Shown: one piece after another, positions 1 to 64,000 of the stretch | Layout of the letters: each line of letters opens with the position of its first letter | How positions within the stretch are numbered: position 1 is the stretch's first letter | Assembly: GCA_913047695.1 (NCBI GenBank) | Contig: CAJWUI010000003.1 | Span: forward strand, 1-64,000 | From: an uncultured Bacteroidota bacterium | GTDB taxonomy: Bacteria > Bacteroidota > Bacteroidia > Flavobacteriales > Flavobacteriaceae | DNA: 64,000 bases | Reading direction: 5' to 3' | Position numbers and translations under genes: made by a program | The notes under the pieces: model-generated | The model's database searches: none | What the model was told of the DNA's origin: nothing | What the model saw: the letters and a program-made list of their open reading frames with translations, nothing else

Positions 1-365
1 CCTTGCATATTACTCACATTCGAGGTATCCCAACTACTGATGTCTTGATTAAAAGACTGATTGTTTTGAAATAAACCTTGCATGTTAGTGATCCCAGATG
101 TACAAACACAGGTAACGTCACTTCCATTACTAATCATTGTTTGTAAAGTGCTCCTATTAACCTTGGTATAGGTTTTACCTCCTACAACACCTGTTTGGCC
201 GAATGATGCACCGTCACATGTAATAGTTTTATTATTTGAGGCGAGTTGAAAGTTTTGCCCATATAAAGAATAACTGAAAACAAATAATAGAATTGTCAGC
301 AAACTTTTATAATTAAAGCGCACGCTTTTTAGACCAGATCTGAAAAGTTTAGTAACTAAAAACAT
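1..365 (-). CDS. DUF285 (BspA-like 26-residue repeat) secreted surface protein, 3' part outside window
   Basis: The minus strand is open from an ATG at 365 to the window edge, so only the N-terminal 121 residues are seen. A hydrophobic signal segment (LLTILLLFVFSYSLYGQ) precedes the mature part. The visible end carries the DUF285 signature: NMQGLFQNNQSFNQDISSWD followed by TSNVSNMQ. This repeat family makes leucine-rich-repeat-like surface proteins in Bacteroidota and mycoplasmas. A GTG at 323 just before the signal segment is an alternative start, and would place the start after the upstream gene. With the ATG start it overlaps the end of the upstream regulator by 10 bases. Substrate or adhesion role unknown. 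Confidence 0.75.
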   Translation of the reverse strand, partial: MFLVTKLFRSGLKSVRFNYKSLLTILLFVFSYSLYGQNFQLASNNKTITCDGASFGQTGVVGGKTYTKVNRSTLQTMISNGSDVTCVCTSGITNMQGLFQNNQSFNQDISSWDTSNVSNMQ

Positions 366-622
366 AATATGGAATTAGTTAAACTTTGACCTCTGTTAAG
401 GCCCATCTTTTTTCGAATACTTGATCTTAAATTCGCAAGGCTACTTTTAGAAAGACTTATCTCATTTTGAATTTGGCGATTTGAAAAACTCATCTTTATA
501 AACATGCAAACCTTTACCTCCTGGAAGGATAAACTGCTGTATGTACCAACTAGTTTTTTTGTGAACTCTGGATAGGTTTGTGCAAAGCGCACTTCAAAAT
601 GTTCGTTAATCAGTAAACTCAA
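356..622 (-). CDS. Short LuxR/GerE-type helix-turn-helix protein, possibly a remnant of a larger regulator
   Basis: This 88-residue frame matches the C-terminal part of Bacteroidota TPR/coiled-coil LuxR-type regulators. The lead-in FEVRFAQTYPEFTKKLVGTY is followed by a GerE-like helix-turn-helix (SFSNRQIQNEISLSKSSLAN, then LRSSIRKKMGL). In complete relatives a long sensory or TPR part precedes this. Here an in-frame TGA lies just upstream (about 650-652) and the only reasonable start is TTG at 622. It is therefore either a stand-alone DNA-binding domain or the 3' fragment of a decayed gene. It ends inside the start region of the DUF285 protein, so the two may be co-transcribed. DNA-binding function is inferred from family resemblance only. 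Confidence 0.6.
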   Translation of the reverse strand: MSLLINEHFEVRFAQTYPEFTKKLVGTYSSLSFQEVKVCMFIKMSFSNRQIQNEISLSKSSLANLRSSIRKKMGLNRGQSLTNSILCF

Positions 623-655
623 TTTGTTTATACACGAAGTAATTATCTTTCAAAA

Positions 656-672
656 ATCGATTCTTTATCGAT
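656..672. repeat. Inverted repeat ATCGAT-N5-ATCGAT upstream of the LuxR-like gene
   Basis: Two copies of the self-complementary hexamer ATCGAT are separated by five bases in the 259-base gap between the divergent LuxR-like and aconitase genes, about 35 bases upstream of the LuxR-like start. It has the shape of a dimeric operator, but no binding protein can be named. The rest of the gap is AT-rich with no gene seen. Confidence 0.3.
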
Positions 673-855
673 AATTAATCCTAATTTTTTTCAAAAATAT
701 AATACTTGCAGTATAAATGCAGTAAATTTTTATTAAAAAAGTACCGTAAAAAGACCCTTAAAGTATTAAAGAAGTAGTTTTTTGGTAATTTAAATTATAT
801 TTATTGAATAGTTTTAATAGCATAGCTTTCTGCTAAAGGAGCATTTTTTATTTTG

Positions 856-863
856 TATTTTTG
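856..863 (+). promoter_or_regulatory. Candidate -7 element (TATTTTTG) of the aconitase promoter
   Basis: The octamer matches the Bacteroidota -7 consensus TAnnTTTG exactly and lies 18 bases before the aconitase ATG, which would give a very short leader. No convincing TTTG -33 box at the usual 19-21 base spacing was found, so this is a weak call. Confidence 0.3.
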
Positions 864-881
864 TCAAAACTAAACTGAATA

Positions 882-3149
882 ATGGCTTTTGATATTGAAA
901 TGATAAAGTCCGTTTACTCTAAAATCAAAGACAGAGTGAACAAGGCTCGAGAGTTAACAGGCAAATCCTTAACTGCCTCTGAAAAGATTCTATACTCCCA
1001 CCTTTGGGATGGAAATCCAGAGAAGGTTTTTTCAAGAGGTAAAGATTATGTTGATTTTGCGCCAGACAGAATCGCTTGTCAAGATGCGACAGCTCAGATG
1101 GCTCTTTTGCAATTTATGCAAGCAGGAAAACCAAAAGTTGCCGTACCAACAACTGTTCATTGTGATCACTTGATTCAAGCAAAGTCAGGAGCTGCCTTAG
1201 ATTTAAAATCCGCAAACAGCATATCTGCTGAGGTTTTTAACTTTTTAGAGTCTGTCTCAAATAAATACGGTATCGGCTTCTGGAAGCCGGGTGCTGGGAT
1301 TATACACCAAGTAGTTTTAGAAAATTATGCATTCCCAGGAGGAATGATGATAGGTACAGACTCACATACAGTTAATGCAGGTGGGCTTGGTATGCTAGCC
1401 ATTGGAGTTGGGGGCGCCGATGCTGTTGATGTTATGGCTGACATGCCATGGGAACTAAAATTCCCAAAACTAATTGGTGTAAAACTCACAGGGAAATTAA
1501 ATGGATGGACTGCACCTAAAGATGTTATTCTTAAAGTCGCAGGCATACTTACAGTAAAAGGAGGTACGGGTGCAATAATAGAGTATTTTGGCGAAGGCGC
1601 CGAATCTATGTCTTGCACAGGAAAAGGAACAATATGTAATATGGGCGCTGAAGTTGGTGCGACAACCTCAACATTTGGATACGATAAATCAATGGAACGC
1701 TATCTTCGTGCTACAGAAAGAGATGACGTAGCAGATGCCGCAAATCAGATCAAAGAATATCTTACAGCAGACCCTGAGGTTTATGAAAATCCAGAAAAAT
1801 ATTTTGATGAACTTATCGAAATTGATTTAGATGAATTAACCCCACATTTAAATGGTCCATTTACCCCAGATTTAGCAACTCCAGTATCAGAGATGTCAGA
1901 AGTTGCAAAAAAAAATGGATGGCCTATAAAAGTAGAATGGGGTCTTATAGGCTCTTGTACAAATTCTTCTTACGAGGATTTATCAAGGGCAGCCTCTATT
2001 GCCAAGCAAGCAGTTGAAAAAAATCTTGTGACAAAAGCTGAATTTGGAATAAACCCAGGTTCAGAACAGGTTCGTTATACGGCTGAAAGAGATGGTCTTT
2101 TGCAAATTTTTGAAGATTTAGATGCTAAAATATTCACCAATGCCTGTGGACCGTGTATAGGCCAGTGGGCTAGAGAGGGTGCTGACAAGCAAGAAAAAAA
2201 TTCTATAATTCATTCCTTTAACAGAAATTTCTCAAAGCGTGCTGATGGAAATCCTAATACCCATGCTTTTGTTGCTTCTCCGGAAATGGTAGCTGCTGTT
2301 GCAATTTCTGGGCGCTTAGATTTTAATCCTATAAATGATACACTGATAAACCAAGATGGGGAAGAGGTGAAATTAGATCCTCCAACAGGAATGGAATTGC
2401 CTCCTTCAGGCTTTGATGTTAAAGATAATGGTTACTTAGAACCAGTTGAGGACGGGTCTTCAGTGCAAGTTGTTGTTAAAGACAATTCAGAAAGGCTTCA
2501 GCTACTGACTCCCTTTAAGCCTTGGGACGGACAAAATCTAAGTGGAGCTAAACTACTTATTAAGGCCCACGGTAAATGCACAACCGACCATATTTCAATG
2601 GCTGGTCCTTGGCTTAGATTCCGTGGACATTTAGACAATATTTCAAATAACTGTCTTATAGGAGCAGTGAATGCATTTAACGAAAAAACAAATTTTGTAA
2701 AGAACCAATTATCAGGTCAGTACGGTGGTGTTCCTGAAGTACAACGTCAATATAAACAGGCAGGAGTAGAAACAGTTGTTGTAGGCGATCACAATTATGG
2801 AGAAGGATCATCTAGAGAACACGCCGCAATGGAACCGAGATTTTTAGGAGTGAAAGTGGTAATTGTGAAATCCTTTGCTAGGATACATGAAACCAATTTG
2901 AAAAAACAGGGAATGCTCGGAATTACTTTTGACAACGAATCTGATTATGATTTAATTAAGGAAGATGATACTTTCAATTTTATCGATTTAAAAAATTTTG
3001 CTCCTGGTAGACAGATTACAATTGAAGTAGTTCATACCGATGGCTCGAAAGATCTAATTAAAGCTAACCATTCTTACAACGCCCAACAAATCGAATGGTT
3101 TAAAGAGGGTTCCGCACTCAATCTGATCAAAAAACAAAACGCAGCTTAA
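882..3149 (+). CDS. acn: Aconitate hydratase, mitochondrial-type (TCA cycle)
   Basis: This 755-residue protein has the full length of the mitochondrial-type aconitase, which interconverts citrate and isocitrate in the cytoplasm. The [4Fe-4S] ligands are visible: Cys359 in [15 protein letters not shown] and Cys422 and Cys425 in [10 protein letters not shown], with the same spacing as in mitochondrial aconitase. The C-terminal swivel domain contains [20 protein letters not shown] and [15 protein letters not shown]. The gene is monocistronic. Its end lies 9 bases from the stop of the convergent acylase gene. A -7-like element precedes it. Confidence 0.97.
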
Positions 3150-3158
3150 ATATTAAGA

Positions 3159-5558
3159 CTAGTTTGGATACAAAATGGTCTTTTTGTAAGTAGCAGTTTC
3201 GATTTTTTCTTTAGAAAAATAAACGGGGAAATATTTATCCTCGGACCAATCTTTAAATAAATTTCCATAGAATGGACTAGCGGGATTTCCGGATTGACCG
3301 GGTGCATTTGTTCCTATACTACCGTCCCAGTCTCCAGTGTTGACGATCATCCGAAAACTTCCACCACTACTTTGTCTGTAATCTGATCCAGTTGATCCAG
3401 GTGTGTAACTATTCCCTCCTCTTGGGAGTGGCCCTAAGTTTAGTTTTTCAGAGAATTCTTTTTTTGTCACTTCTCCTAAAGAATGAACCATATAGCTATG
3501 CTTGTTATTTTTTTGACCGTACATCCAATTTTTAGTATCCTCACCTAGACGTTTTTTCAAGTCCGCTATCGCAGAGGCAAAAGTTTTTTTAACAAAAAGA
3601 TCTCTTTGTTTTGTATTTAAAAATATATTTCCAGGTGACTCAATCCAATCGATAACAGTCTTTAATTGAAGTGAAGTAAAAATTGATTTTGCTTTATCGG
3701 GAACAAACCTATCAAAAGCATGACTCATTATTTCATTTTCCCAGGCAACATAAATTGCAGCTTCAACAGAATTGGGTGTCAATCTAAAATCCCAATCTAA
3801 TAGCTTTAGTTTTTGTTTATTTTCAAAATCTTTGAATGAAACTTTTTTAAGATAAGGCACTAAACTTTTTGCTGGTAATGAAGTCACATCAACTTGAAGC
3901 CTTTTCATATCAACCATAGTTAGACTATCACTTGAACCTAAAAATTCATTTACCCTGTCACCTCTATAAGGATCGGACCAAGTGAATCCTATGGCATCCC
4001 AATTTTTATAATCTGCAGGTGTAAGGTTTTGATTTGCTGTTGCAATGAAACCTTTTTTGGGATTAAAAGAATTTGGTTTTTCAACAATAGGTAAATATCC
4101 ACTCCATTCATATTTTCCGTTTCCAAGAACAGGTACTAGGCCACTAAAGTTTTTTCTTATTGGAGCGATACCCACAGCTTGCCATCCAATGTCTCCTTTA
4201 ACATCAGCCCAAATCATATTTTCCCCCGGGATATTGCTATATGAACAAGCCTCTCTGAACTCTTGCCAGTTTTTTGCCTGGTCCATTCTCAGTGAAGCGA
4301 GATAGGGAGAACCTCCAGGTTCTAACCATGCACATCTAACAGCATAAGCTTTAAGTGCCTTTTTATTAAGGTATGTAATAGGGCCATGATGGGTATAGTG
4401 GAGTTCAATTTCTCTATCAGGCTCACCTTTCACACTTAGCGTTTCTTTAATAATTTTTATCTCTTTCCACTTGCCGCCATGCATGTACTGTAGAGGGTTT
4501 TTTGGATTTAAGTCATACTGATATAAATCTTCTCCATCAGTTCTAAAAACAGTTAATCCCCAAGCACCATATTCATTGTGGCCAATAGAAATTCCTGGGA
4601 TTTCAGGCTCACCACCTCCTATAACATTCCATCCAGGGGCTACCAAATGAGCCATGTATCTAAGGGAAGGAACTGCTATGGTACGATGAGGATCATTAGC
4701 CATGTAGGTATTCCCATCGATAGTTTTTTTTCCACTTAAAACCCAATTATTACTTCCAATATCTAAAGACTTCGAAGACAAATCATTGAACCTATTGATA
4801 AATGAAACAGCCTTTTTATCTCTATATTTTTCAATCAGATGTTCTTGTTTAAATTCAACAGGTTTTCTATAGGAATTATAAAGCTCTAATAGATCTTCAA
4901 ATAGAAGAGAACGATCAATTTTTGGATCTAATTTGATCTTTGGATCTTTAGGATGAAACCACATTAAGTCTTTTACTTTTTTTTCACCAATTAGAGCCAC
5001 CGTTCTGCCAATTTCTAATTCATCTTCAATATTTCCGAGAAGTCCTTGGTGACGGGAAATAACAACTTCTGGTGTCCATTTTTCAGGAACAATATCTAAC
5101 ATTTTAAATGGAAGTGGAAGTTTTTCTGGGGTCTTCAAAATATTTGAAATATACTTATTTACTCCTTCCACATAGGCTTCAATAATTTCTTTTCCCTGAG
5201 GGTGATAATGGTTAAGCTCCTTATTTATATCTCCTCTGTACATAAAAAGTCTTGTGCCTATATCTCTTTTTATTTCGTCAGGGCCTAATATTTCAGCAAC
5301 GGATCCTGTAGCTTGTCGACGCCAAATCTCAAATTGAAATAACCTGTCTCTAGCAGCAGTATATCCCTGTGAAAAAAAAAGGTCGTGTTGATTTTGGGCA
5401 TAAATATGGTTAATACCCCATCTATCACGATACACTTCAACAGACTGTTTAAGGCCATCAACTTTTATATTTTCTTTGGGATAGGGCTCAGTTTTTAAGC
5501 AACTAAAGCAGAAATAAAAAAGACTTAATAAAAAAACACTTCGCATACTAAAGCGCAT
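3159..5558 (-). CDS. Penicillin acylase family (S45) Ntn-hydrolase lipoprotein
   Basis: Amide hydrolase of the penicillin/acyl-homoserine-lactone acylase family, made as one precursor that cleaves itself. An N-terminal hydrophobic stretch ends in a lipobox (FYFCFSC), so it is probably anchored in the periplasm or outer membrane. The autocatalytic nucleophile is expected at Ser269 in IGSNNWVLSG, and the beta-chain motif TYMANDPHR follows. At 799 residues it has usual length. The start at 5558 overlaps the M81 gene by 11 bases; a second ATG at 5546 would begin just after that gene's stop. The coupling to M81 suggests that both act on the same amide or peptide substrates. Natural substrate unknown. 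Confidence 0.9.
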   Translation of the reverse strand: MRFSMRSVFLLSLFYFCFSCLKTEPYPKENIKVDGLKQSVEVYRDRWGINHIYAQNQHDLFFSQGYTAARDRLFQFEIWRRQATGSVAEILGPDEIKRDIGTRLFMYRGDINKELNHYHPQGKEIIEAYVEGVNKYISNILKTPEKLPLPFKMLDIVPEKWTPEVVISRHQGLLGNIEDELEIGRTVALIGEKKVKDLMWFHPKDPKIKLDPKIDRSLLFEDLLELYNSYRKPVEFKQEHLIEKYRDKKAVSFINRFNDLSSKSLDIGSNNWVLSGKKTIDGNTYMANDPHRTIAVPSLRYMAHLVAPGWNVIGGGEPEIPGISIGHNEYGAWGLTVFRTDGEDLYQYDLNPKNPLQYMHGGKWKEIKIIKETLSVKGEPDREIELHYTHHGPITYLNKKALKAYAVRCAWLEPGGSPYLASLRMDQAKNWQEFREACSYSNIPGENMIWADVKGDIGWQAVGIAPIRKNFSGLVPVLGNGKYEWSGYLPIVEKPNSFNPKKGFIATANQNLTPADYKNWDAIGFTWSDPYRGDRVNEFLGSSDSLTMVDMKRLQVDVTSLPAKSLVPYLKKVSFKDFENKQKLKLLDWDFRLTPNSVEAAIYVAWENEIMSHAFDRFVPDKAKSIFTSLQLKTVIDWIESPGNIFLNTKQRDLFVKKTFASAIADLKKRLGEDTKNWMYGQKNNKHSYMVHSLGEVTKKEFSEKLNLGPLPRGGNSYTPGSTGSDYRQSSGGSFRMIVNTGDWDGSIGTNAPGQSGNPASPFYGNLFKDWSEDKYFPVYFSKEKIETATYKKTILYPN

Positions 5559-7104
5559 CAGAAGCTTTGATAAATCTCGTAGTTAAATCAACATTTTCCA
5601 TATCCTTGTCTAAGGGAAACATTGGTCTTTTAATTCTTTTGTAATCCAAACGTTCTAAATCCTGATCAACACCACCTGGGGTAAGTGCCATAATCCAGTC
5701 TCCTCGGATGTTGTAAAGTTCAGGAACTAGATAACCAATTTTTACAACAAGAATGTCGGTTGCTCTTGGGTTTAATCCCAACTGTGTAAAATCCTTTTCC
5801 CTATGGTAGGGCTTTCTTTTTTTGGTAACGATCACTTTTAAGCTACCTGTTTTTATAACTACTTCAGTTTCCGCGTGAATATCACCTTGATGAATTGCCT
5901 CTACAACACCCTTTAATAATACTGGAGGGGAATACCTATCGTCTACTTCGGCACCAACATAGGCAGAAACTTTGTTTCCTATACCAACCTCCATTGCTTT
6001 TTTAACCATATCAGGTCCAGGGATTGAGGCATAAATAAGCTCTGGACCTGAAGATTTTTTGAAAGCTTTCTTTTTTAAAAGCTCACGCAGTGTCCATGTA
6101 ACGTCTCCTGCACCTCCAGCTGTTGGATTGTCACCCATATCACTTATTATGTAGGGTTTTTTATCTGATTTTAAAGCATAAGAAAGACTCGTCTCAAGAT
6201 CTGCAGTTGGTGCTACAAATTCAAATTCATGACGTACATCCCAAAAAGCTTTTGCTAGACTTTCTGCGTTTCTACTCACAGCTTCCTTATTATCACCAGT
6301 AACCATGACAACAGCATGATTCCTAGGCTCATCCGCCCAGGCATAACCTACCCATATAGCAGCATCAATAATACCTTCTTTTTCTGTTACGGGTTGAACT
6401 TTCGCATAAAGACTCTTTCCAGGTTCAATTCGTGTACTGGTTTTTTCACCTGGCAATAAAATAGGAACTGGAATCCAAGCCTTATATTTTGGCTTCCCTT
6501 TTCCGCTTATTAAACGTCCCAATAGATTATCAACAGCTCGTTGTTTTGATTCAAGGGCATCTTCATGAGGCGCTAAGCGATAGCATGTAATAAGATCGCT
6601 GTGCTCTGCTAAGCGCTTTGAGACATTACCGTGAAGATCCATAGAAGTTGAAATAAGGGTTTTAGTGCCAATTAAATCACGTACTTTTCTAATAAAATCT
6701 CCCTCAGGATCATCAACTCCTTCTACGCTCATAGCACCATGAATATCAAAGAAAAGCCCGTCTAAAGGCAATTCTTTTTCTAAAAGAGATAGCGTTTTTC
6801 CAACAAGTGAATCATAAGCTTTTTTTGTCACAATACCTCCTGGTAGAGCATGGCCTCTAAGCGTAGGAGCCCAATCCGCAGCATTTCTTTGTGGACTTTC
6901 CTCACTCAAAAAGGGATAATAATCAAAAACTTTTTCCCCTTGCCTTGCTAAAAATGCTGAGGCTTCAGTTTTTGCAGGAGAAAAAGTACTGGATTCAATC
7001 GCCAAACCCGCTATTGCAATTTTAGGTTTTAAAGGAGTTGGCTGGCAAGAGAATAGAAAAATAAGAACAAAAAATAATAGAGAATTTCTAATTAAAAAAC
7101 GCAT
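5548..7104 (-). CDS. M81 family metallopeptidase (MlrC-like) lipoprotein
   Basis: This 518-residue protein carries a lipoprotein signal (LLFFVLIFLFSCQP) and the M81/MlrC domain pair. Visible motifs are AGLAIESSTFSP, FFDIHGAMSVEGVDDPEGDF, STSMDLHGNVSKRL and CYRLAPHEDALESKQRAVDN, holding the expected zinc ligands, and DMGDNPTAGGAGDVT in the C-terminal half. MlrC cleaves linearised microcystin and tetrapeptides in sphingomonads. Most M81 proteins, including this one, have no proven substrate. It is first gene of a two-gene operon with the S45 acylase, and a candidate promoter lies at 7140-7171. Confidence 0.9.
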   Translation of the reverse strand: MRFLIRNSLLFFVLIFLFSCQPTPLKPKIAIAGLAIESSTFSPAKTEASAFLARQGEKVFDYYPFLSEESPQRNAADWAPTLRGHALPGGIVTKKAYDSLVGKTLSLLEKELPLDGLFFDIHGAMSVEGVDDPEGDFIRKVRDLIGTKTLISTSMDLHGNVSKRLAEHSDLITCYRLAPHEDALESKQRAVDNLLGRLISGKGKPKYKAWIPVPILLPGEKTSTRIEPGKSLYAKVQPVTEKEGIIDAAIWVGYAWADEPRNHAVVMVTGDNKEAVSRNAESLAKAFWDVRHEFEFVAPTADLETSLSYALKSDKKPYIISDMGDNPTAGGAGDVTWTLRELLKKKAFKKSSGPELIYASIPGPDMVKKAMEVGIGNKVSAYVGAEVDDRYSPPVLLKGVVEAIHQGDIHAETEVVIKTGSLKVIVTKKRKPYHREKDFTQLGLNPRATDILVVKIGYLVPELYNIRGDWIMALTPGGVDQDLERLDYKRIKRPMFPLDKDMENVDLTTRFIKASDAL

Positions 7105-7139
7105 AGTACTATAATGATTTAATTTAAAGATAAAACTTT

Positions 7140-7171
7140 CAAAGGCAATTCAATAAAAAGCTGCATTCAAA
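7140..7171 (-). promoter_or_regulatory. Candidate Bacteroidota-type promoter for the M81-S45 operon
   Basis: Read on the minus strand, TTTG (7171-7168) is followed after 20 bases by TGCCTTTG (7147-7140), a 7 of 8 match to TAnnTTTG. The M81 start codon lies 36 bases downstream. Spacing and position fit the Bacteroidota housekeeping consensus, but no transcript evidence is available. Confidence 0.35.
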
Positions 7172-7277
7172 GTGAGAAGGAATAAATTTTAACAACTCCC
7201 TAAGTTTCCCTTTTTTATTTAAATACCTATATTGAAGACACAAAACAATTGAATTTATAACAAGGATAAGGTAAAAG

Positions 7278-8591
7278 ATGAGACAAATTTTCTTTTGGTC
7301 ACTTGTGGCCGCACTAGCTGGACTGCTATTTGGTTTTGACACTGTGGTCATTTCAGGGGCAGATAAAAAACTTCAAAATTTATGGCAGTCTTCGGATGCC
7401 TTTCATGGGAGTGTAGTTATGGCAATGGCACTCTGGGGGACTGTTGTAGGTGCTCTTTTTGGAGGATATCCCTCACAAAAATTAGGGCGGAAAAAAACAT
7501 TAATTTGGGTTGGAGTACTCTACACAGTCTCAGCAGTTGGATCTGCTCTTGCAAATGATCCGATTAGCTTTGCTGTTTTTCGATTCATCGGAGGATTAGG
7601 AGTTGGAGCGTCTGGAATTGCAGTTCCAGCCTACATTTCTGAAATCGCCCCTGCTAATAGCCGAGGGCGACTGGTAGGACTCTACCAGTCTAGCTTGGTT
7701 TTAGGTATTTTACTTGCATTTATTTCCAACTATCTTTTAAGCGATATAGGGGAAAATGCTTGGAGATGGATGATGGGAGTTGAGGCATTTCCAGCCTTTC
7801 TGTATACTTTTTTATGCTTTGTAATTCCAAAAAGCCCAAGGTGGTTAATTACCAAAGGCCATTTAGATCAGGCTAAATTAATATTTCAACAAATTGATCC
7901 TAATGGCTCTTTCGATAATTTGGTTAATGAGATAAATGAAAATACTGATGCTAAAAACACCTCTGAATCTATCTTTGATAAAAAATACAGCTTACCGCTA
8001 AAACTGGCTTTTTTGGTTGCTTTTTTTAATCAGCTTTCAGGAATTAATGCCTTTTTGTATTATGCTCCTCGAATTTTTGAAGAAGGAGGATTGGGAGAAA
8101 GTACATCACTACTAAGTAGTATTGGTATTGGGCTTACAAACTTAATATTTACATTAATTGGAGTCTCTCTTATAGACAAGCTAGGTAGAAGAAAATTAAT
8201 GTACTATGGCTCTTTTGGTTATATAATTTCTCTTTCTCTAGTGGCTTTTGCATTCTTTTTTAAATGGGAAGGGATCTTAATTCCTATTTTTCTATTTGTT
8301 TTTATTGCATCACATGCTATTGGACAGGGTGCGATCATTTGGGTATATATTTCAGAAATTTTTCCAAATCACCTGCGTAACTCTGGACAATCATTTGGGG
8401 TAAGTGTTCACTGGGTGTTAGCTGCTATTATTCCTTCTTTGGTACCTCTTTTATTTGCCAGTATTGGTCCTGGTGTTGTATTTTCCATTTTTGCTGGATT
8501 TATGGTATTACAGCTTTTGTTCGTTCATTTCATGATGCCTGAAACCAAGGGAATATCTTTGGAAGAACTAAGTAAGAAGTTAGTATCCTAA
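7278..8591 (+). CDS. MFS sugar porter (SP family), probable fructose/fructooligosaccharide uptake
   Basis: This 437-residue, roughly 12-TM inner-membrane carrier is of the sugar porter subfamily. Diagnostic motifs are GLLFGFDTVVISGA in TM1, KLGRRKLMYYG and GRKKTLIWVG between helices, WVYISEIFPNHLRN after TM10 and PETKGISLEELSKK at the C-terminus. The GH32 fructanase starts 4 bases downstream, so the pair is probably one transcript and fructose is the likely cargo. Substrate is inferred from context, not from residues. It is divergent from M81. Confidence 0.9.
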   Translation: MRQIFFWSLVAALAGLLFGFDTVVISGADKKLQNLWQSSDAFHGSVVMAMALWGTVVGALFGGYPSQKLGRKKTLIWVGVLYTVSAVGSALANDPISFAVFRFIGGLGVGASGIAVPAYISEIAPANSRGRLVGLYQSSLVLGILLAFISNYLLSDIGENAWRWMMGVEAFPAFLYTFLCFVIPKSPRWLITKGHLDQAKLIFQQIDPNGSFDNLVNEINENTDAKNTSESIFDKKYSLPLKLAFLVAFFNQLSGINAFLYYAPRIFEEGGLGESTSLLSSIGIGLTNLIFTLIGVSLIDKLGRRKLMYYGSFGYIISLSLVAFAFFFKWEGILIPIFLFVFIASHAIGQGAIIWVYISEIFPNHLRNSGQSFGVSVHWVLAAIIPSLVPLLFASIGPGVVFSIFAGFMVLQLLFVHFMMPETKGISLEELSKKLVS

Positions 8592-8595
8592 AAAA

Positions 8596-10194
8596 ATGAT
8601 CCATAGACAAAACCTAATACTAGTTTTTACTTTTTTTATTTTTTCAGCTTGCAATAATTTTAAAAAATCATCAGATAAAATTTCCATGAACCAAAAAAAC
8701 CAAGATGAAATAAAATACCGCCCTCAAATTCACTTTTCACCAAAGGAAAACTGGATGAATGACCCTAATGGAATGTTTTATTACAAAGGGAAATACCACC
8801 TTTATTTCCAACATAATCCAAATGCTAATGTCTGGGGGCCCATGCACTGGGGGCATGCTATAAGTGAAGATTTAGTTTCATGGGAACAGCAGCCTATAGC
8901 ACTTTTTCCAGATGATCTTGGAACAATTTTTTCTGGTAGTGCAGTTGTAGACCTTGAAAACACTTCAGGCTTTGGCACAAAAGAAAATCCACCAATAGTT
9001 GCTGTTTACACGAATCATAATTCGAAAGAAGAAAAAAATGGATCAAAAAAATTTCAAAATCAAAGTATTGCATATTCTTTAGATGAAGGGCAGACCTGGA
9101 CTAAATACAATCAAAATCCCGTGATTAAAAACCCAGGAATGATCGATTTTCGCGATCCTAAAGTCTTTTGGTACGAAAGACAAAATAAGTGGGTACTTAC
9201 TCTAGCAGCTGGACAACAAACACAATTTTATGAATCTAATGATTTAAAAAATTGGAGCTATTTATCATCTTTTGGAAAAGGAATTGGAAACCATAAAGGA
9301 GTTTGGGAGTGTCCAGATTTTTTTGAGCTTCCAGTTGAAGGTTCAAAGGAGACTAAGTGGGTTCATTTAGTTAGCATTAATCCAGGGGGACCAAATGGGG
9401 GTAGTGCAACACAATATTTTATTGGTGACTTTGACGGAACAAACTTTTTTGTTGATCCCTACTTTGAAAAACAAATGAAAATCAATCATAATTTTTGGAC
9501 TGATTTTGGGAAAGATAATTATGCTGGAGTTACATATTCTAATTGGAAAAGTGAAAAAAAAGGGGTATTATTTCAAGGCTGGATGTCTAACTGGCAATAT
9601 GCAGGTATCGTCCCTACAACGACTTGGAGAAGTGCAATGACCCTTACACGAGAGCTCGGATTATTCAAAACAAAAAAAGGGCTTTATCGTTTGCGATCAA
9701 AAAACATTAACTCTTTTGAAAAATATACAACCCAAACCATCGAAAAAGAAAAAATTGATTTAAATAAAAATAATATTCTAATTTCAGAAGGCAAGATAGA
9801 TTTTTCATCTGCTAAGGTTGAACTTGAGATTCAAAGTATGAATGAAACAAAGTATAACTTCATTCTTTCAAATAAGAATGGAGATTCTTTAAGCTTTGGT
9901 TATGACCATAAAGAAAAGTTATTTTTTGTTGACAGAAGTAGGACTGGCAATATTAATTTTTCAAAAAACTTTGCGCTAAAACCCTCAATTGCTACGCGCA
10001 TAAAAAAAGACAGAAACCTAAAAATGGAATTTATTTTAGATAAGTCTTCGATAGAATTATTTTATGATGATGGGATTTCAGTATTGACCGAGATTTTCTT
10101 TTCTAATTCGCCTTATGAAACATTATCTTTAAACTGTTTAGGCTCAGGGTCAAGTTTGAAAAAATTTAAACTCCAAGAAATAAAAACGGAATAA
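8596..10194 (+). CDS. GH32 lipoprotein: fructan/sucrose hydrolase (levanase/invertase family)
   Basis: This 532-residue five-bladed beta-propeller hydrolase with C-terminal beta-sandwich is anchored by a lipobox (FFIFSAC). The three catalytic acids of GH32 are present: nucleophile Asp56 in WMNDPNGMFYY, transition-state stabiliser Asp187 in FRDPKVFWY, and acid/base Glu238 in WECPDFFEL. It releases fructose from fructans or sucrose outside the inner membrane. The preceding MFS porter, 4 bases upstream, likely imports the product. No SusC/SusD pair is adjacent, so large fructans may not be imported by a dedicated system here. Confidence 0.93.
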   Translation: MIHRQNLILVFTFFIFSACNNFKKSSDKISMNQKNQDEIKYRPQIHFSPKENWMNDPNGMFYYKGKYHLYFQHNPNANVWGPMHWGHAISEDLVSWEQQPIALFPDDLGTIFSGSAVVDLENTSGFGTKENPPIVAVYTNHNSKEEKNGSKKFQNQSIAYSLDEGQTWTKYNQNPVIKNPGMIDFRDPKVFWYERQNKWVLTLAAGQQTQFYESNDLKNWSYLSSFGKGIGNHKGVWECPDFFELPVEGSKETKWVHLVSINPGGPNGGSATQYFIGDFDGTNFFVDPYFEKQMKINHNFWTDFGKDNYAGVTYSNWKSEKKGVLFQGWMSNWQYAGIVPTTTWRSAMTLTRELGLFKTKKGLYRLRSKNINSFEKYTTQTIEKEKIDLNKNNILISEGKIDFSSAKVELEIQSMNETKYNFILSNKNGDSLSFGYDHKEKLFFVDRSRTGNINFSKNFALKPSIATRIKKDRNLKMEFILDKSSIELFYDDGISVLTEIFFSNSPYETLSLNCLGSGSSLKKFKLQEIKTE

Positions 10195-10229
10195 ATAATT
10201 TTAAGCTGGCTGAATACCCTTGTTAACTT

Positions 10230-11279
10230 ATGAAGATTACTTTTTATAAAGTACGATTAAAAAAAAGATTTCCTTTAGCAATAAGCAGGGGGGTTCGTTC
10301 TGACTCAGAAAACCTTTTTGTAAGATATGATAACGAGGGTATTACTGGGTGGGGAGAAGCTGCACCTGGAAAGTCAGAAGGAGCTGAAAGTGTAATGAAA
10401 GTTAAACAGTCACTTGAAAAGTTTATTTCAACAGGGATTAATAATTTCTCTATCCAAGAGCTTTATGATCGTTCAAGAGAGTTGAAAACACCCCCATGTG
10501 CCTACGTTGGTCTAGACACTGCACTTTGGGATTGGCAAGCAAAAAAAGAAGGGTTACCATTATATAAACTTTTAGGTTTTCCAAGGCCCAAAACACCTAC
10601 ATCTGTTACCATTGGAATTAATCCCCCTGAGGTAGTTAAAGAGCGAATTCCAATTCTACTTGAGGGTACAACAGTGAAGTCTTTAAAAATTAAATTGGGA
10701 TCTGTTGATGGAATTCAAGCTGATAAATCAATGTTTGAGCAGGTAGTCAAAAGCACTAAAAATTACAATATAAAGATTCGTGTAGACGCGAATGGAGGTT
10801 GGAATATTGCTGATGCTAAACATATGATGCAGTGGCTAGCCGACCGAGGAGTGGATTATGTAGAGCAACCACTTAAAGAAGGAGAAGAAATTAATTTAGA
10901 GGAACTTTATGAAAATAGACCAGTCCCTATATATCTTGATGAGACCTGTCGTTTTTCAGAAAACATTTCTAGTTTTGCTCACTGTGTTGACGGGGTAAAT
11001 ATGAAATTAATGAAGTGCGGAGGCATAACAGAGGCGCTTAAAATTATTAAGACTGCAAGAAAATATAAATTAAAAACAATGATTGGTTGTATGAGTGAAT
11101 CTTCAGTATCAATTGCAGCTGCAGCTGCACTTAGTGGAGGTATTGACCATATCGATCTTGATTCTCATTATAATTTGGCTCCTGATCCTTCCGTTGGAGC
11201 CCCAATGGTAGATGGTGTTACCATGCCTCCTGATATTCCTGGACATGGGGGTGAATTAAAAAAAGAGTTTTATGCTTAA
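10230..11279 (+). CDS. dgcA: Enolase-superfamily epimerase/racemase (dipeptide epimerase family; DgcA-like)
   Basis: This 349-residue muconate-lactonising-type enolase-superfamily enzyme shows the KxK catalytic lysine motif (SLKIKLGS), metal ligands in RVDANGGW, YVEQPL and LDETCR, and the second lysine in MKLMKCGGITEA. The loop GCMSESSVSIAAAAALSG is typical of L-Ala-D/L-Glu epimerases. Because it overlaps a DUF1611 gene by 8 bases, it fits DgcA, the N-acetyl-D-glutamate racemase of the DgcN-DgcA D-glutamate catabolic pathway. A murein dipeptide (L-Ala-D-Glu) epimerase role is the alternative. The symbol is assigned by context. Confidence 0.82.
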   Translation: MKITFYKVRLKKRFPLAISRGVRSDSENLFVRYDNEGITGWGEAAPGKSEGAESVMKVKQSLEKFISTGINNFSIQELYDRSRELKTPPCAYVGLDTALWDWQAKKEGLPLYKLLGFPRPKTPTSVTIGINPPEVVKERIPILLEGTTVKSLKIKLGSVDGIQADKSMFEQVVKSTKNYNIKIRVDANGGWNIADAKHMMQWLADRGVDYVEQPLKEGEEINLEELYENRPVPIYLDETCRFSENISSFAHCVDGVNMKLMKCGGITEALKIIKTARKYKLKTMIGCMSESSVSIAAAAALSGGIDHIDLDSHYNLAPDPSVGAPMVDGVTMPPDIPGHGGELKKEFYA

Positions 11280-12309
11280 TTCCAATTCAAAAGTTGCCGT
11301 CTACATGGAAGGTCACATAGATAGTGACTATGGGAAAATGGGTATGGGTGTTGTTCGTTATTTAAAAAATCCAATAATTGGCGTTGTTGACAAAGCTTTT
11401 GAAGGTAGAGCTATGAAAGAGTTTATTAATATTTCTAGGGATATTAAAATTTACGGTAATCTTCAAGATGTTATCGACCATGGGGCAGAGGTTTTAATTC
11501 TTGGCATAGCACCATCTGGAGGAAGAATTCCAGAGTCTTGGAACCCTACTATTGAAAAGGCACTTGAAGCAGGTTTAAGCATAGTTAACGGCCTTCATGA
11601 TTTGTTAAGTCCTAAATGGCAAAAAAAAATCAAAAGTAAAGATCAATGGATATGGGATGTGAGGCTACCTCAATTTACTCCTGAAATAGCAACAGGAAAA
11701 GCTGCTTCACTTTCTAATAAAAGAGTTCTTTTTATAGGAACCGATATGGCGGTAGGGAAAATGACTTCTGCCCTTGAATTTTATGAAGACCTAAAAAAGA
11801 GGGACATAAATGTAGGTTTTGTTGCTACAGGGCAAATTGGAATTACTTTAACAGGTAATGGAATACCTCTTGATGCCTTCAAGATTGATCATGCATGTGG
11901 TGCTGTTGAAAAAGTAGTTGTCGAACAGGCAGATAAAGATGTAGTAATTATTGAAGGTCAAGGGTCTATATTACATCCTGGAAGTTCTGCGACATTACCT
12001 CTTATGCGAGGGAGTTGCCCTACTCATTTAGTTCTTTGTTTAAGAGCGGACAAAAAAGTATTGCGCAGTCCAGAAAATATTCAAATTCCAGATTTGAAAA
12101 AGTTCATAGCTTTAAATGAATCTCTTGTCTCGGTCTTTGGAGTTTATCCTAATGCAAAAGTTATAGGTATTTGTACTAATACATCAATGCTTAGCCAAGG
12201 AGAAGGAGAATCTTACATAAAGAATTTATCGAAAGAAACAGGTATTCCTGTTACTGATCCAGTTAGATTTGGCGTTGATGAAATTTTGAAAGTTCTGTTA
12301 AAAGATTAA
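11272..12309 (+). CDS. dgcN: DUF1611 protein (DgcN-like D-glutamate N-acetyltransferase)
   Basis: This 345-residue protein combines an N-terminal Rossmann-like domain (to about residue 140) and a P-loop-like domain with IGTDMAVGKMTSALEFYEDL; other family blocks are VATGQIGITLTGNGIPLDAF and IIEGQGSILHPG. DUF1611 members paired with an enolase-superfamily partner have been shown to acetylate D-glutamate (DgcN) before racemisation by DgcA. The 8-base overlap with the epimerase indicates translational coupling. The reaction has not been proven for Bacteroidota members, so the name is an inference from family and synteny. Confidence 0.8.
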   Translation: MLNSNSKVAVYMEGHIDSDYGKMGMGVVRYLKNPIIGVVDKAFEGRAMKEFINISRDIKIYGNLQDVIDHGAEVLILGIAPSGGRIPESWNPTIEKALEAGLSIVNGLHDLLSPKWQKKIKSKDQWIWDVRLPQFTPEIATGKAASLSNKRVLFIGTDMAVGKMTSALEFYEDLKKRDINVGFVATGQIGITLTGNGIPLDAFKIDHACGAVEKVVVEQADKDVVIIEGQGSILHPGSSATLPLMRGSCPTHLVLCLRADKKVLRSPENIQIPDLKKFIALNESLVSVFGVYPNAKVIGICTNTSMLSQGEGESYIKNLSKETGIPVTDPVRFGVDEILKVLLKD

Positions 12310-13226
12310 TACATTCTTTCTCGACTAACTTCTTGTAGAAGCGGCTGTCCTTTTGTGAGGCGGTCATAACAATTTAAGACTTGTTTAACGCTTTCTTCTG
12401 GATAGGTCAAGCTTGCTACGTGAGGTGTAATTTTTACTTTTTTGTGACTCCAAAGAGGACTTGATTCAGGCAGAGGCTCCTGTTCAAAAACATCAAGGAA
12501 TGCACCTGTCAATAGGCCTTCGTCTATAGCTTTAATTATATCTTTTTCAACCTGAACATTTCCTCTTGAAACATTAATGAGATAAGTAGGAGATTTAAAT
12601 TTTTTAAAAAGGTTATAGTTCAAAAGCGCATGCGTCTTGGGAGTGTATGGGACAGTGCATATGAGAACATTAAATTGTTCCAAAAATTCATCAAATTGAT
12701 CTCCATAGTAAGTTTTAAAATCAGCTTTTTTTTGACTATTTGAATATCCAAAAACAGGGAAGCCCATGTGATGAATTTTTTTTGCTGCATCCATACCTAA
12801 ATGCCCAATTCCTAAAACACCAACTTTTACAGGGCGCTCAATAAACTCAAATTGAGACCAATGTTTTTTGGATTGTGCATCTTGAAATTCATAAAATGAA
12901 CGGTGATAATTTAAAACCGCCATCAAAATATAATTACTCATCGAAAAAGCCATTTGATAATCAATAACTCTGCAAATAGGAATATGCTTAGGAATAGTTT
13001 CATCCTTTAAAATGTGGTCTACACCAGCACCCATGGCAAAGATCAGTTTTAAGTTTTTAAAAGGTGTTAAAGCTCCTTTAGGTTGATTCCATACCATTGC
13101 GCAAACTACCTCCTCAGGGTGGTTTGGTTCTAATCCTATTTCAAGATTTATATGTGGAGCAATTTTTTGAAAATTCTCTTTCCAATTTTTCGTAGGTGTC
13201 GGAGGGGCAATGATGGCAAAATGCAT
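12306..13226 (-). CDS. D-2-hydroxyacid dehydrogenase, GhrA-like glyoxylate/hydroxypyruvate reductase
   Basis: This NAD(P)H-dependent reductase of the 2-hydroxyacid dehydrogenase family has the nucleotide-binding motif VGVLGIGHLGMDAAKKI, the catalytic arginine in INVSRGNVQ, the acidic residue in FEQEPLPESSPLW and the catalytic His in ITPHVASLT. The frame is open to 13292, but the first 22 codons are hydrophobic and unlike the family. The ATG at 13226 gives MHFAIIAPP and 306 residues, close to E. coli GhrA (312), and leaves a promoter gap before the divergent CAP gene. It converges on dgcN with overlapping stop codons. Confidence 0.88.
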   Translation of the reverse strand: MHFAIIAPPTPTKNWKENFQKIAPHINLEIGLEPNHPEEVVCAMVWNQPKGALTPFKNLKLIFAMGAGVDHILKDETIPKHIPICRVIDYQMAFSMSNYILMAVLNYHRSFYEFQDAQSKKHWSQFEFIERPVKVGVLGIGHLGMDAAKKIHHMGFPVFGYSNSQKKADFKTYYGDQFDEFLEQFNVLICTVPYTPKTHALLNYNLFKKFKSPTYLINVSRGNVQVEKDIIKAIDEGLLTGAFLDVFEQEPLPESSPLWSHKKVKITPHVASLTYPEESVKQVLNCYDRLTKGQPLLQEVSRERMY

Positions 13227-13292
13227 GAATTGAAATTTAAGTAGCCACTTAAAGATAGTTAGAATTTGTAATTTTAGGCAAAACAAATACAA

Positions 13293-13853
13293 ATGCTTTG
13301 TCTAAGAATCATTCAGCAGATATCTTTTTTTCTGTTACTAAGTTTACATATTGGATGTGAAAACGATTCGATTACAGCTGCAGTTGACAATATAGATTTT
13401 GATTCTGAAATTGATTCAAGCCTTGAGCAAATAATTGCTAAAAAGATTTTAGAGAAAACTAATGCTATTCGAACTAGTCGGGGACTTTCTGAATTGACTC
13501 AAAATGATGACATGGACCAACTTGCAGAATTACATAGTTTAAATATGATAGAATACAATTTTTTTGATCATGTTGACCATCAAAATAAATCACCTTCTGA
13601 ACGCGCTGATGATTTAAATTTTGAGTGGAGAAGAATAGCTGAAAATATCGGATATGTTCCTTGGTTTGAAAATGTGGTTGGTTGTGGAGACACAAGATCT
13701 GCGGAATCTATCTCAGAATGCGTAGTTGAAGGATGGAGAAATTCTCCTGGACACTATGCAAATATGATTGGAGATTTTGACCAATTAGGCGTTGGAGTTG
13801 CTTTTACAAACGATAGTATAGCCTACTTTACCCAAGTTTTTCGTGTACCATAA
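13293..13853 (+). CDS. CAP/SCP (PR-1-like) domain lipoprotein
   Basis: This 186-residue lipoprotein (lipobox SLHIGC at about residues 18-23) has one CAP domain. Recognisable CAP blocks are LAELHSLNMIEYNFFDHVDH, RIAENIGYVPWF and VEGWRNSPGHYANMIG, which carry the His and Glu residues lining the CAP cavity. A disulfide-like pair of Cys lies in GCGDTRSAESISEC. Bacterial CAP proteins are secreted and mostly of unknown role; lipid binding or proteolysis have been proposed in other groups. It stands alone between opposing genes. Confidence 0.85.
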   Translation: MLCLRIIQQISFFLLLSLHIGCENDSITAAVDNIDFDSEIDSSLEQIIAKKILEKTNAIRTSRGLSELTQNDDMDQLAELHSLNMIEYNFFDHVDHQNKSPSERADDLNFEWRRIAENIGYVPWFENVVGCGDTRSAESISECVVEGWRNSPGHYANMIGDFDQLGVGVAFTNDSIAYFTQVFRVP

Positions 13854-13854
13854 T

Positions 13855-14304
13855 TTATTTGCAATGATAGTCTGCAGCACGAGTTGCAATTTGATTATTG
13901 GGCTTTATATTTACTTTATAACCAAGAGAGTTTGCCCAACCTTGAGCCGCTGAAATTAACTTATGAGATTTGAAACTTTCATCACTATTGTAGTCCATAT
14001 CAATCTCTACTTTAAGGGTTATTTTTTGAGTTAGCCACTCGGCGACGTCAATACTTAACTCTGCTTCTTTCCAAAGGCGAGTCCACATATCAGTGATTAA
14101 TTTTCTATTGGATTTATTAAAAATGTAATGTACACCTCTTGTTCCTAAACGATATGCAATAACGGTTGTGTAATGAGTCTGTTTGTTAATATTTTGTGAA
14201 TCTGTACCTATATGAATCTCTGCATAAGGATAATTTTTAAGAACTTCAATAGTGTGCTGCACTGGGTCTAACTTATCCCCTTTGATGTTTTTGAATAAAA
14301 GCAT
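13855..14304 (-). CDS. YkuK-like RNase H-fold protein (DUF458)
   Basis: This 149-residue cytoplasmic protein carries the DUF458/YkuK signature: an N-terminal acidic IHIGTDSQNINKQTHYTTVI strand typical of RNase H-like folds, and the C-terminal KPNNQIATRAADYHCK. YkuK relatives are annotated ribonuclease H-like, with no established substrate. It is monocistronic; its stop is one base from the end of the convergent CAP gene. Confidence 0.8.
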   Translation of the reverse strand: MLLFKNIKGDKLDPVQHTIEVLKNYPYAEIHIGTDSQNINKQTHYTTVIAYRLGTRGVHYIFNKSNRKLITDMWTRLWKEAELSIDVAEWLTQKITLKVEIDMDYNSDESFKSHKLISAAQGWANSLGYKVNIKPNNQIATRAADYHCK

Positions 14305-14361
14305 AATAATACAAACTAATTTAAAAATACTATTTTGGTAAATGGTATTAATTTTAAATTT

Positions 14362-14793
14362 ATGACAGTTCTACTTTTTAATTTTTGCAACACTTGTATT
14401 CTGTTAGTTTGGGGATCAATTATTATTTTTCCAAATAGTAAAATATCTAATCATCTTATTACGTACCCTTGGGTTCCACTTATAATTAGCTTTTTTTATA
14501 CTTATTTCATTTTTATTTCAGGAGGTATTTCAGATGCTGATTTTTCCTCTTTGGAGGGGATAGTTACTTTATTTAGAAACGCTTCTCCTGAATCAGCAGC
14601 AGCAGGATGGCTACATTATCTGGCTTTTGATTTTTGGGTTGGTTCCTGGATTATAAGACATAGCAAGAAATATAAAATTAAACACTATCTAGTTATCCTA
14701 CCACTACTTGCTACTTTTATGTTGGGGCCAGTAGGAATTTTGTTTTATAGCATTATCTATTTTGGCTTTAAATATTTTACACCGGCCAATTAA
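14362..14793 (+). CDS. ABA4-like (DUF4281) integral membrane protein
   Basis: This small polytopic membrane protein has about four TM helices and the ABA4 family block AAAGWLHYLAFDFWVGSWII followed by LLATFMLGPVGILFY. In plants ABA4 is needed for neoxanthin formation; bacterial members are uncharacterised, though a carotenoid link is often guessed. The frame could begin at TTG 14335, but ATG 14362 (MTVLLFNFC) puts the start directly before TM1. It is convergent with the OsmC gene, with 17 bases of overlap at the ends. Confidence 0.8.
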   Translation: MTVLLFNFCNTCILLVWGSIIIFPNSKISNHLITYPWVPLIISFFYTYFIFISGGISDADFSSLEGIVTLFRNASPESAAAGWLHYLAFDFWVGSWIIRHSKKYKIKHYLVILPLLATFMLGPVGILFYSIIYFGFKYFTPAN

Positions 14794-15181
14794 AAGTAAT
14801 GTTTTGTTTTAAGTCAGGATGAAGTGATTTTGCTACAGGGCAGTTCAGTGCAGTACGCTCTAAAAGTCTTTGAATTTTGCTGTCAAAGGACTTATTAACG
14901 TTAATTTCAATTTTAATTTCATTAATCCTCCTGGGCTCTGAAGCCATAATTTTTGTGACCTGTGCTTTAGTACCTTTAAGATCAAGATCTAGATTTTTTG
15001 CCTTAATCCCCATTATTGTTAAAATACACGAGGCTAGAGCGCTAGCTACTGTATCTGTTGGTGAAAAGGCTTCGCCTTTTCCATTATTGTCAATTGGGGC
15101 ATCTGTTATAAACGAATCTTCAGAGGCTAGATGAATGCTTTTAGTTCTTAGATCACCTTCATATGTAACAATGCTTGTCAT
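14777..15181 (-). CDS. OsmC/Ohr family protein
   Basis: This 134-residue protein belongs to the OsmC-like family. The conserved stretch FSPTDTVASALASCILTIMG holds the first reactive Cys and LLERTALNCPVAKSLHPDL the second, consistent with thiol-dependent peroxide reduction. The open frame extends upstream to 15262, but MTSIVTYEGDLRTKSIH at 15181 is the family-typical start and leaves 2 bases after the upstream small membrane gene. It is probably co-transcribed with that gene. Confidence 0.88.
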   Translation of the reverse strand: MTSIVTYEGDLRTKSIHLASEDSFITDAPIDNNGKGEAFSPTDTVASALASCILTIMGIKAKNLDLDLKGTKAQVTKIMASEPRRINEIKIEINVNKSFDSKIQRLLERTALNCPVAKSLHPDLKQNITFNWPV

Positions 15182-15183
15182 AA

Positions 15184-15426
15184 TTAAAATAATTTTTGAT
15201 AAATGTAATTTCCAGCAAATGCTATTACGCCAAGTATTAAAGGATACAAAAAGATTAACCAAAAAGCGTCTTTAAATGTTATTTGATTCCAATATGACTT
15301 ATTTTGATATAAACCCTGCAGTAAATCGTACCAGCTTTTGCATTGTATTTTAGAAGCCAAGAAGTTAGCTAATATGGCACCAATTAAAATTACAATTCCA
15401 ACAAAGTAATGGCGTAGCATGTTCAA
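15184..15426 (-). CDS. Small two-TM membrane protein of unknown function
   Basis: This 80-residue protein has an N-terminal TM helix (HYFVGIVILIGAILANFLA), a polar middle with KSWYDLLQGLYQNKSYWNQI, and a second TM (FWLIFLYPLILGVIAFAGNY). I do not recognise a named family. It sits 2 bases upstream of the OsmC start, and regular spacing and composition support it as a real gene and first of a two-gene unit. Confidence 0.6.
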   Translation of the reverse strand: MNMLRHYFVGIVILIGAILANFLASKIQCKSWYDLLQGLYQNKSYWNQITFKDAFWLIFLYPLILGVIAFAGNYIYQKLF

Positions 15427-15502
15427 AAATAAATAACTTTATAATTGATATTCCAATCTTTGTTATAAATTCACTTTAAAATAAATTCTTTAAAAAGTTA
15501 TT

Positions 15503-16963
15503 ATGAGAAATTTTGTTAGTGCCTTTTTGATATTTTTTGTTTCTTTTTTTGCGTTTGGCCAAAACAAAGAAATATCAAAAATCATATCACTTAGAAAGAA
15601 AAATTTAAAACCAATTAAAGATCAAATAATTACTTCTATTGAAGATCAGAAGAATAATTTGATAACAATTAGCGATGGCATTTGGGAAGCTGCAGAGACC
15701 TCTTTAGAAGAATTCAAATCATCAAAGCTTCTTATAGATTATGCTAAAGCAAATGGTTTCGAGGTTACTGAAAATGTTGCTAACATATCTACAGCTTTTA
15801 TGGCAACTTATGGTTCAGGGAAACCTGTAATTGGAATTTTAGGGGAGTTTGATGCAAATGCAGGGATATCTCAAAAGCGGCAACCAACAAAAGAAGCAAG
15901 AGTTAAAGGGGGTGCTGGTCATGGATGTGGCCACAATCTTTATGGAACAGCTAGTTTAGGTGCAGCAGTGGCAATCAAAGAACAAATAGAAAAAGGGAAT
16001 CTTAAAGGAACAGTAATATTTTACGGGACTCCTGCAGAAGAAACAATTTTCGCAAAGGTTTGGATGGTTAGAGAAGGGGTCTTTGACAAACTTGATGTTT
16101 GTATGGATTGGCATCCTGGTGACACAACCGAATCAGGAACACAACCCAGTAAGGCTTTGGTTGATTTTAGAGTATCATTTAATGGTAGTTCTTCGCATGC
16201 TTCATCGGATCCTTGGAATGGGAGAAGTTCAGTTGATGCAATGGAGCTATACACAACGGGATTAAATTATTATCGCGAACATATTTTACCCACATCTAGA
16301 ATTCATTATCAATTTGAAGCAGCAGGGGATGTGGTAAATGTAGTACCGGATTATGCTAAAATATGGACTCGATTACGTGGCAATAGCGTAGAGCATGTAA
16401 ACGTTCTCTACGACAGAGCCTTAGATATTGCAAAAGCAGCAGCTATGATGACCGGGACTACTTATGAAACAAAACTTATTTCAGGGATTTATGAAATTTT
16501 AGTTAATAGAACAGGTGCTGCAATAATGCAAAATAATATAGAGACTTTAGGCGATATCTCATATACTAAAGAAGAAGTTTCTTACGCTAATACAATTTTA
16601 AAAGAAACCGGAAAGCCACAAATTGGTCTTGATGGAAAATATAAGCCACTTAAGCCAACACTTCCAGCCACAGGAGGATCAACAGATGTTGGTGATGTAA
16701 GCCAAGTTGTTCCAGTAATACGCATGTCAGCAACAGTTGCAGCTAAAGACGGACCTTGGCACTCTTGGGCAGTTGTTGCGTGTACAGGCATATCTATTGG
16801 CCACAAAGGGATGATTTACGCAGCCAAAGCCTTATCAATGACTATGGCGGATTTGTTTAAAGAGCCAAAACTTGTTGAAGCTGTAAAAGAAGATTATAGG
16901 AAAAATAAAAGCCCAAAGAAATATGTACCCCGCATTGATCCTGGACCTCCAACTTTAGAATAA
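15503..16963 (+). CDS. Exported M20-family amidohydrolase, AbgB-like
   Basis: This 486-residue protein has a signal peptide (FLIFFVSFFAFGQ) and M20D/AbgB family motifs: GEFDANAG, GAGHGCGHNLYGTASLGAA with the metal-binding His/Cys cluster, FYGTPAEETIFAKVWMVREG with the metal and catalytic Glu pair, and the dimerisation-domain segment GSSSHASSDPWNGRSSVDA. AbgB hydrolyses p-aminobenzoyl-glutamate; other M20D proteins cut N-acyl amino acids. Its secretion implies that it works in the periplasm on imported amides or dipeptides. The AGCS symporter converges immediately downstream and could carry released amino acid. Confidence 0.9.
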   Translation: MRNFVSAFLIFFVSFFAFGQNKEISKIISLRKKNLKPIKDQIITSIEDQKNNLITISDGIWEAAETSLEEFKSSKLLIDYAKANGFEVTENVANISTAFMATYGSGKPVIGILGEFDANAGISQKRQPTKEARVKGGAGHGCGHNLYGTASLGAAVAIKEQIEKGNLKGTVIFYGTPAEETIFAKVWMVREGVFDKLDVCMDWHPGDTTESGTQPSKALVDFRVSFNGSSSHASSDPWNGRSSVDAMELYTTGLNYYREHILPTSRIHYQFEAAGDVVNVVPDYAKIWTRLRGNSVEHVNVLYDRALDIAKAAAMMTGTTYETKLISGIYEILVNRTGAAIMQNNIETLGDISYTKEEVSYANTILKETGKPQIGLDGKYKPLKPTLPATGGSTDVGDVSQVVPVIRMSATVAAKDGPWHSWAVVACTGISIGHKGMIYAAKALSMTMADLFKEPKLVEAVKEDYRKNKSPKKYVPRIDPGPPTLE

Positions 16964-16979
16964 AGAAGTCAAATTAGAA

Positions 16980-18329
16980 TTATTTTATCCATTTTCTTTT
17001 CTGCATTTCTTTGTTTACATAAGAAGACAGATAAATTATTGCAATCATATTCGGTATACACATAAGAGCAAAGGAAAGGTCAATAATTCCAACTACAATA
17101 TCTACAGTAGCTAGTGCTGAAAAAACGATGCTGATTACATAAAAATAATTGTAGTATTTGCCCCAGCTGATCTTTGTCAAATAGCCAAAACATTTCACTC
17201 CATAATAGGAATAAGTAAACAAAGTTGATATTCCAAATACAAAAACCATAAGAAGTAGTAAAATATCACCCAAACCAAAAAACAAACGCCTAAATGCCTC
17301 TAGAGTTAGCACAATACCGTTTAGATTTTCAACTTTGTAAGCTCCACTAATAATTACAACTAGACCAGTAATTGTACACACAAGGATTGTATCAAGAAGC
17401 GGACCTAGCATTGCTACTAGTCCTTCATCTGTCCCATTTTCACTTTGAGATTGCCCATGATACATGGGCGCATTTCCAACTCCACTTTCATTAGAAAAAA
17501 CAGCTCTACGGACACCAAGTATAACAAGACCCCAAAAGCCCCCTGCAACGGCAGTTTTTAAATTAAATGCTTCAAAAATAATTAGTCTAAATGTTGGAAT
17601 TACCTCCTCAAAATTTGATAAAATCATGAAGAGCCCCATAAAAAAATATAAAGCTACCATTACAGGAACCAAATTTGAAGTAACTTTTACAATTGACTTT
17701 AAACCACCGAATATTACAAAACCACTTGCTATGGAAAGCAGAATACCAATTATAAATTTCCACTGTAGGTCTCCAATAATCACATAATTGTTCGGTTTTA
17801 GAACATCCATAAAAGTTTGTGATAATTGATTAGCAGTAAAAGCAGGAAGAACACCAAAAAGCCCAGCTATTGAAAACCAAATAGCAAGAGGCTTACCCCA
17901 TCTTTTGATACCTAAACTCATATAATACATAGGACCGCCTAAGGGATCTCCATTTTTTTGTTTTTCTCTGAGTATCACTGCTAGTGATGATGAATAAAAT
18001 TTAATTATCATTCCTATTATGGCTGTTATCCACATCCAAACTAATACACCGGGGCCACCCATATGTATAGCAATAGCAACTCCAGAAATATTCCCGAGTC
18101 CTACAGTTGCAGCTAGAACAGCTGAAAGTGCTTGAAATCTTGAAATCCCTTTGTTTTGTTCAACTGTGAAAAGAAGTTTAAAGGCAGATTTAATTTTTAG
18201 TAATGGATACCCTTTGCATATAAAAAAAAGGTAAAAACCACCTCCAATTATAGTGAAAAGCATCACCCATTCTAGCTGTTTTATGGAAAATTGTAGATAG
18301 GAATCTAATAAATTAATAAGTTCACTCAT
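16980..18329 (-). CDS. Sodium:alanine/glycine symporter (AGCS family)
   Basis: This 449-residue inner-membrane carrier has about 11 TM helices. The AGCS signatures are ATVGLGNISGVAIAIHMGGP and GDPLGGPMYYMSLGI, followed by VFSNESGVGNAPMYHG. The family imports alanine, glycine or D-alanine with Na+. It is divergently transcribed from the Tat-signal aminotransferase and converges on the M20 amidohydrolase, a neighbourhood suggesting uptake of amino acids set free in the periplasm. The substrate stereochemistry cannot be read from the sequence. Confidence 0.93.
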   Translation of the reverse strand: MSELINLLDSYLQFSIKQLEWVMLFTIIGGGFYLFFICKGYPLLKIKSAFKLLFTVEQNKGISRFQALSAVLAATVGLGNISGVAIAIHMGGPGVLVWMWITAIIGMIIKFYSSSLAVILREKQKNGDPLGGPMYYMSLGIKRWGKPLAIWFSIAGLFGVLPAFTANQLSQTFMDVLKPNNYVIIGDLQWKFIIGILLSIASGFVIFGGLKSIVKVTSNLVPVMVALYFFMGLFMILSNFEEVIPTFRLIIFEAFNLKTAVAGGFWGLVILGVRRAVFSNESGVGNAPMYHGQSQSENGTDEGLVAMLGPLLDTILVCTITGLVVIISGAYKVENLNGIVLTLEAFRRLFFGLGDILLLLMVFVFGISTLFTYSYYGVKCFGYLTKISWGKYYNYFYVISIVFSALATVDIVVGIIDLSFALMCIPNMIAIIYLSSYVNKEMQKRKWIK

Positions 18330-18460
18330 AGCGAAAATTAGGGATTAATTTTCATTTTATAAGTAACATAAACCAAATCATATCTACCAAACAAATATTT
18401 TTTGTGATAAAATTTTGTTTTATAAAAAAAAAGGAGAAACTTTATTATAAAACATTAGAA

Positions 18461-19573
18461 ATGCAAACAAGAAGAGATTGGCTTAAAGTTTCAATGGGAA
18501 TAGGAGGGATACTTTTGACACCACCCAGTATTTTAAGTGCTCAAGAGAAAATACAATACAATCCCAGAGTACTAGAATCTACAATTCGCTTAAGTTCAAA
18601 TGAAAACCCTTATGGACCTTCAAAAAAAGTACAACAACGGATAAAAAATTCATTTAATCATGGATGTAGATATCCGTATGCCTATTCCGACGACTTAGCT
18701 TCGATTTTAGCTGAAAAACACGGTGTCTCTGAAGAGTCAATTATAATTACCGGTGGATCCACTGAGGGATTAAGAATTACGGGTCTTTCCTTCGCATCTA
18801 ATGGGGGAGAAATTATATCTGGGCAACCCACTTTTCTTGCAATGATGGATTATGCAAAACAGTGGGGGGCAACAATAAATTGGGTTCCTGTCGGTGCCGA
18901 CAAAGGATATGATTTAAATGAAATAGAAAAAAGAATCTCTTCTAAAACAAAACTTATATTTCTTTGTAATCCTAATAACCCTACTGGAACACTTGTTCCT
19001 GCGAATAAACTTGTTGATTTCTGTGATACAGCAAGTAAAAAAACTATAGTTTTTTCAGATGAAGCGTACTATGATTATATTGAAAAGCCTAATTATCCAA
19101 GTATGATTAATGCGGTTAAAAAAGGTGACAACGTAATTGTTTCAAAAACATTTTCAAAAGTTTATGGTATGGCAGGTTTAAGAATAGGATATTTAGTTGC
19201 CAAACCTGAAATTGCCAATAAAATTCGTAAAAATGTTGTTGCTATGAGTAATGTTCTTGCTATCGAAGCAGCAAAAGAAGCCCTTAAGGATGAAGGATTT
19301 TATCAATTTTCATTATCCAAAAATAAAGAGGCAAAAAATAGAATTTATGCGATTTTAGATCACCTAAAACTAGACTATGTTACCTCACACACTAATTTTG
19401 TTTTTTTTCACTCGAAAAAAGATATACGAAAGTTGGGAAAAATAATGTTAGAAAAAGGGATACGAATCGGAAGACCTTTTCCTCCCTTCTATGATTGGTG
19501 TAGAATTAGTACGGGGACTCTTAAAGAAGTGGATCTTTTTACAAAAAATATGTTAGAAGTGTATGAAGGATAA
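18461..19573 (+). CDS. Tat-exported class I/II PLP aminotransferase, HisC-like
   Basis: This fold-type I aminotransferase shows the PLP lysine in VSKTFSKVYGMAGLRIGY (about Lys233), the phosphate-binding GGSTEGLRI and FLCNPNNPTGTL, and the histidinol-phosphate aminotransferase-type start RLSSNENPYGPS. A twin-arginine signal precedes it (TRRDWLK, hydrophobic core, ILSAQ), so the folded, cofactor-loaded enzyme is predicted to be exported. The frame is open from 18404, but ATG 18461 begins right at the Tat motif. Substrate unknown; its length (370) matches the HisC family. Such exported HisC-like enzymes recur in environmental bacteria. Confidence 0.88.
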   Translation: MQTRRDWLKVSMGIGGILLTPPSILSAQEKIQYNPRVLESTIRLSSNENPYGPSKKVQQRIKNSFNHGCRYPYAYSDDLASILAEKHGVSEESIIITGGSTEGLRITGLSFASNGGEIISGQPTFLAMMDYAKQWGATINWVPVGADKGYDLNEIEKRISSKTKLIFLCNPNNPTGTLVPANKLVDFCDTASKKTIVFSDEAYYDYIEKPNYPSMINAVKKGDNVIVSKTFSKVYGMAGLRIGYLVAKPEIANKIRKNVVAMSNVLAIEAAKEALKDEGFYQFSLSKNKEAKNRIYAILDHLKLDYVTSHTNFVFFHSKKDIRKLGKIMLEKGIRIGRPFPPFYDWCRISTGTLKEVDLFTKNMLEVYEG

Positions 19574-19576
19574 TTA

Positions 19577-20239
19577 TTATTTTTCCTTAACAACTATATA
19601 AGTAGCTTTTACTCCAGTAGCAAGATTCCATCGATTAGAACCTACTAATTTTCCATTATCATCAAATACCATGACCTCTGCAGTGTTTGGACCTGACGCG
19701 CCCTGGTTTAATGCAACAAAATCTATTTTGTTGAAGCCCATAACAAGGTCTATTGCAATACTTTTGAATCGCTCTTGAAGTAAGACTCTCGAAACAACTT
19801 CTTTATCATTTAACATTATGCGAATTAAATCACCATCTGGAGATTCATGATCTCTCAATGCTATCTGTACAAACTTTCCATTATTACGAAAGTCCCCTAG
19901 ATATTGGTCTGTTTGGAATTGATTTGGATTTTTGTCTTTTTCAGACTTACGATTCAGCTTGTTTTCATATCGTTTTCCAGGATCCAAAAATTTTTCATTT
20001 TCACCAAACATCATGTTTGGATTTTCCCTTTCATTGTTCAAGTTAGGCAAGTCTATATTAGGTTTAAAGTAATCCTCAGATAATAAGGATTTATTTTCTT
20101 TCGGTTTTAATAATTTTGGTTTCTCACCTTCAGACTTTGGCAAAATAAGCTTTGGTGGACTCACCAGCTCAGTCGGCTTTTGGCCATATATGTAGAACAA
20201 ACAAAAAAAGAAAAAAAAAGAAGTTGCCTTTTTTAGCAC
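19577..20239 (-). CDS. Secreted hypothetical protein
   Basis: This 220-residue protein has a phenylalanine-rich signal peptide (SFFFFFCLFYIYGQ). A low-complexity Pro/Lys/Asn-rich middle (to about residue 110) is followed by a more ordered C-terminal domain (FVQIALRDHESPDGDLIRI to the end) that looks all-beta. I do not recognise the domain. It is monocistronic, its end only 3 bases from the stop of the convergent aminotransferase, and divergent from the SSS symporter. Confidence 0.6.
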   Translation of the reverse strand: MLKKATSFFFFFCLFYIYGQKPTELVSPPKLILPKSEGEKPKLLKPKENKSLLSEDYFKPNIDLPNLNNERENPNMMFGENEKFLDPGKRYENKLNRKSEKDKNPNQFQTDQYLGDFRNNGKFVQIALRDHESPDGDLIRIMLNDKEVVSRVLLQERFKSIAIDLVMGFNKIDFVALNQGASGPNTAEVMVFDDNGKLVGSNRWNLATGVKATYIVVKEK

Positions 20240-20360
20240 AGCAATTAAGTTTTATAATGCAAACCTAGTAGTTAATTAATTGAATCTCAAGTGTTTTTTG
20301 AATAAATTAATTTGGGATTGGGTTTTTTTTTACCTTTAGATAGACCAAATGATTTAAATT

Positions 20361-22169
20361 ATGCAGATTACTAATCTAGATTGGCTAATCATTTTTTTAT
20401 TTTTTGCAATATCTCTAGGAATAGGCATTTATGTTTCAAAGTCCTCAGGTAAAAGTGCAAATGAATATTTTTTATCAGGAAGAAGTATGCCTTGGTGGCT
20501 CTTGGGCTTATCAATGGTTGCAACAACATTTTCAACTGATACACCAAATTTGGTGACTGATATAGTAAGATCCAATGGTGTATCTGGTAATTGGATTTGG
20601 TGGGCTTTTTTGATAACAGGACTTTTAACGGTTTTCGTTTATGCGAAACTTTGGCGGAAATCAAATGTTAGCACCGATTTAGAATTTTATGAATTAAGGT
20701 ACGGCGGTAAACCCGCAAGATTTTTAAGAAAATTTAGAGCTATTTATTTGGGAATAATTTTCAATGTTATAACAATGTCAGCGGTTACTTTGGCAGCTAT
20801 TAAAATCGGGGGTATAATGCTAGGACTAGAACCTTGGCAAACTGTTATCACTGCTGGTTTAGTTACGGTTACTTTTAGTGCAATCGGAGGGTTTAAGGGA
20901 GTTGTTTATACAGATGTTATTCTATTTTTTGTTGCAATGGGAGGAGCAATTGGTGCTGCATTTTATCTAGTGAACTTACCTGAGGTAGGTGGAATTGAGG
21001 CTCTTTTGTCAAATGAAAATGTATCAGGTAAAATTTCTATTCTTCCAGATTTTTCTGATACGAATGCACTCATAGCTTTACTTATAATACCGCTTGCAGT
21101 GCAATGGTGGAGTTCTTGGTATCCTGGCGCAGAACCAGGAGGAGGAGGGTACATTGCTCAGAGAATGTTTGCAGCGAAAAATGAAAACCACGCTATTGGT
21201 GCAACATTCTTTTTCAATATTATGCACTATGCTTTGAGACCATGGCCTTGGATTTTAGTTGCACTTGCGTCGCTTGTTATTTTCCCTGATCTTGATAGTA
21301 TCCAACAAGCTTTTCCAAACATAACTGAAGATAAATTAGGGAATGATCTTGCTTATCCTGCAATGCTTACCAAATTACCTACAGGACTCTTAGGTCTTGT
21401 TTTAGCTTCATTGATTTCAGCTTACATGAGTACTATTTCTACTCAACTCAATTGGGGTTCTTCATATATTGTTTATGATTTTTATCAAACTCAAATTAAT
21501 CCTAGTGCTTCTCAAAAACAGTTAGTAGCTGTTGGAAGAATTTCAACGGTCTTACTAATGGTTTTAAGTACTCTATTAGCATTGCTTCTTCAAAATGCAA
21601 TGCAATTATTTAATCTATTATTAGTATTTGGAGCTGGAACGGGTCTTATCTTCATATTAAGGTGGTTTTGGTGGAGAATAAATGCATGGAGTGAAATTAC
21701 TGCGATGGTTGCTTCTGGATTAATTTCTTTAACACTAACAATTCCGTCAATTAAAGCAACTCTTTTTGGTCTTGAGGGGATCATGCCGGGTTGGGCAGAA
21801 TTTCCTTTTGTAGTTGCAGTGACAACAATTTTATGGTTACTCATTACATTTATTACTCCTTCAGAAGATGAGTCTGTATTAAGAGCATTCTATAAAAAAA
21901 CACAACCTGGAGGACCAGGTTGGGCAAAAATTATTGACAAAGCTCAAAAAGATGGTGTAGAACTTTTGGATGATAATAAAACGTGGAGCGTTCCTGCTGG
22001 GATTGTAGCAATGTTACTTGGTTGTTCAATGATCTATAGCATTATGTTTTGCACTGGATACTTCATTTATGGAAATCTCAGATTAGCATTTCCGCTTTTT
22101 GCATTGGCGATAGTATCAGGCTACTTACTTATTAAAATCTGGGGGAAAATAAAAGTAAATGTTTTATAA
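20361..22169 (+). CDS. Sodium:solute symporter (SSS family)
   Basis: This 602-residue protein has 13-15 predicted TM helices, with the SSS start LGIGIYVSKSSGKSANEYFL followed by SGRSMPWWLLGLSMVATTFS, the AIGGFKGVVYTDVILF block in the core, and LLGLVLASLISAYMSTIST late in the protein. The family couples Na+ to import of sugars, amino acids, nucleobases or carboxylates. The long C-terminal extension is a common Bacteroidota form. Substrate not predictable. It converges with nupC, the stops being 5 bases apart. Confidence 0.9.
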   Translation: MQITNLDWLIIFLFFAISLGIGIYVSKSSGKSANEYFLSGRSMPWWLLGLSMVATTFSTDTPNLVTDIVRSNGVSGNWIWWAFLITGLLTVFVYAKLWRKSNVSTDLEFYELRYGGKPARFLRKFRAIYLGIIFNVITMSAVTLAAIKIGGIMLGLEPWQTVITAGLVTVTFSAIGGFKGVVYTDVILFFVAMGGAIGAAFYLVNLPEVGGIEALLSNENVSGKISILPDFSDTNALIALLIIPLAVQWWSSWYPGAEPGGGGYIAQRMFAAKNENHAIGATFFFNIMHYALRPWPWILVALASLVIFPDLDSIQQAFPNITEDKLGNDLAYPAMLTKLPTGLLGLVLASLISAYMSTISTQLNWGSSYIVYDFYQTQINPSASQKQLVAVGRISTVLLMVLSTLLALLLQNAMQLFNLLLVFGAGTGLIFILRWFWWRINAWSEITAMVASGLISLTLTIPSIKATLFGLEGIMPGWAEFPFVVAVTTILWLLITFITPSEDESVLRAFYKKTQPGGPGWAKIIDKAQKDGVELLDDNKTWSVPAGIVAMLLGCSMIYSIMFCTGYFIYGNLRLAFPLFALAIVSGYLLIKIWGKIKVNVL

Positions 22170-22174
22170 TAAGT

Positions 22175-23494
22175 TTATCCTAAAATAATACCCGCGATAG
22201 TTGCTGACATAAGTGAAACTAAGGAACCGGCAATCATTGCTTTTAGACCTAATTCTGTTAAAAGTTTTTTGATTTTAGGAGCGATAATTCCTATTCCTCC
22301 AATTTGGATACCAATTGATGCAAAATTTGCAAATCCACAAAGCATGTAGGTTGCCATTATTACTGATTTTTCATAGTTGAAATGGATTGGATTCAAAGCA
22401 TTTTTTAAACCCACAAGTTGAGTGTAACCAACAAATTCACTCGCAACTAATTTAACACCTAATAATTGTCCCATAAGCGCAATATCATCTTTTGCAACAC
22501 CGATGATCCACATTAATGGAGCAAATAAATACCCTAAAATAAATTCAATAGAAAGGCTTTTGTAAATAGTATTTGATTCAATCCATGAATTAATTCCAGT
22601 AATATCACCAACGCCTCCAAGTATACTACTTAACATTGCTATTAATGCGATAAAGACTAATAACATTGCCGCTACATTTACCGCCATTTTTATCCCTTCA
22701 CTTGTTCCAATTGAGATAGCTGAAAGTAAATTAGAGCCGATCTTATTTTTTGAAACTATGACATTATTTGAGATCTCTTCATTTTGAGGATACATCATTT
22801 TAGCAATCACAATGGCACCAGGTGCTGCCATAACGGATGCGGCTAGAAGACTCTTCGCAAATTCTAACTTTTTGATTGGATCATTCCCGCCTAGAAAACC
22901 AATGTAAGCTCCAAGTACACTTCCAGCTACTGTGGCCATTCCACCAACCATTACTAAGAAAATTTCAGAACGATTCATTTTCTCTAAATAAGCTTTAATA
23001 AGAAGAGGCGCTTCGGTCTGACCTAGAAATATGTTCCCAGCAACTGATAAACTTTCAGCTCCAGAAATTTTAAAAACTTTTGTAAGAAGTCTTGCCAAAA
23101 ATCCAACCACTTTCTGAATAATTCCAAAGTAATAAAGTATCGAACTTAAGGCTGAAAAGAATATGATAACAGGTAGAGCCTGAAAAATAAAAATAAAGCC
23201 ATATTCATCAACATCACCAAATTCACCTAAAAGCATTTTAGTTCCTTCACCAGTATATTCAAGAACTTTTATAAAAAAGTTGCCTGCAGTCTCAAAAATA
23301 TTTTTTATTAATTTCACCTTGAGCACCCCAAAAGCAACAATAAATTGTATAAATAATCCTACACCAACTGTCTTCCATGAAATAGCTTTTCGATTATTGC
23401 TCAAAATAAAAGCAATTAAAATCAAAACAGAAATACCCAAAAATCCTCTTAAAAGGGAAATAAGAGAAAAGCCGCTAACTGGAATTAACTCCAT
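22175..23494 (-). CDS. nupC: Concentrative nucleoside transporter (CNT/NupC family)
   Basis: This 439-residue inner-membrane protein carries CNT motifs: AESLSVAGNIFLGQTEAPLL with the nucleoside- and Na+-binding Gln-Thr-Glu, then VMVGGMATVAGSVLGAYIGF, and KNALNPIHFNYEKSVIMATY near the C-terminus. It imports nucleosides with Na+ or H+. It is preceded by a small gene and pirin on the same strand, but a 92-base gap suggests its own promoter. Confidence 0.93.
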   Translation of the reverse strand: MELIPVSGFSLISLLRGFLGISVLILIAFILSNNRKAISWKTVGVGLFIQFIVAFGVLKVKLIKNIFETAGNFFIKVLEYTGEGTKMLLGEFGDVDEYGFIFIFQALPVIIFFSALSSILYYFGIIQKVVGFLARLLTKVFKISGAESLSVAGNIFLGQTEAPLLIKAYLEKMNRSEIFLVMVGGMATVAGSVLGAYIGFLGGNDPIKKLEFAKSLLAASVMAAPGAIVIAKMMYPQNEEISNNVIVSKNKIGSNLLSAISIGTSEGIKMAVNVAAMLLVFIALIAMLSSILGGVGDITGINSWIESNTIYKSLSIEFILGYLFAPLMWIIGVAKDDIALMGQLLGVKLVASEFVGYTQLVGLKNALNPIHFNYEKSVIMATYMLCGFANFASIGIQIGGIGIIAPKIKKLLTELGLKAMIAGSLVSLMSATIAGIILG

Positions 23495-23586
23495 AATTTA
23501 TTTATCTATTTGATAAAGTTAAGGAATCATTTTCATGAGAATTATAACCTTAAGTACTTTCAAGCTTTTCAATAATCTAATTGAAA

Positions 23587-23727
23587 TTAAAATTCTTCTT
23601 CTAGGATTTTTCGGATTACATTTCTGGTAGTTATGAGCGTTATTTTATGAACACTGTCTTTATAATCACCATTTTGAATTTTTTGTTCAATGTACACAAG
23701 AAGTTCCTTTGCTGATTGTTTTAACAT
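23587..23727 (-). CDS. Small 46-residue protein of unknown function downstream of pirin
   Basis: A short frame starting MLKQSAKELLVYIEQK and ending in ITTRNVIRKILEEEF begins 9 bases after the pirin stop on the same strand. It is predicted to be largely helical and strongly charged, with an acidic tail. The even spacing from pirin and the gene-like composition argue for a real gene, but its size leaves real doubt. No family recognised. Confidence 0.45.
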   Translation of the reverse strand: MLKQSAKELLVYIEQKIQNGDYKDSVHKITLITTRNVIRKILEEEF

Positions 23728-23736
23728 TTCAAATAC

Positions 23737-24444
23737 TTAATGAGGAACTTCGATTAATAAAAGTTTTGTGCTTTTATCCACAGAAATATTAAAATCTTCT
23801 GTATCCCAAATTCCAAGGGCATCTCTCTTGCCAAGGATGTTTTCAGAAATTTTTGCACGACCTTCAATAACAAAAGTATAAACCCCATTACCTTTTTTAT
23901 TTATTTTATATTCAAAGGAGGCTGGTTTGTTAAAATTACCCATGTGCAACCAGGCATCTTGATGAATCCACATTCCAGTACCACTTTTATTCGGAGTAAC
24001 TATGGGATACAGACTATTCATTTTTTGAAGCTCCTTAAAGTTTTTTTGATCATAACGAGGGATCACGTTTTGTTCTTTTGGGAATATCCAGATTTGAAGA
24101 AGACTTACTGGTTTTTCTTTACTTTTATTGTATTCACTGTGAGAGACACCTGTTCCAGCACTCATGACTTGTATTTCATCTTTTTCAATCACACCTACAT
24201 TTTCCATGCTGTCTTTGTGTTCTAAACTCCCATCTAAAGGTATAGTGATAATCTCCATATTGTCGTGCGGATGAGTACCAAAACCTCTTCCAGGTGCAAT
24301 TATATCATCGTTCAATACACGTAGAGCTCCAAACTGTATTCTTTCAGGATTGAAATAATTGGCAAAACTAAAGGAATGTTTGGCTTTTAACCAACCGTGG
24401 TCAGCTTCTCCTCTGGAGTTTGAACTATGGAATATTTTTTTCAT
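23737..24444 (-). CDS. Pirin family protein (YhhW-like bicupin)
   Basis: This 235-residue bicupin has the pirin motif FGTHPHDNMEIITIPLDGSL followed by EHKDSMENVG, with the three His and one Glu that bind iron; GTGVSHSEYN follows in the N-terminal cupin. The C-terminal cupin is degenerate, as usual. Some pirins act as quercetinases or redox-responsive regulators; the role here is unknown. A 46-codon frame follows within 9 bases. Confidence 0.93.
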   Translation of the reverse strand: MKKIFHSSNSRGEADHGWLKAKHSFSFANYFNPERIQFGALRVLNDDIIAPGRGFGTHPHDNMEIITIPLDGSLEHKDSMENVGVIEKDEIQVMSAGTGVSHSEYNKSKEKPVSLLQIWIFPKEQNVIPRYDQKNFKELQKMNSLYPIVTPNKSGTGMWIHQDAWLHMGNFNKPASFEYKINKKGNGVYTFVIEGRAKISENILGKRDALGIWDTEDFNISVDKSTKLLLIEVPH

Positions 24445-24480
24445 TCTTTAAAATTGGTTTAATGAATATTTTTTATCACA

Positions 24481-24723
24481 TTATTTATTCCTGTTTTCTA
24501 GAGATTTTTTAGTTTCAGTAATTCTGTCTATCAGGTTTTTTTTGGCATCGAAATATTTAATTAGAGTTTTAATTTTTGTCTCATTTTCTCTCTTTTCTTT
24601 TTGTTTATTTTTTTCTTCAGATATAGTATTTTTAATTTCAAGATAAGTACTTACTGCGAAACCTATAACAATAGCTATGCAGACAATAAAAGCAATGATT
24701 TCTTCTGTTTCGGACAGATACAT
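24481..24723 (-). CDS. Small membrane-anchored coiled-coil protein, unknown function
   Basis: This 80-residue protein has one N-terminal TM helix (IIAFIVCIAIVIGFAVSTYL) and a highly charged Lys/Glu helix from about residue 30 to the end, predicted to form a coiled coil. No family recognised. It lies 36 bases upstream of pirin on the same strand and just before the divergent TonB-dependent receptor. Confidence 0.5.
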   Translation of the reverse strand: MYLSETEEIIAFIVCIAIVIGFAVSTYLEIKNTISEEKNKQKEKRENETKIKTLIKYFDAKKNLIDRITETKKSLENRNK

Positions 24724-24764
24724 AATTGATTATCTTCGTACAAATTTAAATAATAGCATACACT

Positions 24765-26780
24765 ATGACCATAATAGAGAGCAGAATTTCTAAAACCATC
24801 ATTATAGTTTCTTTTTTTTTAAACTCTTTTTTTTCTAAAGCACAAAATAATTCAAATACTGTTACAGTTACACTCAAAGAAGTAGTGCTAAATTCTCCTA
24901 AAACTTCTACTGCTTTAAATAAACTACCCTTTGCAGTAAGTTTTCAAGAAGTTGAGCAATATCAAAACATATTTCAGCAAATTACCCTACAAGACTATTT
25001 AAGGGCAGTACCAGGGCTTTTTACTCAAAATGCAAATAATTATGCACAAGATTTAAGAGTTTCTTTGAGAGGTTTTGGTGCAAGATCAGCTTTTGGAATA
25101 AGAGGAGTTAAGATCATTATTGATGGAATTCCAGAAACAACACCAGACGGACAGGGTCAAATAGATAATATACCGTTGGGACTTCTCAAAAACCTGGAAG
25201 TCCTTAGGGGGCCATCTGCTAGTTTGTATGGTAATGCCTCAGGTGGAGTCATTTATCTAAACACAATAGATTATATTGAAGGGAAAAATTTTCAATTCCG
25301 AACCCGTCTAGGTGCCTTTGGATTTCAATCTTATCAATTAACAGGGTCTGTTAAAAATGATAAAACAACTGCATTGATTCATGCGAACCGTTTACTTACA
25401 GATGGATTTAGAAATAATAGTGGTTTAGAACAAAATCTTTTCAATCTGAAAATAAAACATAAATTAAATCCCTCATCAAAAATTCAGTTTCAAATGAATT
25501 TTACTGATAGCCCAAGAGCAGAGGATGCAGGGGGAATAACTCTAGAGGATTCAGAAGAAGATAGGTCTCAGGCTAGACAACGTAATTTAGATTATGATAC
25601 TTATGAGAGCGTTAATCATTTTAAATTTGGGCTGAATTGGGATAAAAGTTGGACTGATAAGATAATTCTAAGCACGTATGGATTTTATTCATTTAGAGAT
25701 TTTTATGGTAAACTACCATTTGAAAACGGAGGAATTATTGATTTGACAAGAAATTATTTTGGATTAGGGAGCCGCCTGAATTATAAAAATGGAAAGAATA
25801 ATTTGCAAGTTGCAGCTGAATTACTAGATCAGTCAGATCAAAGGGATAGATATCTAAATATTTTGGGCTCCCAAGGATCTAATAGTTTCTCTCAAGAAGA
25901 AAAATTTCAAAATTTTAGTTTCTCCATTTTGGATGAGCTAAAATTGGAGGCATTATTTTTTCGCCTCAGCTTGCGTTATGACGACATGCGTTTAGGCACA
26001 GATAGTTTTTCACAGGATCAAATATATCAGGTAATTAATCCAAGTTTAGGAGTGAGTTATGAGCTTACTCCATTTCAGCATATTTATGTAAATTTTTCCA
26101 CTAGCTTTGAAACTCCAACCTTGTCTGAGCTATCAGCGAATCCCTCTGGTGCAGAAGGATTTAATTTTGAATTGAGCCCTTCAGAAGCGATATCCTATGA
26201 TTTAGGATGGAAAGGACAGTGGCAAAAGTTCAAACTAGAGACAAACTTATTTTTAATAGAAAGTTCTAATGAGATTTTACCTTATGAATTAGAGGAGTTT
26301 CCAGGGCGTTCATTTTATAGAAATACTGGAGCTACACAAAGATATGGCCTGGAACTAGTTACGCAATATAAATATAAGGAGTGGGAGGTAAGAACAAGTA
26401 TTACTCAAGCTAAATATCTTTTTAAAGGTAGCGATAACAACTTGGATAATTCTCTTCCTGGAATACCAAATAGTCAAATATTTTTACAGTTAGGTTATAC
26501 AACAAATAACAGTTTGCAACTCCTATTATCAGCAGAGCATATCGGACACCTCTATGCTAATAATTCAAATACAGTTAAAGTTGAATCCTTTCAAAATGTA
26601 AGGTTTCAAGTTGGCAAATCATTTAATCTTAATAATATAGCCCTTACTTTCTCAGGAGGTATTAATAATATTTTTAATGAAAGATATTTTGATAATATTA
26701 GGCTAAATGCATTTGGGAAAAGATATTATGAACCCGCTCCTACAAGGAATGCTTATTTAGGGTTTCAAATTGAAATTTAA
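24765..26780 (+). CDS. TonB-dependent outer-membrane receptor
   Basis: This 671-residue receptor has a signal segment (IIVSFFLNSFFSKAQ), a TonB-box-like stretch (LKEVVLNSPK), a plug domain with DYLRAVPGLFTQNANN, VSLRGFGARSAFGIRGVKII and LEVLRGPSASLYGNASGG, then a 22-strand barrel ending in a terminal aromatic/hydrophobic strand (NAYLGFQIEI). The plug resembles siderophore/cobalamin-type receptors rather than SusC, as there is no CarboxypepD-like N-domain. It is followed 11 bases later by the S13 carboxypeptidase. Ligand unknown. Confidence 0.92.
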   Translation: MTIIESRISKTIIIVSFFLNSFFSKAQNNSNTVTVTLKEVVLNSPKTSTALNKLPFAVSFQEVEQYQNIFQQITLQDYLRAVPGLFTQNANNYAQDLRVSLRGFGARSAFGIRGVKIIIDGIPETTPDGQGQIDNIPLGLLKNLEVLRGPSASLYGNASGGVIYLNTIDYIEGKNFQFRTRLGAFGFQSYQLTGSVKNDKTTALIHANRLLTDGFRNNSGLEQNLFNLKIKHKLNPSSKIQFQMNFTDSPRAEDAGGITLEDSEEDRSQARQRNLDYDTYESVNHFKFGLNWDKSWTDKIILSTYGFYSFRDFYGKLPFENGGIIDLTRNYFGLGSRLNYKNGKNNLQVAAELLDQSDQRDRYLNILGSQGSNSFSQEEKFQNFSFSILDELKLEALFFRLSLRYDDMRLGTDSFSQDQIYQVINPSLGVSYELTPFQHIYVNFSTSFETPTLSELSANPSGAEGFNFELSPSEAISYDLGWKGQWQKFKLETNLFLIESSNEILPYELEEFPGRSFYRNTGATQRYGLELVTQYKYKEWEVRTSITQAKYLFKGSDNNLDNSLPGIPNSQIFLQLGYTTNNSLQLLLSAEHIGHLYANNSNTVKVESFQNVRFQVGKSFNLNNIALTFSGGINNIFNERYFDNIRLNAFGKRYYEPAPTRNAYLGFQIEI

Positions 26781-26791
26781 ATTGGCTTATT

Positions 26792-28048
26792 ATGGGTAGG
26801 ATGATTAAATATGTTTTTACTTATTTGTTTTTCTCATGTGCTTTTAGCCAAACAATAAATGAAAAGAAATTAAAAAAATGGATTGATCAAATTCCTGTTT
26901 TTGACGAGTGCTATGTTGCAATAAGAGTTGAGGGAATGAATAAAATTTATGCTGATTATAATGGATCGAAATATATGACACCTGCATCAAACACAAAGCT
27001 TTTTACTTTTCTTGGCGCTATTCAAACTTTTGATTCTTTACCGGCTCTAGAATATAAAATCGAAAATGATACTACAGTTAGTTTTCGTTCAACTGGTTAC
27101 CCTCTTTTATTACATCCCTTTTATTCTGACTCAACTTTATTAAATTTTTTGTCTCAAAAAAAAATATGGAAATATTCAAAACCAAAGAATAGGGTCAAGC
27201 CTTACGGCCCAGGATGGTCATGGGATGATCATAACTTTTATTATGCTGCTGAAAAAAGTATTTTCCCAATATATGGTAATTCTGTTAAGGCGATAATGGG
27301 AAAGAAGCTTGTTCCAGATTTTTTTCTTGAATTAGATTCTTCTGTAAATAAACTTCAAAGAAATAAAACTGAAAATAAATATTATTATAATCCAGACAAT
27401 TGGAAAGTAACAGATACTATATATAGTCCTTTTATAACCAGTGATTCTCTTTTCGTAAACTTACTTTCGAGAGTGACGAAAAACAATATTATTTACAATA
27501 ATCAAAATGATTCTTTGCAATGGTCAGTGTTGTATACAAATAATGAAAATAAATTATATAAGGCTTTACTGCATGATAGTGACAATGGTATAGCAGAAAG
27601 CCTGCTTTTAATGGTTTCAAACAGGTTATCTGGCAGATTTAGTACTGTGAAAGCCATAGAGATTCTAAAAAATAAATGGGGAGATGTATTTAAAGATGAT
27701 CTCATTTGGTATGATGGCTCAGGTATCTCCAGGTATAATATGTTTACACCTAGGACTATTATCCAAGTACTCAAGCTTATCAGAAAAGAAATTCAATGGA
27801 TCGAAATTAAAAAACTATTTCCTAAAAGTGGTGAATCGGGGACCCTTTTAGATTATCCTAGTCTAAAGAATATCTATGCAAAAACAGGGACTCTTCGAAA
27901 CAATTGCAACCTCTCTGGATTTTTTGAAAACAGTAAGGGTAAAATAATTATGTTTTCCGTAATGGTAAATCATTTTAATTCGCCAGCAGTTGAAATCCGT
28001 AATGGAATAGTCGAAATAGTAAATAAGATTCAGGAAAAATTAGAGTAA
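26792..28048 (+). CDS. dacB: D-alanyl-D-alanine carboxypeptidase/endopeptidase, PBP4 type (S13)
   Basis: This 418-residue exported protein has S13 active-site motifs: Ser66-x-x-Lys in TPASNTKLF, the SxN-type block WYDGSGISRYN, and KTGTLRNNCNLSGFF as the KTG box. It trims or cuts D-Ala cross-links of peptidoglycan in the periplasm. A signal peptide ends near AFSQ. Either ATG 26792 or ATG 26801 could start it. It likely shares a transcript with the TonB-dependent receptor 11 bases upstream. Confidence 0.9.
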   Translation: MGRMIKYVFTYLFFSCAFSQTINEKKLKKWIDQIPVFDECYVAIRVEGMNKIYADYNGSKYMTPASNTKLFTFLGAIQTFDSLPALEYKIENDTTVSFRSTGYPLLLHPFYSDSTLLNFLSQKKIWKYSKPKNRVKPYGPGWSWDDHNFYYAAEKSIFPIYGNSVKAIMGKKLVPDFFLELDSSVNKLQRNKTENKYYYNPDNWKVTDTIYSPFITSDSLFVNLLSRVTKNNIIYNNQNDSLQWSVLYTNNENKLYKALLHDSDNGIAESLLLMVSNRLSGRFSTVKAIEILKNKWGDVFKDDLIWYDGSGISRYNMFTPRTIIQVLKLIRKEIQWIEIKKLFPKSGESGTLLDYPSLKNIYAKTGTLRNNCNLSGFFENSKGKIIMFSVMVNHFNSPAVEIRNGIVEIVNKIQEKLE

Positions 28049-28154
28049 AGTGTTTTAGCGATCTGAAAAAATAATTTATAAAATAAGTTGAGAAAAATTG
28101 TTAAAAAAATAAAATATTGAAAATCAACGTGTTAAGTGATTTTTAAATTATTTA

Positions 28155-28185
28155 TTTGTAACTTTTCAACATGCGTTTCATTTTG
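28155..28185 (+). promoter_or_regulatory. Candidate strong promoter of the abundant lipoprotein gene
   Basis: TTTG at 28155-28158 is followed after 19 bases by TCATTTTG at 28178-28185, matching the Bacteroidota pattern TTTG-N19-TAnnTTTG in 11 of 12 fixed or near-fixed positions. The predicted transcript would have a leader of about 65 bases before the ATG at 28257. Confidence 0.4.
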
Positions 28186-28214
28186 GCATGGAATTTGCTC
28201 CGTTTTGTGTGAAC

Positions 28215-28227
28215 GTGCATGTTGCAC
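28215..28227 (+). other. Short hairpin GTGCA-TGT-TGCAC in the lipoprotein mRNA leader
   Basis: A perfect 5-bp stem with a 3-base loop lies 29 bases upstream of the start codon, inside the predicted 5' leader. It may stabilise the mRNA or affect initiation; no function can be assigned from sequence. Confidence 0.3.
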
Positions 28228-28256
28228 ATTAATAATTATTAATTAAATTTTTACAA

Positions 28257-30395
28257 ATGAAAAAAGGTTTATTATCAATTTTGGCAGGAGCACTACTTGT
28301 AGTGGGATGTCAAAATTACGATGATCAATTTGACAGCCTCGAACAACAAATTAACGCTTTAGCTGCACAAGCTAGCGCAATTACACAAGTTCAGAGCGAT
28401 TTATCCGCGTTGGCTACTCAAGTATCAGGATTAGCTGGACAGCTATCTGCTGCTGACTTAGCCAGTGTTACTAGTCAAGTTGATGCTATAAAAACCCAAA
28501 TCGATGGTCTAGCGACCGTTGGTGAAGAGGTTGACAACCTAAATCAAGAGGTTGACGATATTTTAGAAGCTCTTGGTGAATTACTACAAGCTAATGCTGT
28601 AATTAACCAAAATCTAAAAATTACAAATGAAGCTGAATTAGATTATGTTGAATCATTAATTGGAACTGAAGCAGATGATCCTACAGTTATCATTAATGGT
28701 ACATTTGAAGTTAATAACGCTGATTTAAGTACTGCTGCTTTAGCTGCTAGAGTTGATGCTGTTGTTTCAAAAGTTAGAACTGTAATAGGGCAAGTAACTA
28801 TTACAGCTTCAGCTACCATTGACGCATCTACGATTGGTTTCATAGATGGAGCTGCTAATATTGATAATGGCGTAGATATTTCTGGATTAGCTACTGTAAG
28901 TGGAGACCTTACTTTAGGTCACTACGGAGACGTTGATTTATCTCAGTTAGTTTCTGTTAATGCACTTACGCTTTCTGAATCTGTTAGTATTACAAGTCTT
29001 AACATTGGTAATTTATCAGGTACATTAAATACTAAAAATTATCCAAATGCTTTAACAATCTCTTTAGGTGATATTGCCTTAACAGGAGTTGTTACTGCTA
29101 CAAAAGCTACCTCGTTTACCTGGGGGTATGATTCAGACATTGCATCTGCACTTTCAATAAAAGTATCTAGTGTAGCACAAGTATTTGCTAATTCTGTACC
29201 TTCAATATCTGCAGTTGTTACTTTAACCAATGCTAATACAGGTTCGGAGGCACATTTTGCGGGACTTAAAACTATTGCTACTGGTGGTGCGCTTACAGCT
29301 AACGCAAAAACTATTGCGATGGGTGCAATTGCCACTGTTTCAGGAACGTTAACAATTAATGGACCTGGTTCAGTTGAATTCCCAGATCTTGCTACTCAAG
29401 GTGGGGCAATCAGTGCGGCTAATGCATCTGTATTTACAGCTGGAAAACTTGTTGATGGTGCATCAATTACTACATCTACAACTGCAGCTATTACTCTTAA
29501 GAGTGTTGCAACTCCAGCTAATTTAACTGCATCTGCAACAATAGAAAGTTTGACTACTTTAGCGCAAGCTACAAGTTTAACGCTTGGAGTTTTTCCTAAA
29601 CTTAAGTCTGCGGATATTACAGGAGGTGGTACAAAAGATACAAACATAGAGATCAGCGTAAACGCATCTTCTACTGCTTTATCTGATCTTGCTGTTGCTG
29701 GTACTATAAATACACTTACTATAGTCAATGGTCCTGGATTAGCAACTCTTGCTACTACTGGAGAGATTACTGACTTTACGGTTTCTAATTCTGCTACAAT
29801 GACTACTATTGACTTTGGTCACACATTTATATCTGGGGATACTGCTGCTACAGTTACTGTTAGTGGTGTAACTGAACTTACTTCGTTAGATATGAGTTCA
29901 CTTACTAAAGTTAAGACTGTTAATGTTGTTAATAACACAAAATTAGCTTCTATCGTAGCTCCTAACTCAACTGTTTTAGCAGAGCCTATTGCTGCTATTT
30001 CTATCACTTTAAATGGAAACGCTCTAACAGGAGAGTATACCAACGCTATAGCTGGTGCAGAAACTCTGCCTTACCAACAAGCCGTTATTACGTCTTCTGA
30101 GTTAGCTGGTTTCAAAACATTTATCGAGGCTTATGCGGCTCAAAGCGACAGAGTTTCATCAACAAGTGTTTCAGCTACATCAGGTACTCAGTCTATCACA
30201 TATAATATGAATGTTGATGTTGTGACAATCGACTCAACTACAGCAACATTGACTCTTCAAGCTGCTTTAGTATCTAATACTGCTGCTAATAAAGGGCTTG
30301 ATGCTGCTGATAACACTGCTGATGATGCTACTGATGGTGCAGGTGGTGTTGGTGTTAATACTAAAAACGAATTAGATTTAGTTACTGGAGGGTAA
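28257..30395 (+). CDS. Large repeat-rich surface lipoprotein with coiled-coil stalk
   Basis: This 712-residue protein has a clear lipobox (ALLVVGC) and then a heptad-rich coiled coil over about residues 20-115 (DDQFDSLEQQINALAAQASA onward). A long Ala/Thr/Ser/Val-rich body with short repeating strand-turn units suggests a beta-solenoid. The codon set is narrow (GCT, ACT, GTT, TCT) and less AT-rich than neighbours, typical of very highly expressed genes. A candidate promoter, leader hairpin and strong terminator surround it. Similar coiled-coil lipoproteins are common in marine flavobacteria; their function is unknown. A structural surface or outer-membrane layer role is an inference. Confidence 0.75.
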   Translation: MKKGLLSILAGALLVVGCQNYDDQFDSLEQQINALAAQASAITQVQSDLSALATQVSGLAGQLSAADLASVTSQVDAIKTQIDGLATVGEEVDNLNQEVDDILEALGELLQANAVINQNLKITNEAELDYVESLIGTEADDPTVIINGTFEVNNADLSTAALAARVDAVVSKVRTVIGQVTITASATIDASTIGFIDGAANIDNGVDISGLATVSGDLTLGHYGDVDLSQLVSVNALTLSESVSITSLNIGNLSGTLNTKNYPNALTISLGDIALTGVVTATKATSFTWGYDSDIASALSIKVSSVAQVFANSVPSISAVVTLTNANTGSEAHFAGLKTIATGGALTANAKTIAMGAIATVSGTLTINGPGSVEFPDLATQGGAISAANASVFTAGKLVDGASITTSTTAAITLKSVATPANLTASATIESLTTLAQATSLTLGVFPKLKSADITGGGTKDTNIEISVNASSTALSDLAVAGTINTLTIVNGPGLATLATTGEITDFTVSNSATMTTIDFGHTFISGDTAATVTVSGVTELTSLDMSSLTKVKTVNVVNNTKLASIVAPNSTVLAEPIAAISITLNGNALTGEYTNAIAGAETLPYQQAVITSSELAGFKTFIEAYAAQSDRVSSTSVSATSGTQSITYNMNVDVVTIDSTTATLTLQAALVSNTAANKGLDAADNTADDATDGAGGVGVNTKNELDLVTGG

Positions 30396-30440
30396 TTTAA
30401 TCTTATAAGTTTTATTAAGTAGAAACAATACTTAATTTTT

Positions 30441-30469
30441 AAACCCTCTCTTTATGAGAGGGTTTTTTT
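30441..30469. terminator. Strong Rho-independent terminator after the lipoprotein gene
   Basis: A perfect 10-bp stem, AAACCCTCTC with GAGAGGGTTT around the loop TTTAT, is followed by a T run on the plus strand. On the minus strand the A-rich flank also gives a T tract, so it can serve the convergent WecA-like gene, whose stop codon lies at 30468-30470. Confidence 0.9.
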
Positions 30470-31397
30470 ATATTAACGAAATAATAAGAAGTAAAGCAAA
30501 ACTTACACTAACTATTATTAAGGTTGAATTCAAATGAGAAAAATTTTTTGAAATTAACCAGTGGTGAAAATGGTTCTGATCAGCTGTAAATGGTGACTTT
30601 TTATTTTTAATTCTAATGGCTACAACTCTAATTAAATCCACCAGCGGATAAATTAGAATTGCTAAAGAAAGTAAAATTCTATTGACATCATTTAGATTAA
30701 TAAGTATGACGTTCGGGTTTAAAATATGAAAAATGAAAATAATATTTACACCACCTAAAAGCAAAGAACCTGCATCACCTAAAAAAATCTTTTTTTTCTT
30801 TTTAAAATTGAAAAAATAGAATGGTATGCAAATGAAGAGTAATATAAATCCTAAATCATACAAAGGGTCCTTTGGAAATAAGACATAAAGAAAGAAAAAA
30901 AAGTTTTTTACAGTCTCGCTTATTGCCAGACCATCAATTCCATCTATAAAATTGTAAGCATTAACTATTATTACAAAACCAACAGCAGTTATTAATTGGG
31001 AAAGTATCCAAGGAATTTCATATACTCCCATGAAACCATGTAATGATACAATTGCAAAACCCTGGTCTATTAAAATTTTTGCAACGATTAATTGCATTAA
31101 AAATTTAATTTTAAAGTCAGCTTGGTACAAGTCATCATAAACTCCGATTGTGAATAGAATTCCTAAAGGAATAAAAAGAGAATAATCAAAAAGCTCTATT
31201 TTTAAAAAGTAAAATAAAATAGATATTAAGAATAAAGTACTAAAAATACTTACACCACCACTTCTTGTTGCTATAGTTTTGTGAGAGGTACGATGATTAA
31301 AATCATCAAAGTATTTTTTTTTGACAAAAAAGTTTTGGACAATTACATGAAAAAATATAGACAAAAAAAATGCTAAAAAAATAACATAGAATTCCAT
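30468..31397 (-). CDS. Polyprenyl-phosphate sugar-1-phosphate transferase (WecA/MraY family)
   Basis: This 309-residue membrane enzyme has about 10 TM helices and transfers a sugar-1-phosphate (usually GlcNAc) to undecaprenyl phosphate, starting surface glycan synthesis. Visible motifs are GVYDDLYQADFKIKF (Asp-Asp), VNAYNFIDGIDGLA with the catalytic Asn/Asp cluster, IFLGDAGSLLLG, and the His-rich loop DQNHFHHWLI. It lies just outside the plus-strand polysaccharide operon, divergent from the ligase/polymerase genes, and could be the initiating transferase for this locus. Confidence 0.9.
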   Translation of the reverse strand: MEFYVIFLAFFLSIFFHVIVQNFFVKKKYFDDFNHRTSHKTIATRSGGVSIFSTLFLISILFYFLKIELFDYSLFIPLGILFTIGVYDDLYQADFKIKFLMQLIVAKILIDQGFAIVSLHGFMGVYEIPWILSQLITAVGFVIIVNAYNFIDGIDGLAISETVKNFFFFLYVLFPKDPLYDLGFILLFICIPFYFFNFKKKKKIFLGDAGSLLLGGVNIIFIFHILNPNVILINLNDVNRILLSLAILIYPLVDLIRVVAIRIKNKKSPFTADQNHFHHWLISKNFSHLNSTLIIVSVSFALLLIISLI

Positions 31398-31474
31398 ACG
31401 TCAAATATAAATGAATTTAAAAAAGCAGTTATTGAATACAAAATTTCTTTCTTTGTTATAAATCAATCAACAAA

Positions 31475-33808
31475 ATGAGCGACAAAAAACAATCAAGTTT
31501 AAAAAACCTACCCATTTATGAGTCAGTATTCTTAATTCTTTTCCTTAGCATAGGGTTTATCCAAAATTTTGAAGCAATTGATAAAGTTGCACCACAATGG
31601 CTTTCTATGGCAATTTTAAATTTTTTTTGTGGGATTTTTATAATTAGAAATCAAAATGTTTTCGATAAAAGAATTTCAGCTTACTTCAAGTCTTGGATAA
31701 CCATTTTGTACGCTTTATTTATTCTTTGGGCTGGCCTTTCATTTTTTTATGCAATTAACCCAACTGAGGTAGTTGTAAATTTTACTAGACAATTTAATGT
31801 TTTCTTCATGTACTCTAATATGGTAATTCTTTTATCGTCTATAAAAAACAAAATTAAATTTTTCGGTCTAGTTTTTACTATAATTTTAGCAATAGAGCTG
31901 TATTTTGTTTTCTATCAAGCTATTGAAATGCTTAATGATTTTGGAGCTATAACTTCCGGAAGGTTAAAAGGTGTGACGGCAAATAGAAATATAGCAGCAT
32001 TTTCAATTGCCCTTAAAATTCCATTCGTTCTAGGTTGGATTGTTAAATCAAATACCAGAATAAGGAAAATCTTAGGACTTATTATCATTACACTTTCTAT
32101 TACAGCCTTATCAATGATTCAATCTAGAGCCTCATATATAGCTGTAGGACTGATTGTGGTGATGTTTCCTATTGTACCTTTTTTCTTTTTTAAAAATGAA
32201 AACACGATTAATAAATTTAAAACTCTGCTGTTTGTTATATTACCCCTTTTTCTATCAATTACAATTAACCAAGTCTTTTTCGCCTCTAAGGGAGCCAATG
32301 CTATAACTAGAGCATCTTCTATTTCACTATCAACCAACGATGGGTCGGTTAATCAGAGATTAAGATACTATAACCATGTCCTTACTCATATGAAATTGAA
32401 TCCTCTTTTTGGTGTAGGTTTCGGAAATTGGAAATTTAAATCAATTGATTATGACAAGAAGAATATGACTGGTTACACAGTACCTTATCATGCACATAGT
32501 GATTTTATTCAAATAGGAGCTGAATTAGGAATTTTGGGGTTTATATTTTATGCAGGTATTTTTCTGATATCAATATTTTATTCTTTAAAGTTATTAGCTT
32601 ATAAAGAATTAGAGAATGATGATAAGCTGTTTATATATTTGGTTTTGATGGGTCTCGGAGTTTATTTTATAGATGCAAACTTAAATTTCCCAATTGCGAG
32701 GCCTCAAGTAAATATCATCTGGGCTCTTTCAATCAGCTCAATTTGCTACTTTTTTATACAAAAAAGTAAAATAAACTTATCAGAAAAAAATGATAAAAAA
32801 ATTAAATGGATCTATTATATAATATTAGCAATTAGCATACCATCAATTTTTGTTTCTGTTAAGATTTACGATTCCTTAAAAAATCAGATGATCTTATTAA
32901 ATGATTTTAACACCAATAGCTATAACGCAAAAATACAAGAATTAGAGGCTATGAACATGAGTATTCCAAATGTTACAGTTACAACAATTCCTCTTAAATC
33001 ACTTAAGGCAAGATATTATTTGAATAACAATCAATATGACAAAGCCCTTCAAAATTTGGGAAGCACTAAAAACTCAAATCCATATTTATTTTTTACTGAC
33101 TTTCTAAAAAGTAAAGTTTACGAAAAAAAAGGAAATATTGATAGCGCATATTACCATTCAAAAAAAGCTTTTTTTGGATTGCCTAATAATACCTTACACT
33201 CAGCTAACTTTGTAAAATTGGCTATGCAGAAAAAAGACTTAGCTTCCATAGAGGAAGCAGCGGATCAGTTGATCGACTCACAATCAGCTTTAAATTGGCA
33301 AAACATCATTACTGCTTATATAGATTTAACAGGCTCAGGAAATCAAAAACTAATGAAATTAACTAATAGAGCAGTTGAATTATTCCCCAACAATTACAAC
33401 TTTTTGCTGTTGAGGAAGTTGGCACACACTGATCCATTTAGAATAAAAAAAGGTGTTGAATTAGCTAGAGAAGCTCTTAAATATTTTAATCAAAAAAATT
33501 ACCAAAAAGCTAAAGAACTATATCTTTTAGCAACTAAAGAGGATCCATTGGAATTCTCATACTATGAGAATGCGGCTTCTTGTTTTTACCAATTGAAAGA
33601 GTTTGGTAATTCAATGCTTTATTCCTCAAAAGTAATTTATGGATTAAATCCTGGTACTGGCAAATCTGAATATATTCATGCAATTTCAAAAATCTCAACG
33701 GGAGATGTTAATGGAGGATGCAAATTTATTTCTCTGGCAATTGATTTAAATTATAAGGAAGCATTTGCTATCAAAGAACAATTCTGTAAGGATAAAGTTT
33801 ATGAGTAA
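31475..33808 (+). CDS. O-antigen ligase/polymerase (Wzy_C) with C-terminal TPR domain, copy 1
   Basis: This 777-residue protein has about 10-12 TM helices up to residue ~460, then a large soluble helical part with TPR-like repeats. The Wzy_C block is clear: TNDGSVNQRLRYYNHVLTHM, GVGFGNWKFKSIDYD, then VPYHAHSDFIQIGAELGILG with the conserved His. This family joins or polymerises O-antigen units on lipid carriers at the periplasmic face. The following gene is a full-length paralogue with the same architecture. Which of the two is ligase and which polymerase cannot be told from sequence. Confidence 0.87.
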   Translation: MSDKKQSSLKNLPIYESVFLILFLSIGFIQNFEAIDKVAPQWLSMAILNFFCGIFIIRNQNVFDKRISAYFKSWITILYALFILWAGLSFFYAINPTEVVVNFTRQFNVFFMYSNMVILLSSIKNKIKFFGLVFTIILAIELYFVFYQAIEMLNDFGAITSGRLKGVTANRNIAAFSIALKIPFVLGWIVKSNTRIRKILGLIIITLSITALSMIQSRASYIAVGLIVVMFPIVPFFFFKNENTINKFKTLLFVILPLFLSITINQVFFASKGANAITRASSISLSTNDGSVNQRLRYYNHVLTHMKLNPLFGVGFGNWKFKSIDYDKKNMTGYTVPYHAHSDFIQIGAELGILGFIFYAGIFLISIFYSLKLLAYKELENDDKLFIYLVLMGLGVYFIDANLNFPIARPQVNIIWALSISSICYFFIQKSKINLSEKNDKKIKWIYYIILAISIPSIFVSVKIYDSLKNQMILLNDFNTNSYNAKIQELEAMNMSIPNVTVTTIPLKSLKARYYLNNNQYDKALQNLGSTKNSNPYLFFTDFLKSKVYEKKGNIDSAYYHSKKAFFGLPNNTLHSANFVKLAMQKKDLASIEEAADQLIDSQSALNWQNIITAYIDLTGSGNQKLMKLTNRAVELFPNNYNFLLLRKLAHTDPFRIKKGVELAREALKYFNQKNYQKAKELYLLATKEDPLEFSYYENAASCFYQLKEFGNSMLYSSKVIYGLNPGTGKSEYIHAISKISTGDVNGGCKFISLAIDLNYKEAFAIKEQFCKDKVYE

Positions 33809-36119
33809 GAATTACAATAAAAATGTATTCAATTCTATAATTGCTGGGCTTTTAATTATTCTGTATTTATCTATTGGTTTTATCCCTAATCTTAGTGCTG
33901 TTGATAAAATTGCACCTCAATGGATTTTTATGACAATTTTAAATGGAGTAGGTCTTGTTTTCTTAGCTTATAATCATGGATTTTATTCACGCTCAATAAA
34001 ATTAACTTTAAGATCTTATATGTCTTTAACTTATATTGGATTTATATTTTGGGCAAGCTTATCATATTTTTATGCTATCAATCCTACAGAAGTTATTGTT
34101 AATATAACTAGGCAAGCAAATGTTTTATTAATGTATATGTTGATAGGGATTTTTTTATTCTCAATCAAAGAAAAAATTCAATTTATTTGCTGGGCAATAG
34201 TCGTTATTCTTAGCATAGAGGTATATGCAGTTATTATCGAGGCCAAAAGCATGATAGATTTAACTGGATTTATTTCTTCAGGGTCATTAAAAGGTGTGAC
34301 CGCAAACAGAAATATAACCGCATTTTCTATAGCAATCAAGATTCCATTTATCCTTTTTTTATTTCATCAAATAAAAAAAAGAGTTTTTATTGGAGCATTA
34401 ATTATTTTGACTTTTCTGGTATTAGTGTGTCTATCGATGATTCAGTCAAGAGCCTCATTTTTAGGAGTTGGGTTAATTTTGACAGGATACACTTTTTTAA
34501 ATACTTTATTTTATCTGAAAGAAAAAAAAATAATTTATTTAATAAGAATTAGCTATTTTATTTTCCCGTTGATTATGTCAATATCATTAAATCAAATTTA
34601 TTTTTCTTCAAAAGGTGCAGACGCTGTATCTAGAGCTGCAACTATTTCATTTAGTACTAACGACGGATCTGTTAATCAACGTCTTAGATATTACAAGGAT
34701 GTATTAACACATTTGAAATCAAATCCTATTATGGGTGTTGGTCTTGGTAACTGGAAATTAAAATCCATTCAATATGATGCAGATGATATTGAAGGTTATG
34801 TTGTTCCTTATCATGCTCATAGTGATTTTATTCAATTAGGTGCTGAATTGGGGATAATTGGTTTTTTGTTGTATTTGTCAATTTTTTTTCTTGCACTTTA
34901 TTATTCTTTTAAACTTATCCGCTACTCTAATCTATCAAATACAGAAAAGACGTTTATTTTTCTTTTGCTTGTAGCCCTAGGGGTTTATTTTGTTGACGCC
35001 AACTTAAATTTTCCAATCGCTCGCCCTCAAGTGCTTGTTGTGTGGGCAACTATAATGTCACTTTTAATGGGTTATTATGAGAAGAATAGGATATATTTTA
35101 AAAATGAGTACAAAAAAACAGCAGCTAATAAGTTATTTATTGCTATTGGAATACTTATTGTATTACCAAGTTTGTATGTTACAAATCAGGTATATAAATC
35201 ATTAAAAGGACAAATGTTTCTTCTTCAAGATTTTAATACCAACAGCTACAATCTTGCACTCAACAAAGTTGACAATATTGTGCCTGATATACCCAATATT
35301 ACAGTAACAACAATTCCGATAAATTCTGTAAAAGCAAGATATTATTTTAATGCTAAAAAATATAAAAAAGCACTCAGTCTTATAGAAAAGGGGACCAAAG
35401 CAAATCCTTATTTGTATTACAGCGAAATTTTGAAAAGCCAAATCTTTGAAGAACAAGGGAGAATAGATAGTGCAAAAGTTTATGCAAAAAAGGCTTTTTT
35501 TGGATTACCAAATAATGATTTACATTCTTCTAGATACCTTAATTTACTTAATTTGACAAAAGACAAAAAAGCGGTAGATGAAGCCTTTACATTACTTACT
35601 CGAAAAAATAAAAAAATTAATTGGAAAAATTATCTAATTATAGCTAGTGGTTTAAGTAAAGAAAACGATAAAAAATTAATAGAGAGAGCTAAAAAAGCTA
35701 CTGAAATTTTTCCATCCGATAATGATATTAAAAATCTGTATATTCAAATCTCAGTTGGATACGAAGCTTTTCAAAGATCCATTGCTTACTCTAGAGAGGG
35801 ATTAGAATATTTTGATAAAGGCGATCATTTTGCTGCATCATTAAAATTTGAAGAAGCTATTAAAAACAATCCATTAGATTATTCTCATTACGAAAATGCT
35901 GCAACTTCAAACTATATGACAGGGAACCTTCAAAAGGCCCTTGACCAAATAAATTGGGTAATAAACAATCTCAATCCTTTGAATGGAAAATGCGAATATA
36001 TCAAGGCGCTAATATTCATTAAAATGAATGATCCAATTGGTGCATGCCCATTACTCGAAATTTCGAGAGATAGTGGATTTAGTCAAGCTGAAGCTTTATT
36101 AAAACAGTATTGTGGTTAA
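33801..36119 (+). CDS. O-antigen ligase/polymerase (Wzy_C) with C-terminal TPR domain, copy 2
   Basis: This 772-residue paralogue of the preceding protein is alike over the whole length, sharing TNDGSVNQRLRYY, the YHAHSDFIQ loop, and ANLNFPIARPQV. The frame is open from 33765, but ATG 33801 (MSKNYNKNVFN) fits the paralogue's start and overlaps the upstream stop by 8 bases. The TPR part has diverged more than the membrane part. Neither copy is degraded, so both are likely active in export or ligation of the polysaccharide made by the downstream locus. Confidence 0.87.
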   Translation: MSKNYNKNVFNSIIAGLLIILYLSIGFIPNLSAVDKIAPQWIFMTILNGVGLVFLAYNHGFYSRSIKLTLRSYMSLTYIGFIFWASLSYFYAINPTEVIVNITRQANVLLMYMLIGIFLFSIKEKIQFICWAIVVILSIEVYAVIIEAKSMIDLTGFISSGSLKGVTANRNITAFSIAIKIPFILFLFHQIKKRVFIGALIILTFLVLVCLSMIQSRASFLGVGLILTGYTFLNTLFYLKEKKIIYLIRISYFIFPLIMSISLNQIYFSSKGADAVSRAATISFSTNDGSVNQRLRYYKDVLTHLKSNPIMGVGLGNWKLKSIQYDADDIEGYVVPYHAHSDFIQLGAELGIIGFLLYLSIFFLALYYSFKLIRYSNLSNTEKTFIFLLLVALGVYFVDANLNFPIARPQVLVVWATIMSLLMGYYEKNRIYFKNEYKKTAANKLFIAIGILIVLPSLYVTNQVYKSLKGQMFLLQDFNTNSYNLALNKVDNIVPDIPNITVTTIPINSVKARYYFNAKKYKKALSLIEKGTKANPYLYYSEILKSQIFEEQGRIDSAKVYAKKAFFGLPNNDLHSSRYLNLLNLTKDKKAVDEAFTLLTRKNKKINWKNYLIIASGLSKENDKKLIERAKKATEIFPSDNDIKNLYIQISVGYEAFQRSIAYSREGLEYFDKGDHFAASLKFEEAIKNNPLDYSHYENAATSNYMTGNLQKALDQINWVINNLNPLNGKCEYIKALIFIKMNDPIGACPLLEISRDSGFSQAEALLKQYCG

Positions 36120-36256
36120 CTAATTTATTTACTGTATTTAAATATTTAATTACTTAATTTACTGATTACCAATAATTTGTTTATTAATTTATATTTTTTA
36201 ATAAAACTAAACACTAAAAAAACTTGATAAATAGTTTTTATATGTGGTCATTTTCA

Positions 36257-36271
36257 AGTACTTTTAGTACT
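36257..36271. other. Small inverted repeat AGTAC-TTTTA-GTACT followed by a T tract
   Basis: A perfect 5-bp stem lies 138 bases after the second ligase gene, and a T-rich tract (to 36284) follows within a few bases. It could be a weak terminator of the ligase operon. AT-richness makes chance occurrence possible. Confidence 0.3.
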
Positions 36272-36287
36272 CATTAATTTTTTTGTA

Positions 36288-36347
36288 CACATTTGATAAA
36301 AATTTAATTCCCCTTAATTAATAGGTTTTACCTAAAATTTTAAGGGG
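36288..36347 (+). promoter_or_regulatory. upxY leader region: candidate -7 box and nested hairpin
   Basis: CACATTTG (36288-36295) is one base off TAnnTTTG. Downstream, CCCCTTA (36310-36316) pairs with TAAGGGG (36341-36347), and an inner AGG-TTTTA-CCT hairpin sits inside. The structure ends 18 bases before the upxY ATG. In Bacteroides, UpxY proteins stop premature termination in the untranslated leader of their own operon, so such a structure is where antitermination would be expected. Function here is inferred. The rest of the 246-base gap is AT-rich and empty. Confidence 0.4.
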
Positions 36348-36365
36348 TTTCAATTTAAGAAAGTA

Positions 36366-36839
36366 ATGGAGAAAAAATGGTTTGTCGTTTATACCCGTCA
36401 CAAGCAGGAGCTTAAAGTAGTACAGCAGCTATCAGCTATGGGCATTACTAACTACTGCCCAACAGTAACCTTTACAAAACAATATTCTGACAGAAAGAAA
36501 AAAGTAACTAGACCATTGCTCTCTTCATATGTCATGGTTCAATTAGAAGAAAAAGAGCGTGATAAAGTTTTTTCATGTATAGGTATAGTCCGCTACCTTT
36601 TTTTCCTTGGAAAACCTGCGGTTGTTTCTGCTTCCGAAATTGATTTAATGCAGGACCACCTAAATGGGATTCACAAAGATATTAAAGTAACTACTCTTCG
36701 TGTGGGTCAGTCTCATACAATTACCGAAGGGCCTTTTTCAGGTCTAAGAGGTAAAGTAGTTCAAACAGACAATACAAAAGTTAAATTAGAGCTTACTTCT
36801 TTGGGGATGAGTATTACCCTAACAAAACAAGCGGCTTAA
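36366..36839 (+). CDS. upxY: UpxY family transcription antiterminator (specialised NusG)
   Basis: This 157-residue NusG paralogue has an NGN domain (KKWFVVYTRHKQELKVVQQL, RPLLSSYVMVQL, IGIVRYLFFLGKPAVVS) and a C-terminal KOW domain (EGPFSGLRGKVVQTDNTKVK). UpxY proteins bind RNA polymerase in the leader of capsule or O-antigen operons and let it read through long biosynthetic clusters. Its place as the first gene of the plus-strand locus fits exactly. A structured leader lies upstream, and a second one lies between this gene and the next. Confidence 0.92.
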   Translation: MEKKWFVVYTRHKQELKVVQQLSAMGITNYCPTVTFTKQYSDRKKKVTRPLLSSYVMVQLEEKERDKVFSCIGIVRYLFFLGKPAVVSASEIDLMQDHLNGIHKDIKVTTLRVGQSHTITEGPFSGLRGKVVQTDNTKVKLELTSLGMSITLTKQAA

Positions 36840-36848
36840 AGACTTAAC

Positions 36849-36878
36849 TTTTAAAACACCATTTAAAAAATAACTTTG
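36849..36878 (+). promoter_or_regulatory. Candidate promoter between upxY and the winged-helix gene
   Basis: TAACTTTG (36871-36878) matches the -7 consensus TAnnTTTG exactly. A TTTT tract (36849-36852) stands 18 bases upstream as a near -33 box. This would start a transcript just ahead of the hairpin at 36894-36908 and make the biosynthetic operon independent of upxY transcription. Confidence 0.45.
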
Positions 36879-36908
36879 CCCAATTGGGACAGACACGGCG
36901 GAGCCGTG
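36879..36908 (+). other. Palindrome and GC-rich hairpin in the leader of the biosynthetic operon
   Basis: The palindrome CCCAATTGGG (36879-36888) is followed by a 6-bp GC-rich stem CACGGC-GGA-GCCGTG (36894-36908) and then an A-rich stretch before the ATG at 36931. GC-rich stems stand out in this AT-rich sequence. It could be the RNA element at which UpxY acts, or an operator for the adjacent winged-helix regulator. Confidence 0.5.
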
Positions 36909-36930
36909 CTAAAAAACAAAAATTTTAATT

Positions 36931-37449
36931 ATGCTAGGTAAGCTTATTACGTCCAAAACACGCCTTCGACTGCTAATTAAATTCTTTATCTCACAGGCCA
37001 ATCGGGGTTACTTAAATGGACTTGCAACCGAAATGGGTGAATCCACAAACGCAATCCGAAAAGAGCTTAATCACCTTCAAGGAGCAGGTTACCTAGAAAA
37101 AGTAAAAGTTGATAATAAAGTTGAATATAAAGCTAACATTAATCATCCTCTTTTCGAAGTTATGCAAAAGGTAGTTTTTAAACATTTAGGTTTAGAAGAT
37201 GTTGTAGAAACTGTTCTAGAGCGAATGGGAGATGTTGATCAGATTATCTTGGTTGGAGATTATGCAAAAGGAAACGACTCAGGTCTAATTGAGGTGTTTT
37301 TAATCGGCCAGGAACTTAACATGCAATACATTGCCCAACTAGAAGATAAAATTGAAGATTTAATAGGGAGAAAGGTGAGCTTTTATTTAGCCTCCAAGTT
37401 TTTAGCAGACCGTAAACATATAGTACTATTCAATTCTAAAGAGAAATGA
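36931..37449 (+). CDS. Winged-helix transcriptional regulator (ArsR-like) of the polysaccharide locus
   Basis: This 172-residue protein has an N-terminal winged helix-turn-helix (ITSKTRLRLLIKFFISQANR, LATEMGESTNAIRKELNHLQ, GAGYLEKVKVDNKVEYKAN) and a C-terminal domain from about residue 90 resembling a minimal nucleotidyltransferase fold (VDQIILVGDYAKGNDSGLIE). It overlaps the next gene by 4 bases (ATGA). Genes of this type often follow UpxY in flavobacterial O-antigen loci and probably set its expression. Ligand unknown. Confidence 0.85.
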   Translation: MLGKLITSKTRLRLLIKFFISQANRGYLNGLATEMGESTNAIRKELNHLQGAGYLEKVKVDNKVEYKANINHPLFEVMQKVVFKHLGLEDVVETVLERMGDVDQIILVGDYAKGNDSGLIEVFLIGQELNMQYIAQLEDKIEDLIGRKVSFYLASKFLADRKHIVLFNSKEK

Positions 37450-37796
37450 TACATACAGAAAGTGAAGAGCGCCCCTGGGGAAGATTTTTTGTGCTACATG
37501 ATCAGCCAACCTATAAACTTAAGCGTATAGAGGTTGATCCTGGTGGTAGACTCTCATATCAGTACCATCATAAACGCTCTGAGGCATGGACCATAGTAAG
37601 CGGGACTGGCCTAATAACCTTAGACGGTGTAGATAAAGAGTACGTTAAAGGACAGACCATTCTGATCCCTCAAGGTGTAAAACACCGCATTGAAAATATA
37701 GGATCGGAAAAAGTGGTTTTTATTGAAGTTCAAACTGGAACCTATTTTGGAGAGGACGATATTGTTCGAATTGAAGATGATTACAACAGGTTATAA
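37446..37796 (+). CDS. Cupin, mannose-6-phosphate isomerase type II C-terminal domain
   Basis: This 116-residue single cupin corresponds to the phosphomannose isomerase domain of AlgA/ManC-like proteins. It begins ERPWGRFFVL, with the metal-binding SYQYHHKRSEAWTIVSGTG and ILIPQGVKHRIEN. It may convert fructose-6-P to mannose-6-P for the GDP-mannose route used by Gmd, although the guanylyltransferase domain is absent here. Start overlaps the regulator by 4 bases and the stop is adjacent to the next ATG. Confidence 0.88.
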   Translation: MIHTESEERPWGRFFVLHDQPTYKLKRIEVDPGGRLSYQYHHKRSEAWTIVSGTGLITLDGVDKEYVKGQTILIPQGVKHRIENIGSEKVVFIEVQTGTYFGEDDIVRIEDDYNRL

Positions 37797-38222
37797 ATGA
37801 GTAAACCAAAGGCAATAATTGTTTCAGGATATTTTAATCCTCTACATAGGGGACATATAGAATTATTTAAAAAAGCTAAGGCTTATGGCGATGTTCTTTG
37901 GGTTATTGTAAATAGTGATCTTCAAAGAAAATTAAAAGGAAGTAAGGAATTTATGGATGAGAATGAGAGATTAACTATTGTATGTGCTATCAAGTATGTT
38001 GATAGTGCTCTTATTTCTATTGATAGTGATAAAACTCAATGTTATACACTAGCTAAACTCGCAGATGATTATAATTTAAAGTATGATCTTTTTTTTGCTA
38101 ACGGAGGAGATCAAAATAATAACTCTATTCCTGAGATAGAAATATGTAAAAACAATAGCATTGGGTTAATTGAAGGATTAGGAGATAAGATTCAGTCCTC
38201 TTCTTGGCTACTTAATAGATAA
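37797..38222 (+). CDS. TagD/RfaE-like nucleotidyltransferase (cytidylyltransferase family)
   Basis: This 141-residue enzyme has the HxGH motif in SGYFNPLHRGHIELFKKAKA and the ERLTIVCAIKYVD block of nucleotidyltransferases that attach CMP or AMP to phosphorylated alcohols or sugars. The acceptor is unknown; polyol phosphate or ethanolamine-like groups are family possibilities. ISSTSK-type signature of TagD is replaced by a variant ending (QSSSWLLNR). It follows the cupin directly and precedes ugd. A decayed homologue is found at 40525-40961. Confidence 0.85.
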   Translation: MSKPKAIIVSGYFNPLHRGHIELFKKAKAYGDVLWVIVNSDLQRKLKGSKEFMDENERLTIVCAIKYVDSALISIDSDKTQCYTLAKLADDYNLKYDLFFANGGDQNNNSIPEIEICKNNSIGLIEGLGDKIQSSSWLLNR

Positions 38223-38223
38223 A

Positions 38224-39570
38224 ATGAGAGTAAAAAATATATGTTGTATTGGTGCAGGTTTTGTCGGTGGACCAACCATGGCAGTAATTGCAGTTAAGTG
38301 CCCTCATTTAAATATAACAGTTGTTGATAGTAATCCAGAGAGGATAAAAGCATGGAACGGACCTTCAGATTATCTTCCTGTATATGAGCCTGGCTTAGCT
38401 GAGCTAATAGAAGAAGCACGCGGGAGAAACCTATTCTTTTCTAAGAATATTGGTGAAAATATTGAGAAGGCTGAAATGATATTTATGGCGGTTAATACTC
38501 CTACGAAAGATAGTGGAAAGGGAGCAGGCATGGCTGCGGACTTAAGGTATGTGGAGGCGTGTGCAAAAGATATAGCTAAATACTCAAAGTCGGATAAAAT
38601 AATTATTGAAAAGTCTACCCTTCCAGTACGAACAGCTGAAAAAATTAAAGAGATTTTAGAAGAAAACTCAAATGGCATCCATTTTGAAATTCTTTCTAAT
38701 CCTGAATTCTTAGCTGAAGGTACTGCAATAAAAGATCTATTTAAATCTGATAGAGTATTAATTGGTGGAGAGAGAACTGCTTCTGGACAAAAAGCGGTCC
38801 AAGCCCTTGTTGATATTTATTATAATTGGATTCCAAAAGAGAAAATATTAACTACTAATGTTTGGTCATCCGAACTTGCGAAACTTGCATCAAATGCAAT
38901 GTTAGCTCAGCGAATTTCATCAATAAATAGCCTTTCAGCACTTTGTGAAAAAACTGGAGCAAATATTGACGAGCTATCTAAAGCTATTGGTATGGATCAC
39001 AGAATTGGGCCACACTTTTTAAAGACATCTGTAGGCTTCGGCGGAAGCTGTTTTCAAAAAGACATACTCAATTTAGTATATTTATGTAAATATTATGGTC
39101 TCTTTAAAGTTGCTGAATATTGGCATCAAGTAGTAAAAATAAACGACTACCAAAAAGATCGTTTTGCTCAGAAAATAATTGATCACTTTATTGGAGATTT
39201 AAATGGGAAAAGAATTGCCATTTTAGGGTGGGCATTTAAAGCGAATACAAATGATAGTAGAGAGTCTGCTGCCATTTATGTTGCTGAAAAGTTGACCATG
39301 GCTGGCGCTATTCTTGAAATTTATGATCCGATGGTATTGAAGGAATCTATATTTAGAGATATTGATTTTTATTGGAAGTCTTCAAATACAAAAGACTTTA
39401 AGTCGCGGATTTCAGTAATCGATTCTATTAATACTTTGGACCTTAGTGTTGATGCAGTAGCCATTTTAACTGAGTGGGAGGATTTTAAAAATTTAGATTT
39501 TTCAAAGACTGAAGTTTTTGATGGTAGAGGGGTTATTTCATCAAGCACTTATTCAATTGGGAAGGGATGA
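38224..39570 (+). CDS. ugd: UDP-glucose 6-dehydrogenase, eukaryote-like type
   Basis: This 448-residue enzyme oxidises UDP-glucose to UDP-glucuronate using two NAD+. It has the N-terminal NAD motif CCIGAGFVGGPTMAVIA, FMAVNTPT, and the catalytic Cys276 in GFGGSCFQKDILNL. Length and residue number match the animal-type enzyme rather than the shorter bacterial Ugd. Its product could feed the epimerase at 46943, giving UDP-galacturonate. Confidence 0.96.
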   Translation: MRVKNICCIGAGFVGGPTMAVIAVKCPHLNITVVDSNPERIKAWNGPSDYLPVYEPGLAELIEEARGRNLFFSKNIGENIEKAEMIFMAVNTPTKDSGKGAGMAADLRYVEACAKDIAKYSKSDKIIIEKSTLPVRTAEKIKEILEENSNGIHFEILSNPEFLAEGTAIKDLFKSDRVLIGGERTASGQKAVQALVDIYYNWIPKEKILTTNVWSSELAKLASNAMLAQRISSINSLSALCEKTGANIDELSKAIGMDHRIGPHFLKTSVGFGGSCFQKDILNLVYLCKYYGLFKVAEYWHQVVKINDYQKDRFAQKIIDHFIGDLNGKRIAILGWAFKANTNDSRESAAIYVAEKLTMAGAILEIYDPMVLKESIFRDIDFYWKSSNTKDFKSRISVIDSINTLDLSVDAVAILTEWEDFKNLDFSKTEVFDGRGVISSSTYSIGKG

Positions 39571-39694
39571 AAAGAACAATGGGAGTATTTTTATAAATCT
39601 AAAAAGACTAAGTGGCAAACTATTTATAATTGTAAATAACAATCATTAAGAGTAGTATCTGGGAAGATGAAAAATATAATTCTAAATTAAAATA

Positions 39695-40471
39695 ATGAAA
39701 CAAAAATTAAGAATAATTCATAGATATTTTATTATGATAGGGATTAACTTATTGGACACTAAAAATTTTTTTTTAAATTTTTTTTGGTATCTGAAATGCC
39801 TTTCAAAATTTAAAAATGATAAAGAATTATTTGAATTAGATTTTTGGCCAATTTTTGGAGAAAATAAGATATCAGCTGGTTCTATAAAAAGCCATTATTT
39901 TATTCAAGATTTATTTGTGTCACAATTAATTTTTGAAAATTCGCCTAAAAATATTTTAGATATTGGATCAAGAATTGATGGTTTTGTAGCACATGTTTCC
40001 ACATTTAGGGAAATAGACGTACTTGATATAAGACCTTTAGAAGGAAAAATTAAAAACATCAATTTTAAGAAACATGACTTGATGAATGAAATTTCAAGTC
40101 TAGAAAAGAAATACGAATGTGTAACCTGTTTGCATGCGCTAGAACATTTTGGTCTTGGCAGATACGGTGACCCAATAGATCCTAAAGGTCACTTAAAGGG
40201 TATAAAAAACATTCACAAGATTTTATCTAAAAATGGGACATGTTATTTGTCTTTTCCATTAGGTAGAAACAGAGTAGAGTTTAATGCACATAGAGTTTTT
40301 TCGATTAAATATATTAAACCAATATTAGAGAGTTTTTTTACAATAGAGTCATTTAGTTATATATCAGATGATGGATCTTTATTTGAAAATGTAAATATAG
40401 AAAATGGTAAAGAAACCAATTTTAATTGTAATTATGGTTGTTCAATTTTTGAATTGAAAAAAAGAGTTTAA
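39695..40471 (+). CDS. DUF268-type SAM-dependent methyltransferase-like protein
   Basis: This 258-residue protein has a methyltransferase-like core: ILDIGSRIDGFVAHVSTF, an acidic DVLDIRPLEGKI strand, and CLHALEHFGLGRYGDPIDP followed by KGHLKGIKNIHKIL, the hallmark of DUF268. The family occurs in O-antigen loci and is taken as sugar methyltransferase, without direct proof. Gaps on both sides (125 and 53 bases) hold no gene; the downstream one abuts a pseudogene. Confidence 0.8.
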   Translation: MKQKLRIIHRYFIMIGINLLDTKNFFLNFFWYLKCLSKFKNDKELFELDFWPIFGENKISAGSIKSHYFIQDLFVSQLIFENSPKNILDIGSRIDGFVAHVSTFREIDVLDIRPLEGKIKNINFKKHDLMNEISSLEKKYECVTCLHALEHFGLGRYGDPIDPKGHLKGIKNIHKILSKNGTCYLSFPLGRNRVEFNAHRVFSIKYIKPILESFFTIESFSYISDDGSLFENVNIENGKETNFNCNYGCSIFELKKRV

Positions 40472-40524
40472 GCTAGATCAGCATTTATTGAATTTAATTG
40501 AAATCATTAATTTAATTCTTAAAC

Positions 40525-40961
40525 ATGAGTAAACTAAACAAATCATTGTATTCGTACATTTTAAACGAATCTGAAAAGGGTATTTGGAATATTTCAATAA
40601 TGCTAAAGCTAAGTCAAACATGCTTTTTTGGGCGAATAATATTGACTAATATGGAGAGCTATGGAGAATTAAGGATTTTCAGGATGAAAACAATTGCATG
40701 ATTACCATTTCTAACATTAAAGTGCTGAATAAGGTAATATTATCAATTGATTTTGACATATCTGTCGATAAGACTATTGAGTCAATTTTTTCTCAGTTTG
40801 GAGAGGTTTATGAGTTAGATTTTGCAAACGAAGATGATCCAAATAATGACACCGCTTTACTGAGACAAATTTATGAAATGATAGTTGATGGTCTAAAAGA
40901 TGGACTTGAAAATAAAATGCAGTCATTTAGTTGGCTGTTCAAAAAAAATAATAAATTTTAA
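40525..40961 (+). pseudogene. Decayed second copy of the TagD-like nucleotidyltransferase
   Basis: The 3' part reads FQDENNCMITISNIKVLNKV, then ILSIDFD, LDFANEDDPNNDTAL and KMQSFSWLFKK. This lines up with MDENERLTIVCAIKYVDSAL, ISIDSD, LFFANGGDQNN and KIQSSSWLLN of the intact gene at 37797-38222. The same frame is broken upstream by TAA at 40647. The 5' part, starting ATGAGTAAAC exactly like the intact gene, lies in another frame that ends at 40701, and the HxGH motif is lost. It is a full-length relic with a frameshift and a stop. Divergence shows that it is a distant paralogue, not a recent copy. Confidence 0.8.
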
Positions 40962-40962
40962 A

Positions 40963-41931
40963 ATGAAAAAAGCTTTTATAACAGGAGTAGCTGGACAAGA
41001 TGGCAGTTATTTATCAGAATATCTATTAAAAAAAGGATATGAAGTTCATGGTCTAGTAAGAAGAAATTCTGTACCAGAAAATCAATCTTCAAGACTTGAT
41101 TTTATTAATAAAAATTTCCATACTCATTATGGAGACTTACTAGATGAAGGTGGTTTGAATAAATTAATTTCTGAATTAATGCCTGACGAAATATATAACT
41201 TAGCGGCACAGAGTCATGTTAGAATTAGTTTTGATATTCCACAATTTACCGCAAAAACAAATGCAATTGGAGTATTAAATATGCTTGAAGCTTTTAGATT
41301 AAATGCCCCGAATGCAAGATTCTACCAAGCAAGTTCTTCGGAGATGTTTGGGATTTCTGTTGATAGTGACGGTTTTCAGCGAGAAACAACACCTTTCATA
41401 CCTGTAAGTCCTTACGGGTGCGCCAAAGTTTTTGGATTTAACATATCAAATAATTACAAAAAAGCCTATAATCTTCATATTGTAAATGGAATTTTATTTA
41501 ATCATGAATCTCCTAGAAGAGGAAGTAATTTTGTAACTAACAAGGTTGTAAAAACAGCAGTAGAAATTAAAATGGGATTAAGAAAAAGGCTCGAACTTGG
41601 AAACATGGATTCATACAGAGATTGGGGACACTCAAAGGATTATGTTAGAGCAATGCATATGATTTTGAACAATGACAAACCAGATAATTATGTAGTTGCC
41701 ACAGGGAAAACTTTCTCCGTCAGGGAAATGGTAGAATACGTGTTTGGAAAGTTAAATTTGGATTTTAATAAATATGTTTTTCAAAATCCAAAATATTTAA
41801 GACCTGAAGAATTACCTTATTTAAAGGGAGATTCTTCTAAACTTAGAAATAATTTTGATTGGAAACCAGAGTATACATTTGAAACAATGTTGGATGAAAT
41901 GATTGTCTTTTGGAATAATGAACTTGGTTAA
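40963..41931 (+). CDS. gmd: GDP-mannose 4,6-dehydratase
   Basis: This short-chain dehydrogenase makes GDP-4-keto-6-deoxy-D-mannose. It has the NADP motif FITGVAGQDGSYLSEYLL, the Gmd hallmark GLVRRNS, YNLAAQSHVRISFD, the catalytic SSSEMFG and YGCAKVFG (Tyr-x-x-x-Lys), NHESPRRGSNFVTNK and GNMDSYRDWGHSKDYVRAM. The frame is open from 40900 inside the pseudogene; ATG 40963 gives the proper N-terminus and 322 residues, at the short end for the family. Likely feeds the adjacent DegT-type aminotransferase. Confidence 0.94.
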   Translation: MKKAFITGVAGQDGSYLSEYLLKKGYEVHGLVRRNSVPENQSSRLDFINKNFHTHYGDLLDEGGLNKLISELMPDEIYNLAAQSHVRISFDIPQFTAKTNAIGVLNMLEAFRLNAPNARFYQASSSEMFGISVDSDGFQRETTPFIPVSPYGCAKVFGFNISNNYKKAYNLHIVNGILFNHESPRRGSNFVTNKVVKTAVEIKMGLRKRLELGNMDSYRDWGHSKDYVRAMHMILNNDKPDNYVVATGKTFSVREMVEYVFGKLNLDFNKYVFQNPKYLRPEELPYLKGDSSKLRNNFDWKPEYTFETMLDEMIVFWNNELG

Positions 41932-42001
41932 CATGAAATTAAATGAATAGAAAACTAAATTTTAAAAGTTTAGGATCATTTTGTTTAAATGAAAATATAT
42001 T

Positions 42002-43105
42002 ATGAAAATACCACAATTTAAACCCTACATAGGCGCAGAAGAATACAAAAACATCAAAGAATGTTTTGATAACAATTGGGTGACTGAGGGTAAAAAAAGT
42101 AAAGAATTTGTCAATCAACTTAATGAATTGGTCGGTGTCAAATACGGTGTACTAGCTCCTAATGGTACACTCTCACTTTACCTAGGCCTTAAGGCTTTAG
42201 GAATTGGTAGTGGTGATGAAGTTATTGTACCAAACTTTTCATTTTATGCATCTGCCTCTTCAGTTATAATGGCAGGAGCTAAACCTGTTTTTGCAGAAGT
42301 TGATATTGAAAATTTGCAAGTAAATATAAATCAAGTTGAAAAAAAGATCACAAGAAAAACAAAAGCAATAATGCCTGTCCATGTATATGGAATGTCCTGT
42401 GATATTGAAAAAATAATGCAACTTTCAAAAAAATATAAATTAAAAATAATTGAAGATGCAGCCCAAGGGATTGGCTTAAAATATAAAGGAAAACATGTTG
42501 GTTCATTTGGTGAAATTGGAAGTTTTTCTTTTTTTGCTGATAAGACAATTACTACTGCCGAAGGTGGATATTTGTGTACAGATAGTCAAGATATTTACAA
42601 TAAGCTTCTATATCTTAGAAATCAAGGGCGAATAAATCGCGGATCATTTATACATCCCGAATTAGGATTTAATTTTAGGATGAATGATATCCAATCCTCT
42701 ATGGGATTGGCGCAATTAAAGAAACTTGATTTCATTATTAAAGCAAAAAATGAAAACTATGCTTTGTATAATCAAAATCTAAAACAAGAAAAGTTTAAGA
42801 TAATAAAACCAATAGAGGGATCAACTTTTGTACCCTTTAGAATTGCAATACTATTTGATGACATTTTTCAAAAGGAAAAAACTGAAAAAGAGTTAAATCT
42901 TGGGGGTGTAGAAACAAGAACTTTTTTCTATCCCTTAGATAGGCAACCACAATTTAAAAGAAAATATAATTTATTTTTCAAACCAAAAAAAGATTCAGTT
43001 TCTTTATCTCTTTATAAAAAAGGATTATGCTTACCCTCTTATGTCGGTCTTTCTGAAAAAGAGATTACTTACATATGCAAAAAAATCAATGAAAGTATAT
43101 TATGA
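42002..43105 (+). CDS. DegT/DnrJ/EryC1 sugar aminotransferase, GDP-perosamine-synthase-like
   Basis: This 367-residue PLP enzyme transfers an amino group to a keto sugar nucleotide. The PLP Lys181 lies in FFADKTITTAEGGYL; other blocks are NNWVTEGKKSKEF, LAPNGTLSLYLGLKALGIGS, IIEDAAQGIGLKYKG and the C-terminal THR-like KGLCLPSYVGLSEKEI. It follows gmd by 70 bases, so amination at C4 of GDP-4-keto-6-deoxymannose to GDP-perosamine (RfbE/Per type) is the best guess. It overlaps the next cupin gene by 4 bases. Confidence 0.87.
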   Translation: MKIPQFKPYIGAEEYKNIKECFDNNWVTEGKKSKEFVNQLNELVGVKYGVLAPNGTLSLYLGLKALGIGSGDEVIVPNFSFYASASSVIMAGAKPVFAEVDIENLQVNINQVEKKITRKTKAIMPVHVYGMSCDIEKIMQLSKKYKLKIIEDAAQGIGLKYKGKHVGSFGEIGSFSFFADKTITTAEGGYLCTDSQDIYNKLLYLRNQGRINRGSFIHPELGFNFRMNDIQSSMGLAQLKKLDFIIKAKNENYALYNQNLKQEKFKIIKPIEGSTFVPFRIAILFDDIFQKEKTEKELNLGGVETRTFFYPLDRQPQFKRKYNLFFKPKKDSVSLSLYKKGLCLPSYVGLSEKEITYICKKINESIL

Positions 43106-43515
43106 AAAAAATATTTTCGAAAGTAAATAATGAATTACTTCATATGGTCTACGACACAAATATTATTGAAAAAAATAGAATTGATTTAATTGGATCAGAA
43201 AATTTTCTGCAATGTGCGCTAGTTAAAAATTCTGATGTTGGATATAAATATCGTCCTCATTTTCATAACTCGAATAAGGTTAATTATGAAAAGATGCAGA
43301 CCCAAGAAACATGGTTCGTATTAAGTGGAAGTGTTAAAGTTTATCACTATGATATAAATGGTGAGTTGTTAAATGTTGAAATTTTAAAAAGGGGAGGTCT
43401 AAACATAACACTTAAAGGAGGACATACATTAGAAATCTTGCAAAAAAACACTTTAATAATGGAACACAAAAACGGTCCTTATTTAGGGTTTGATAAAGAT
43501 AAAACTTTGTTATGA
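43102..43515 (+). CDS. Small cupin-like protein of the polysaccharide locus
   Basis: This 137-residue protein has a cupin-like core (QETWFVLSGSVKVYHYDI, LKGGHTLEILQKNTLIMEHK) and a His-containing approach strand (YRPHFHN). It overlaps the aminotransferase by 4 bases. Similar small cupins in such loci include sugar isomerases or hydroxylase-like proteins; the function here is unknown. Confidence 0.6.
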   Translation: MKKIFSKVNNELLHMVYDTNIIEKNRIDLIGSENFLQCALVKNSDVGYKYRPHFHNSNKVNYEKMQTQETWFVLSGSVKVYHYDINGELLNVEILKRGGLNITLKGGHTLEILQKNTLIMEHKNGPYLGFDKDKTLL

Positions 43516-43840
43516 TTATCAAATTAGATTTAGTATTTGAAAAAAATGTTTATCAAGGATTTTTCTGTTTGATATTTTTGATGATCAAAGTATTAAACAT
43601 GCATGTTCAATAGATAATTCAGAATTTATTGAATCAAAGAAAAATATATAATAGTTATTGGTTTGAATTCTAATTAAATGTTAGGTTCTACAAACACTTT
43701 AAATAAACGGATTAAGTTAAAATTTATATTATTGATAGGTTGACATTCGGTTGACTTTTGTCATGAGCTAAATTGATTTACTTGGAGATTTAATAAAACC
43801 CAAAATAATTTTTTAAATCTCATATATGTCACAATAAAAA
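43516..43840. other. 325-base gap with possible decayed coding sequence
   Basis: No intact gene is seen. Short frames are interrupted repeatedly: for example MLGSTNTLNKRIKLKFILLI (43678-43740) ends in TGA, and FLFDIFDDQSIKHACSID followed by two stops lies in another frame. Composition is like its coding neighbours, so the gap may be the residue of a lost glycan gene. No parent family could be recognised. Confidence 0.3.
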
Positions 43841-44650
43841 ATGAATAAAAATAAAATTTATATCAGACTTAAAGGAGGGTTTGGGAATCAACTATTTATT
43901 TATGCATTTGCAATTTACTGCAAAAGATATTTTGGGTGTGATATTCTGATCGATAATTATACAGGTTATGTTAAAGATGTTTATGGAAGAAAACCAATGT
44001 TAGAAATGATTGGGATTAAATTCAAAAAAACTAATGTTTTACAAAATTTTTATATTACGCTTTGTAGAAAACTTGTTTTTGGAAAAATAACTTATTTAAA
44101 TTTAGAAAAAGACCCAGATATAATATTTAATGATAAAGAATTTGAAAACAAGAATTTATATATCGAGGGATATTTTCAAAATGTTAAATACTTTAATAAA
44201 ATAAAAAAAACAATTTTTCAAAAAATCAATTTAGATTTAATTGATCTAAAAAATAATTATAAAAAAAAAATTAATCCTTTAATTGATGTTTGCCTTCATC
44301 ACAGAACTACTGATTATAATTTTGTTATTGAAAGTTTGTTCTTTGAAAAAGCTTTTGAAAAAATAGAAAATAAAATTAATAAACCAAAGTATTATGTTTT
44401 TTCAGAATCTATAGAAGTTAGCAAAAAATATTTTTCAACTTTCAATGATAAAGAATTCATTTTTGTTCAAAATATGTCAGACTTAGAGGATTTCAAATTA
44501 ATGACATTTTTCAAAAATTATATTTTGACTATCGGAACTTTTGGTATATGGGCTGCACTTTTATCAAATAAAAAAAATAAAATTATTCTGAAGCCAAAAA
44601 AAAATGCAACGAATAATGGAGCATTTCCACTGGAATCTATTTCAATCTAG
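43841..44650 (+). CDS. GT11 family glycosyltransferase (alpha-1,2-fucosyltransferase-like)
   Basis: This 269-residue protein has GT11 motifs: IYIRLKGGFGNQLFIYAFAI at the start, LYIEGYFQNVKYF in the middle, and HHRTTDY, the variant of the HxRRxDY donor-binding motif, near residue 150. Typical members add L-fucose from GDP-L-fucose. No GDP-fucose synthase is found in the window, so the donor is either made elsewhere or is a different GDP-6-deoxy sugar. A decayed gap precedes it. Confidence 0.85.
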   Translation: MNKNKIYIRLKGGFGNQLFIYAFAIYCKRYFGCDILIDNYTGYVKDVYGRKPMLEMIGIKFKKTNVLQNFYITLCRKLVFGKITYLNLEKDPDIIFNDKEFENKNLYIEGYFQNVKYFNKIKKTIFQKINLDLIDLKNNYKKKINPLIDVCLHHRTTDYNFVIESLFFEKAFEKIENKINKPKYYVFSESIEVSKKYFSTFNDKEFIFVQNMSDLEDFKLMTFFKNYILTIGTFGIWAALLSNKKNKIILKPKKNATNNGAFPLESISI

Positions 44651-44699
44651 AACTCAATAAGTTTTAAACTTTTTAAAAAATCAAAAATTTCCAATTTTG

Positions 44700-46190
44700 A
44701 TGATCAAAAAAAAGGTTTTTTCCGGCATAACAACTGATTTTCTATTAACAGGAATAAAATTAGTAAAGCAGTTTTTCTTTATACCAGTAATAATTTATTT
44801 TTTGGGAAGTGAAAGTTATGGAGAATATATAACCATTATCGCTTATTTAGGTTTCTATAATTTGTTAGATTTTAATATTGATTTGTTTTTAATAAAAGAA
44901 TTGTCAAAACGAAAAAGTGAAAAATCAAATCAAAATTTAGTTTCTATTGGACTTGTAATGACAATTCTTCTAGCAACACTTATTTTTTCTTTAGGAATTA
45001 TTACTAATTATTTTTTGGTATTTCTAAATATTGATTTTTATGTTAAATATAATTTTATTTTCATTTTGATGTTGTTTAATAAAATTATTCAAGTTTTTGG
45101 GGGGTATTTTACGTCACTATTATTTTCTCTTCACAAAATGTCATTTTTAAACAGCGTAAAGTCTATTCTAACATTAGTTGAAGTTTTTATTGCTTTTGTA
45201 TTGTTGAATTTAGATATTGGAATTCAATCATTGTTCTATTCAGAATTTTTAATAACAATATTTTCACTTATAATTTTAATCAATTATTCATTTCAGTTTT
45301 TTAAAATTAGAATTAAAAAAATAAATCTTAGATTAATCAGGGAAGCATTTAATTATAGTTTTTCTCACTATTTAATAAAGATTTCTAAATTAGGATTAAC
45401 TAATCTAGACAGTATAATTATTCATTATTTTTTTGGTGCTAATCTTGTAACAATTTATACAATAACTATGAAATTACCTGTTCTATTTTCGAGAGAAGTG
45501 GCAGGTAAGGTTTGTACTAATTTGTTTTCAAGCATAAGTAGTATAAACTTGAATTCCATTTCTTCGAGCACATCAAAACTTTTGCATAGACTAGTTTATT
45601 TAATGTTTAGATTATCATTTCTTGTTTCCATTTCAATTTATTTTGTTAATAAAAGTTTTGTACAGATTTGGGTAGGAGATAAACTATTTTATGGCAATGA
45701 TTTAAATTTAGTTTTTTGTTTAATGGTGTTAATTGAAATTATTTATTTCTTTTCTGAAACACTTGTTTTAGCTCAAGGCAATATTAAAACCTTAGGGAGA
45801 CTATCATTATTAGAATTATTAGTAAACACATTATTAAGTCTAGTATTAATCAAATTTTTTGGAGTTGTTGGAGTAGCTTTAGCTAGTTTAATAAGTAAAA
45901 TTACAATTCCATTCATTTATGTTTCAGTTGAATTAAAAAGAATATATAAAATTCAATATCCGAATGCTTCTTTGTATTTTAATATTTTTAATTCATTTTT
46001 TTTAACACTTATGTTTTATCAAATTTTCAATTCACTTAACAATTATTTTATTGTGATATTTGGTTTTTTAGTTCCATTTATTTTTAACCTTATCAGTGAA
46101 GATTTCAAAATACTGAGTAATAAAAAAATTAACCTTTTTGATAAAATTCGATTAATTATTTATGGGAAAGATTTTATAAAAGATTCTTGA
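44700..46190 (+). CDS. wzx: Polysaccharide flippase (Wzx/MATE-like)
   Basis: This 496-residue membrane protein has about 12-14 TM helices and a Wzx-like start (FSGITTDFLLTGIKLVKQFF, FLGSESYGEYITIIAYLGFY). It moves undecaprenyl-linked repeat units across the inner membrane. ATG 44700 is preferred over a TTG three bases earlier. It is one of the most AT-rich genes in the window, as is usual for strain-variable glycan genes. Confidence 0.88.
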   Translation: MIKKKVFSGITTDFLLTGIKLVKQFFFIPVIIYFLGSESYGEYITIIAYLGFYNLLDFNIDLFLIKELSKRKSEKSNQNLVSIGLVMTILLATLIFSLGIITNYFLVFLNIDFYVKYNFIFILMLFNKIIQVFGGYFTSLLFSLHKMSFLNSVKSILTLVEVFIAFVLLNLDIGIQSLFYSEFLITIFSLIILINYSFQFFKIRIKKINLRLIREAFNYSFSHYLIKISKLGLTNLDSIIIHYFFGANLVTIYTITMKLPVLFSREVAGKVCTNLFSSISSINLNSISSSTSKLLHRLVYLMFRLSFLVSISIYFVNKSFVQIWVGDKLFYGNDLNLVFCLMVLIEIIYFFSETLVLAQGNIKTLGRLSLLELLVNTLLSLVLIKFFGVVGVALASLISKITIPFIYVSVELKRIYKIQYPNASLYFNIFNSFFLTLMFYQIFNSLNNYFIVIFGFLVPFIFNLISEDFKILSNKKINLFDKIRLIIYGKDFIKDS

Positions 46191-46225
46191 TATAATTAGC
46201 AAATAAATATTTCAAATATAAAAAT

Positions 46226-46933
46226 ATGTTAAAATGGATTAAAAGGCTTTTTTTAAAAAAGTATATAGAGGGACTTAACAATGAAAATGAACGAAGAGTT
46301 TTCATAAAAAAAAGTTTAAACTCTATTGAAAAAAATAAAATAATTCTAGACGCGGGGTGTGGATCTCAGCAATACAAAAAATATTGTTCTCACCTAAATT
46401 ATAAAAGCCAAGATTTTGCTCAATATAAAACAGATTTAAAAAAGAGTTTTTTTTCAAGTGATGAAAACTATAATTATGGAGAACTTGATTATATCTCGGA
46501 TATTTGGGATATCAAAGAAAAAAATAATTTTTTTGATGCTATACTTTGTTCTGAAGTCTTTGAACATATACCTTATCCTATAGAAACTGTAAAGGAATTT
46601 TCAAGGCTCCTTAAAAAGGGAGGAACACTTATTTTGACTGCACCATCAAATAGCCTGAGGCATATGGATCCGTACTTTTTTTATCCGGGATTTAGTGACA
46701 ATTGGTTCAAAAAAATTTTAGAAGAAAATAATTTTAGAATTGAAATTATTGACCCAGTGGGTGATTACTATAGTTGGTTAAAAGTTGAAATTGCAAGAAC
46801 AATGGTTCATAAGTCAATAATAGCAAAAATAATTTTACTACCTGCATTAATATATTTTTCGGTAAAAAATAAAAATAAAGAATCCATTCAAACTTTATGT
46901 ATGGGATATCACGTTATTGCAAAAAAAATCTAA
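46226..46933 (+). CDS. Class I SAM-dependent methyltransferase
   Basis: This 235-residue protein has motif I ILDAGCGSQQYKKY, the acidic GELDYISDIWDI and the post-motif DAILCSEVFEHIPYPIETVK, FSRLLKKGGTLILTAPS of Methyltransf_11-like enzymes. A C-terminal hydrophobic helix (IIAKIILLPALIYFSV) may place it at the membrane. It probably methylates a sugar of the repeat unit. Acceptor unknown. Confidence 0.85.
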   Translation: MLKWIKRLFLKKYIEGLNNENERRVFIKKSLNSIEKNKIILDAGCGSQQYKKYCSHLNYKSQDFAQYKTDLKKSFFSSDENYNYGELDYISDIWDIKEKNNFFDAILCSEVFEHIPYPIETVKEFSRLLKKGGTLILTAPSNSLRHMDPYFFYPGFSDNWFKKILEENNFRIEIIDPVGDYYSWLKVEIARTMVHKSIIAKIILLPALIYFSVKNKNKESIQTLCMGYHVIAKKI

Positions 46934-46942
46934 AATAAATTT

Positions 46943-47911
46943 TTGAAAAAAAGTGTACTAATAACAGGATCAAGTGGCTTTATTGGATTTCATTTATCAA
47001 AAAAGCTTTTAAAACTGGGATATATTATTATTGGATTAGATAATTGCAATGATTATTATGACGTATCATTAAAAAATGAAAGATTAAAAATATTAAATAA
47101 ATATGACGGTTTTACATTTATTAAAGGAGACGTAAAAGACTATGCTTTTTTGCTAAATGTTTTTAAAATAAATGATATCAATTATATTATTCATTTAGCA
47201 GGACAAGCCGGAGTAAGGCATAGTATAGTAAATCCAAAATTATACATTGAAAATAATTTAAATGGATTTTGGAATATTTTAGATATTTCAAGAAGATTTC
47301 AAATCAAACACTTTGTATATGCCAGTAGTTCTAGTATTTATGGAGGGATATCTAAAACACCGCACAGTATTGATCAAAAAACAGATAAGCCACTGAGTCT
47401 ATATGCTGCAACAAAAAAAAGTAATGAGCTAATAGCGCATTCTTACTCAAATATATATGGTATAAAAACCACTGGTTTAAGATTTTTCACTGTTTATGGT
47501 CCTTGGGGCAGGCCTGATATGGCATATTATAATTTCACGAAATCAATAATTGAAAATAAAACCATTGATGTATTTAATTTTGGTGAATTAAAAAGAGACT
47601 TTACATATATTGATGACATAGTGGATGGGATTTTAAAAGTATTAAACAGGGAGAGTAGTGAACAATACAAGATTTATAATATTGGAAATAGTAGCCCAGT
47701 TATTTTATTAGATTTTATTAAAATATTAGAAATTATTTTGAACAAAAAAGCGGATTTAAATTTTATTGAGCATCAAAAAGGTGATGTTTATGAAACTTAC
47801 GCTGATATCGGACCAATGAAACAAGAATTTAATTATAATCCAAAAACTGAAATTAAAGAAGGCCTAAAAAGTTTTGTTAATTGGTACAAAAATTATTATA
47901 AAATTAGATAG
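46943..47911 (+). CDS. NAD-dependent sugar-nucleotide epimerase, UDP-glucuronate 4-epimerase-like
   Basis: This 322-residue SDR enzyme has VLITGSSGFIGFHLSKKLLK, YIIHLAGQAGVRHSI, the catalytic SSSSIYGG and YAATKKSNE (Tyr-x-x-x-Lys), and FTVYGPWGRPDMA, the hallmark of UDP-glucuronate 4-epimerases. With Ugd upstream this would supply UDP-galacturonate. The start is TTG: no ATG lies between the previous stop and the Rossmann motif, and TTG-AAA-AAA-AGT gives the standard N-terminus. Confidence 0.88.
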   Translation: MKKSVLITGSSGFIGFHLSKKLLKLGYIIIGLDNCNDYYDVSLKNERLKILNKYDGFTFIKGDVKDYAFLLNVFKINDINYIIHLAGQAGVRHSIVNPKLYIENNLNGFWNILDISRRFQIKHFVYASSSSIYGGISKTPHSIDQKTDKPLSLYAATKKSNELIAHSYSNIYGIKTTGLRFFTVYGPWGRPDMAYYNFTKSIIENKTIDVFNFGELKRDFTYIDDIVDGILKVLNRESSEQYKIYNIGNSSPVILLDFIKILEIILNKKADLNFIEHQKGDVYETYADIGPMKQEFNYNPKTEIKEGLKSFVNWYKNYYKIR

Positions 47912-49360
47912 ATGAAAAAAAAGTCCATTTTCATTTATGGTGCCGGAGAGGCAGGTATATCTACAATTTTATCATTAGAAAAATTTACTGAAGAATTAAA
48001 AATTGTTGGATTTATTGATGATGATTTAAATAAAGTTGGTAGTAAAATAAATGGGATTAAAGTTTATTCTTTCAAACAATTTATTGAATTAAATTTTACA
48101 AATACTAAAACAGAAGTAATAATTTCATCAGAATTTATTAATAAAGACAAAAAGGAGAGTTTAATTGAATTTTGCAACAGTGAAAAAATTTTAGTAAAGA
48201 AGATTCCAGAATATAGATATTGGACTAATGAAAATGAATTTAAGCCAGAAGAAATTTCAAAGCTTAAAATCTCAGATTTATTAGAAAGAAATGAGATTAC
48301 TGTTAATTCCCAAAGAATAAAATCCTATTTATTTGATAAAGTAATATTAATCACAGGCGGATCTGGATCAATTGGGTCACAGATTGTTTTAAGTGTAGTT
48401 GAATACAATCCCAAGCATATAATAATAATTGATATTAATGAAAATTCACTTCATGGTTTAGAACTTGAATTAAAGGATTTAAATATTTTAACTAAGCTTA
48501 AAATAGAATTTTTTACAACTGATGTTAAAGATAAAGTAACATTAAGTCATGTTTTTGAAAAATTTAATCCGGAAATTATTTTTCATGCAGCAGCTTACAA
48601 GCATGTTCCAATGATGGAGAAAAATACATTAAGCGCTATCTCCAATAATATTTTAGGCACATTTAATTTATTAGAATTATCCAAAATTTATAATACAAGT
48701 AAGTTTGTTTTTATTTCGACGGATAAAGCTATCAATCCTACTAATATCATGGGTGCTACTAAAAGATATTCAGAGTGCTTGGTCCAATTTTTTGCACTTA
48801 ACAACCAAAATTGTATTTATGTTACTACACGATTTGGAAATGTACTAGGTTCAAACGGGTCAGTAATCCCGAGATTTCAAAGTTTAATTGAAAACTCTAA
48901 AGATATTGAAGTTACCCATCCAGATATTATAAGATATTTCATGACCATTGAAGAGGCTTGTAACTTAGTACTTGAGGCTAGTACAATGGCAAAAAATAGG
49001 GAAATTTTTGTGTTTGATATGGGGACACCATGTAAGATAAATGATTTGGCGATTAAACTAATTAAACTAAATGGTCTTGAACCAAATATTGATATTAAAA
49101 TAAAATATACAGGATTGAGACCTGGAGAAAAGTTAATGGAAGAACTATTAGCAAATGATGATAATACTATAAAAACTCACCATCCCAAAATTTTAAAAGC
49201 CAAATCCAAAAAAATAAACTATGATAAATATTTTGAAAATTTAAAATTACTCAGAAAATATGTTGAAGCAAATAATTCTCTAGAGGCTGTTAGGATCTTA
49301 AAAATTTGTTTGCCAGAGTTTAAAAGTAACAATAGTGAATATACAATTCTAGATAATTGA
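47912..49360 (+). CDS. CapD/WbpM-like nucleotide-sugar 4,6-dehydratase lacking the membrane domain
   Basis: This 482-residue protein has an N-terminal Rossmann domain (SIFIYGAGEAGISTILSLEK, GFIDDDLNKVGSKINGIKV) and a C-terminal SDR dehydratase (VILITGGSGSIGSQIVLSVV, FHAAAYKHVPMMEKN, FISTDKAINPTNIMGATKR with Met in place of the usual Tyr). Full WbpM/PglF proteins begin with four TM helices and run to about 600-660 residues; these are missing, so it is predicted soluble. It may make UDP-4-keto-6-deoxy-GlcNAc from UDP-GlcNAc. Confidence 0.88.
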   Translation: MKKKSIFIYGAGEAGISTILSLEKFTEELKIVGFIDDDLNKVGSKINGIKVYSFKQFIELNFTNTKTEVIISSEFINKDKKESLIEFCNSEKILVKKIPEYRYWTNENEFKPEEISKLKISDLLERNEITVNSQRIKSYLFDKVILITGGSGSIGSQIVLSVVEYNPKHIIIIDINENSLHGLELELKDLNILTKLKIEFFTTDVKDKVTLSHVFEKFNPEIIFHAAAYKHVPMMEKNTLSAISNNILGTFNLLELSKIYNTSKFVFISTDKAINPTNIMGATKRYSECLVQFFALNNQNCIYVTTRFGNVLGSNGSVIPRFQSLIENSKDIEVTHPDIIRYFMTIEEACNLVLEASTMAKNREIFVFDMGTPCKINDLAIKLIKLNGLEPNIDIKIKYTGLRPGEKLMEELLANDDNTIKTHHPKILKAKSKKINYDKYFENLKLLRKYVEANNSLEAVRILKICLPEFKSNNSEYTILDN

Positions 49361-50337
49361 TGAAAAAGCCATTAGTTTCTGTTGTAATGTCTGTTTATAA
49401 TTCGGAAAAATGGTTGTCATATAGTATTGAAAGTATAATTGAACAAACGTATACCAATTTTGAATTTGTTATAATAAATGATGGAAGCACTGATAATTCA
49501 AAAGTAATTCTAAATGAATATTCTGATAGAGATAAAAGAATATTAGTAATTCACCAAAAAAATATTGGTTTAACCAAATCATTAATAAAAGCAATTAAAC
49601 TTTCTAAAGGAGATATTATTGTAAGAATTGATGCAGATGATCTATCATCTAAAGAAAGGATAGAACAGCAATTAAAAGAATTAGAAAAAAAAAAATTAGA
49701 CCTTATTGCTACTAATTTTTCTTTAATTGATATAAATGGTGAAAAAATTAAATATTTTGATATAAGAAAAAAACAAGAGGAAATTTTGGAGATATTACTT
49801 GGAGGGAATAGTTTTTTCCCTCACTCAAGTGTTATGTTTAAAAAAGAAGCTTATTTGAAATTGGGAGGCTATAATTTATTTTTTAATAAGTCTCAAGATA
49901 TTGACTTATGGATAAGGTTCATTCAAAAAAATTATAAAATTGGAGTTTGCAGTTTAAATAAGCCTTTAAATTTTATAAGAATTCATGAAGAACAAATAAC
50001 TCATAAAAATGATAATGATATTTTTACATCAATCTCAATTTTAAATTTTTATTGCAGAAGTCAAAATCAATTAGAGATTTCGGAGTATAAATTTGAAGAT
50101 AAATTAAAAGCTATAGATCGAATAAAAAAAAGTAAGTATTATCAGACAATCAACACAAAAAACAAAATTAGATTCATTAAAAAATTTTTTTTTTCGAGGG
50201 ATTTTTTAAATATTATTAAAGACTTATTTGGCACTCATTCATTCAGATTAATAAAATATTTTAGAATTGTTTTGATGCAAGACAGGGAGATATATAAGCG
50301 TTTAGCTAATGAAATACTTTTTAGAAATGAATTTTAA
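49360..50337 (+). CDS. GT2 family glycosyltransferase
   Basis: This 325-residue GT-A enzyme begins VSVVMSVYNSEKWLSYSIES, then FEFVIINDGSTDNS, the DxD-type IVRIDADDLSSKERIEQQ, and the acceptor-side segment FFPHSSVMFKKEAYLKLGGY. It adds one sugar of the repeat unit at the cytoplasmic face. ATG 49360 overlaps the preceding TGA (TGATG), fitting translational coupling. Donor and linkage are not predictable. Confidence 0.9.
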   Translation: MKKPLVSVVMSVYNSEKWLSYSIESIIEQTYTNFEFVIINDGSTDNSKVILNEYSDRDKRILVIHQKNIGLTKSLIKAIKLSKGDIIVRIDADDLSSKERIEQQLKELEKKKLDLIATNFSLIDINGEKIKYFDIRKKQEEILEILLGGNSFFPHSSVMFKKEAYLKLGGYNLFFNKSQDIDLWIRFIQKNYKIGVCSLNKPLNFIRIHEEQITHKNDNDIFTSISILNFYCRSQNQLEISEYKFEDKLKAIDRIKKSKYYQTINTKNKIRFIKKFFFSRDFLNIIKDLFGTHSFRLIKYFRIVLMQDREIYKRLANEILFRNEF

Positions 50338-51535
50338 ACAAACTTTACAAACCACACATGATTCTTTTTACGTATACAATGAAGACAATCTTGTAAATAA
50401 CTTCAATGAATTTTTAAAATCATTTAAATTATCATATGATAATGTAGAAATAGCATATTCTTTTAAAACAAATTATTTACCTGAAATTTGTAAAAAAATC
50501 AACGATTTGGGAGGTATTTATGAGGTAGTTTCTGAGATGGAATTAGATTTGGCATTAAAATTAGAAAATAAGAAAAAGATAATTTTTAATGGGCCATATA
50601 AAACAAAAGAGGCAATAATGAAATCTCTTCTAAATGATGTAATCATTCACATTGATTCTTTAGACGAATTAAATATTATCTCAGAACTTTTAACATCTAA
50701 TGAACATATAAATTGTAACCTAGGAATCAGATTAAATTTGAGTTTTGCTTCTGACTCTATTTCCAGATTTGGAATTTGCCAATCAGAAATTAAAAAGATT
50801 TTAAAGTTAATTTCTTCAAATAATAGAATTGAATTAAAAGGGATAAGTTGTCACCTGCCAAATCGAGATTTGAAAAGTTTTGAATTTAGAACAAAAGAGA
50901 TCATTAAAATCTATGATTTTTATTTTAAAAATAAAATCCAATATATAGACTTAGGAGGAGGATTCCCTAGCATATTACAAGAAGATTTGATGAATCAATT
51001 AAAACTCAAAAATACAAACATAAAAGAGTTTGCTAAAAAAATATGTTCAATTTTAAATCAATATTTCAACAATAGCAAAATAATAAAAAAACCTAAACTT
51101 ATTTTAGAACCTGGGACTGCTTTAGTAGCAAATACTATGAGCTATTATTCAAAAATTATCTCAGAAAAAAAGATTAAAAATAAAATAATCTTATCATCTT
51201 CTGGCAGTAAGTTTAATTTTTTGGGAACAAATAATTCAAATCTAAATTTTCCATTTACAGAAATTTTAAATCCTGAATTCAAATCAAGAAAATTTAGAAA
51301 TGTTGATATTGCTGGATATACTTGTATTGAAAATGATTATTTGTTGCGAAATATATCATCTTCTCTTATTAAAGGAGATTATATTAAAATAGAAGATATA
51401 GGGTCATATTCAATTGTTATGAAACCACCTTTTATTTCTCCAAATGTTCCTATATTTAAGGTATTCGAAAATAAAATTTTAGAACTAAAAAGAAAAGAAA
51501 CCTTTCAGGATGTATTTAATACTTTCTTGATTTGA
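50309..51535 (+). CDS. Fold-type III PLP decarboxylase (diaminopimelate/ornithine decarboxylase family)
   Basis: This 408-residue alanine-racemase-fold enzyme has the PLP lysine in IAYSFKTNYLPEIC, the barrel His in ISCHLPNRD, the glycine-rich YIDLGGGFPSI, LILEPGTALVANT, and the family Cys/Asp motif GYTCIENDYL followed by IEDIGSYSIVM. It therefore decarboxylates an amino acid, but the lysine-pathway DapDC arginine pattern is not obvious, so its substrate is open. The start could instead be ATG 50327; both overlap the GT2 gene. It heads a three-gene cassette with the next two genes. Confidence 0.82.
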   Translation: MKYFLEMNFKQTLQTTHDSFYVYNEDNLVNNFNEFLKSFKLSYDNVEIAYSFKTNYLPEICKKINDLGGIYEVVSEMELDLALKLENKKKIIFNGPYKTKEAIMKSLLNDVIIHIDSLDELNIISELLTSNEHINCNLGIRLNLSFASDSISRFGICQSEIKKILKLISSNNRIELKGISCHLPNRDLKSFEFRTKEIIKIYDFYFKNKIQYIDLGGGFPSILQEDLMNQLKLKNTNIKEFAKKICSILNQYFNNSKIIKKPKLILEPGTALVANTMSYYSKIISEKKIKNKIILSSSGSKFNFLGTNNSNLNFPFTEILNPEFKSRKFRNVDIAGYTCIENDYLLRNISSSLIKGDYIKIEDIGSYSIVMKPPFISPNVPIFKVFENKILELKRKETFQDVFNTFLI

Positions 51536-52446
51536 TGGATTACTATTGCTATTTTAAGGATGATTATTTATTGGAAAAAGATGTTTACATACATCCTTTG
51601 TCTCCGTCCACACAATACGGATTAAATGTTTTTGAAGGGATTGGTGTTTATTTTGATTTTGAAACGGGGTGTTATAATATTTTAGAATTTGAAAAACATA
51701 TAAGTAGGTTTTTTGAGTCATCAAAAAGATTAAACTTAAACCACAAATATAAAATTAGTGAAATAGAGAAAATTATAAAATCCTTAATTATTAAAAACAA
51801 TTTTAAAACAGATATTTATTTAAAATTAGTCTTTTTAGTATCAAAAAAAGGAAGTTGGGCTGACATTTATGATGCAGACTTATTAGTTTGTTCATGGCCA
51901 AAACAAAGAAAATCTGCTTCCCAGAGGGAGAAGTTAAATCTTCATATTTCATCATGGGAAAGAATAAGTGAAAAATCAATGCCTCCTTCAATAAAAGTTG
52001 GAGCAAATTATATTAATAGTAGATATGCATTTTTAGAGGCAAAACAAAATAATTTTGATCTTCCCTTATTTTTAAACAAAAAAGGTAATATTTCTGAATC
52101 ATCAGGGGCTTGTGTTATTTTAATTAAAGAAAATAAGCTATTTACACCATCAAGTTCTTCAGACATCCTAAACAGCATAACAAGACAAATGATTTTTGAC
52201 TTTTCATCAAAAATCTTAGGATATGAAGTATTTGAAAAAGAAATTACGGTTAAAGAATTATTTAGAGCTGATGAAGTGTTTTTATGTGGGACAGCTATAG
52301 AAATATCTCTTGTTGAGAACATTAATAAAATTAGTTATAACACAGAACCTAACAACAATTCTCAAAAGATTAAAAACTATTTTTTTGAAATAGTCAATAA
52401 TAAAACACCTTATTCTAATTTATACTTAAAAAAAATTAAATTTTGA
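51535..52446 (+). CDS. Class IV (fold-type IV) PLP aminotransferase, IlvE-like
   Basis: This 303-residue enzyme resembles branched-chain amino acid aminotransferases: QYGLNVFEGIGVYFDFETGC, the PLP lysine in IKVGANYINSRYAFLEA, and NISESSGACVILIK, then SITRQMIFDF and FLCGTAIEISLV. It is well diverged from housekeeping IlvE and sits in a polysaccharide operon, so a special 2-oxo acid is a likelier substrate. ATG 51535 overlaps the previous TGA by one base (TGATG). Confidence 0.83.
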   Translation: MDYYCYFKDDYLLEKDVYIHPLSPSTQYGLNVFEGIGVYFDFETGCYNILEFEKHISRFFESSKRLNLNHKYKISEIEKIIKSLIIKNNFKTDIYLKLVFLVSKKGSWADIYDADLLVCSWPKQRKSASQREKLNLHISSWERISEKSMPPSIKVGANYINSRYAFLEAKQNNFDLPLFLNKKGNISESSGACVILIKENKLFTPSSSSDILNSITRQMIFDFSSKILGYEVFEKEITVKELFRADEVFLCGTAIEISLVENINKISYNTEPNNNSQKIKNYFFEIVNNKTPYSNLYLKKIKF

Positions 52447-53255
52447 ATTTTATCCAAATCACTAATAATCCTGATTTAGCTGAATATATTTCAAGCTGTG
52501 GAGTTCAAAATATAATGATTGATATAGAGACAGTTGGAAAAAATGAGCGTCAAAAGAATCTAGATACAGTCAAATCTAAACATCAACTTAAAGATATAAT
52601 TGAAGTAAAAAACAGAATAAAAAAGTATAATGGTAAAATAATTACAAGGGTTAATCCATATTATAAAAATTCTAAATTTGAAGTAGAAGCCTCAATAAAC
52701 TTAGGAACGGACTACATAATGTTACCAATGTTTAAATCAGTACACGAGGTAAAACAAATAATAAATTTAATAAATGACAGGGTAAAATTGATTTTACTTT
52801 TTGAAACTCCAGCCTCGATAATAAATATTGATAGTATACTAGAGTTGAATAAAATAGACGAGGTATTTATTGGGTTAAATGATTTAAGTATAGCATTTAA
52901 ACTTGATTTTATGTTTGAATTGTTACCGTCAAGTTTAATAGAATTTATTGTTTCAAAATTCAAAAACAAAGGTATCCCATTTGGAATAGGAGGAATTTCG
53001 AGAATTGGGGAAGGAACTTTAGATTCCCAACTTATTTTGTCTGAACATGTAAGATTGGGAAGTACTAAAGTTATAATTTCTAGATCATTTACCAATAGAG
53101 CAGAAAATTTGGATGAATTAAATAGAAACATTGACTATAAGAAAGAAATTGATTTGCTTTATGATGAATACAACAATTTAAAAAAAACTAGCCTGAAAGA
53201 GCTAGAGCTTAATCATATTAACGTAAGACGTAAAATTCAACAAATCATTAAATGA
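52443..53255 (+). CDS. HpcH/HpaI aldolase / citrate-lyase-beta family protein
   Basis: This 270-residue TIM-barrel enzyme has NIMIDIETVGKNERQ at the first metal-linked strand, KIITRVNPYY with the substrate Arg, ILLFETPASIINID with the metal-binding Glu, and VFIGLNDLSIAF with the metal-binding Asp. Such enzymes catalyse reversible aldol or Claisen reactions with pyruvate- or acetyl-type donors. Start is TTG, overlapping the aminotransferase stop (TTGA). Tight coupling with the aminotransferase and decarboxylase suggests one short pathway to an unusual amine or amino acid used in the glycan. Confidence 0.8.
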   Translation: MNFIQITNNPDLAEYISSCGVQNIMIDIETVGKNERQKNLDTVKSKHQLKDIIEVKNRIKKYNGKIITRVNPYYKNSKFEVEASINLGTDYIMLPMFKSVHEVKQIINLINDRVKLILLFETPASIINIDSILELNKIDEVFIGLNDLSIAFKLDFMFELLPSSLIEFIVSKFKNKGIPFGIGGISRIGEGTLDSQLILSEHVRLGSTKVIISRSFTNRAENLDELNRNIDYKKEIDLLYDEYNNLKKTSLKELELNHINVRRKIQQIIK

Positions 53256-54400
53256 ATATTATTCATGTATTTCCAATTTTTTCTATTTCAAAAGGAGGAG
53301 GCACCACATGGTTGATGTGTGAATTAGCAAAACAACAGTCAAAAGACCATAAAGTATCAATCCTTACAGGTTCTTATAATTTAGATAATAACTTGGTGAA
53401 AGAGATCAAAAAATTTGGAATAAACATTTTAATCTACAAGAGTTATTTTAATAGAATAGGTATTTATTTTATGCCGGGATTGATAATTGATAAAGCCATC
53501 TTTTCAAGCAAGAATGTTTTTCATCTTCATCTTTACAGAAGCATTCAAAATTTAATAATTCTAATAAAAGCAAGTTTATTTAATTCAAATTGTATCATTG
53601 ATGCACATGGATCTATTCCAAAGCATGGTATAAAAACATTTAAAAAAAATTTATTTGATTTTTTTTTTAAAAAATTAATTATAAATAAAACTAAAATGTT
53701 TATTGCGGAGAATGAATTAAGTTTTAATGAATGTATTTCTTTAGGTATAAACCCAAAGAAAATACAAATTATAAATCCGCCTTTTCCTGTTCATGATTTT
53801 AAAAATGTTATTAAACTGGATATACTTAAGAATGAATACAAAATAAAAGAGAAATACATTATTCTCTATTTTGGCAGGTTTCATTATATAAAGGGGATTG
53901 ATTTTTTAATTGACTCTTTTTTTGAGTTGAGCAAGAGGAGAAATGATATTCATTTAGTTTTAATGGGAAAAAATGATGGTTTTGAAAATAATTTAAATGA
54001 TCAAATTATAAAGTTAAATCTATCAAACATTATTACAAATATTGGTTTTAAAAAAGGAGTTGAAAAGAATTCCGTAATTAAAGAATCCTCTATTTGCGTT
54101 CAAGTTTCAAGATATGAACAAGGCGCTGGAGCTCCATTTGAAGCTGTATTAATTGGGACTCCAATAATTGTAAGTGATCATAGTGGGAGTGCAGAAGATG
54201 TAAGTAGATTAAATGCCGGATATTTAACAAAATTTGGTGATACAAATGCTCTTGCAGAAAAGCTTAACTTTGTTATAGAAAATTATCCAGAAGCAAAAAA
54301 AAAGACATACAATGCATCAAAAGCAATAATTAAAAATCAATCATTTGAATCAACTTTGAAAAAGTATCAAATTTTGTATGAGAATTCAGTTAATAATTAA
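53252..54400 (+). CDS. GT4 family glycosyltransferase
   Basis: This 382-residue GT-B enzyme has an N-terminal SKGGGTTWLMCELAKQQSKD and a GT4 donor domain with ILYFGRFHYIKGIDFLIDSF, NIGFKKGVEKNSVIKESSIC and QGAGAPFEAVLIGTPIIVSD carrying the Glu-x7-Glu-like motif. It overlaps the aldolase gene by 4 bases (ATGA). It adds a repeat-unit sugar; donor unknown. Confidence 0.9.
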   Translation: MNIIHVFPIFSISKGGGTTWLMCELAKQQSKDHKVSILTGSYNLDNNLVKEIKKFGINILIYKSYFNRIGIYFMPGLIIDKAIFSSKNVFHLHLYRSIQNLIILIKASLFNSNCIIDAHGSIPKHGIKTFKKNLFDFFFKKLIINKTKMFIAENELSFNECISLGINPKKIQIINPPFPVHDFKNVIKLDILKNEYKIKEKYIILYFGRFHYIKGIDFLIDSFFELSKRRNDIHLVLMGKNDGFENNLNDQIIKLNLSNIITNIGFKKGVEKNSVIKESSICVQVSRYEQGAGAPFEAVLIGTPIIVSDHSGSAEDVSRLNAGYLTKFGDTNALAEKLNFVIENYPEAKKKTYNASKAIIKNQSFESTLKKYQILYENSVNN

Positions 54401-54444
54401 AATATTGTGTGATATAATTTGGACGCTTTCAACATTTATAAAAA

Positions 54445-55428
54445 ATGAAAAAAAATGCAACTTTACTGATAACAGGAGGCACAGGATCCTTTGGTAATGC
54501 TGTTTTAGATAAGTTTCTTGACTCAGACATTTCAGAGATAAGGATATTGTCTAGAGATGAAAAAAAACAGCATGACATGCGTGTTGTTTATAATAATCCG
54601 AAAATAAAATTTTTAATTGGTGATGTAAGAGATAAGCAGAGCTTGGTGTCAGCAATAAAAGGTGTTGATTATATATTCCATGCTGCTGCTCTAAAACAAG
54701 TGCCCTCTTGCGAATTTTTTCCTTTAGAAGCTGTAAAGACTAACGTAATAGGTACAGACAATGTTCTTTCAGTAGCAATAGAAAATAATGTCAAGAAAAT
54801 AATATGTTTAAGTACTGATAAGGCTGTCTATCCAATAAATGCAATGGGAACTTCCAAGGCCATGATGGAAAAAGTATTTGTTGCTAAATCTCGGATTTCA
54901 GACTCTACTATAATTTGTGGAACTCGATATGGAAACGTAATGGCATCAAGAGGTTCTGTAATTCCTCATTTTTATGACCAAATTAAATCTGGAAAGGAAA
55001 TTACTGTTACCGATCCAAACATGACAAGGTTCATGATGACTCTTGATGATGCAGTAAAGCTTGTTATGTTCGCTTTTGAGAATGGAAATGCAGGAGACAT
55101 TTTCATTCAAAAATCACCATCAACAACAATTGGTGAATTAGCTTCAACGATGAAAAAAATATATAATTCATCGGTTAAGATTAGAAATATTGGTATACGG
55201 CATGCAGAAAAAATCCATGAAACTCTTCTCACTAGAGAAGAAAGATTAGTAGCTGAGGAGCTTGATCATTATTTTAGGGTGCCTTCTGATAATAGAGATC
55301 TGAACTATAATAAATTCTTCTTTGAGGGTAAACAATCAAAGGATTTAGTAGACTATAATTCCTTTAATACTAATAGACTGTCTGAAAAAGAGCTTACCAA
55401 TCTATTGGCAAGTATTGGATACAAATGA
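54445..55428 (+). CDS. fnlA: UDP-GlcNAc 4,6-dehydratase/5-epimerase (FnlA/CapE/WbjB), UDP-L-FucNAc pathway
   Basis: This 327-residue SDR enzyme has LLITGGTGSFGNAVLDKFL, ILSRDEKKQHDMRVVYNN, FHAAALKQVPSCEFFPLEAV and CLSTDKAVYPINAMGTSKAM with the Met variant typical of these dehydratases. It performs the first step from UDP-GlcNAc toward UDP-L-FucNAc. FnlB and the C2-epimerase follow with 4-base overlaps, giving the standard three-gene set. Confidence 0.93.
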   Translation: MKKNATLLITGGTGSFGNAVLDKFLDSDISEIRILSRDEKKQHDMRVVYNNPKIKFLIGDVRDKQSLVSAIKGVDYIFHAAALKQVPSCEFFPLEAVKTNVIGTDNVLSVAIENNVKKIICLSTDKAVYPINAMGTSKAMMEKVFVAKSRISDSTIICGTRYGNVMASRGSVIPHFYDQIKSGKEITVTDPNMTRFMMTLDDAVKLVMFAFENGNAGDIFIQKSPSTTIGELASTMKKIYNSSVKIRNIGIRHAEKIHETLLTREERLVAEELDHYFRVPSDNRDLNYNKFFFEGKQSKDLVDYNSFNTNRLSEKELTNLLASIGYK

Positions 55429-56291
55429 AAATACTTATAATTGGAGCTGACGGAATGATAGGCCATAAAATGGCTCAATCACTTAGCTATTTTGATCTTT
55501 ATTTAAATTCAAGATTTCATTCTGATTACCTTCAAGAATATTTTCCAAAGTCGACTCATTCTAATTTTGATTTCTTAAATCAGAAAGTAGAGGTCCTCCT
55601 TAATAAAATCATACCAGATTATATAATTAATGCAGTAGGTATAACTATTAGGAGAGGTGCTTCTGATAATAAAGAAACTAACTTTATAAATTCTCAATTG
55701 TCCCAAAAAATTGACTTTTGGTGTAAGGAAAACCAAAAAAAACAAATTTATTTTTCAACAGATTGCGTTTTTTCAGGGGATAAAGGGAATTATTACGACT
55801 ATGATTTACCTGATGCAAAAGATTATTACGGAATTTCTAAAGCTAAAGGAGAAATAAACTCTAATAACACACTAACTATAAGGTCTTCAATGATTGGAAG
55901 AGAAGTCTATAATAAGACTGAGCTTTTAGAATGGGTGATTTCAAATAAGAATAAAAAAATTAAAGGGTTCGATAATGCTATATATTCTGGGGTAACAACT
56001 TTTTGGATGTCATATGTTGTAAATGAAATTATAAGAAACTTCCCTGAATTATGCGGCTTATATAATATCTCCTCTCCACCTATTTCAAAGTATGATTTAA
56101 TAACTAAAATCAACACTTACTTTAAATTGTACATTGATATAGAAAGGGATTCCTCATATTACTCTAATAAAACCTTAAATTCGGATAGATTTTTTTCAGA
56201 AACAAATTTCAAAAAACCCAATTGGGATGAGATGCTCTCTGATTTATATTTAGATAGTGAGAAAAACAATAATTTATATAACCTAAAATGA
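55425..56291 (+). CDS. fnlB: NAD(P)-dependent reductase (FnlB/CapF/WbjC-like), UDP-L-FucNAc pathway
   Basis: This 288-residue RmlD-like SDR has ILIIGADGMIGHKMAQSL, PDYIINAVGITIRRG, YFSTDCVFSGDKGNYYDYDL and YYGISKAKGE (Tyr-x-x-x-Lys). It reduces the 4-keto intermediate made by FnlA. It lacks the C-terminal cupin found in longer CapF proteins (about 370 residues), so 3-epimerisation, if required, would have to be done by FnlA or another cupin. Confidence 0.87.
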   Translation: MKILIIGADGMIGHKMAQSLSYFDLYLNSRFHSDYLQEYFPKSTHSNFDFLNQKVEVLLNKIIPDYIINAVGITIRRGASDNKETNFINSQLSQKIDFWCKENQKKQIYFSTDCVFSGDKGNYYDYDLPDAKDYYGISKAKGEINSNNTLTIRSSMIGREVYNKTELLEWVISNKNKKIKGFDNAIYSGVTTFWMSYVVNEIIRNFPELCGLYNISSPPISKYDLITKINTYFKLYIDIERDSSYYSNKTLNSDRFFSETNFKKPNWDEMLSDLYLDSEKNNNLYNLK

Positions 56292-57430
56292 CTAAAGTAG
56301 TAACAATAGTTGGGACTCGACCAGAAATTATTAAACTCTCAAGAGTTATTCCAGAACTTGAAAAACATGTAAACCATGTGTTGGTTCACACAGGTCAAAA
56401 TTACGATTACGAATTAAATGAGATTTTTTTCAATGATCTAGGCATCAAAAAACCGGATTATTTTCTAAATGCTGTTGGTGGTTCAACTGCTCAGACCATT
56501 GGAAATATAATTTCAGAGTCTGATAAGGTTTTAGAAAAAGAAAAACCCGATGCAGTTCTAATTTACGGTGATACTAATTCCTGTCTTTCAGTTATCTCAG
56601 CCAAAAGAAGGCAAATACCAATTTTTCATATGGAAGCGGGGAACCGTTGTTTTGACCAAAGAGTTCCTGAGGAATTAAACAGAAAGATAGTAGACCACTT
56701 GAGTGACATAAATATGCCACTAACAGAACAGGCTCGTGATTACCTTATTGCTGAAGGGTTAAAACCTGAAAAAGTAATTAAAACTGGATCTTGCATGAAA
56801 GAAATACTACTCTACTACAAAGATAAAATCCAAAGTAGTGATGTTTTAAGTTTACTTAAAATTAAAAAAGGGGGCTATTTTATTGTGAGTTCTCACAGAG
56901 AGGAAAATGTAGATTACAAAGAAAATTTAATATCATTTATTGAGAGTTTAAATCATGTAGCAAAAACATACAAACTTCAGATTATTGTATCAACCCACCC
57001 AAGAACCAGACAAAGAATTGAAAAATTAAAAGAGATCAAAATTGATGACAAAATTGAGTTTTTAAAACCACTTGGTTTTTTTGACTATATAAAACTTCAG
57101 CAAAATTCAAAATGCGTTATTTCAGATAGTGGTACTATCTCAGAAGAGTCCTCAATTCTTGGATTTCCAGCAATTATGATCAGAGCTGCTCATGAGCGTC
57201 CAGAGGGAATGGATGAAGGGTCAGTGGTTATGTCGGGATTGGAGAAAAATAGAATTATTGAATCCTTAAACATGGTGACCAAACAGTTTGAATCGGGAAT
57301 TACTCCAAAGATTGTTAGCGATTATGATGTTGATAATGTGTCTTTGAAAGTTTCTAGAATCATATTAAGTTATATAGATTATATAAACAGTACTGTTTGG
57401 AAAAAAGATAGCTTCACTAGAATGGGATAA
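56288..57430 (+). CDS. wecB: UDP-N-acetylglucosamine 2-epimerase type enzyme (FnlC/WecB), UDP-L-FucNAc pathway
   Basis: This 380-residue non-hydrolysing epimerase has TIVGTRPEIIKLSRVIPEL, HTGQNYDYELNEIFF, YGDTNSCLSVISAKR, HMEAGNRCFDQRVPEELNR and SHREENVDY, plus SDSGTISEESSILGFPAI. In this context it acts as the last C2-epimerising step giving UDP-L-FucNAc (FnlC role). It overlaps fnlB by 4 bases. Confidence 0.93.
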   Translation: MTKVVTIVGTRPEIIKLSRVIPELEKHVNHVLVHTGQNYDYELNEIFFNDLGIKKPDYFLNAVGGSTAQTIGNIISESDKVLEKEKPDAVLIYGDTNSCLSVISAKRRQIPIFHMEAGNRCFDQRVPEELNRKIVDHLSDINMPLTEQARDYLIAEGLKPEKVIKTGSCMKEILLYYKDKIQSSDVLSLLKIKKGGYFIVSSHREENVDYKENLISFIESLNHVAKTYKLQIIVSTHPRTRQRIEKLKEIKIDDKIEFLKPLGFFDYIKLQQNSKCVISDSGTISEESSILGFPAIMIRAAHERPEGMDEGSVVMSGLEKNRIIESLNMVTKQFESGITPKIVSDYDVDNVSLKVSRIILSYIDYINSTVWKKDSFTRMG

Positions 57431-58627
57431 ATGAAAATTCTAGTCATATCACAATATTTCTATCCGGAGAACTTTAGAATTAATGACCTTGTTTTTTCTC
57501 TTAAAAAAAGGGGTCATAATATAGAGGTATTAACTGGTAAACCAAATTATCCAAAAGGAGATTATTTTAATGGCTATTCCTGGAATGAACCTAAAAAAGA
57601 AGAAATTCAAGGAATTACAATCCACAGGTCTAATTTAATTCTTAGAAAAAAAGGTGGTGGCTTTAGACTTTTTTTAAATTATTTCTCATTTGTATTTTTT
57701 GGGATTTTTAAAATCTTAAAACTTAAAGGTAATTTTGATAAAGTTTTTATTTATGCCCCCTCTCCAATTACAGTAGGTATTCTTGGGATTTTAGCTGCTA
57801 AAAAATTTAGATGTAAATCCTATCTATGGGTTCATGATTTATGGCCCGAATCTGTTCGAGTAGCTGGAGGTATTAATAGTAGAATTGTTTTGGGATTAGT
57901 CAATCAAATGACTAAATTGATTTATAGATTCACCGACCACCTCTTAGTTCAATCTCCAGAATTTAAGAACTATATTCAAGATCAAGGTGTATCGGAAAGC
58001 AAAATCACTTATTACCCTTACTATGCAGAAGATTTCTATAAAGTAGTTGATAAGGGTAAGAGCTACATAGCAAAATTTCCAAAGGGATTCAATATCCTTT
58101 TTGCTGGTAATATAGGTGTAGCTCAAAGTTTTGATACCATAATAAATGCTTTTGAAAATTTAAAGGAGCATGACATTAATTTAGTTGTTCTAGGAGAAGG
58201 AAGAGATAAATCAAGAATACAAGAACAAATCGAAGGAAAAGGACTTACTAAAAAATTTCACTTTTTAGGTTCATACCCACCAGAGGAAATGCCTTACTAT
58301 TTTTCTTGTGCTGATGGGCTTTTAATAACACTTAAAAAAGCAGATATCTTCTCTTACACCATTCCTGGAAAACTTCAATCTTATCTGGCTTGCGGCAAAC
58401 CAATTATAGGAGCCTTAGATGGAATTGGTAATAAGATTATTTCTGAATCTAATTCAGGATTTACCTGTGATGCTGAAAACCATAAGCTTTTGGCAGAAAA
58501 TATTCTTAAACTATATATTCTCTCAAAAGATCAAAAAGAAAAGTTATCAAATAACGCATTAGCTTATTTTAAAAACAATTTCAACAAGCACTATTTGATA
58601 GATAGGTTAGAACAGATTCTTTATTAA
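57431..58627 (+). CDS. wbuB: WbuB-type GT4 glycosyltransferase (L-fucosamine transferase)
   Basis: This 398-residue GT-B enzyme has the WbuB start LVISQYFYPENFRINDLVFS, LTGKPNYPKGDYFNGYSW, YLWVHDLWPESVRVAGG and the donor-site block ILFAGNIGVAQSFDTIINAF. WbuB transfers L-FucNAc from UDP-L-FucNAc in E. coli O26. Its ATG directly follows wecB, fitting the substrate made by the three genes before it. It ends the long plus-strand run before an inverted segment. Confidence 0.88.
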   Translation: MKILVISQYFYPENFRINDLVFSLKKRGHNIEVLTGKPNYPKGDYFNGYSWNEPKKEEIQGITIHRSNLILRKKGGGFRLFLNYFSFVFFGIFKILKLKGNFDKVFIYAPSPITVGILGILAAKKFRCKSYLWVHDLWPESVRVAGGINSRIVLGLVNQMTKLIYRFTDHLLVQSPEFKNYIQDQGVSESKITYYPYYAEDFYKVVDKGKSYIAKFPKGFNILFAGNIGVAQSFDTIINAFENLKEHDINLVVLGEGRDKSRIQEQIEGKGLTKKFHFLGSYPPEEMPYYFSCADGLLITLKKADIFSYTIPGKLQSYLACGKPIIGALDGIGNKIISESNSGFTCDAENHKLLAENILKLYILSKDQKEKLSNNALAYFKNNFNKHYLIDRLEQILY

Positions 58628-58641
58628 TAATTTGTTCTAAA

Positions 58642-58661
58642 TCCATTTACTTTTAAATGGA
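58642..58661. terminator. Inverted repeat between convergent genes, possible bidirectional terminator
   Basis: TCCATTTA (58642-58649) and TAAATGGA (58654-58661) form an 8-bp stem with the loop CTTT, 15 bases after the wbuB stop and before the stop of the convergent SGNH-like gene. No long T run follows, so termination strength is uncertain. Confidence 0.4.
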
Positions 58662-58717
58662 GTTAAGTTAAGGATATAGTTATTTATTAACCATAAAGAA
58701 AGTTTATCAGATATGAT

Positions 58718-59683
58718 TTAAAAACATATTTCACCTGACAAATATTTGGTAAAAACTTTTGCGCCTTCTGAATTTGTGTGTTGCATATCATAGAAATGGA
58801 TGTCCAGTAAATCAATATTCGGATCATTATAAAAATCTATTAAAACTATATTTTTAAGATCATTTGACTTGATATAATTCTTGGTCTTTCGAATAAAATT
58901 TTGATTTAATTTATCTATAAAAGTTCCTATTATAATTTTTTTCCAATATTTCGATGGAGGAGGAATTAAAATATATGTTTTCTTAAAATTATTTGAAAAA
59001 AAATAAATTGATTCAGTAAACTTTAACCATCTAATCCCCTCCATATGAATGTTAGAATATAAGGGATTCATGTTAATGTTTATTTCTTTTTTTTTATCTA
59101 AAAAGCCTTTTACTGGTCGAAACCCGTTTTCGTTATATGGGACTTTTGAGTAACTGTATTTCAAATACTCTTTAAGAAAATATTTAAGTTTCTCTTTAAC
59201 CAGAAATTTGTGAGATTCAATTGAAAAAATTAAATAATTTTTAAAACTAAATGAATTATATTTTTGGAACACATTTAAAGAGTTAAAACTTGAAAGAGAA
59301 TACCACGGATCAAAATAATTAATACTTTCATTGACTTGAAAAATAGAAGTTGATAATATTAAAATCTTGTTTGTAGTTGAAAAGTTAGTATTTTGAAAAA
59401 AATTTTTAAACCTAGTAATTTCGCAAGCACCACAAGCTAGGTTTTTTACACCAACCCCACCAAATTTATCATTTAATATTTCTGGAATAATTTGTCTTTC
59501 AGCTCTAGAATCACCTCCTATAAAAACCTTAATTGAATCGTCTGCATTAATATTTTTAAACTTATTTTTTATGTCAGAAAAATCTATTTTAGGATAGATC
59601 AATTCTACAATAAAAAAATTAGACAAAATTAAAATTCCCAAAAACAAAAAATATATTAATAATCTGTGTAAAAATTTTTTCAT
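58718..59683 (-). CDS. SGNH-like membrane-anchored protein, partner of the MBOAT acyltransferase
   Basis: This 321-residue protein has an N-terminal TM anchor (LLIYFLFLGILILSNFFIVEL) and a periplasmic domain with VFIGGDSRAERQI, the GDS block of SGNH-like hydrolases, and a possible C-terminal Asp-His pair in NIDLLDIHFYD. In AlgJ/AlgX-type systems such proteins hand acyl groups from the MBOAT protein to the polysaccharide. Its start overlaps the stop of the MBOAT gene. Acceptor unknown. Confidence 0.7.
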   Translation of the reverse strand: MKKFLHRLLIYFLFLGILILSNFFIVELIYPKIDFSDIKNKFKNINADDSIKVFIGGDSRAERQIIPEILNDKFGGVGVKNLACGACEITRFKNFFQNTNFSTTNKILILSTSIFQVNESINYFDPWYSLSSFNSLNVFQKYNSFSFKNYLIFSIESHKFLVKEKLKYFLKEYLKYSYSKVPYNENGFRPVKGFLDKKKEININMNPLYSNIHMEGIRWLKFTESIYFFSNNFKKTYILIPPPSKYWKKIIIGTFIDKLNQNFIRKTKNYIKSNDLKNIVLIDFYNDPNIDLLDIHFYDMQHTNSEGAKVFTKYLSGEICF

Positions 59684-61107
59684 TAAAATTGGAAATAAAT
59701 AAATTTAGATTTAGAAGTGTAAAACCAAAAAACAATTAAAAGAGTAAAGACTATATATAATGTATATTTATAAAAAAGCTTAAAACTAAATGGAAGCCTT
59801 TCATTAAATCTCATTTGAAATTCAAGAAAAATAAATGGGATTATATATATAATGCCTAATATAAATTTACTTGAAAAATTAAACTCAAAAAACATATTTT
59901 TTAGATATTCAAATGAATCTCCGATTGTTTGACTTCTAAAAAAAACCCATCCTATTGTAACTAAAAAAAGTGTAGTACAAACTTGAATAAATTCTTTTGG
60001 AGTTGGAAATAAAGCATTCTCTCCAATTACAGAATTTACAAACTTTCTGTTGGTTTTAAAAATAAATGAGGGTATAAATAAAATTGAGTGAAATAATCCC
60101 CAAAAAATAAAAGTCAAATTGGAACCATGCCAAAAACCACTTACAAGGAAAATAATTAAGATATTTCTTAATGATCTCCATTTACCTTTTTTTGACCCAC
60201 CTAAAGGAATATACAGATAATCTCTAAACCAAGTTGAGAGTGAAATGTGCCATCTTCTCCAAAATTCCCCAATATTTCTGGAAAAGTAAGGGAATTTGAA
60301 GTTTGACATTATTTCAAAACCAAATAGTTTAGATGTCCCAATTGCAATATCAGAATAACCACTGAAATCACAATAGATTTGAAATGCAAAGTAAATTGCT
60401 CCTAACCAAAGAGTTCCTCCACTAAAATCTTGATAATTACTAAATATATCATTTACCATTGGAGCTAGAGAGTCAGCTATTACCACCTTTTTAAACATCC
60501 CCCAAAGGATTAATCTTAAGCCTTGAACTCCTTGTTCATATTGAAATTTTCTTTTCTTTAATATCTGTGGGAGTAAGTTTGTAGCTCTTTCAATTGGACC
60601 AGCAACTAACTGAGGAAAAAAGGAAACAAAAGAAGCAAATGAAATGAAATCTATAGTTGGGTTTAATTTCTTTCTATAAATATCTATTGAATAAGACATC
60701 GTTTGAAAAGTATAGAATGATATTCCTACCGGTAGAATAATATTCAAAGTCCACACACTCTTAATTTCATAGCCCATTGAACTGAACAAATCAATCCAAG
60801 AATCAACAAAGAAATTGTAATATTTGAAAAATCCTAAAACACTCAGATTAAATAAAACTGAACACCAAAGAAGTAACTTTTGTTTTTTCTCTGAATCTTG
60901 TTTAGGGATGTTCAAACCAACAAAATAATCAACAATTGTAGACAGAAAGATGAGAGATAGAAATCTATAATCCCACCAACCATAAAAAACATAAGAACTA
61001 AATAGAATTAAAAAATTCTGATATTTTAAATCTTTTTCGAAAACAAACCAGTATAATGCAAATACTAAGGGTAGAAAGAATAAAAATTCACCTGAGTTAA
61101 ATAACAT
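59683..61107 (-). CDS. MBOAT family O-acyltransferase (AlgI-like)
   Basis: This 474-residue polytopic protein has AlgI family motifs: FNSGEFLFFLPLVFALYW, FVSFFPQLVAGPIERA, NIGEFWRRWHISLSTWFRDY, LYIPLGGSKKG, and the catalytic His327 in VSGFWHGSNLTF. It moves acyl (commonly acetyl) groups across the inner membrane for O-acylation of extracellular glycans. It is transcribed against the rest of the locus, together with the SGNH-like gene. Confidence 0.93.
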   Translation of the reverse strand: MLFNSGEFLFFLPLVFALYWFVFEKDLKYQNFLILFSSYVFYGWWDYRFLSLIFLSTIVDYFVGLNIPKQDSEKKQKLLLWCSVLFNLSVLGFFKYYNFFVDSWIDLFSSMGYEIKSVWTLNIILPVGISFYTFQTMSYSIDIYRKKLNPTIDFISFASFVSFFPQLVAGPIERATNLLPQILKKRKFQYEQGVQGLRLILWGMFKKVVIADSLAPMVNDIFSNYQDFSGGTLWLGAIYFAFQIYCDFSGYSDIAIGTSKLFGFEIMSNFKFPYFSRNIGEFWRRWHISLSTWFRDYLYIPLGGSKKGKWRSLRNILIIFLVSGFWHGSNLTFIFWGLFHSILFIPSFIFKTNRKFVNSVIGENALFPTPKEFIQVCTTLFLVTIGWVFFRSQTIGDSFEYLKNMFFEFNFSSKFILGIIYIIPFIFLEFQMRFNERLPFSFKLFYKYTLYIVFTLLIVFWFYTSKSKFIYFQF

Positions 61108-61624
61108 TAGAGAAATTAATTATACAATAATACATTATTAAGAAAACTTGTTAAAAATTTAATATAGTTTATTTTTAGACTATTATACCAAATTGACTTT
61201 ACAACGAATAAAACTATCAAACATATAATTCATGATCTGTTGGCAAAGATTATTCTAAAGTCATGTAAGCTTTCAAAAACAGAAATACTCGGGTATTCTA
61301 AATAATACCCTAACCTTCATAAAAGTGATTTTAATAATTAGAATCTCTTAGATAGTACAGATGAGATATTATAGAACTAAATCGATTGTTTCGATTATTA
61401 ATTTAAATTGTTCATGACATAATCTAAATTTCTAACCTGCTAGATTTAAGAATTAAAAAATAATCTCTTACAATATTTATGCTCACACAATTTATTTCAG
61501 AAGACATAGTGAAAAAACTTTGAAAAAGTATTATGAGAATTTTATTTAAAAAAAAAATTAGACCATCTTTTTGAAGATTAATAAATTTTTAAATTCTCCA
61601 TATATTTACTAAAAAGCCAAACTT
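61108..61624. other. 517-base non-coding gap upstream of rfbA
   Basis: No gene is seen on either strand. The gap must hold divergent promoters for the MBOAT pair and the rfb genes. It contains a perfect inverted repeat GGGTATT-CTAAAT-AATACCC at 61291-61310, and an ATCGA-TTGTT-TCGAT repeat near 61383-61397. It is the longest empty stretch in a very compact window. Confidence 0.5.
61291..61310. repeat. Inverted repeat GGGTATT-N6-AATACCC
   Basis: A 7-bp perfect stem with a six-base loop lies in the middle of the 517-base gap. No T tract follows on either strand, so it looks more like a binding site or RNA structure than a terminator. Role unknown. Confidence 0.35.
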
Positions 61625-62500
61625 ATGAAAGCCATCCTTTTGGCAGGTGGAAAAGGATCACGATTATATCCAGTAACTTTAGGTGTATCAAAGCAATTAT
61701 TGCCTGTTTACGATAAGCCCATGATATATTATCCTCTATCAGTATTAATTATGGCAAAAATTAAAGAAATCCTTTTGATAAGTACAAAAGAGGATATAAA
61801 CTCTTATAAAAGATTATTAAGTGATGGAACTCAATTTGGTATTAGTATTGAATATAAAGTCCAAAACAAACCAAACGGTTTGGCTGAGGCATTCATATTA
61901 GGAGAAGAATTCATTGGTAAAGATCCAGTATGCTTGATTCTGGGGGATAATATATTCTACGGGTTAGATTTTACTGAAAAATTAGAAATGGTTGTCAAAA
62001 GAACATTATCTGTAGGCAAAGGAACAATTTTTAGTTATCCCGTAAATGAGCCAAATCGATATGGAGTAATTGAATATGATAAAAATGGGGATGTTGTTTC
62101 AATAGTTGAAAAACCTAGACATCCAAAAAGTAACAATGTTGTGGTAGGTCTTTATTTTTATCCAAACATTGTTGTTAAAATTGCAAAAAAAATCAGACCA
62201 TCTAAGCGAGGTGAATTAGAAATTACATCAATTAATGAGTATTTTTTAAAAGAGCGAAAGCTAAAAGTAGAAGCTTTACCCCAGGAATTTATTTGGCTTG
62301 ATACAGGGACCCTTAAATCATTAATAGCCGCAGGGCAATTTATTGAGACTATTGAAAAGCGGAAAGGAATAAAAGTTGGTTGTTTAGAGGAATTAGCTTA
62401 CCAAAAAGGCTTTATAAACAAAAAACAATTAATTCAAAGTATATCAAAAATGTCAGAGACTTCATATGGTAATTATTTAAAAAATAAGTACATCAAATGA
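61625..62500 (+). CDS. rfbA: Glucose-1-phosphate thymidylyltransferase
   Basis: This 291-residue enzyme makes dTDP-glucose. Family signatures are ILLAGGKGSRLYPVTLGVSK, LLPVYDKPMIYYPLSVLI, the LILGDNIFYG nucleotide-binding block, GVIEYDKNGDVVSIVEKP and FIWLDTGTLKSLIAAGQF. It is the first gene of the rfbACDB set for dTDP-L-rhamnose and overlaps rfbC by 4 bases. Confidence 0.96.
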   Translation: MKAILLAGGKGSRLYPVTLGVSKQLLPVYDKPMIYYPLSVLIMAKIKEILLISTKEDINSYKRLLSDGTQFGISIEYKVQNKPNGLAEAFILGEEFIGKDPVCLILGDNIFYGLDFTEKLEMVVKRTLSVGKGTIFSYPVNEPNRYGVIEYDKNGDVVSIVEKPRHPKSNNVVVGLYFYPNIVVKIAKKIRPSKRGELEITSINEYFLKERKLKVEALPQEFIWLDTGTLKSLIAAGQFIETIEKRKGIKVGCLEELAYQKGFINKKQLIQSISKMSETSYGNYLKNKYIK

Positions 62501-63069
62501 AAGTAATTAAAACAATTTTTAATGATGTTTTTGTTATAAAATCTGAAAGACATAATGATGAGAGAGGTTTTTTTTCTGAAAGTTTCGTCAGTAAAAACTT
62601 TATTGAGCTTGTGAAAAAGAATATTGTCTTTTGTCAAGATAACTTTTCTTATTCAAAAAAAAATGTCATAAGAGGCTTACATTATCAACTTCCACCTTAC
62701 TCGCAATCAAAATTAGTTAGCGTTTTAAAAGGCAAAGTACTGGATGTAGTTGTTGATATCAGGAAAGGGTCACCTACATTTGGACACCATTTTAGTTTTG
62801 AATTAAGTTCTGAGAATTTGATTCAACTTTTTATACCCAAAGGCTTTGCACATGGATATATTACTCTTAGTGAAAGTTCTATTTTTCATTATAAAGTTGA
62901 CCAGTATTATTATCCAAAAAATGAGATAAGTATTAATCCAAGTGATCCTGATCTCCATATCGACTGGAAAATTCCAAAAGGCGAATGGATACTATCTAAA
63001 AAAGATAAACAAAATTCATTATTCTCTGAGGCCAAAGTTTTTAATTATAAAGAAGACTTATATGGCTAA
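62497..63069 (+). CDS. rfbC: dTDP-4-dehydrorhamnose 3,5-epimerase
   Basis: This 190-residue cupin epimerase has DERGFFSESF, CQDNFSYSKKNVIRGLHYQL with the catalytic His, VLDVVVDIRKGSPTFG and IPKGFAHGYITLSES. It inverts C3 and C5 of dTDP-4-keto-6-deoxyglucose. It overlaps rfbD by 8 bases. Confidence 0.95.
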   Translation: MKVIKTIFNDVFVIKSERHNDERGFFSESFVSKNFIELVKKNIVFCQDNFSYSKKNVIRGLHYQLPPYSQSKLVSVLKGKVLDVVVDIRKGSPTFGHHFSFELSSENLIQLFIPKGFAHGYITLSESSIFHYKVDQYYYPKNEISINPSDPDLHIDWKIPKGEWILSKKDKQNSLFSEAKVFNYKEDLYG

Positions 63070-63925
63070 ATATTTAATTACCGGTGCGGATGGACAATTA
63101 GGCCAATGTTTTCAAGCAATTGCGCATGAGTTTTCATCTGATGAATTGATTTTTGTAAATCAAGATAAGGTTGATATAACATCTACAGAAAGTTTAAAAA
63201 ATTTTTATTCTAATAATCCCTTTGAAGGAATTATAAATTGCGCTGCTTACACCTTTGTAGAAAAAGCTGAAAAAGAAGAACAAAAAGCGAATCATATTAA
63301 TGCATTCGGCGTTAAAAACTTAGGTGCTTTTGCAAAAGATAATTCACTTTTTGTAGTACATTTTTCAACAGATCATGTATTTGATGGCAATAATTCAAGA
63401 CCATATAATGAAGAGGACAGAAAAAATCCAATTAACAAATACGGAAAATCTAAACATAAAGGAGAGGAGTTGCTAAAAAAAATAAAATGTACTCATACTA
63501 CTTTTCGAATTTCATGGTTGTTTAGCCCTTTTGGTAATAATTTTGTAAAAACTATCTATAAGTTGACTGAGACTGAAAAACAAATAAAAGTTGTTAATGA
63601 TCAATGGGGAAGACCAACATACGGTATAGATTTAGCCCGAGTAGTATTGCAAAATATATCTAAATCTATTTTTTTTAATTATGATAGCTATAATTATGGA
63701 CAATTAGGTGTAACTACTTGGTCTGAATTTGCCAGTAAAATCCTAAAACATAAAAATAATTCCTTGAACATTATACCATGTTTATCTTCAGAGTATTCTT
63801 CTAAGGTGAAAAGACCTAGGTATGCTGTTCTTGACACAACTAGAATTGAAAGTCATTTTTCACTAAAAATTTTAAACTGGGAATTAGCTCTTAAAGATTG
63901 TATGAACAGAATTCAAAGATCATGA
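63062..63925 (+). CDS. rfbD: dTDP-4-dehydrorhamnose reductase
   Basis: This SDR reductase gives dTDP-L-rhamnose. It has YLITGADGQLGQCFQAI, GIINCAAYTFVEKAE, HFSTDHVFDGNNSRPYNEED, NKYGKSKHKGE (Tyr-x-x-x-Lys) and FRISWLFSPFGNNFVKT. The frame is open from 62942, but ATG 63062 (MAKYLITG) is the family start, giving 287 residues. It overlaps rfbB by 4 bases. Confidence 0.95.
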   Translation: MAKYLITGADGQLGQCFQAIAHEFSSDELIFVNQDKVDITSTESLKNFYSNNPFEGIINCAAYTFVEKAEKEEQKANHINAFGVKNLGAFAKDNSLFVVHFSTDHVFDGNNSRPYNEEDRKNPINKYGKSKHKGEELLKKIKCTHTTFRISWLFSPFGNNFVKTIYKLTETEKQIKVVNDQWGRPTYGIDLARVVLQNISKSIFFNYDSYNYGQLGVTTWSEFASKILKHKNNSLNIIPCLSSEYSSKVKRPRYAVLDTTRIESHFSLKILNWELALKDCMNRIQRS

Positions 63926-64000
63926 ATACTTCTAAATCCATTTTAATCACAGGAGGTGCTGGGTTTATTGGGAGTTATCTTGTTAAAAGATTACTTAAAA
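63922..64000 (+). CDS. rfbB: dTDP-glucose 4,6-dehydratase, N-terminal fragment (cut by window end)
   Basis: The last 79 bases encode MNTSKSILITGGAGFIGSYL and continue past the edge. The Rossmann motif GGAGFIGS and the position directly after rfbA, rfbC and rfbD make RfbB the natural reading. Only 26 codons are seen, so another SDR sugar enzyme cannot be excluded. Its ATG overlaps the rfbD stop by 4 bases. Confidence 0.75.
   Translation, partial: MNTSKSILITGGAGFIGSYLVKRLLK

Follow-up and report, generated by a model that had tools for sequence, protein, structure and literature searches.

A close parallel to the locus described here is provided by YerE-type enzymes, which are ThDP-dependent and add carbon branches to CDP-4-keto sugars, giving yersiniose and erwiniose (available sections of PMC12247030). 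On the account in those sections, YerE resembles the aldolase proposed below (ALD) in that a branch derived from a 2-oxo acid is placed on C4 of a 4-keto nucleotide sugar destined for a surface glycan. However, YerE decarboxylates its donor via ThDP, whereas ALD, which belongs to another superfamily, would keep the carboxyl group and leave a 2-oxo acid for its partners.

A second point of comparison is shewanellose from Shewanella putrefaciens A6, which bears the name 2-acetamido-2,6-dideoxy-4-C-(3'-carboxamide-2',2'-dihydroxypropyl)-D-galactose and is reported to occur with an 8-epilegionaminic acid derivative (PMC4052302, in the part available). Its branch can be taken from the name as C3 or C4 and, read as the hydrate of -CH2-CO-CONH2, corresponds to a pyruvate adduct plus amidation. 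No description of shewanellose biosynthesis was found in the literature searched, and we know of no genes for it.

The aldolases most like ALD are the HpcH/HpaI-type class II pyruvate aldolases. Their usual acceptors are sugars with an aldehyde group, glyceraldehyde and erythrose among them; with pyruvate, HpcH aldolases also take ketones, including the keto sugar L-erythrulose, and refuse hydroxyacetone, so that ketone use by this class is limited (PMC7610986, as far as the available text goes). Biocatalytic cascades of RhmA and a transaminase run the first two reactions of our proposal in the same order (PMC7610986). Unlike the trio described below, these cascades are man-made, use small free substrates and have no glycan setting, and no decarboxylase was seen in them in the part of the source at hand.

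The trio locus and its proteins

The window, the whole 64,000-nucleotide stretch of DNA analysed, comes from an uncultured Bacteroidota bacterium and holds three genes in one run of overlapping plus-strand open reading frames. They encode a fold-III PLP decarboxylase forming its own subfamily (DC, 50309-51535, PF02784, with motifs EPG[ST]A, C[IM]ExDY and GSYSxVxKPPFI), a class IV, BCAT-like aminotransferase (AT, 51532-52446, PF01063) and ALD (52443-53255, PF03328), a remote HpcH/HpaI-type class II pyruvate aldolase of a glycan-locus subfamily. A GT2 glycosyltransferase (49357-50337, plus strand, PF00535) lies directly upstream and a GT4 glycosyltransferase (53252-54400, plus strand, PF00534) directly downstream, and counterparts of both hold the same flanking places in L012/G742. 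As called, neighbours overlap by 4 bases at DC/AT, AT/ALD and ALD/GT4 and by 29 at GT2/DC, where the family alignment suggests that the true start of DC is the Met at about 50327. The open reading frames and Pfam matches thus bear out the sequence-only reading of overlapping genes for a fold-III PLP decarboxylase, a fold-IV aminotransferase and an HpcH/HpaI aldolase between two glycosyltransferases.

Named by likeness, the surrounding plus-strand genes include a WbpM-type UDP-HexNAc 4,6-dehydratase of 482 aa (47912-49360, PF02719, 356.9 bits) and an FnlA-type UDP-GlcNAc 4,6-dehydratase/5-epimerase (54445-55428, PF02719, 339.4 bits, with PF08485), which are two candidate sources of a 4-keto sugar. 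They are followed by an RmlD-like reductase in the FnlB position (55425-56291, PF04321) and a WecB/FnlC-like 2-epimerase (56288-57430), identified and named by eye, with counterparts in G742 and G816. The window also codes for a UDP-sugar dehydrogenase, a DegT aminotransferase and, on the minus strand, a WecA/WbpL-like polytopic sugar-phosphate transferase (30468-31397, PF00953). No initiating sugar-phosphate transferase (PGT) of family PF02397 was found in the window's genome, and none of the three trio proteins matched the ThDP-dependent carboligase family in Pfam.

DC scores 92.3 bits against PF02784, above the Pfam cut-off, and its C-terminal part 18.1 bits against PF00278, under the cut-off of 23. 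K53 (in YSFKTNY), H182, GGG at 216-218, C339 and Y367 are present; K53, C339 and Y367, which we take to be the PLP lysine, the catalytic cysteine and the C-terminal tyrosine, are invariant in an alignment of all seven trio DCs. Fold-III decarboxylases usually carry an EPGR motif, the arginine of which is a ligand of the PLP phosphate. EPGR is seen in the database matches of DC and is replaced by EPG[ST]A in 7/7 trio DCs; with the arginine absent from every one, assignment to the canonical LysA/ODC-type subfamily was rejected. Also rejected were diaminopimelate decarboxylase LysA (126 bits against an NCBIfam equivalog cut-off of 297.9) and N-citrylornithine decarboxylase FslC (129.3 bits against an NCBIfam cut-off of 500). 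The closest solved relative of DC is an N-citrylornithine decarboxylase (7kh2). FslC and BtrK, fold-III PLP decarboxylases among the best sequence matches, work, to judge by their record names, on amino acids that form part of a bigger conjugate; DC differs from them in having EPG[ST] for EPGR and its own C[IM]ExDY motif. Identity to the six trio homologues is 34-43%, and to a separate lysA-like gene elsewhere in the genome 26%.

AT scores 140.5 bits against PF01063 (Aminotran_4), shares 32-39% identity with its six trio homologues and carries K155 within IKVGANY, invariant in 7/7 trio ATs. Its best PDB match is the branched-chain aminotransferase 6h65, and it falls below both NCBIfam IlvE cut-offs (207.9 against 279 for PRK06606 and 182.4 against 245.55 for the other model). 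In the genome, which is 89% complete, no second good branched-chain aminotransferase was found, the sole other match being weak (32 bits), and AT may thus double as a housekeeping enzyme. The possibility that the trio has housekeeping activities only is accordingly discounted only in part, although DC is distinct from the lysA-like gene.

ALD exceeds the 25-bit cut-off of PF03328 weakly (39.5 bits) and is far under all NCBIfam cut-offs compared. Its predicted model (pLDDT 91.2) has the barrel fold of the pyruvate/PEP superfamily; the best Foldseek match is HpaI-pyruvate (4b5w, E 6.3e-11), SbnG (4tv5) is among the fold matches, and identities to matches within the HpcH/HpaI family are 12-17%. 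With VIA-align, pyruvate kinases fill 50/50 among the matches listed. R69, E121 and D147 are invariant in 13/13 sequences of the family alignment, R69 being paired with HpaI by eye; we take E121 and D147 to be metal ligands and R69 the substrate arginine. E29 is likewise invariant and the next residue is never His (13/13), this stretch having been paired with HpaI by eye and not in a printed alignment. AbHpaI has a Glu46-His47 pair (PMC8560999, available part), to which this stretch would correspond on that pairing. Compared with HpaI, YfaU/RhmA and GarL, ALD shares PF03328, the barrel and the Arg and Glu/Asp metal-ligand motifs, but by eye appears to lack a His after the conserved Glu, occurs in glycan loci and lacks 27 residues of a solved family member, between two matched blocks of which the first matches weakly; this gap may open the pocket. 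The earlier statement that each enzyme has its catalytic residues is consequently right only in part for ALD, in which, paired by eye, the His of HpaI seems to have no counterpart.

Partners of the aldolase in other glycan loci

The trio stays together inside glycan loci elsewhere. Seven such loci, the window's included, were found across distantly related bacteria, in three gene orders; besides the window they are L012 (from an uncultured Bacteroidetes), G319 and G405 (the window's phylum and order), G741 (an Acholeplasmatales MAG), and G808 and G816 (the phylum of an Oscillospiraceae MAG). Among 395 sampled genomes of the window's phylum, ALD was found in 8 and, in what by its genome labels is the same set, the DC subfamily in 2, both of which carry ALD in the same locus (Fisher p = 3.6e-4, the window itself being one of the two). 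That the three genes are unrelated housekeeping or pseudo-functional enzymes, neighbours by chance, draws some support from AT, which may be the genome's only branched-chain-type aminotransferase (next match 32 bits); it is very improbable given seven trio loci in distant bacteria, the lysA-like gene elsewhere, and DC and AT scores under NCBIfam housekeeping cut-offs.

ALD is the hub of loci with exchangeable partners. Across 20 ALD loci, the partner is AT plus DC in seven, a D-2-hydroxyacid dehydrogenase in six, AsnB (by phmmer label an asparagine-synthase-type amidotransferase) in five and a PF02615 dehydrogenase (labelled malate/L-lactate-type) in one, with none in the remaining locus; the partner is compatible with a 2-oxo-acid product in 19/20. 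Trio loci do not form one clade in the ALD tree, where the starred branches force at least two changes. L014 encodes its 2-hydroxyacid dehydrogenase as a fusion with a GT4.

A PF02397 PGT lies within about 3 kb of ALD in 16/20 loci, the exceptions being the window, G742, G816 and G743, and in three of the seven trio loci (G741, G808, G319) it sits between DC and AT. Trio-adjacent PGTs form one clade across phyla (support 98/97) and AsnB-adjacent PGTs another (96/93; 98/97 and 87/78 in a first tree), and, leaving aside the dehydrogenase group, the other 13 PGTs of the tree all lie outside both clades. Because the PGT follows partner type and sits between trio genes, this pattern, short of proof, suggests that the sugar itself is what the enzymes act on, giving a modified sugar nucleotide. 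The clades could instead reflect inheritance of whole cassettes and not specificity.

A candidate route to a C4-branched amino sugar

Our main reading, to which we assign a probability of roughly 0.45, is that the trio builds an amino sugar branched at C4, destined for a surface glycan. The gene families, the recurring cassette, the varied ALD partners and the PGT clades are observed; the chemistry throughout, the choice of acceptor and the sequence of reactions are inferred. UDP-2-acetamido-2,6-dideoxy-hexos-4-ulose would be supplied by a dehydratase of the WbpM or FnlA type; ALD, as a metal-dependent pyruvate aldolase, would attach the enolate of pyruvate to the ketone at C4, so that this carbon bears OH and -CH2-CO-COOH; AT would convert the 2-oxo acid of the branch to -CH2-CH(NH2)-COOH; and DC would remove the carboxyl group, the window's product being a 4-C-(2-aminoethyl) sugar. 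A dedicated PGT in 4/7 trio loci, or a flanking glycosyltransferase in the window, would bring it into the chain. The order of aldol reaction, amination and decarboxylation, already put forward from the sequence, gains support from the two kinds of 2-hydroxyacid dehydrogenase among ALD's other partners, since these act on 2-oxo acids. To our knowledge no glycan holds a 4-C-(2-aminoethyl) sugar, and the literature searched held no description of the trio's route to an amine-ended branched sugar.

In 9/19 loci ALD has a WbpM-type dehydratase no more than about 10 kb away (in G741 as a contig-end fragment), and only the FnlA type is near ALD in G742 and G816. No PF02719 dehydratase was found near ALD in six loci (G112, G038, G100, G743, G744 and plasmid W01), and contig ends limit the count in G319 and G756. 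DegT aminotransferases are absent within 14 kb in 6/9 WbpM-type loci and over all sequence at hand in four of the nine (G1098 and G1138, about 20 kb either side; G741 and G808, short contigs). They occur 8 to 18 kb off in G112, G405 and G363, beside NeuB in AsnB loci, and adjoining ALD in G743 and G744, where they would use up a C4 ketone. Reductases also give the 4-keto sugar another fate in some loci: an RmlD-like enzyme is encoded next to WbpM in G808, and FnlB-like ones occur in G742, G816 and the window.

The main rival, which we consider less likely, has ALD condense pyruvate with a free aldehyde of small size; AT would then aminate the resulting 4-hydroxy-2-oxo acid, and DC would yield an amino alcohol (or the route stops at AT with a hydroxy amino acid), the product then being linked to the glycan, for example as a uronic acid amide or, after reduction in the dehydrogenase loci, as an N-acyl group. 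All the gene families fit, as do in vitro aldolase and transaminase cascades to 2-amino-4-hydroxybutanoic acid (a title in the references of PMC7610986). The window's UDP-sugar dehydrogenase and DegT could supply a uronic acid or amino sugar carrier, and an N-acyl group would agree with the DegT and PglD-like proteins encoded next to ALD in G744. However, inspection of the trio loci by eye showed no ligase or acyl-activating gene that they share (G741 being a 4.6-kb contig), and the PGT between trio genes, the PGT following partner type and the GT4-dehydrogenase fusion are left unexplained. Thus, of the suggestion that an amino alcohol or hydroxy amino acid decorates the polysaccharide, the glycan setting stands, and a free product with a later ligase is less supported. 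Even on this rival, the cassette with its exchangeable partners would be a testable code from genes to glycan structure.

It is improbable that ALD instead acts on an aldehyde sugar or sugar phosphate to give an ulosonic-like (2-keto-3-deoxy) acid, on which the partners would carry out reduction, amidation, or amination with decarboxylation. Aldehyde sugars are the usual acceptors of the class (PMC7610986, available part) and a NeuB-type gene is present in six of the mapped ALD loci, but there the NeuB-type synthases can themselves provide for ulosonic acids, and the PGT and WbpM adjacency would be unexplained. A siderophore-like route to a citryl-amine, with ALD as citrate synthase like SbnG and DC as N-citrylornithine decarboxylase, is suggested by the SbnG fold match and DC's best solved relative and is the least credible, as the IucA/IucC synthetase (PF04183) matched in 0/7 trio genomes (several incomplete), the loci are glycan clusters, and pyruvate aldolases and pyruvate kinases match ALD equally well or better.

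Putative amidating loci and shewanellose

Extending the C4-branch reading to the other loci, 2-hydroxyacid dehydrogenases would reduce the aldol product, or the AsnB type would amidate it to a shewanellose-like sugar. We tentatively propose, at odds somewhat short of even, a widespread, horizontally moving system in which a divergent pyruvate aldolase grafts a pyruvyl branch on C4 of 4-keto nucleotide sugars and exchangeable partners, with dehydrogenases of D- or L-type among them, finish it, often with a matching PGT, the amidated version being the missing route to shewanellose. If so, the aldol route would be a second chemistry for bacterial C-branched surface sugars beside the YerE type, shewanellose would be explained, and branched sugars could be predicted from gene content in very different bacteria. 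It would also mean that natural aldolases accept nucleotide-sugar ketones, which would be useful for making tertiary alcohols.

The pairing of shewanellose with a legionaminic acid partner, as given in the available part of PMC4052302, is matched by the AsnB-type ALD loci; the window differs from this scheme in having AT and DC where AsnB would be. In 5/5 AsnB loci a NeuB-type gene is found no more than 16 kb from ALD, against 1/13 other mapped loci (p = 7e-4, a Fisher value that is overstated, as about three lineages account for the AsnB loci and, of the 13 others, G319, G741, G808 and G816 are on contigs shorter than 19 kb). Two AsnB-type genes are present in four of these five loci, and the AsnB of L018 scores 442.8 bits, above the 267.1 bits set as curated threshold for ordinary asparagine synthase.

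The cassette and its recurrence in glycan loci

In the window (G000:C3:1-64000, part of a 1.96 Mb assembly of 18 contigs), ORF calls place five genes head to tail on the plus strand, with neighbors overlapping slightly: a GT2 glycosyltransferase (49357-50337), the fold-III PLP decarboxylase DC (50309-51535), the class IV aminotransferase AT (51532-52446), the remote HpcH/HpaI-type aldolase ALD (52443-53255) and a GT4 glycosyltransferase (53252-54400), each family being confirmed by Pfam. Genes named by likeness surround the trio: a WbpM-type dehydratase (47912-49360), FnlA/FnlB/FnlC-like genes (54445-57430), a UDP-sugar dehydrogenase, a GMD-like dehydratase, a DegT aminotransferase, a flippase, an MBOAT protein and RmlA/C/D. 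Two PF02719 dehydratases are present in the window. At 40900-43105, the GMD-like gene is followed by DegT (names by likeness), which suggests synthesis of GDP-perosamine or a related amino sugar for the same glycan. The glycan cluster opens with a cytidylyltransferase-like protein (PF01467; 37797-38222), which could serve to activate some phosphorylated small alcohol. Two membrane proteins (31475-33808 and 33765-36119), tandem paralogs whose ends are TPR-like, are by eye of the O-antigen ligase/polymerase type.

The sequence-only reading had treated the three enzymes as a cassette belonging to glycan synthesis, and comparison bears this out: DC, AT and ALD occur together, in glycan loci, in 7 of 20 ALD loci. 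That total comprises 18 mapped genomes or records, G756 (two contig-end pieces treated as one ALD) and MT835705.1, with two plasmids counted once. The gene order is DC-AT-ALD in the window, L012 (genome G742), L032 (G405) and L042 (G816), ALD-DC-PGT-AT in L011 (G741) and L041 (G808), and AT-PGT-DC-ALD in L021 (G319), PGT being an initiating sugar-phosphate transferase. The G808 locus also carries a PEP mutase/cytidylyltransferase fusion (PF13714, PF01467) and, by eye, a phosphonopyruvate-decarboxylase-like gene (L041 5668-8099), so that phosphonate synthesis appears to be encoded beside the trio.

Searches located ALD in 8 of 395 phylum genomes and 2 of 395 order genomes, in 4 of 299 from the phylum group of an Oscillospiraceae MAG and in 3 of 295 from that of an Acholeplasmatales MAG; these samples overlap one another, and each count includes the searching genome. 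Scans of public genome contigs gave four loci, those of plasmids two nearly identical Rhodobacterales loci, and those of phage records only MT835705.1, which by eye is bacterial DNA; no ALD relative was found among viral contigs. Although labelled "Bacteriophage sp.", MT835705.1 (L111) looks like bacterial chromosome, carrying recA, recX-like and cysS genes by eye, and its ALD locus reads PGT-ALD-2-hydroxyacid dehydrogenase.

Partner enzymes and a proposed branched-sugar product

Outside the trio, ALD keeps other company. A D-2-hydroxyacid dehydrogenase (PF02826 or PF00389) lies beside it in six loci (G363, G112, G1138, G756, G744 and MT835705.1); in G744 this enzyme is fused to a GT4 adjoining ALD (L014 8822-10915; L089 494-2587). 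The partner in G1098 is a PF02615 malate/L-lactate-type dehydrogenase, four genes downstream. An asparagine-synthase-type amidotransferase (AsnB) occurs in five loci, identified by PF00733 in G100, G159 and the plasmid locus W01 and by phmmer labels in G038 and G262; the G100 protein also exceeds the ordinary asparagine synthase cut-off. An AsnB-type gene also lies about 13 kb away in trio locus G319. For G743, which is a close sister of G744, no partner was recognized. Resolution of the ALD tree is poor, with stars on 4 of 15 inner branches. The trio, dehydrogenase and AsnB labels are scattered over it, and its starred branches require the trio to have changed at least twice. The pattern resembles that of a single aldolase whose finishing enzymes can be exchanged.

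The AsnB partner may be connected to shewanellose, which the review PMC4052302 (citing its reference 80, Carbohydr. Res. 2002, 337, 1119) describes from S. putrefaciens A6 as 2-acetamido-2,6-dideoxy-4-C-(3'-carboxamide-2',2'-dihydroxypropyl)-D-galactose, alongside an 8-epilegionaminic acid derivative. If the carboxamide carbon is C3', as the name is read here, the branch is a hydrated -CH2-CO-CONH2, that is, an amidated pyruvate unit on C4. The aldolase and an AsnB-type amidotransferase, acting on a 4,6-dehydratase product, would yield this structure. All 5 AsnB loci have a NeuB-type gene no more than 16 kb from ALD, compared with 1 of the 13 remaining mapped loci (G363; p = 7e-4, uncorrected for kinship and short contigs). 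Ketone aldol chemistry has precedent, since HpcH aldolases using pyruvate accept dihydroxyacetone and L-erythrulose, but not hydroxyacetone (PMC7610986). YerE-type enzymes show C4 of keto sugars to be a natural branching site (PMC12247030), the same position as proposed for ALD. In a literature search for which subscription journals were mostly beyond reach, no published account of the cassette or of shewanellose genes was found.

In the window, AT and DC would turn the oxo-acid branch into an amine, and the product would be a 4-C-(2-aminoethyl)-2-acetamido-2,6-dideoxyhexose. The FnlA/FnlB/FnlC-like genes common to the window, G742 and G816 may mean that an L-sugar series is used there. We put the probability of the branched-sugar reading as a whole, in which ALD adds pyruvate to C4 of a 4-keto sugar nucleotide and its partners finish the branch, at roughly 0.45. 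Several loci fit it poorly. A PF02719 gene is absent near ALD in 6 of 19 loci searched, and DegT adjoins ALD in G743 and G744, which conflicts with use of the C4 ketone. Only G1098 and G1138 cleanly combine WbpM and ALD with a stretch of about 20 kb to each side that holds no DegT, and reductases in four loci offer an alternative fate for the 4-keto sugar. The sequence-only reading had instead proposed that the trio makes a free amino alcohol or hydroxy amino acid that decorates the glycan; we rate this route, the main rival, as less probable than the branched sugar.

Initiating transferases

A small PF02397 transferase (PGT) lies about 3 kb or less from ALD in 16 of 20 loci, the exceptions being the window, G742, G816 and G743, and in three loci it sits between trio genes. 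A tree of 28 PGTs included 4 beside the trio, 5 beside AsnB, 6 beside a dehydrogenase and 13 others, 12 of which were controls (of 27 available) taken from these genomes and record. The trio-side PGTs, two from the window phylum and two from other groups, form one clade (98/97), as do the AsnB-side PGTs (96/93); the dehydrogenase-side PGTs fall into three groups, and each of the 13 others is placed outside both the trio clade and the AsnB clade. A first tree gave the trio clade 98/97 as well and the AsnB clade 87/78. Since a PGT recognizes the sugar that starts the chain, clades that follow partner type are expected if that sugar is modified by the cassette before it is transferred. Such clades could also arise if the cassette is inherited as a unit. 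In the window's genome the search found no PGT, and a WecA-like enzyme is present in its place; the two glycosyltransferases enclosing the window trio (GT2 and GT4) have counterparts at the same places in G742. For these reasons, one of the two may transfer the branched sugar.

Housekeeping roles and other decarboxylase families

The sequence-only reading had counted purely ordinary roles, in lysine or branched-chain amino acid metabolism, as a finding that would speak against it. For DC, such a role is made unlikely by scores below the equivalog cut-offs and by a lysA-like gene elsewhere in the genome. AT also scores below the cut-offs, yet no second good branched-chain aminotransferase was found in G000 (89% complete), where AT may therefore act as IlvE as well. 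Siderophore chemistry, considered for the likeness of ALD to SbnG and of DC to FslC, was rejected, as no IucA/IucC family member was found in any of the seven trio genomes, some of them incomplete.

A DC search over seven records separated cassette copies (n = 4; 264 to 337 bits) from lysA-like copies (n = 3; 40 to 54 bits). Among 395 phylum genomes, the DC profile exceeded 300 bits only in the window and G319, whose sequences are both inside the profile and thus favored; the next best match, at 254 bits, is without the motifs. The phylum search also brought up a wider clade (26 genomes, 207 to 254 bits), which was set aside as another family: all 18 loci read for motifs have CM[NQ]ID where DC has C[IM]ExDY. 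Its neighborhoods L067-L069 (G255, G031 and G216) contain, by eye, no glycan genes but one for an ATP-grasp protein and one for a membrane protein whose end is peptidase-like. The predicted DC structure (mean pLDDT 67.9, poor C-terminal part) was left out of the analysis. DC had no match in plasmids (E up to 1e-30) or phages (E up to 1e-20), nothing was found in PHROGs, and viral contigs yielded three remote relatives. Two of these, on phage contigs of IMG/VR (L108 867-2084 and L109 308-1471; 30% identity), show the motif EPG[IT] together with C[TI]E[IT]D and have terminase-like genes a few genes away by eye; they may represent a phage decarboxylase for DNA modification.
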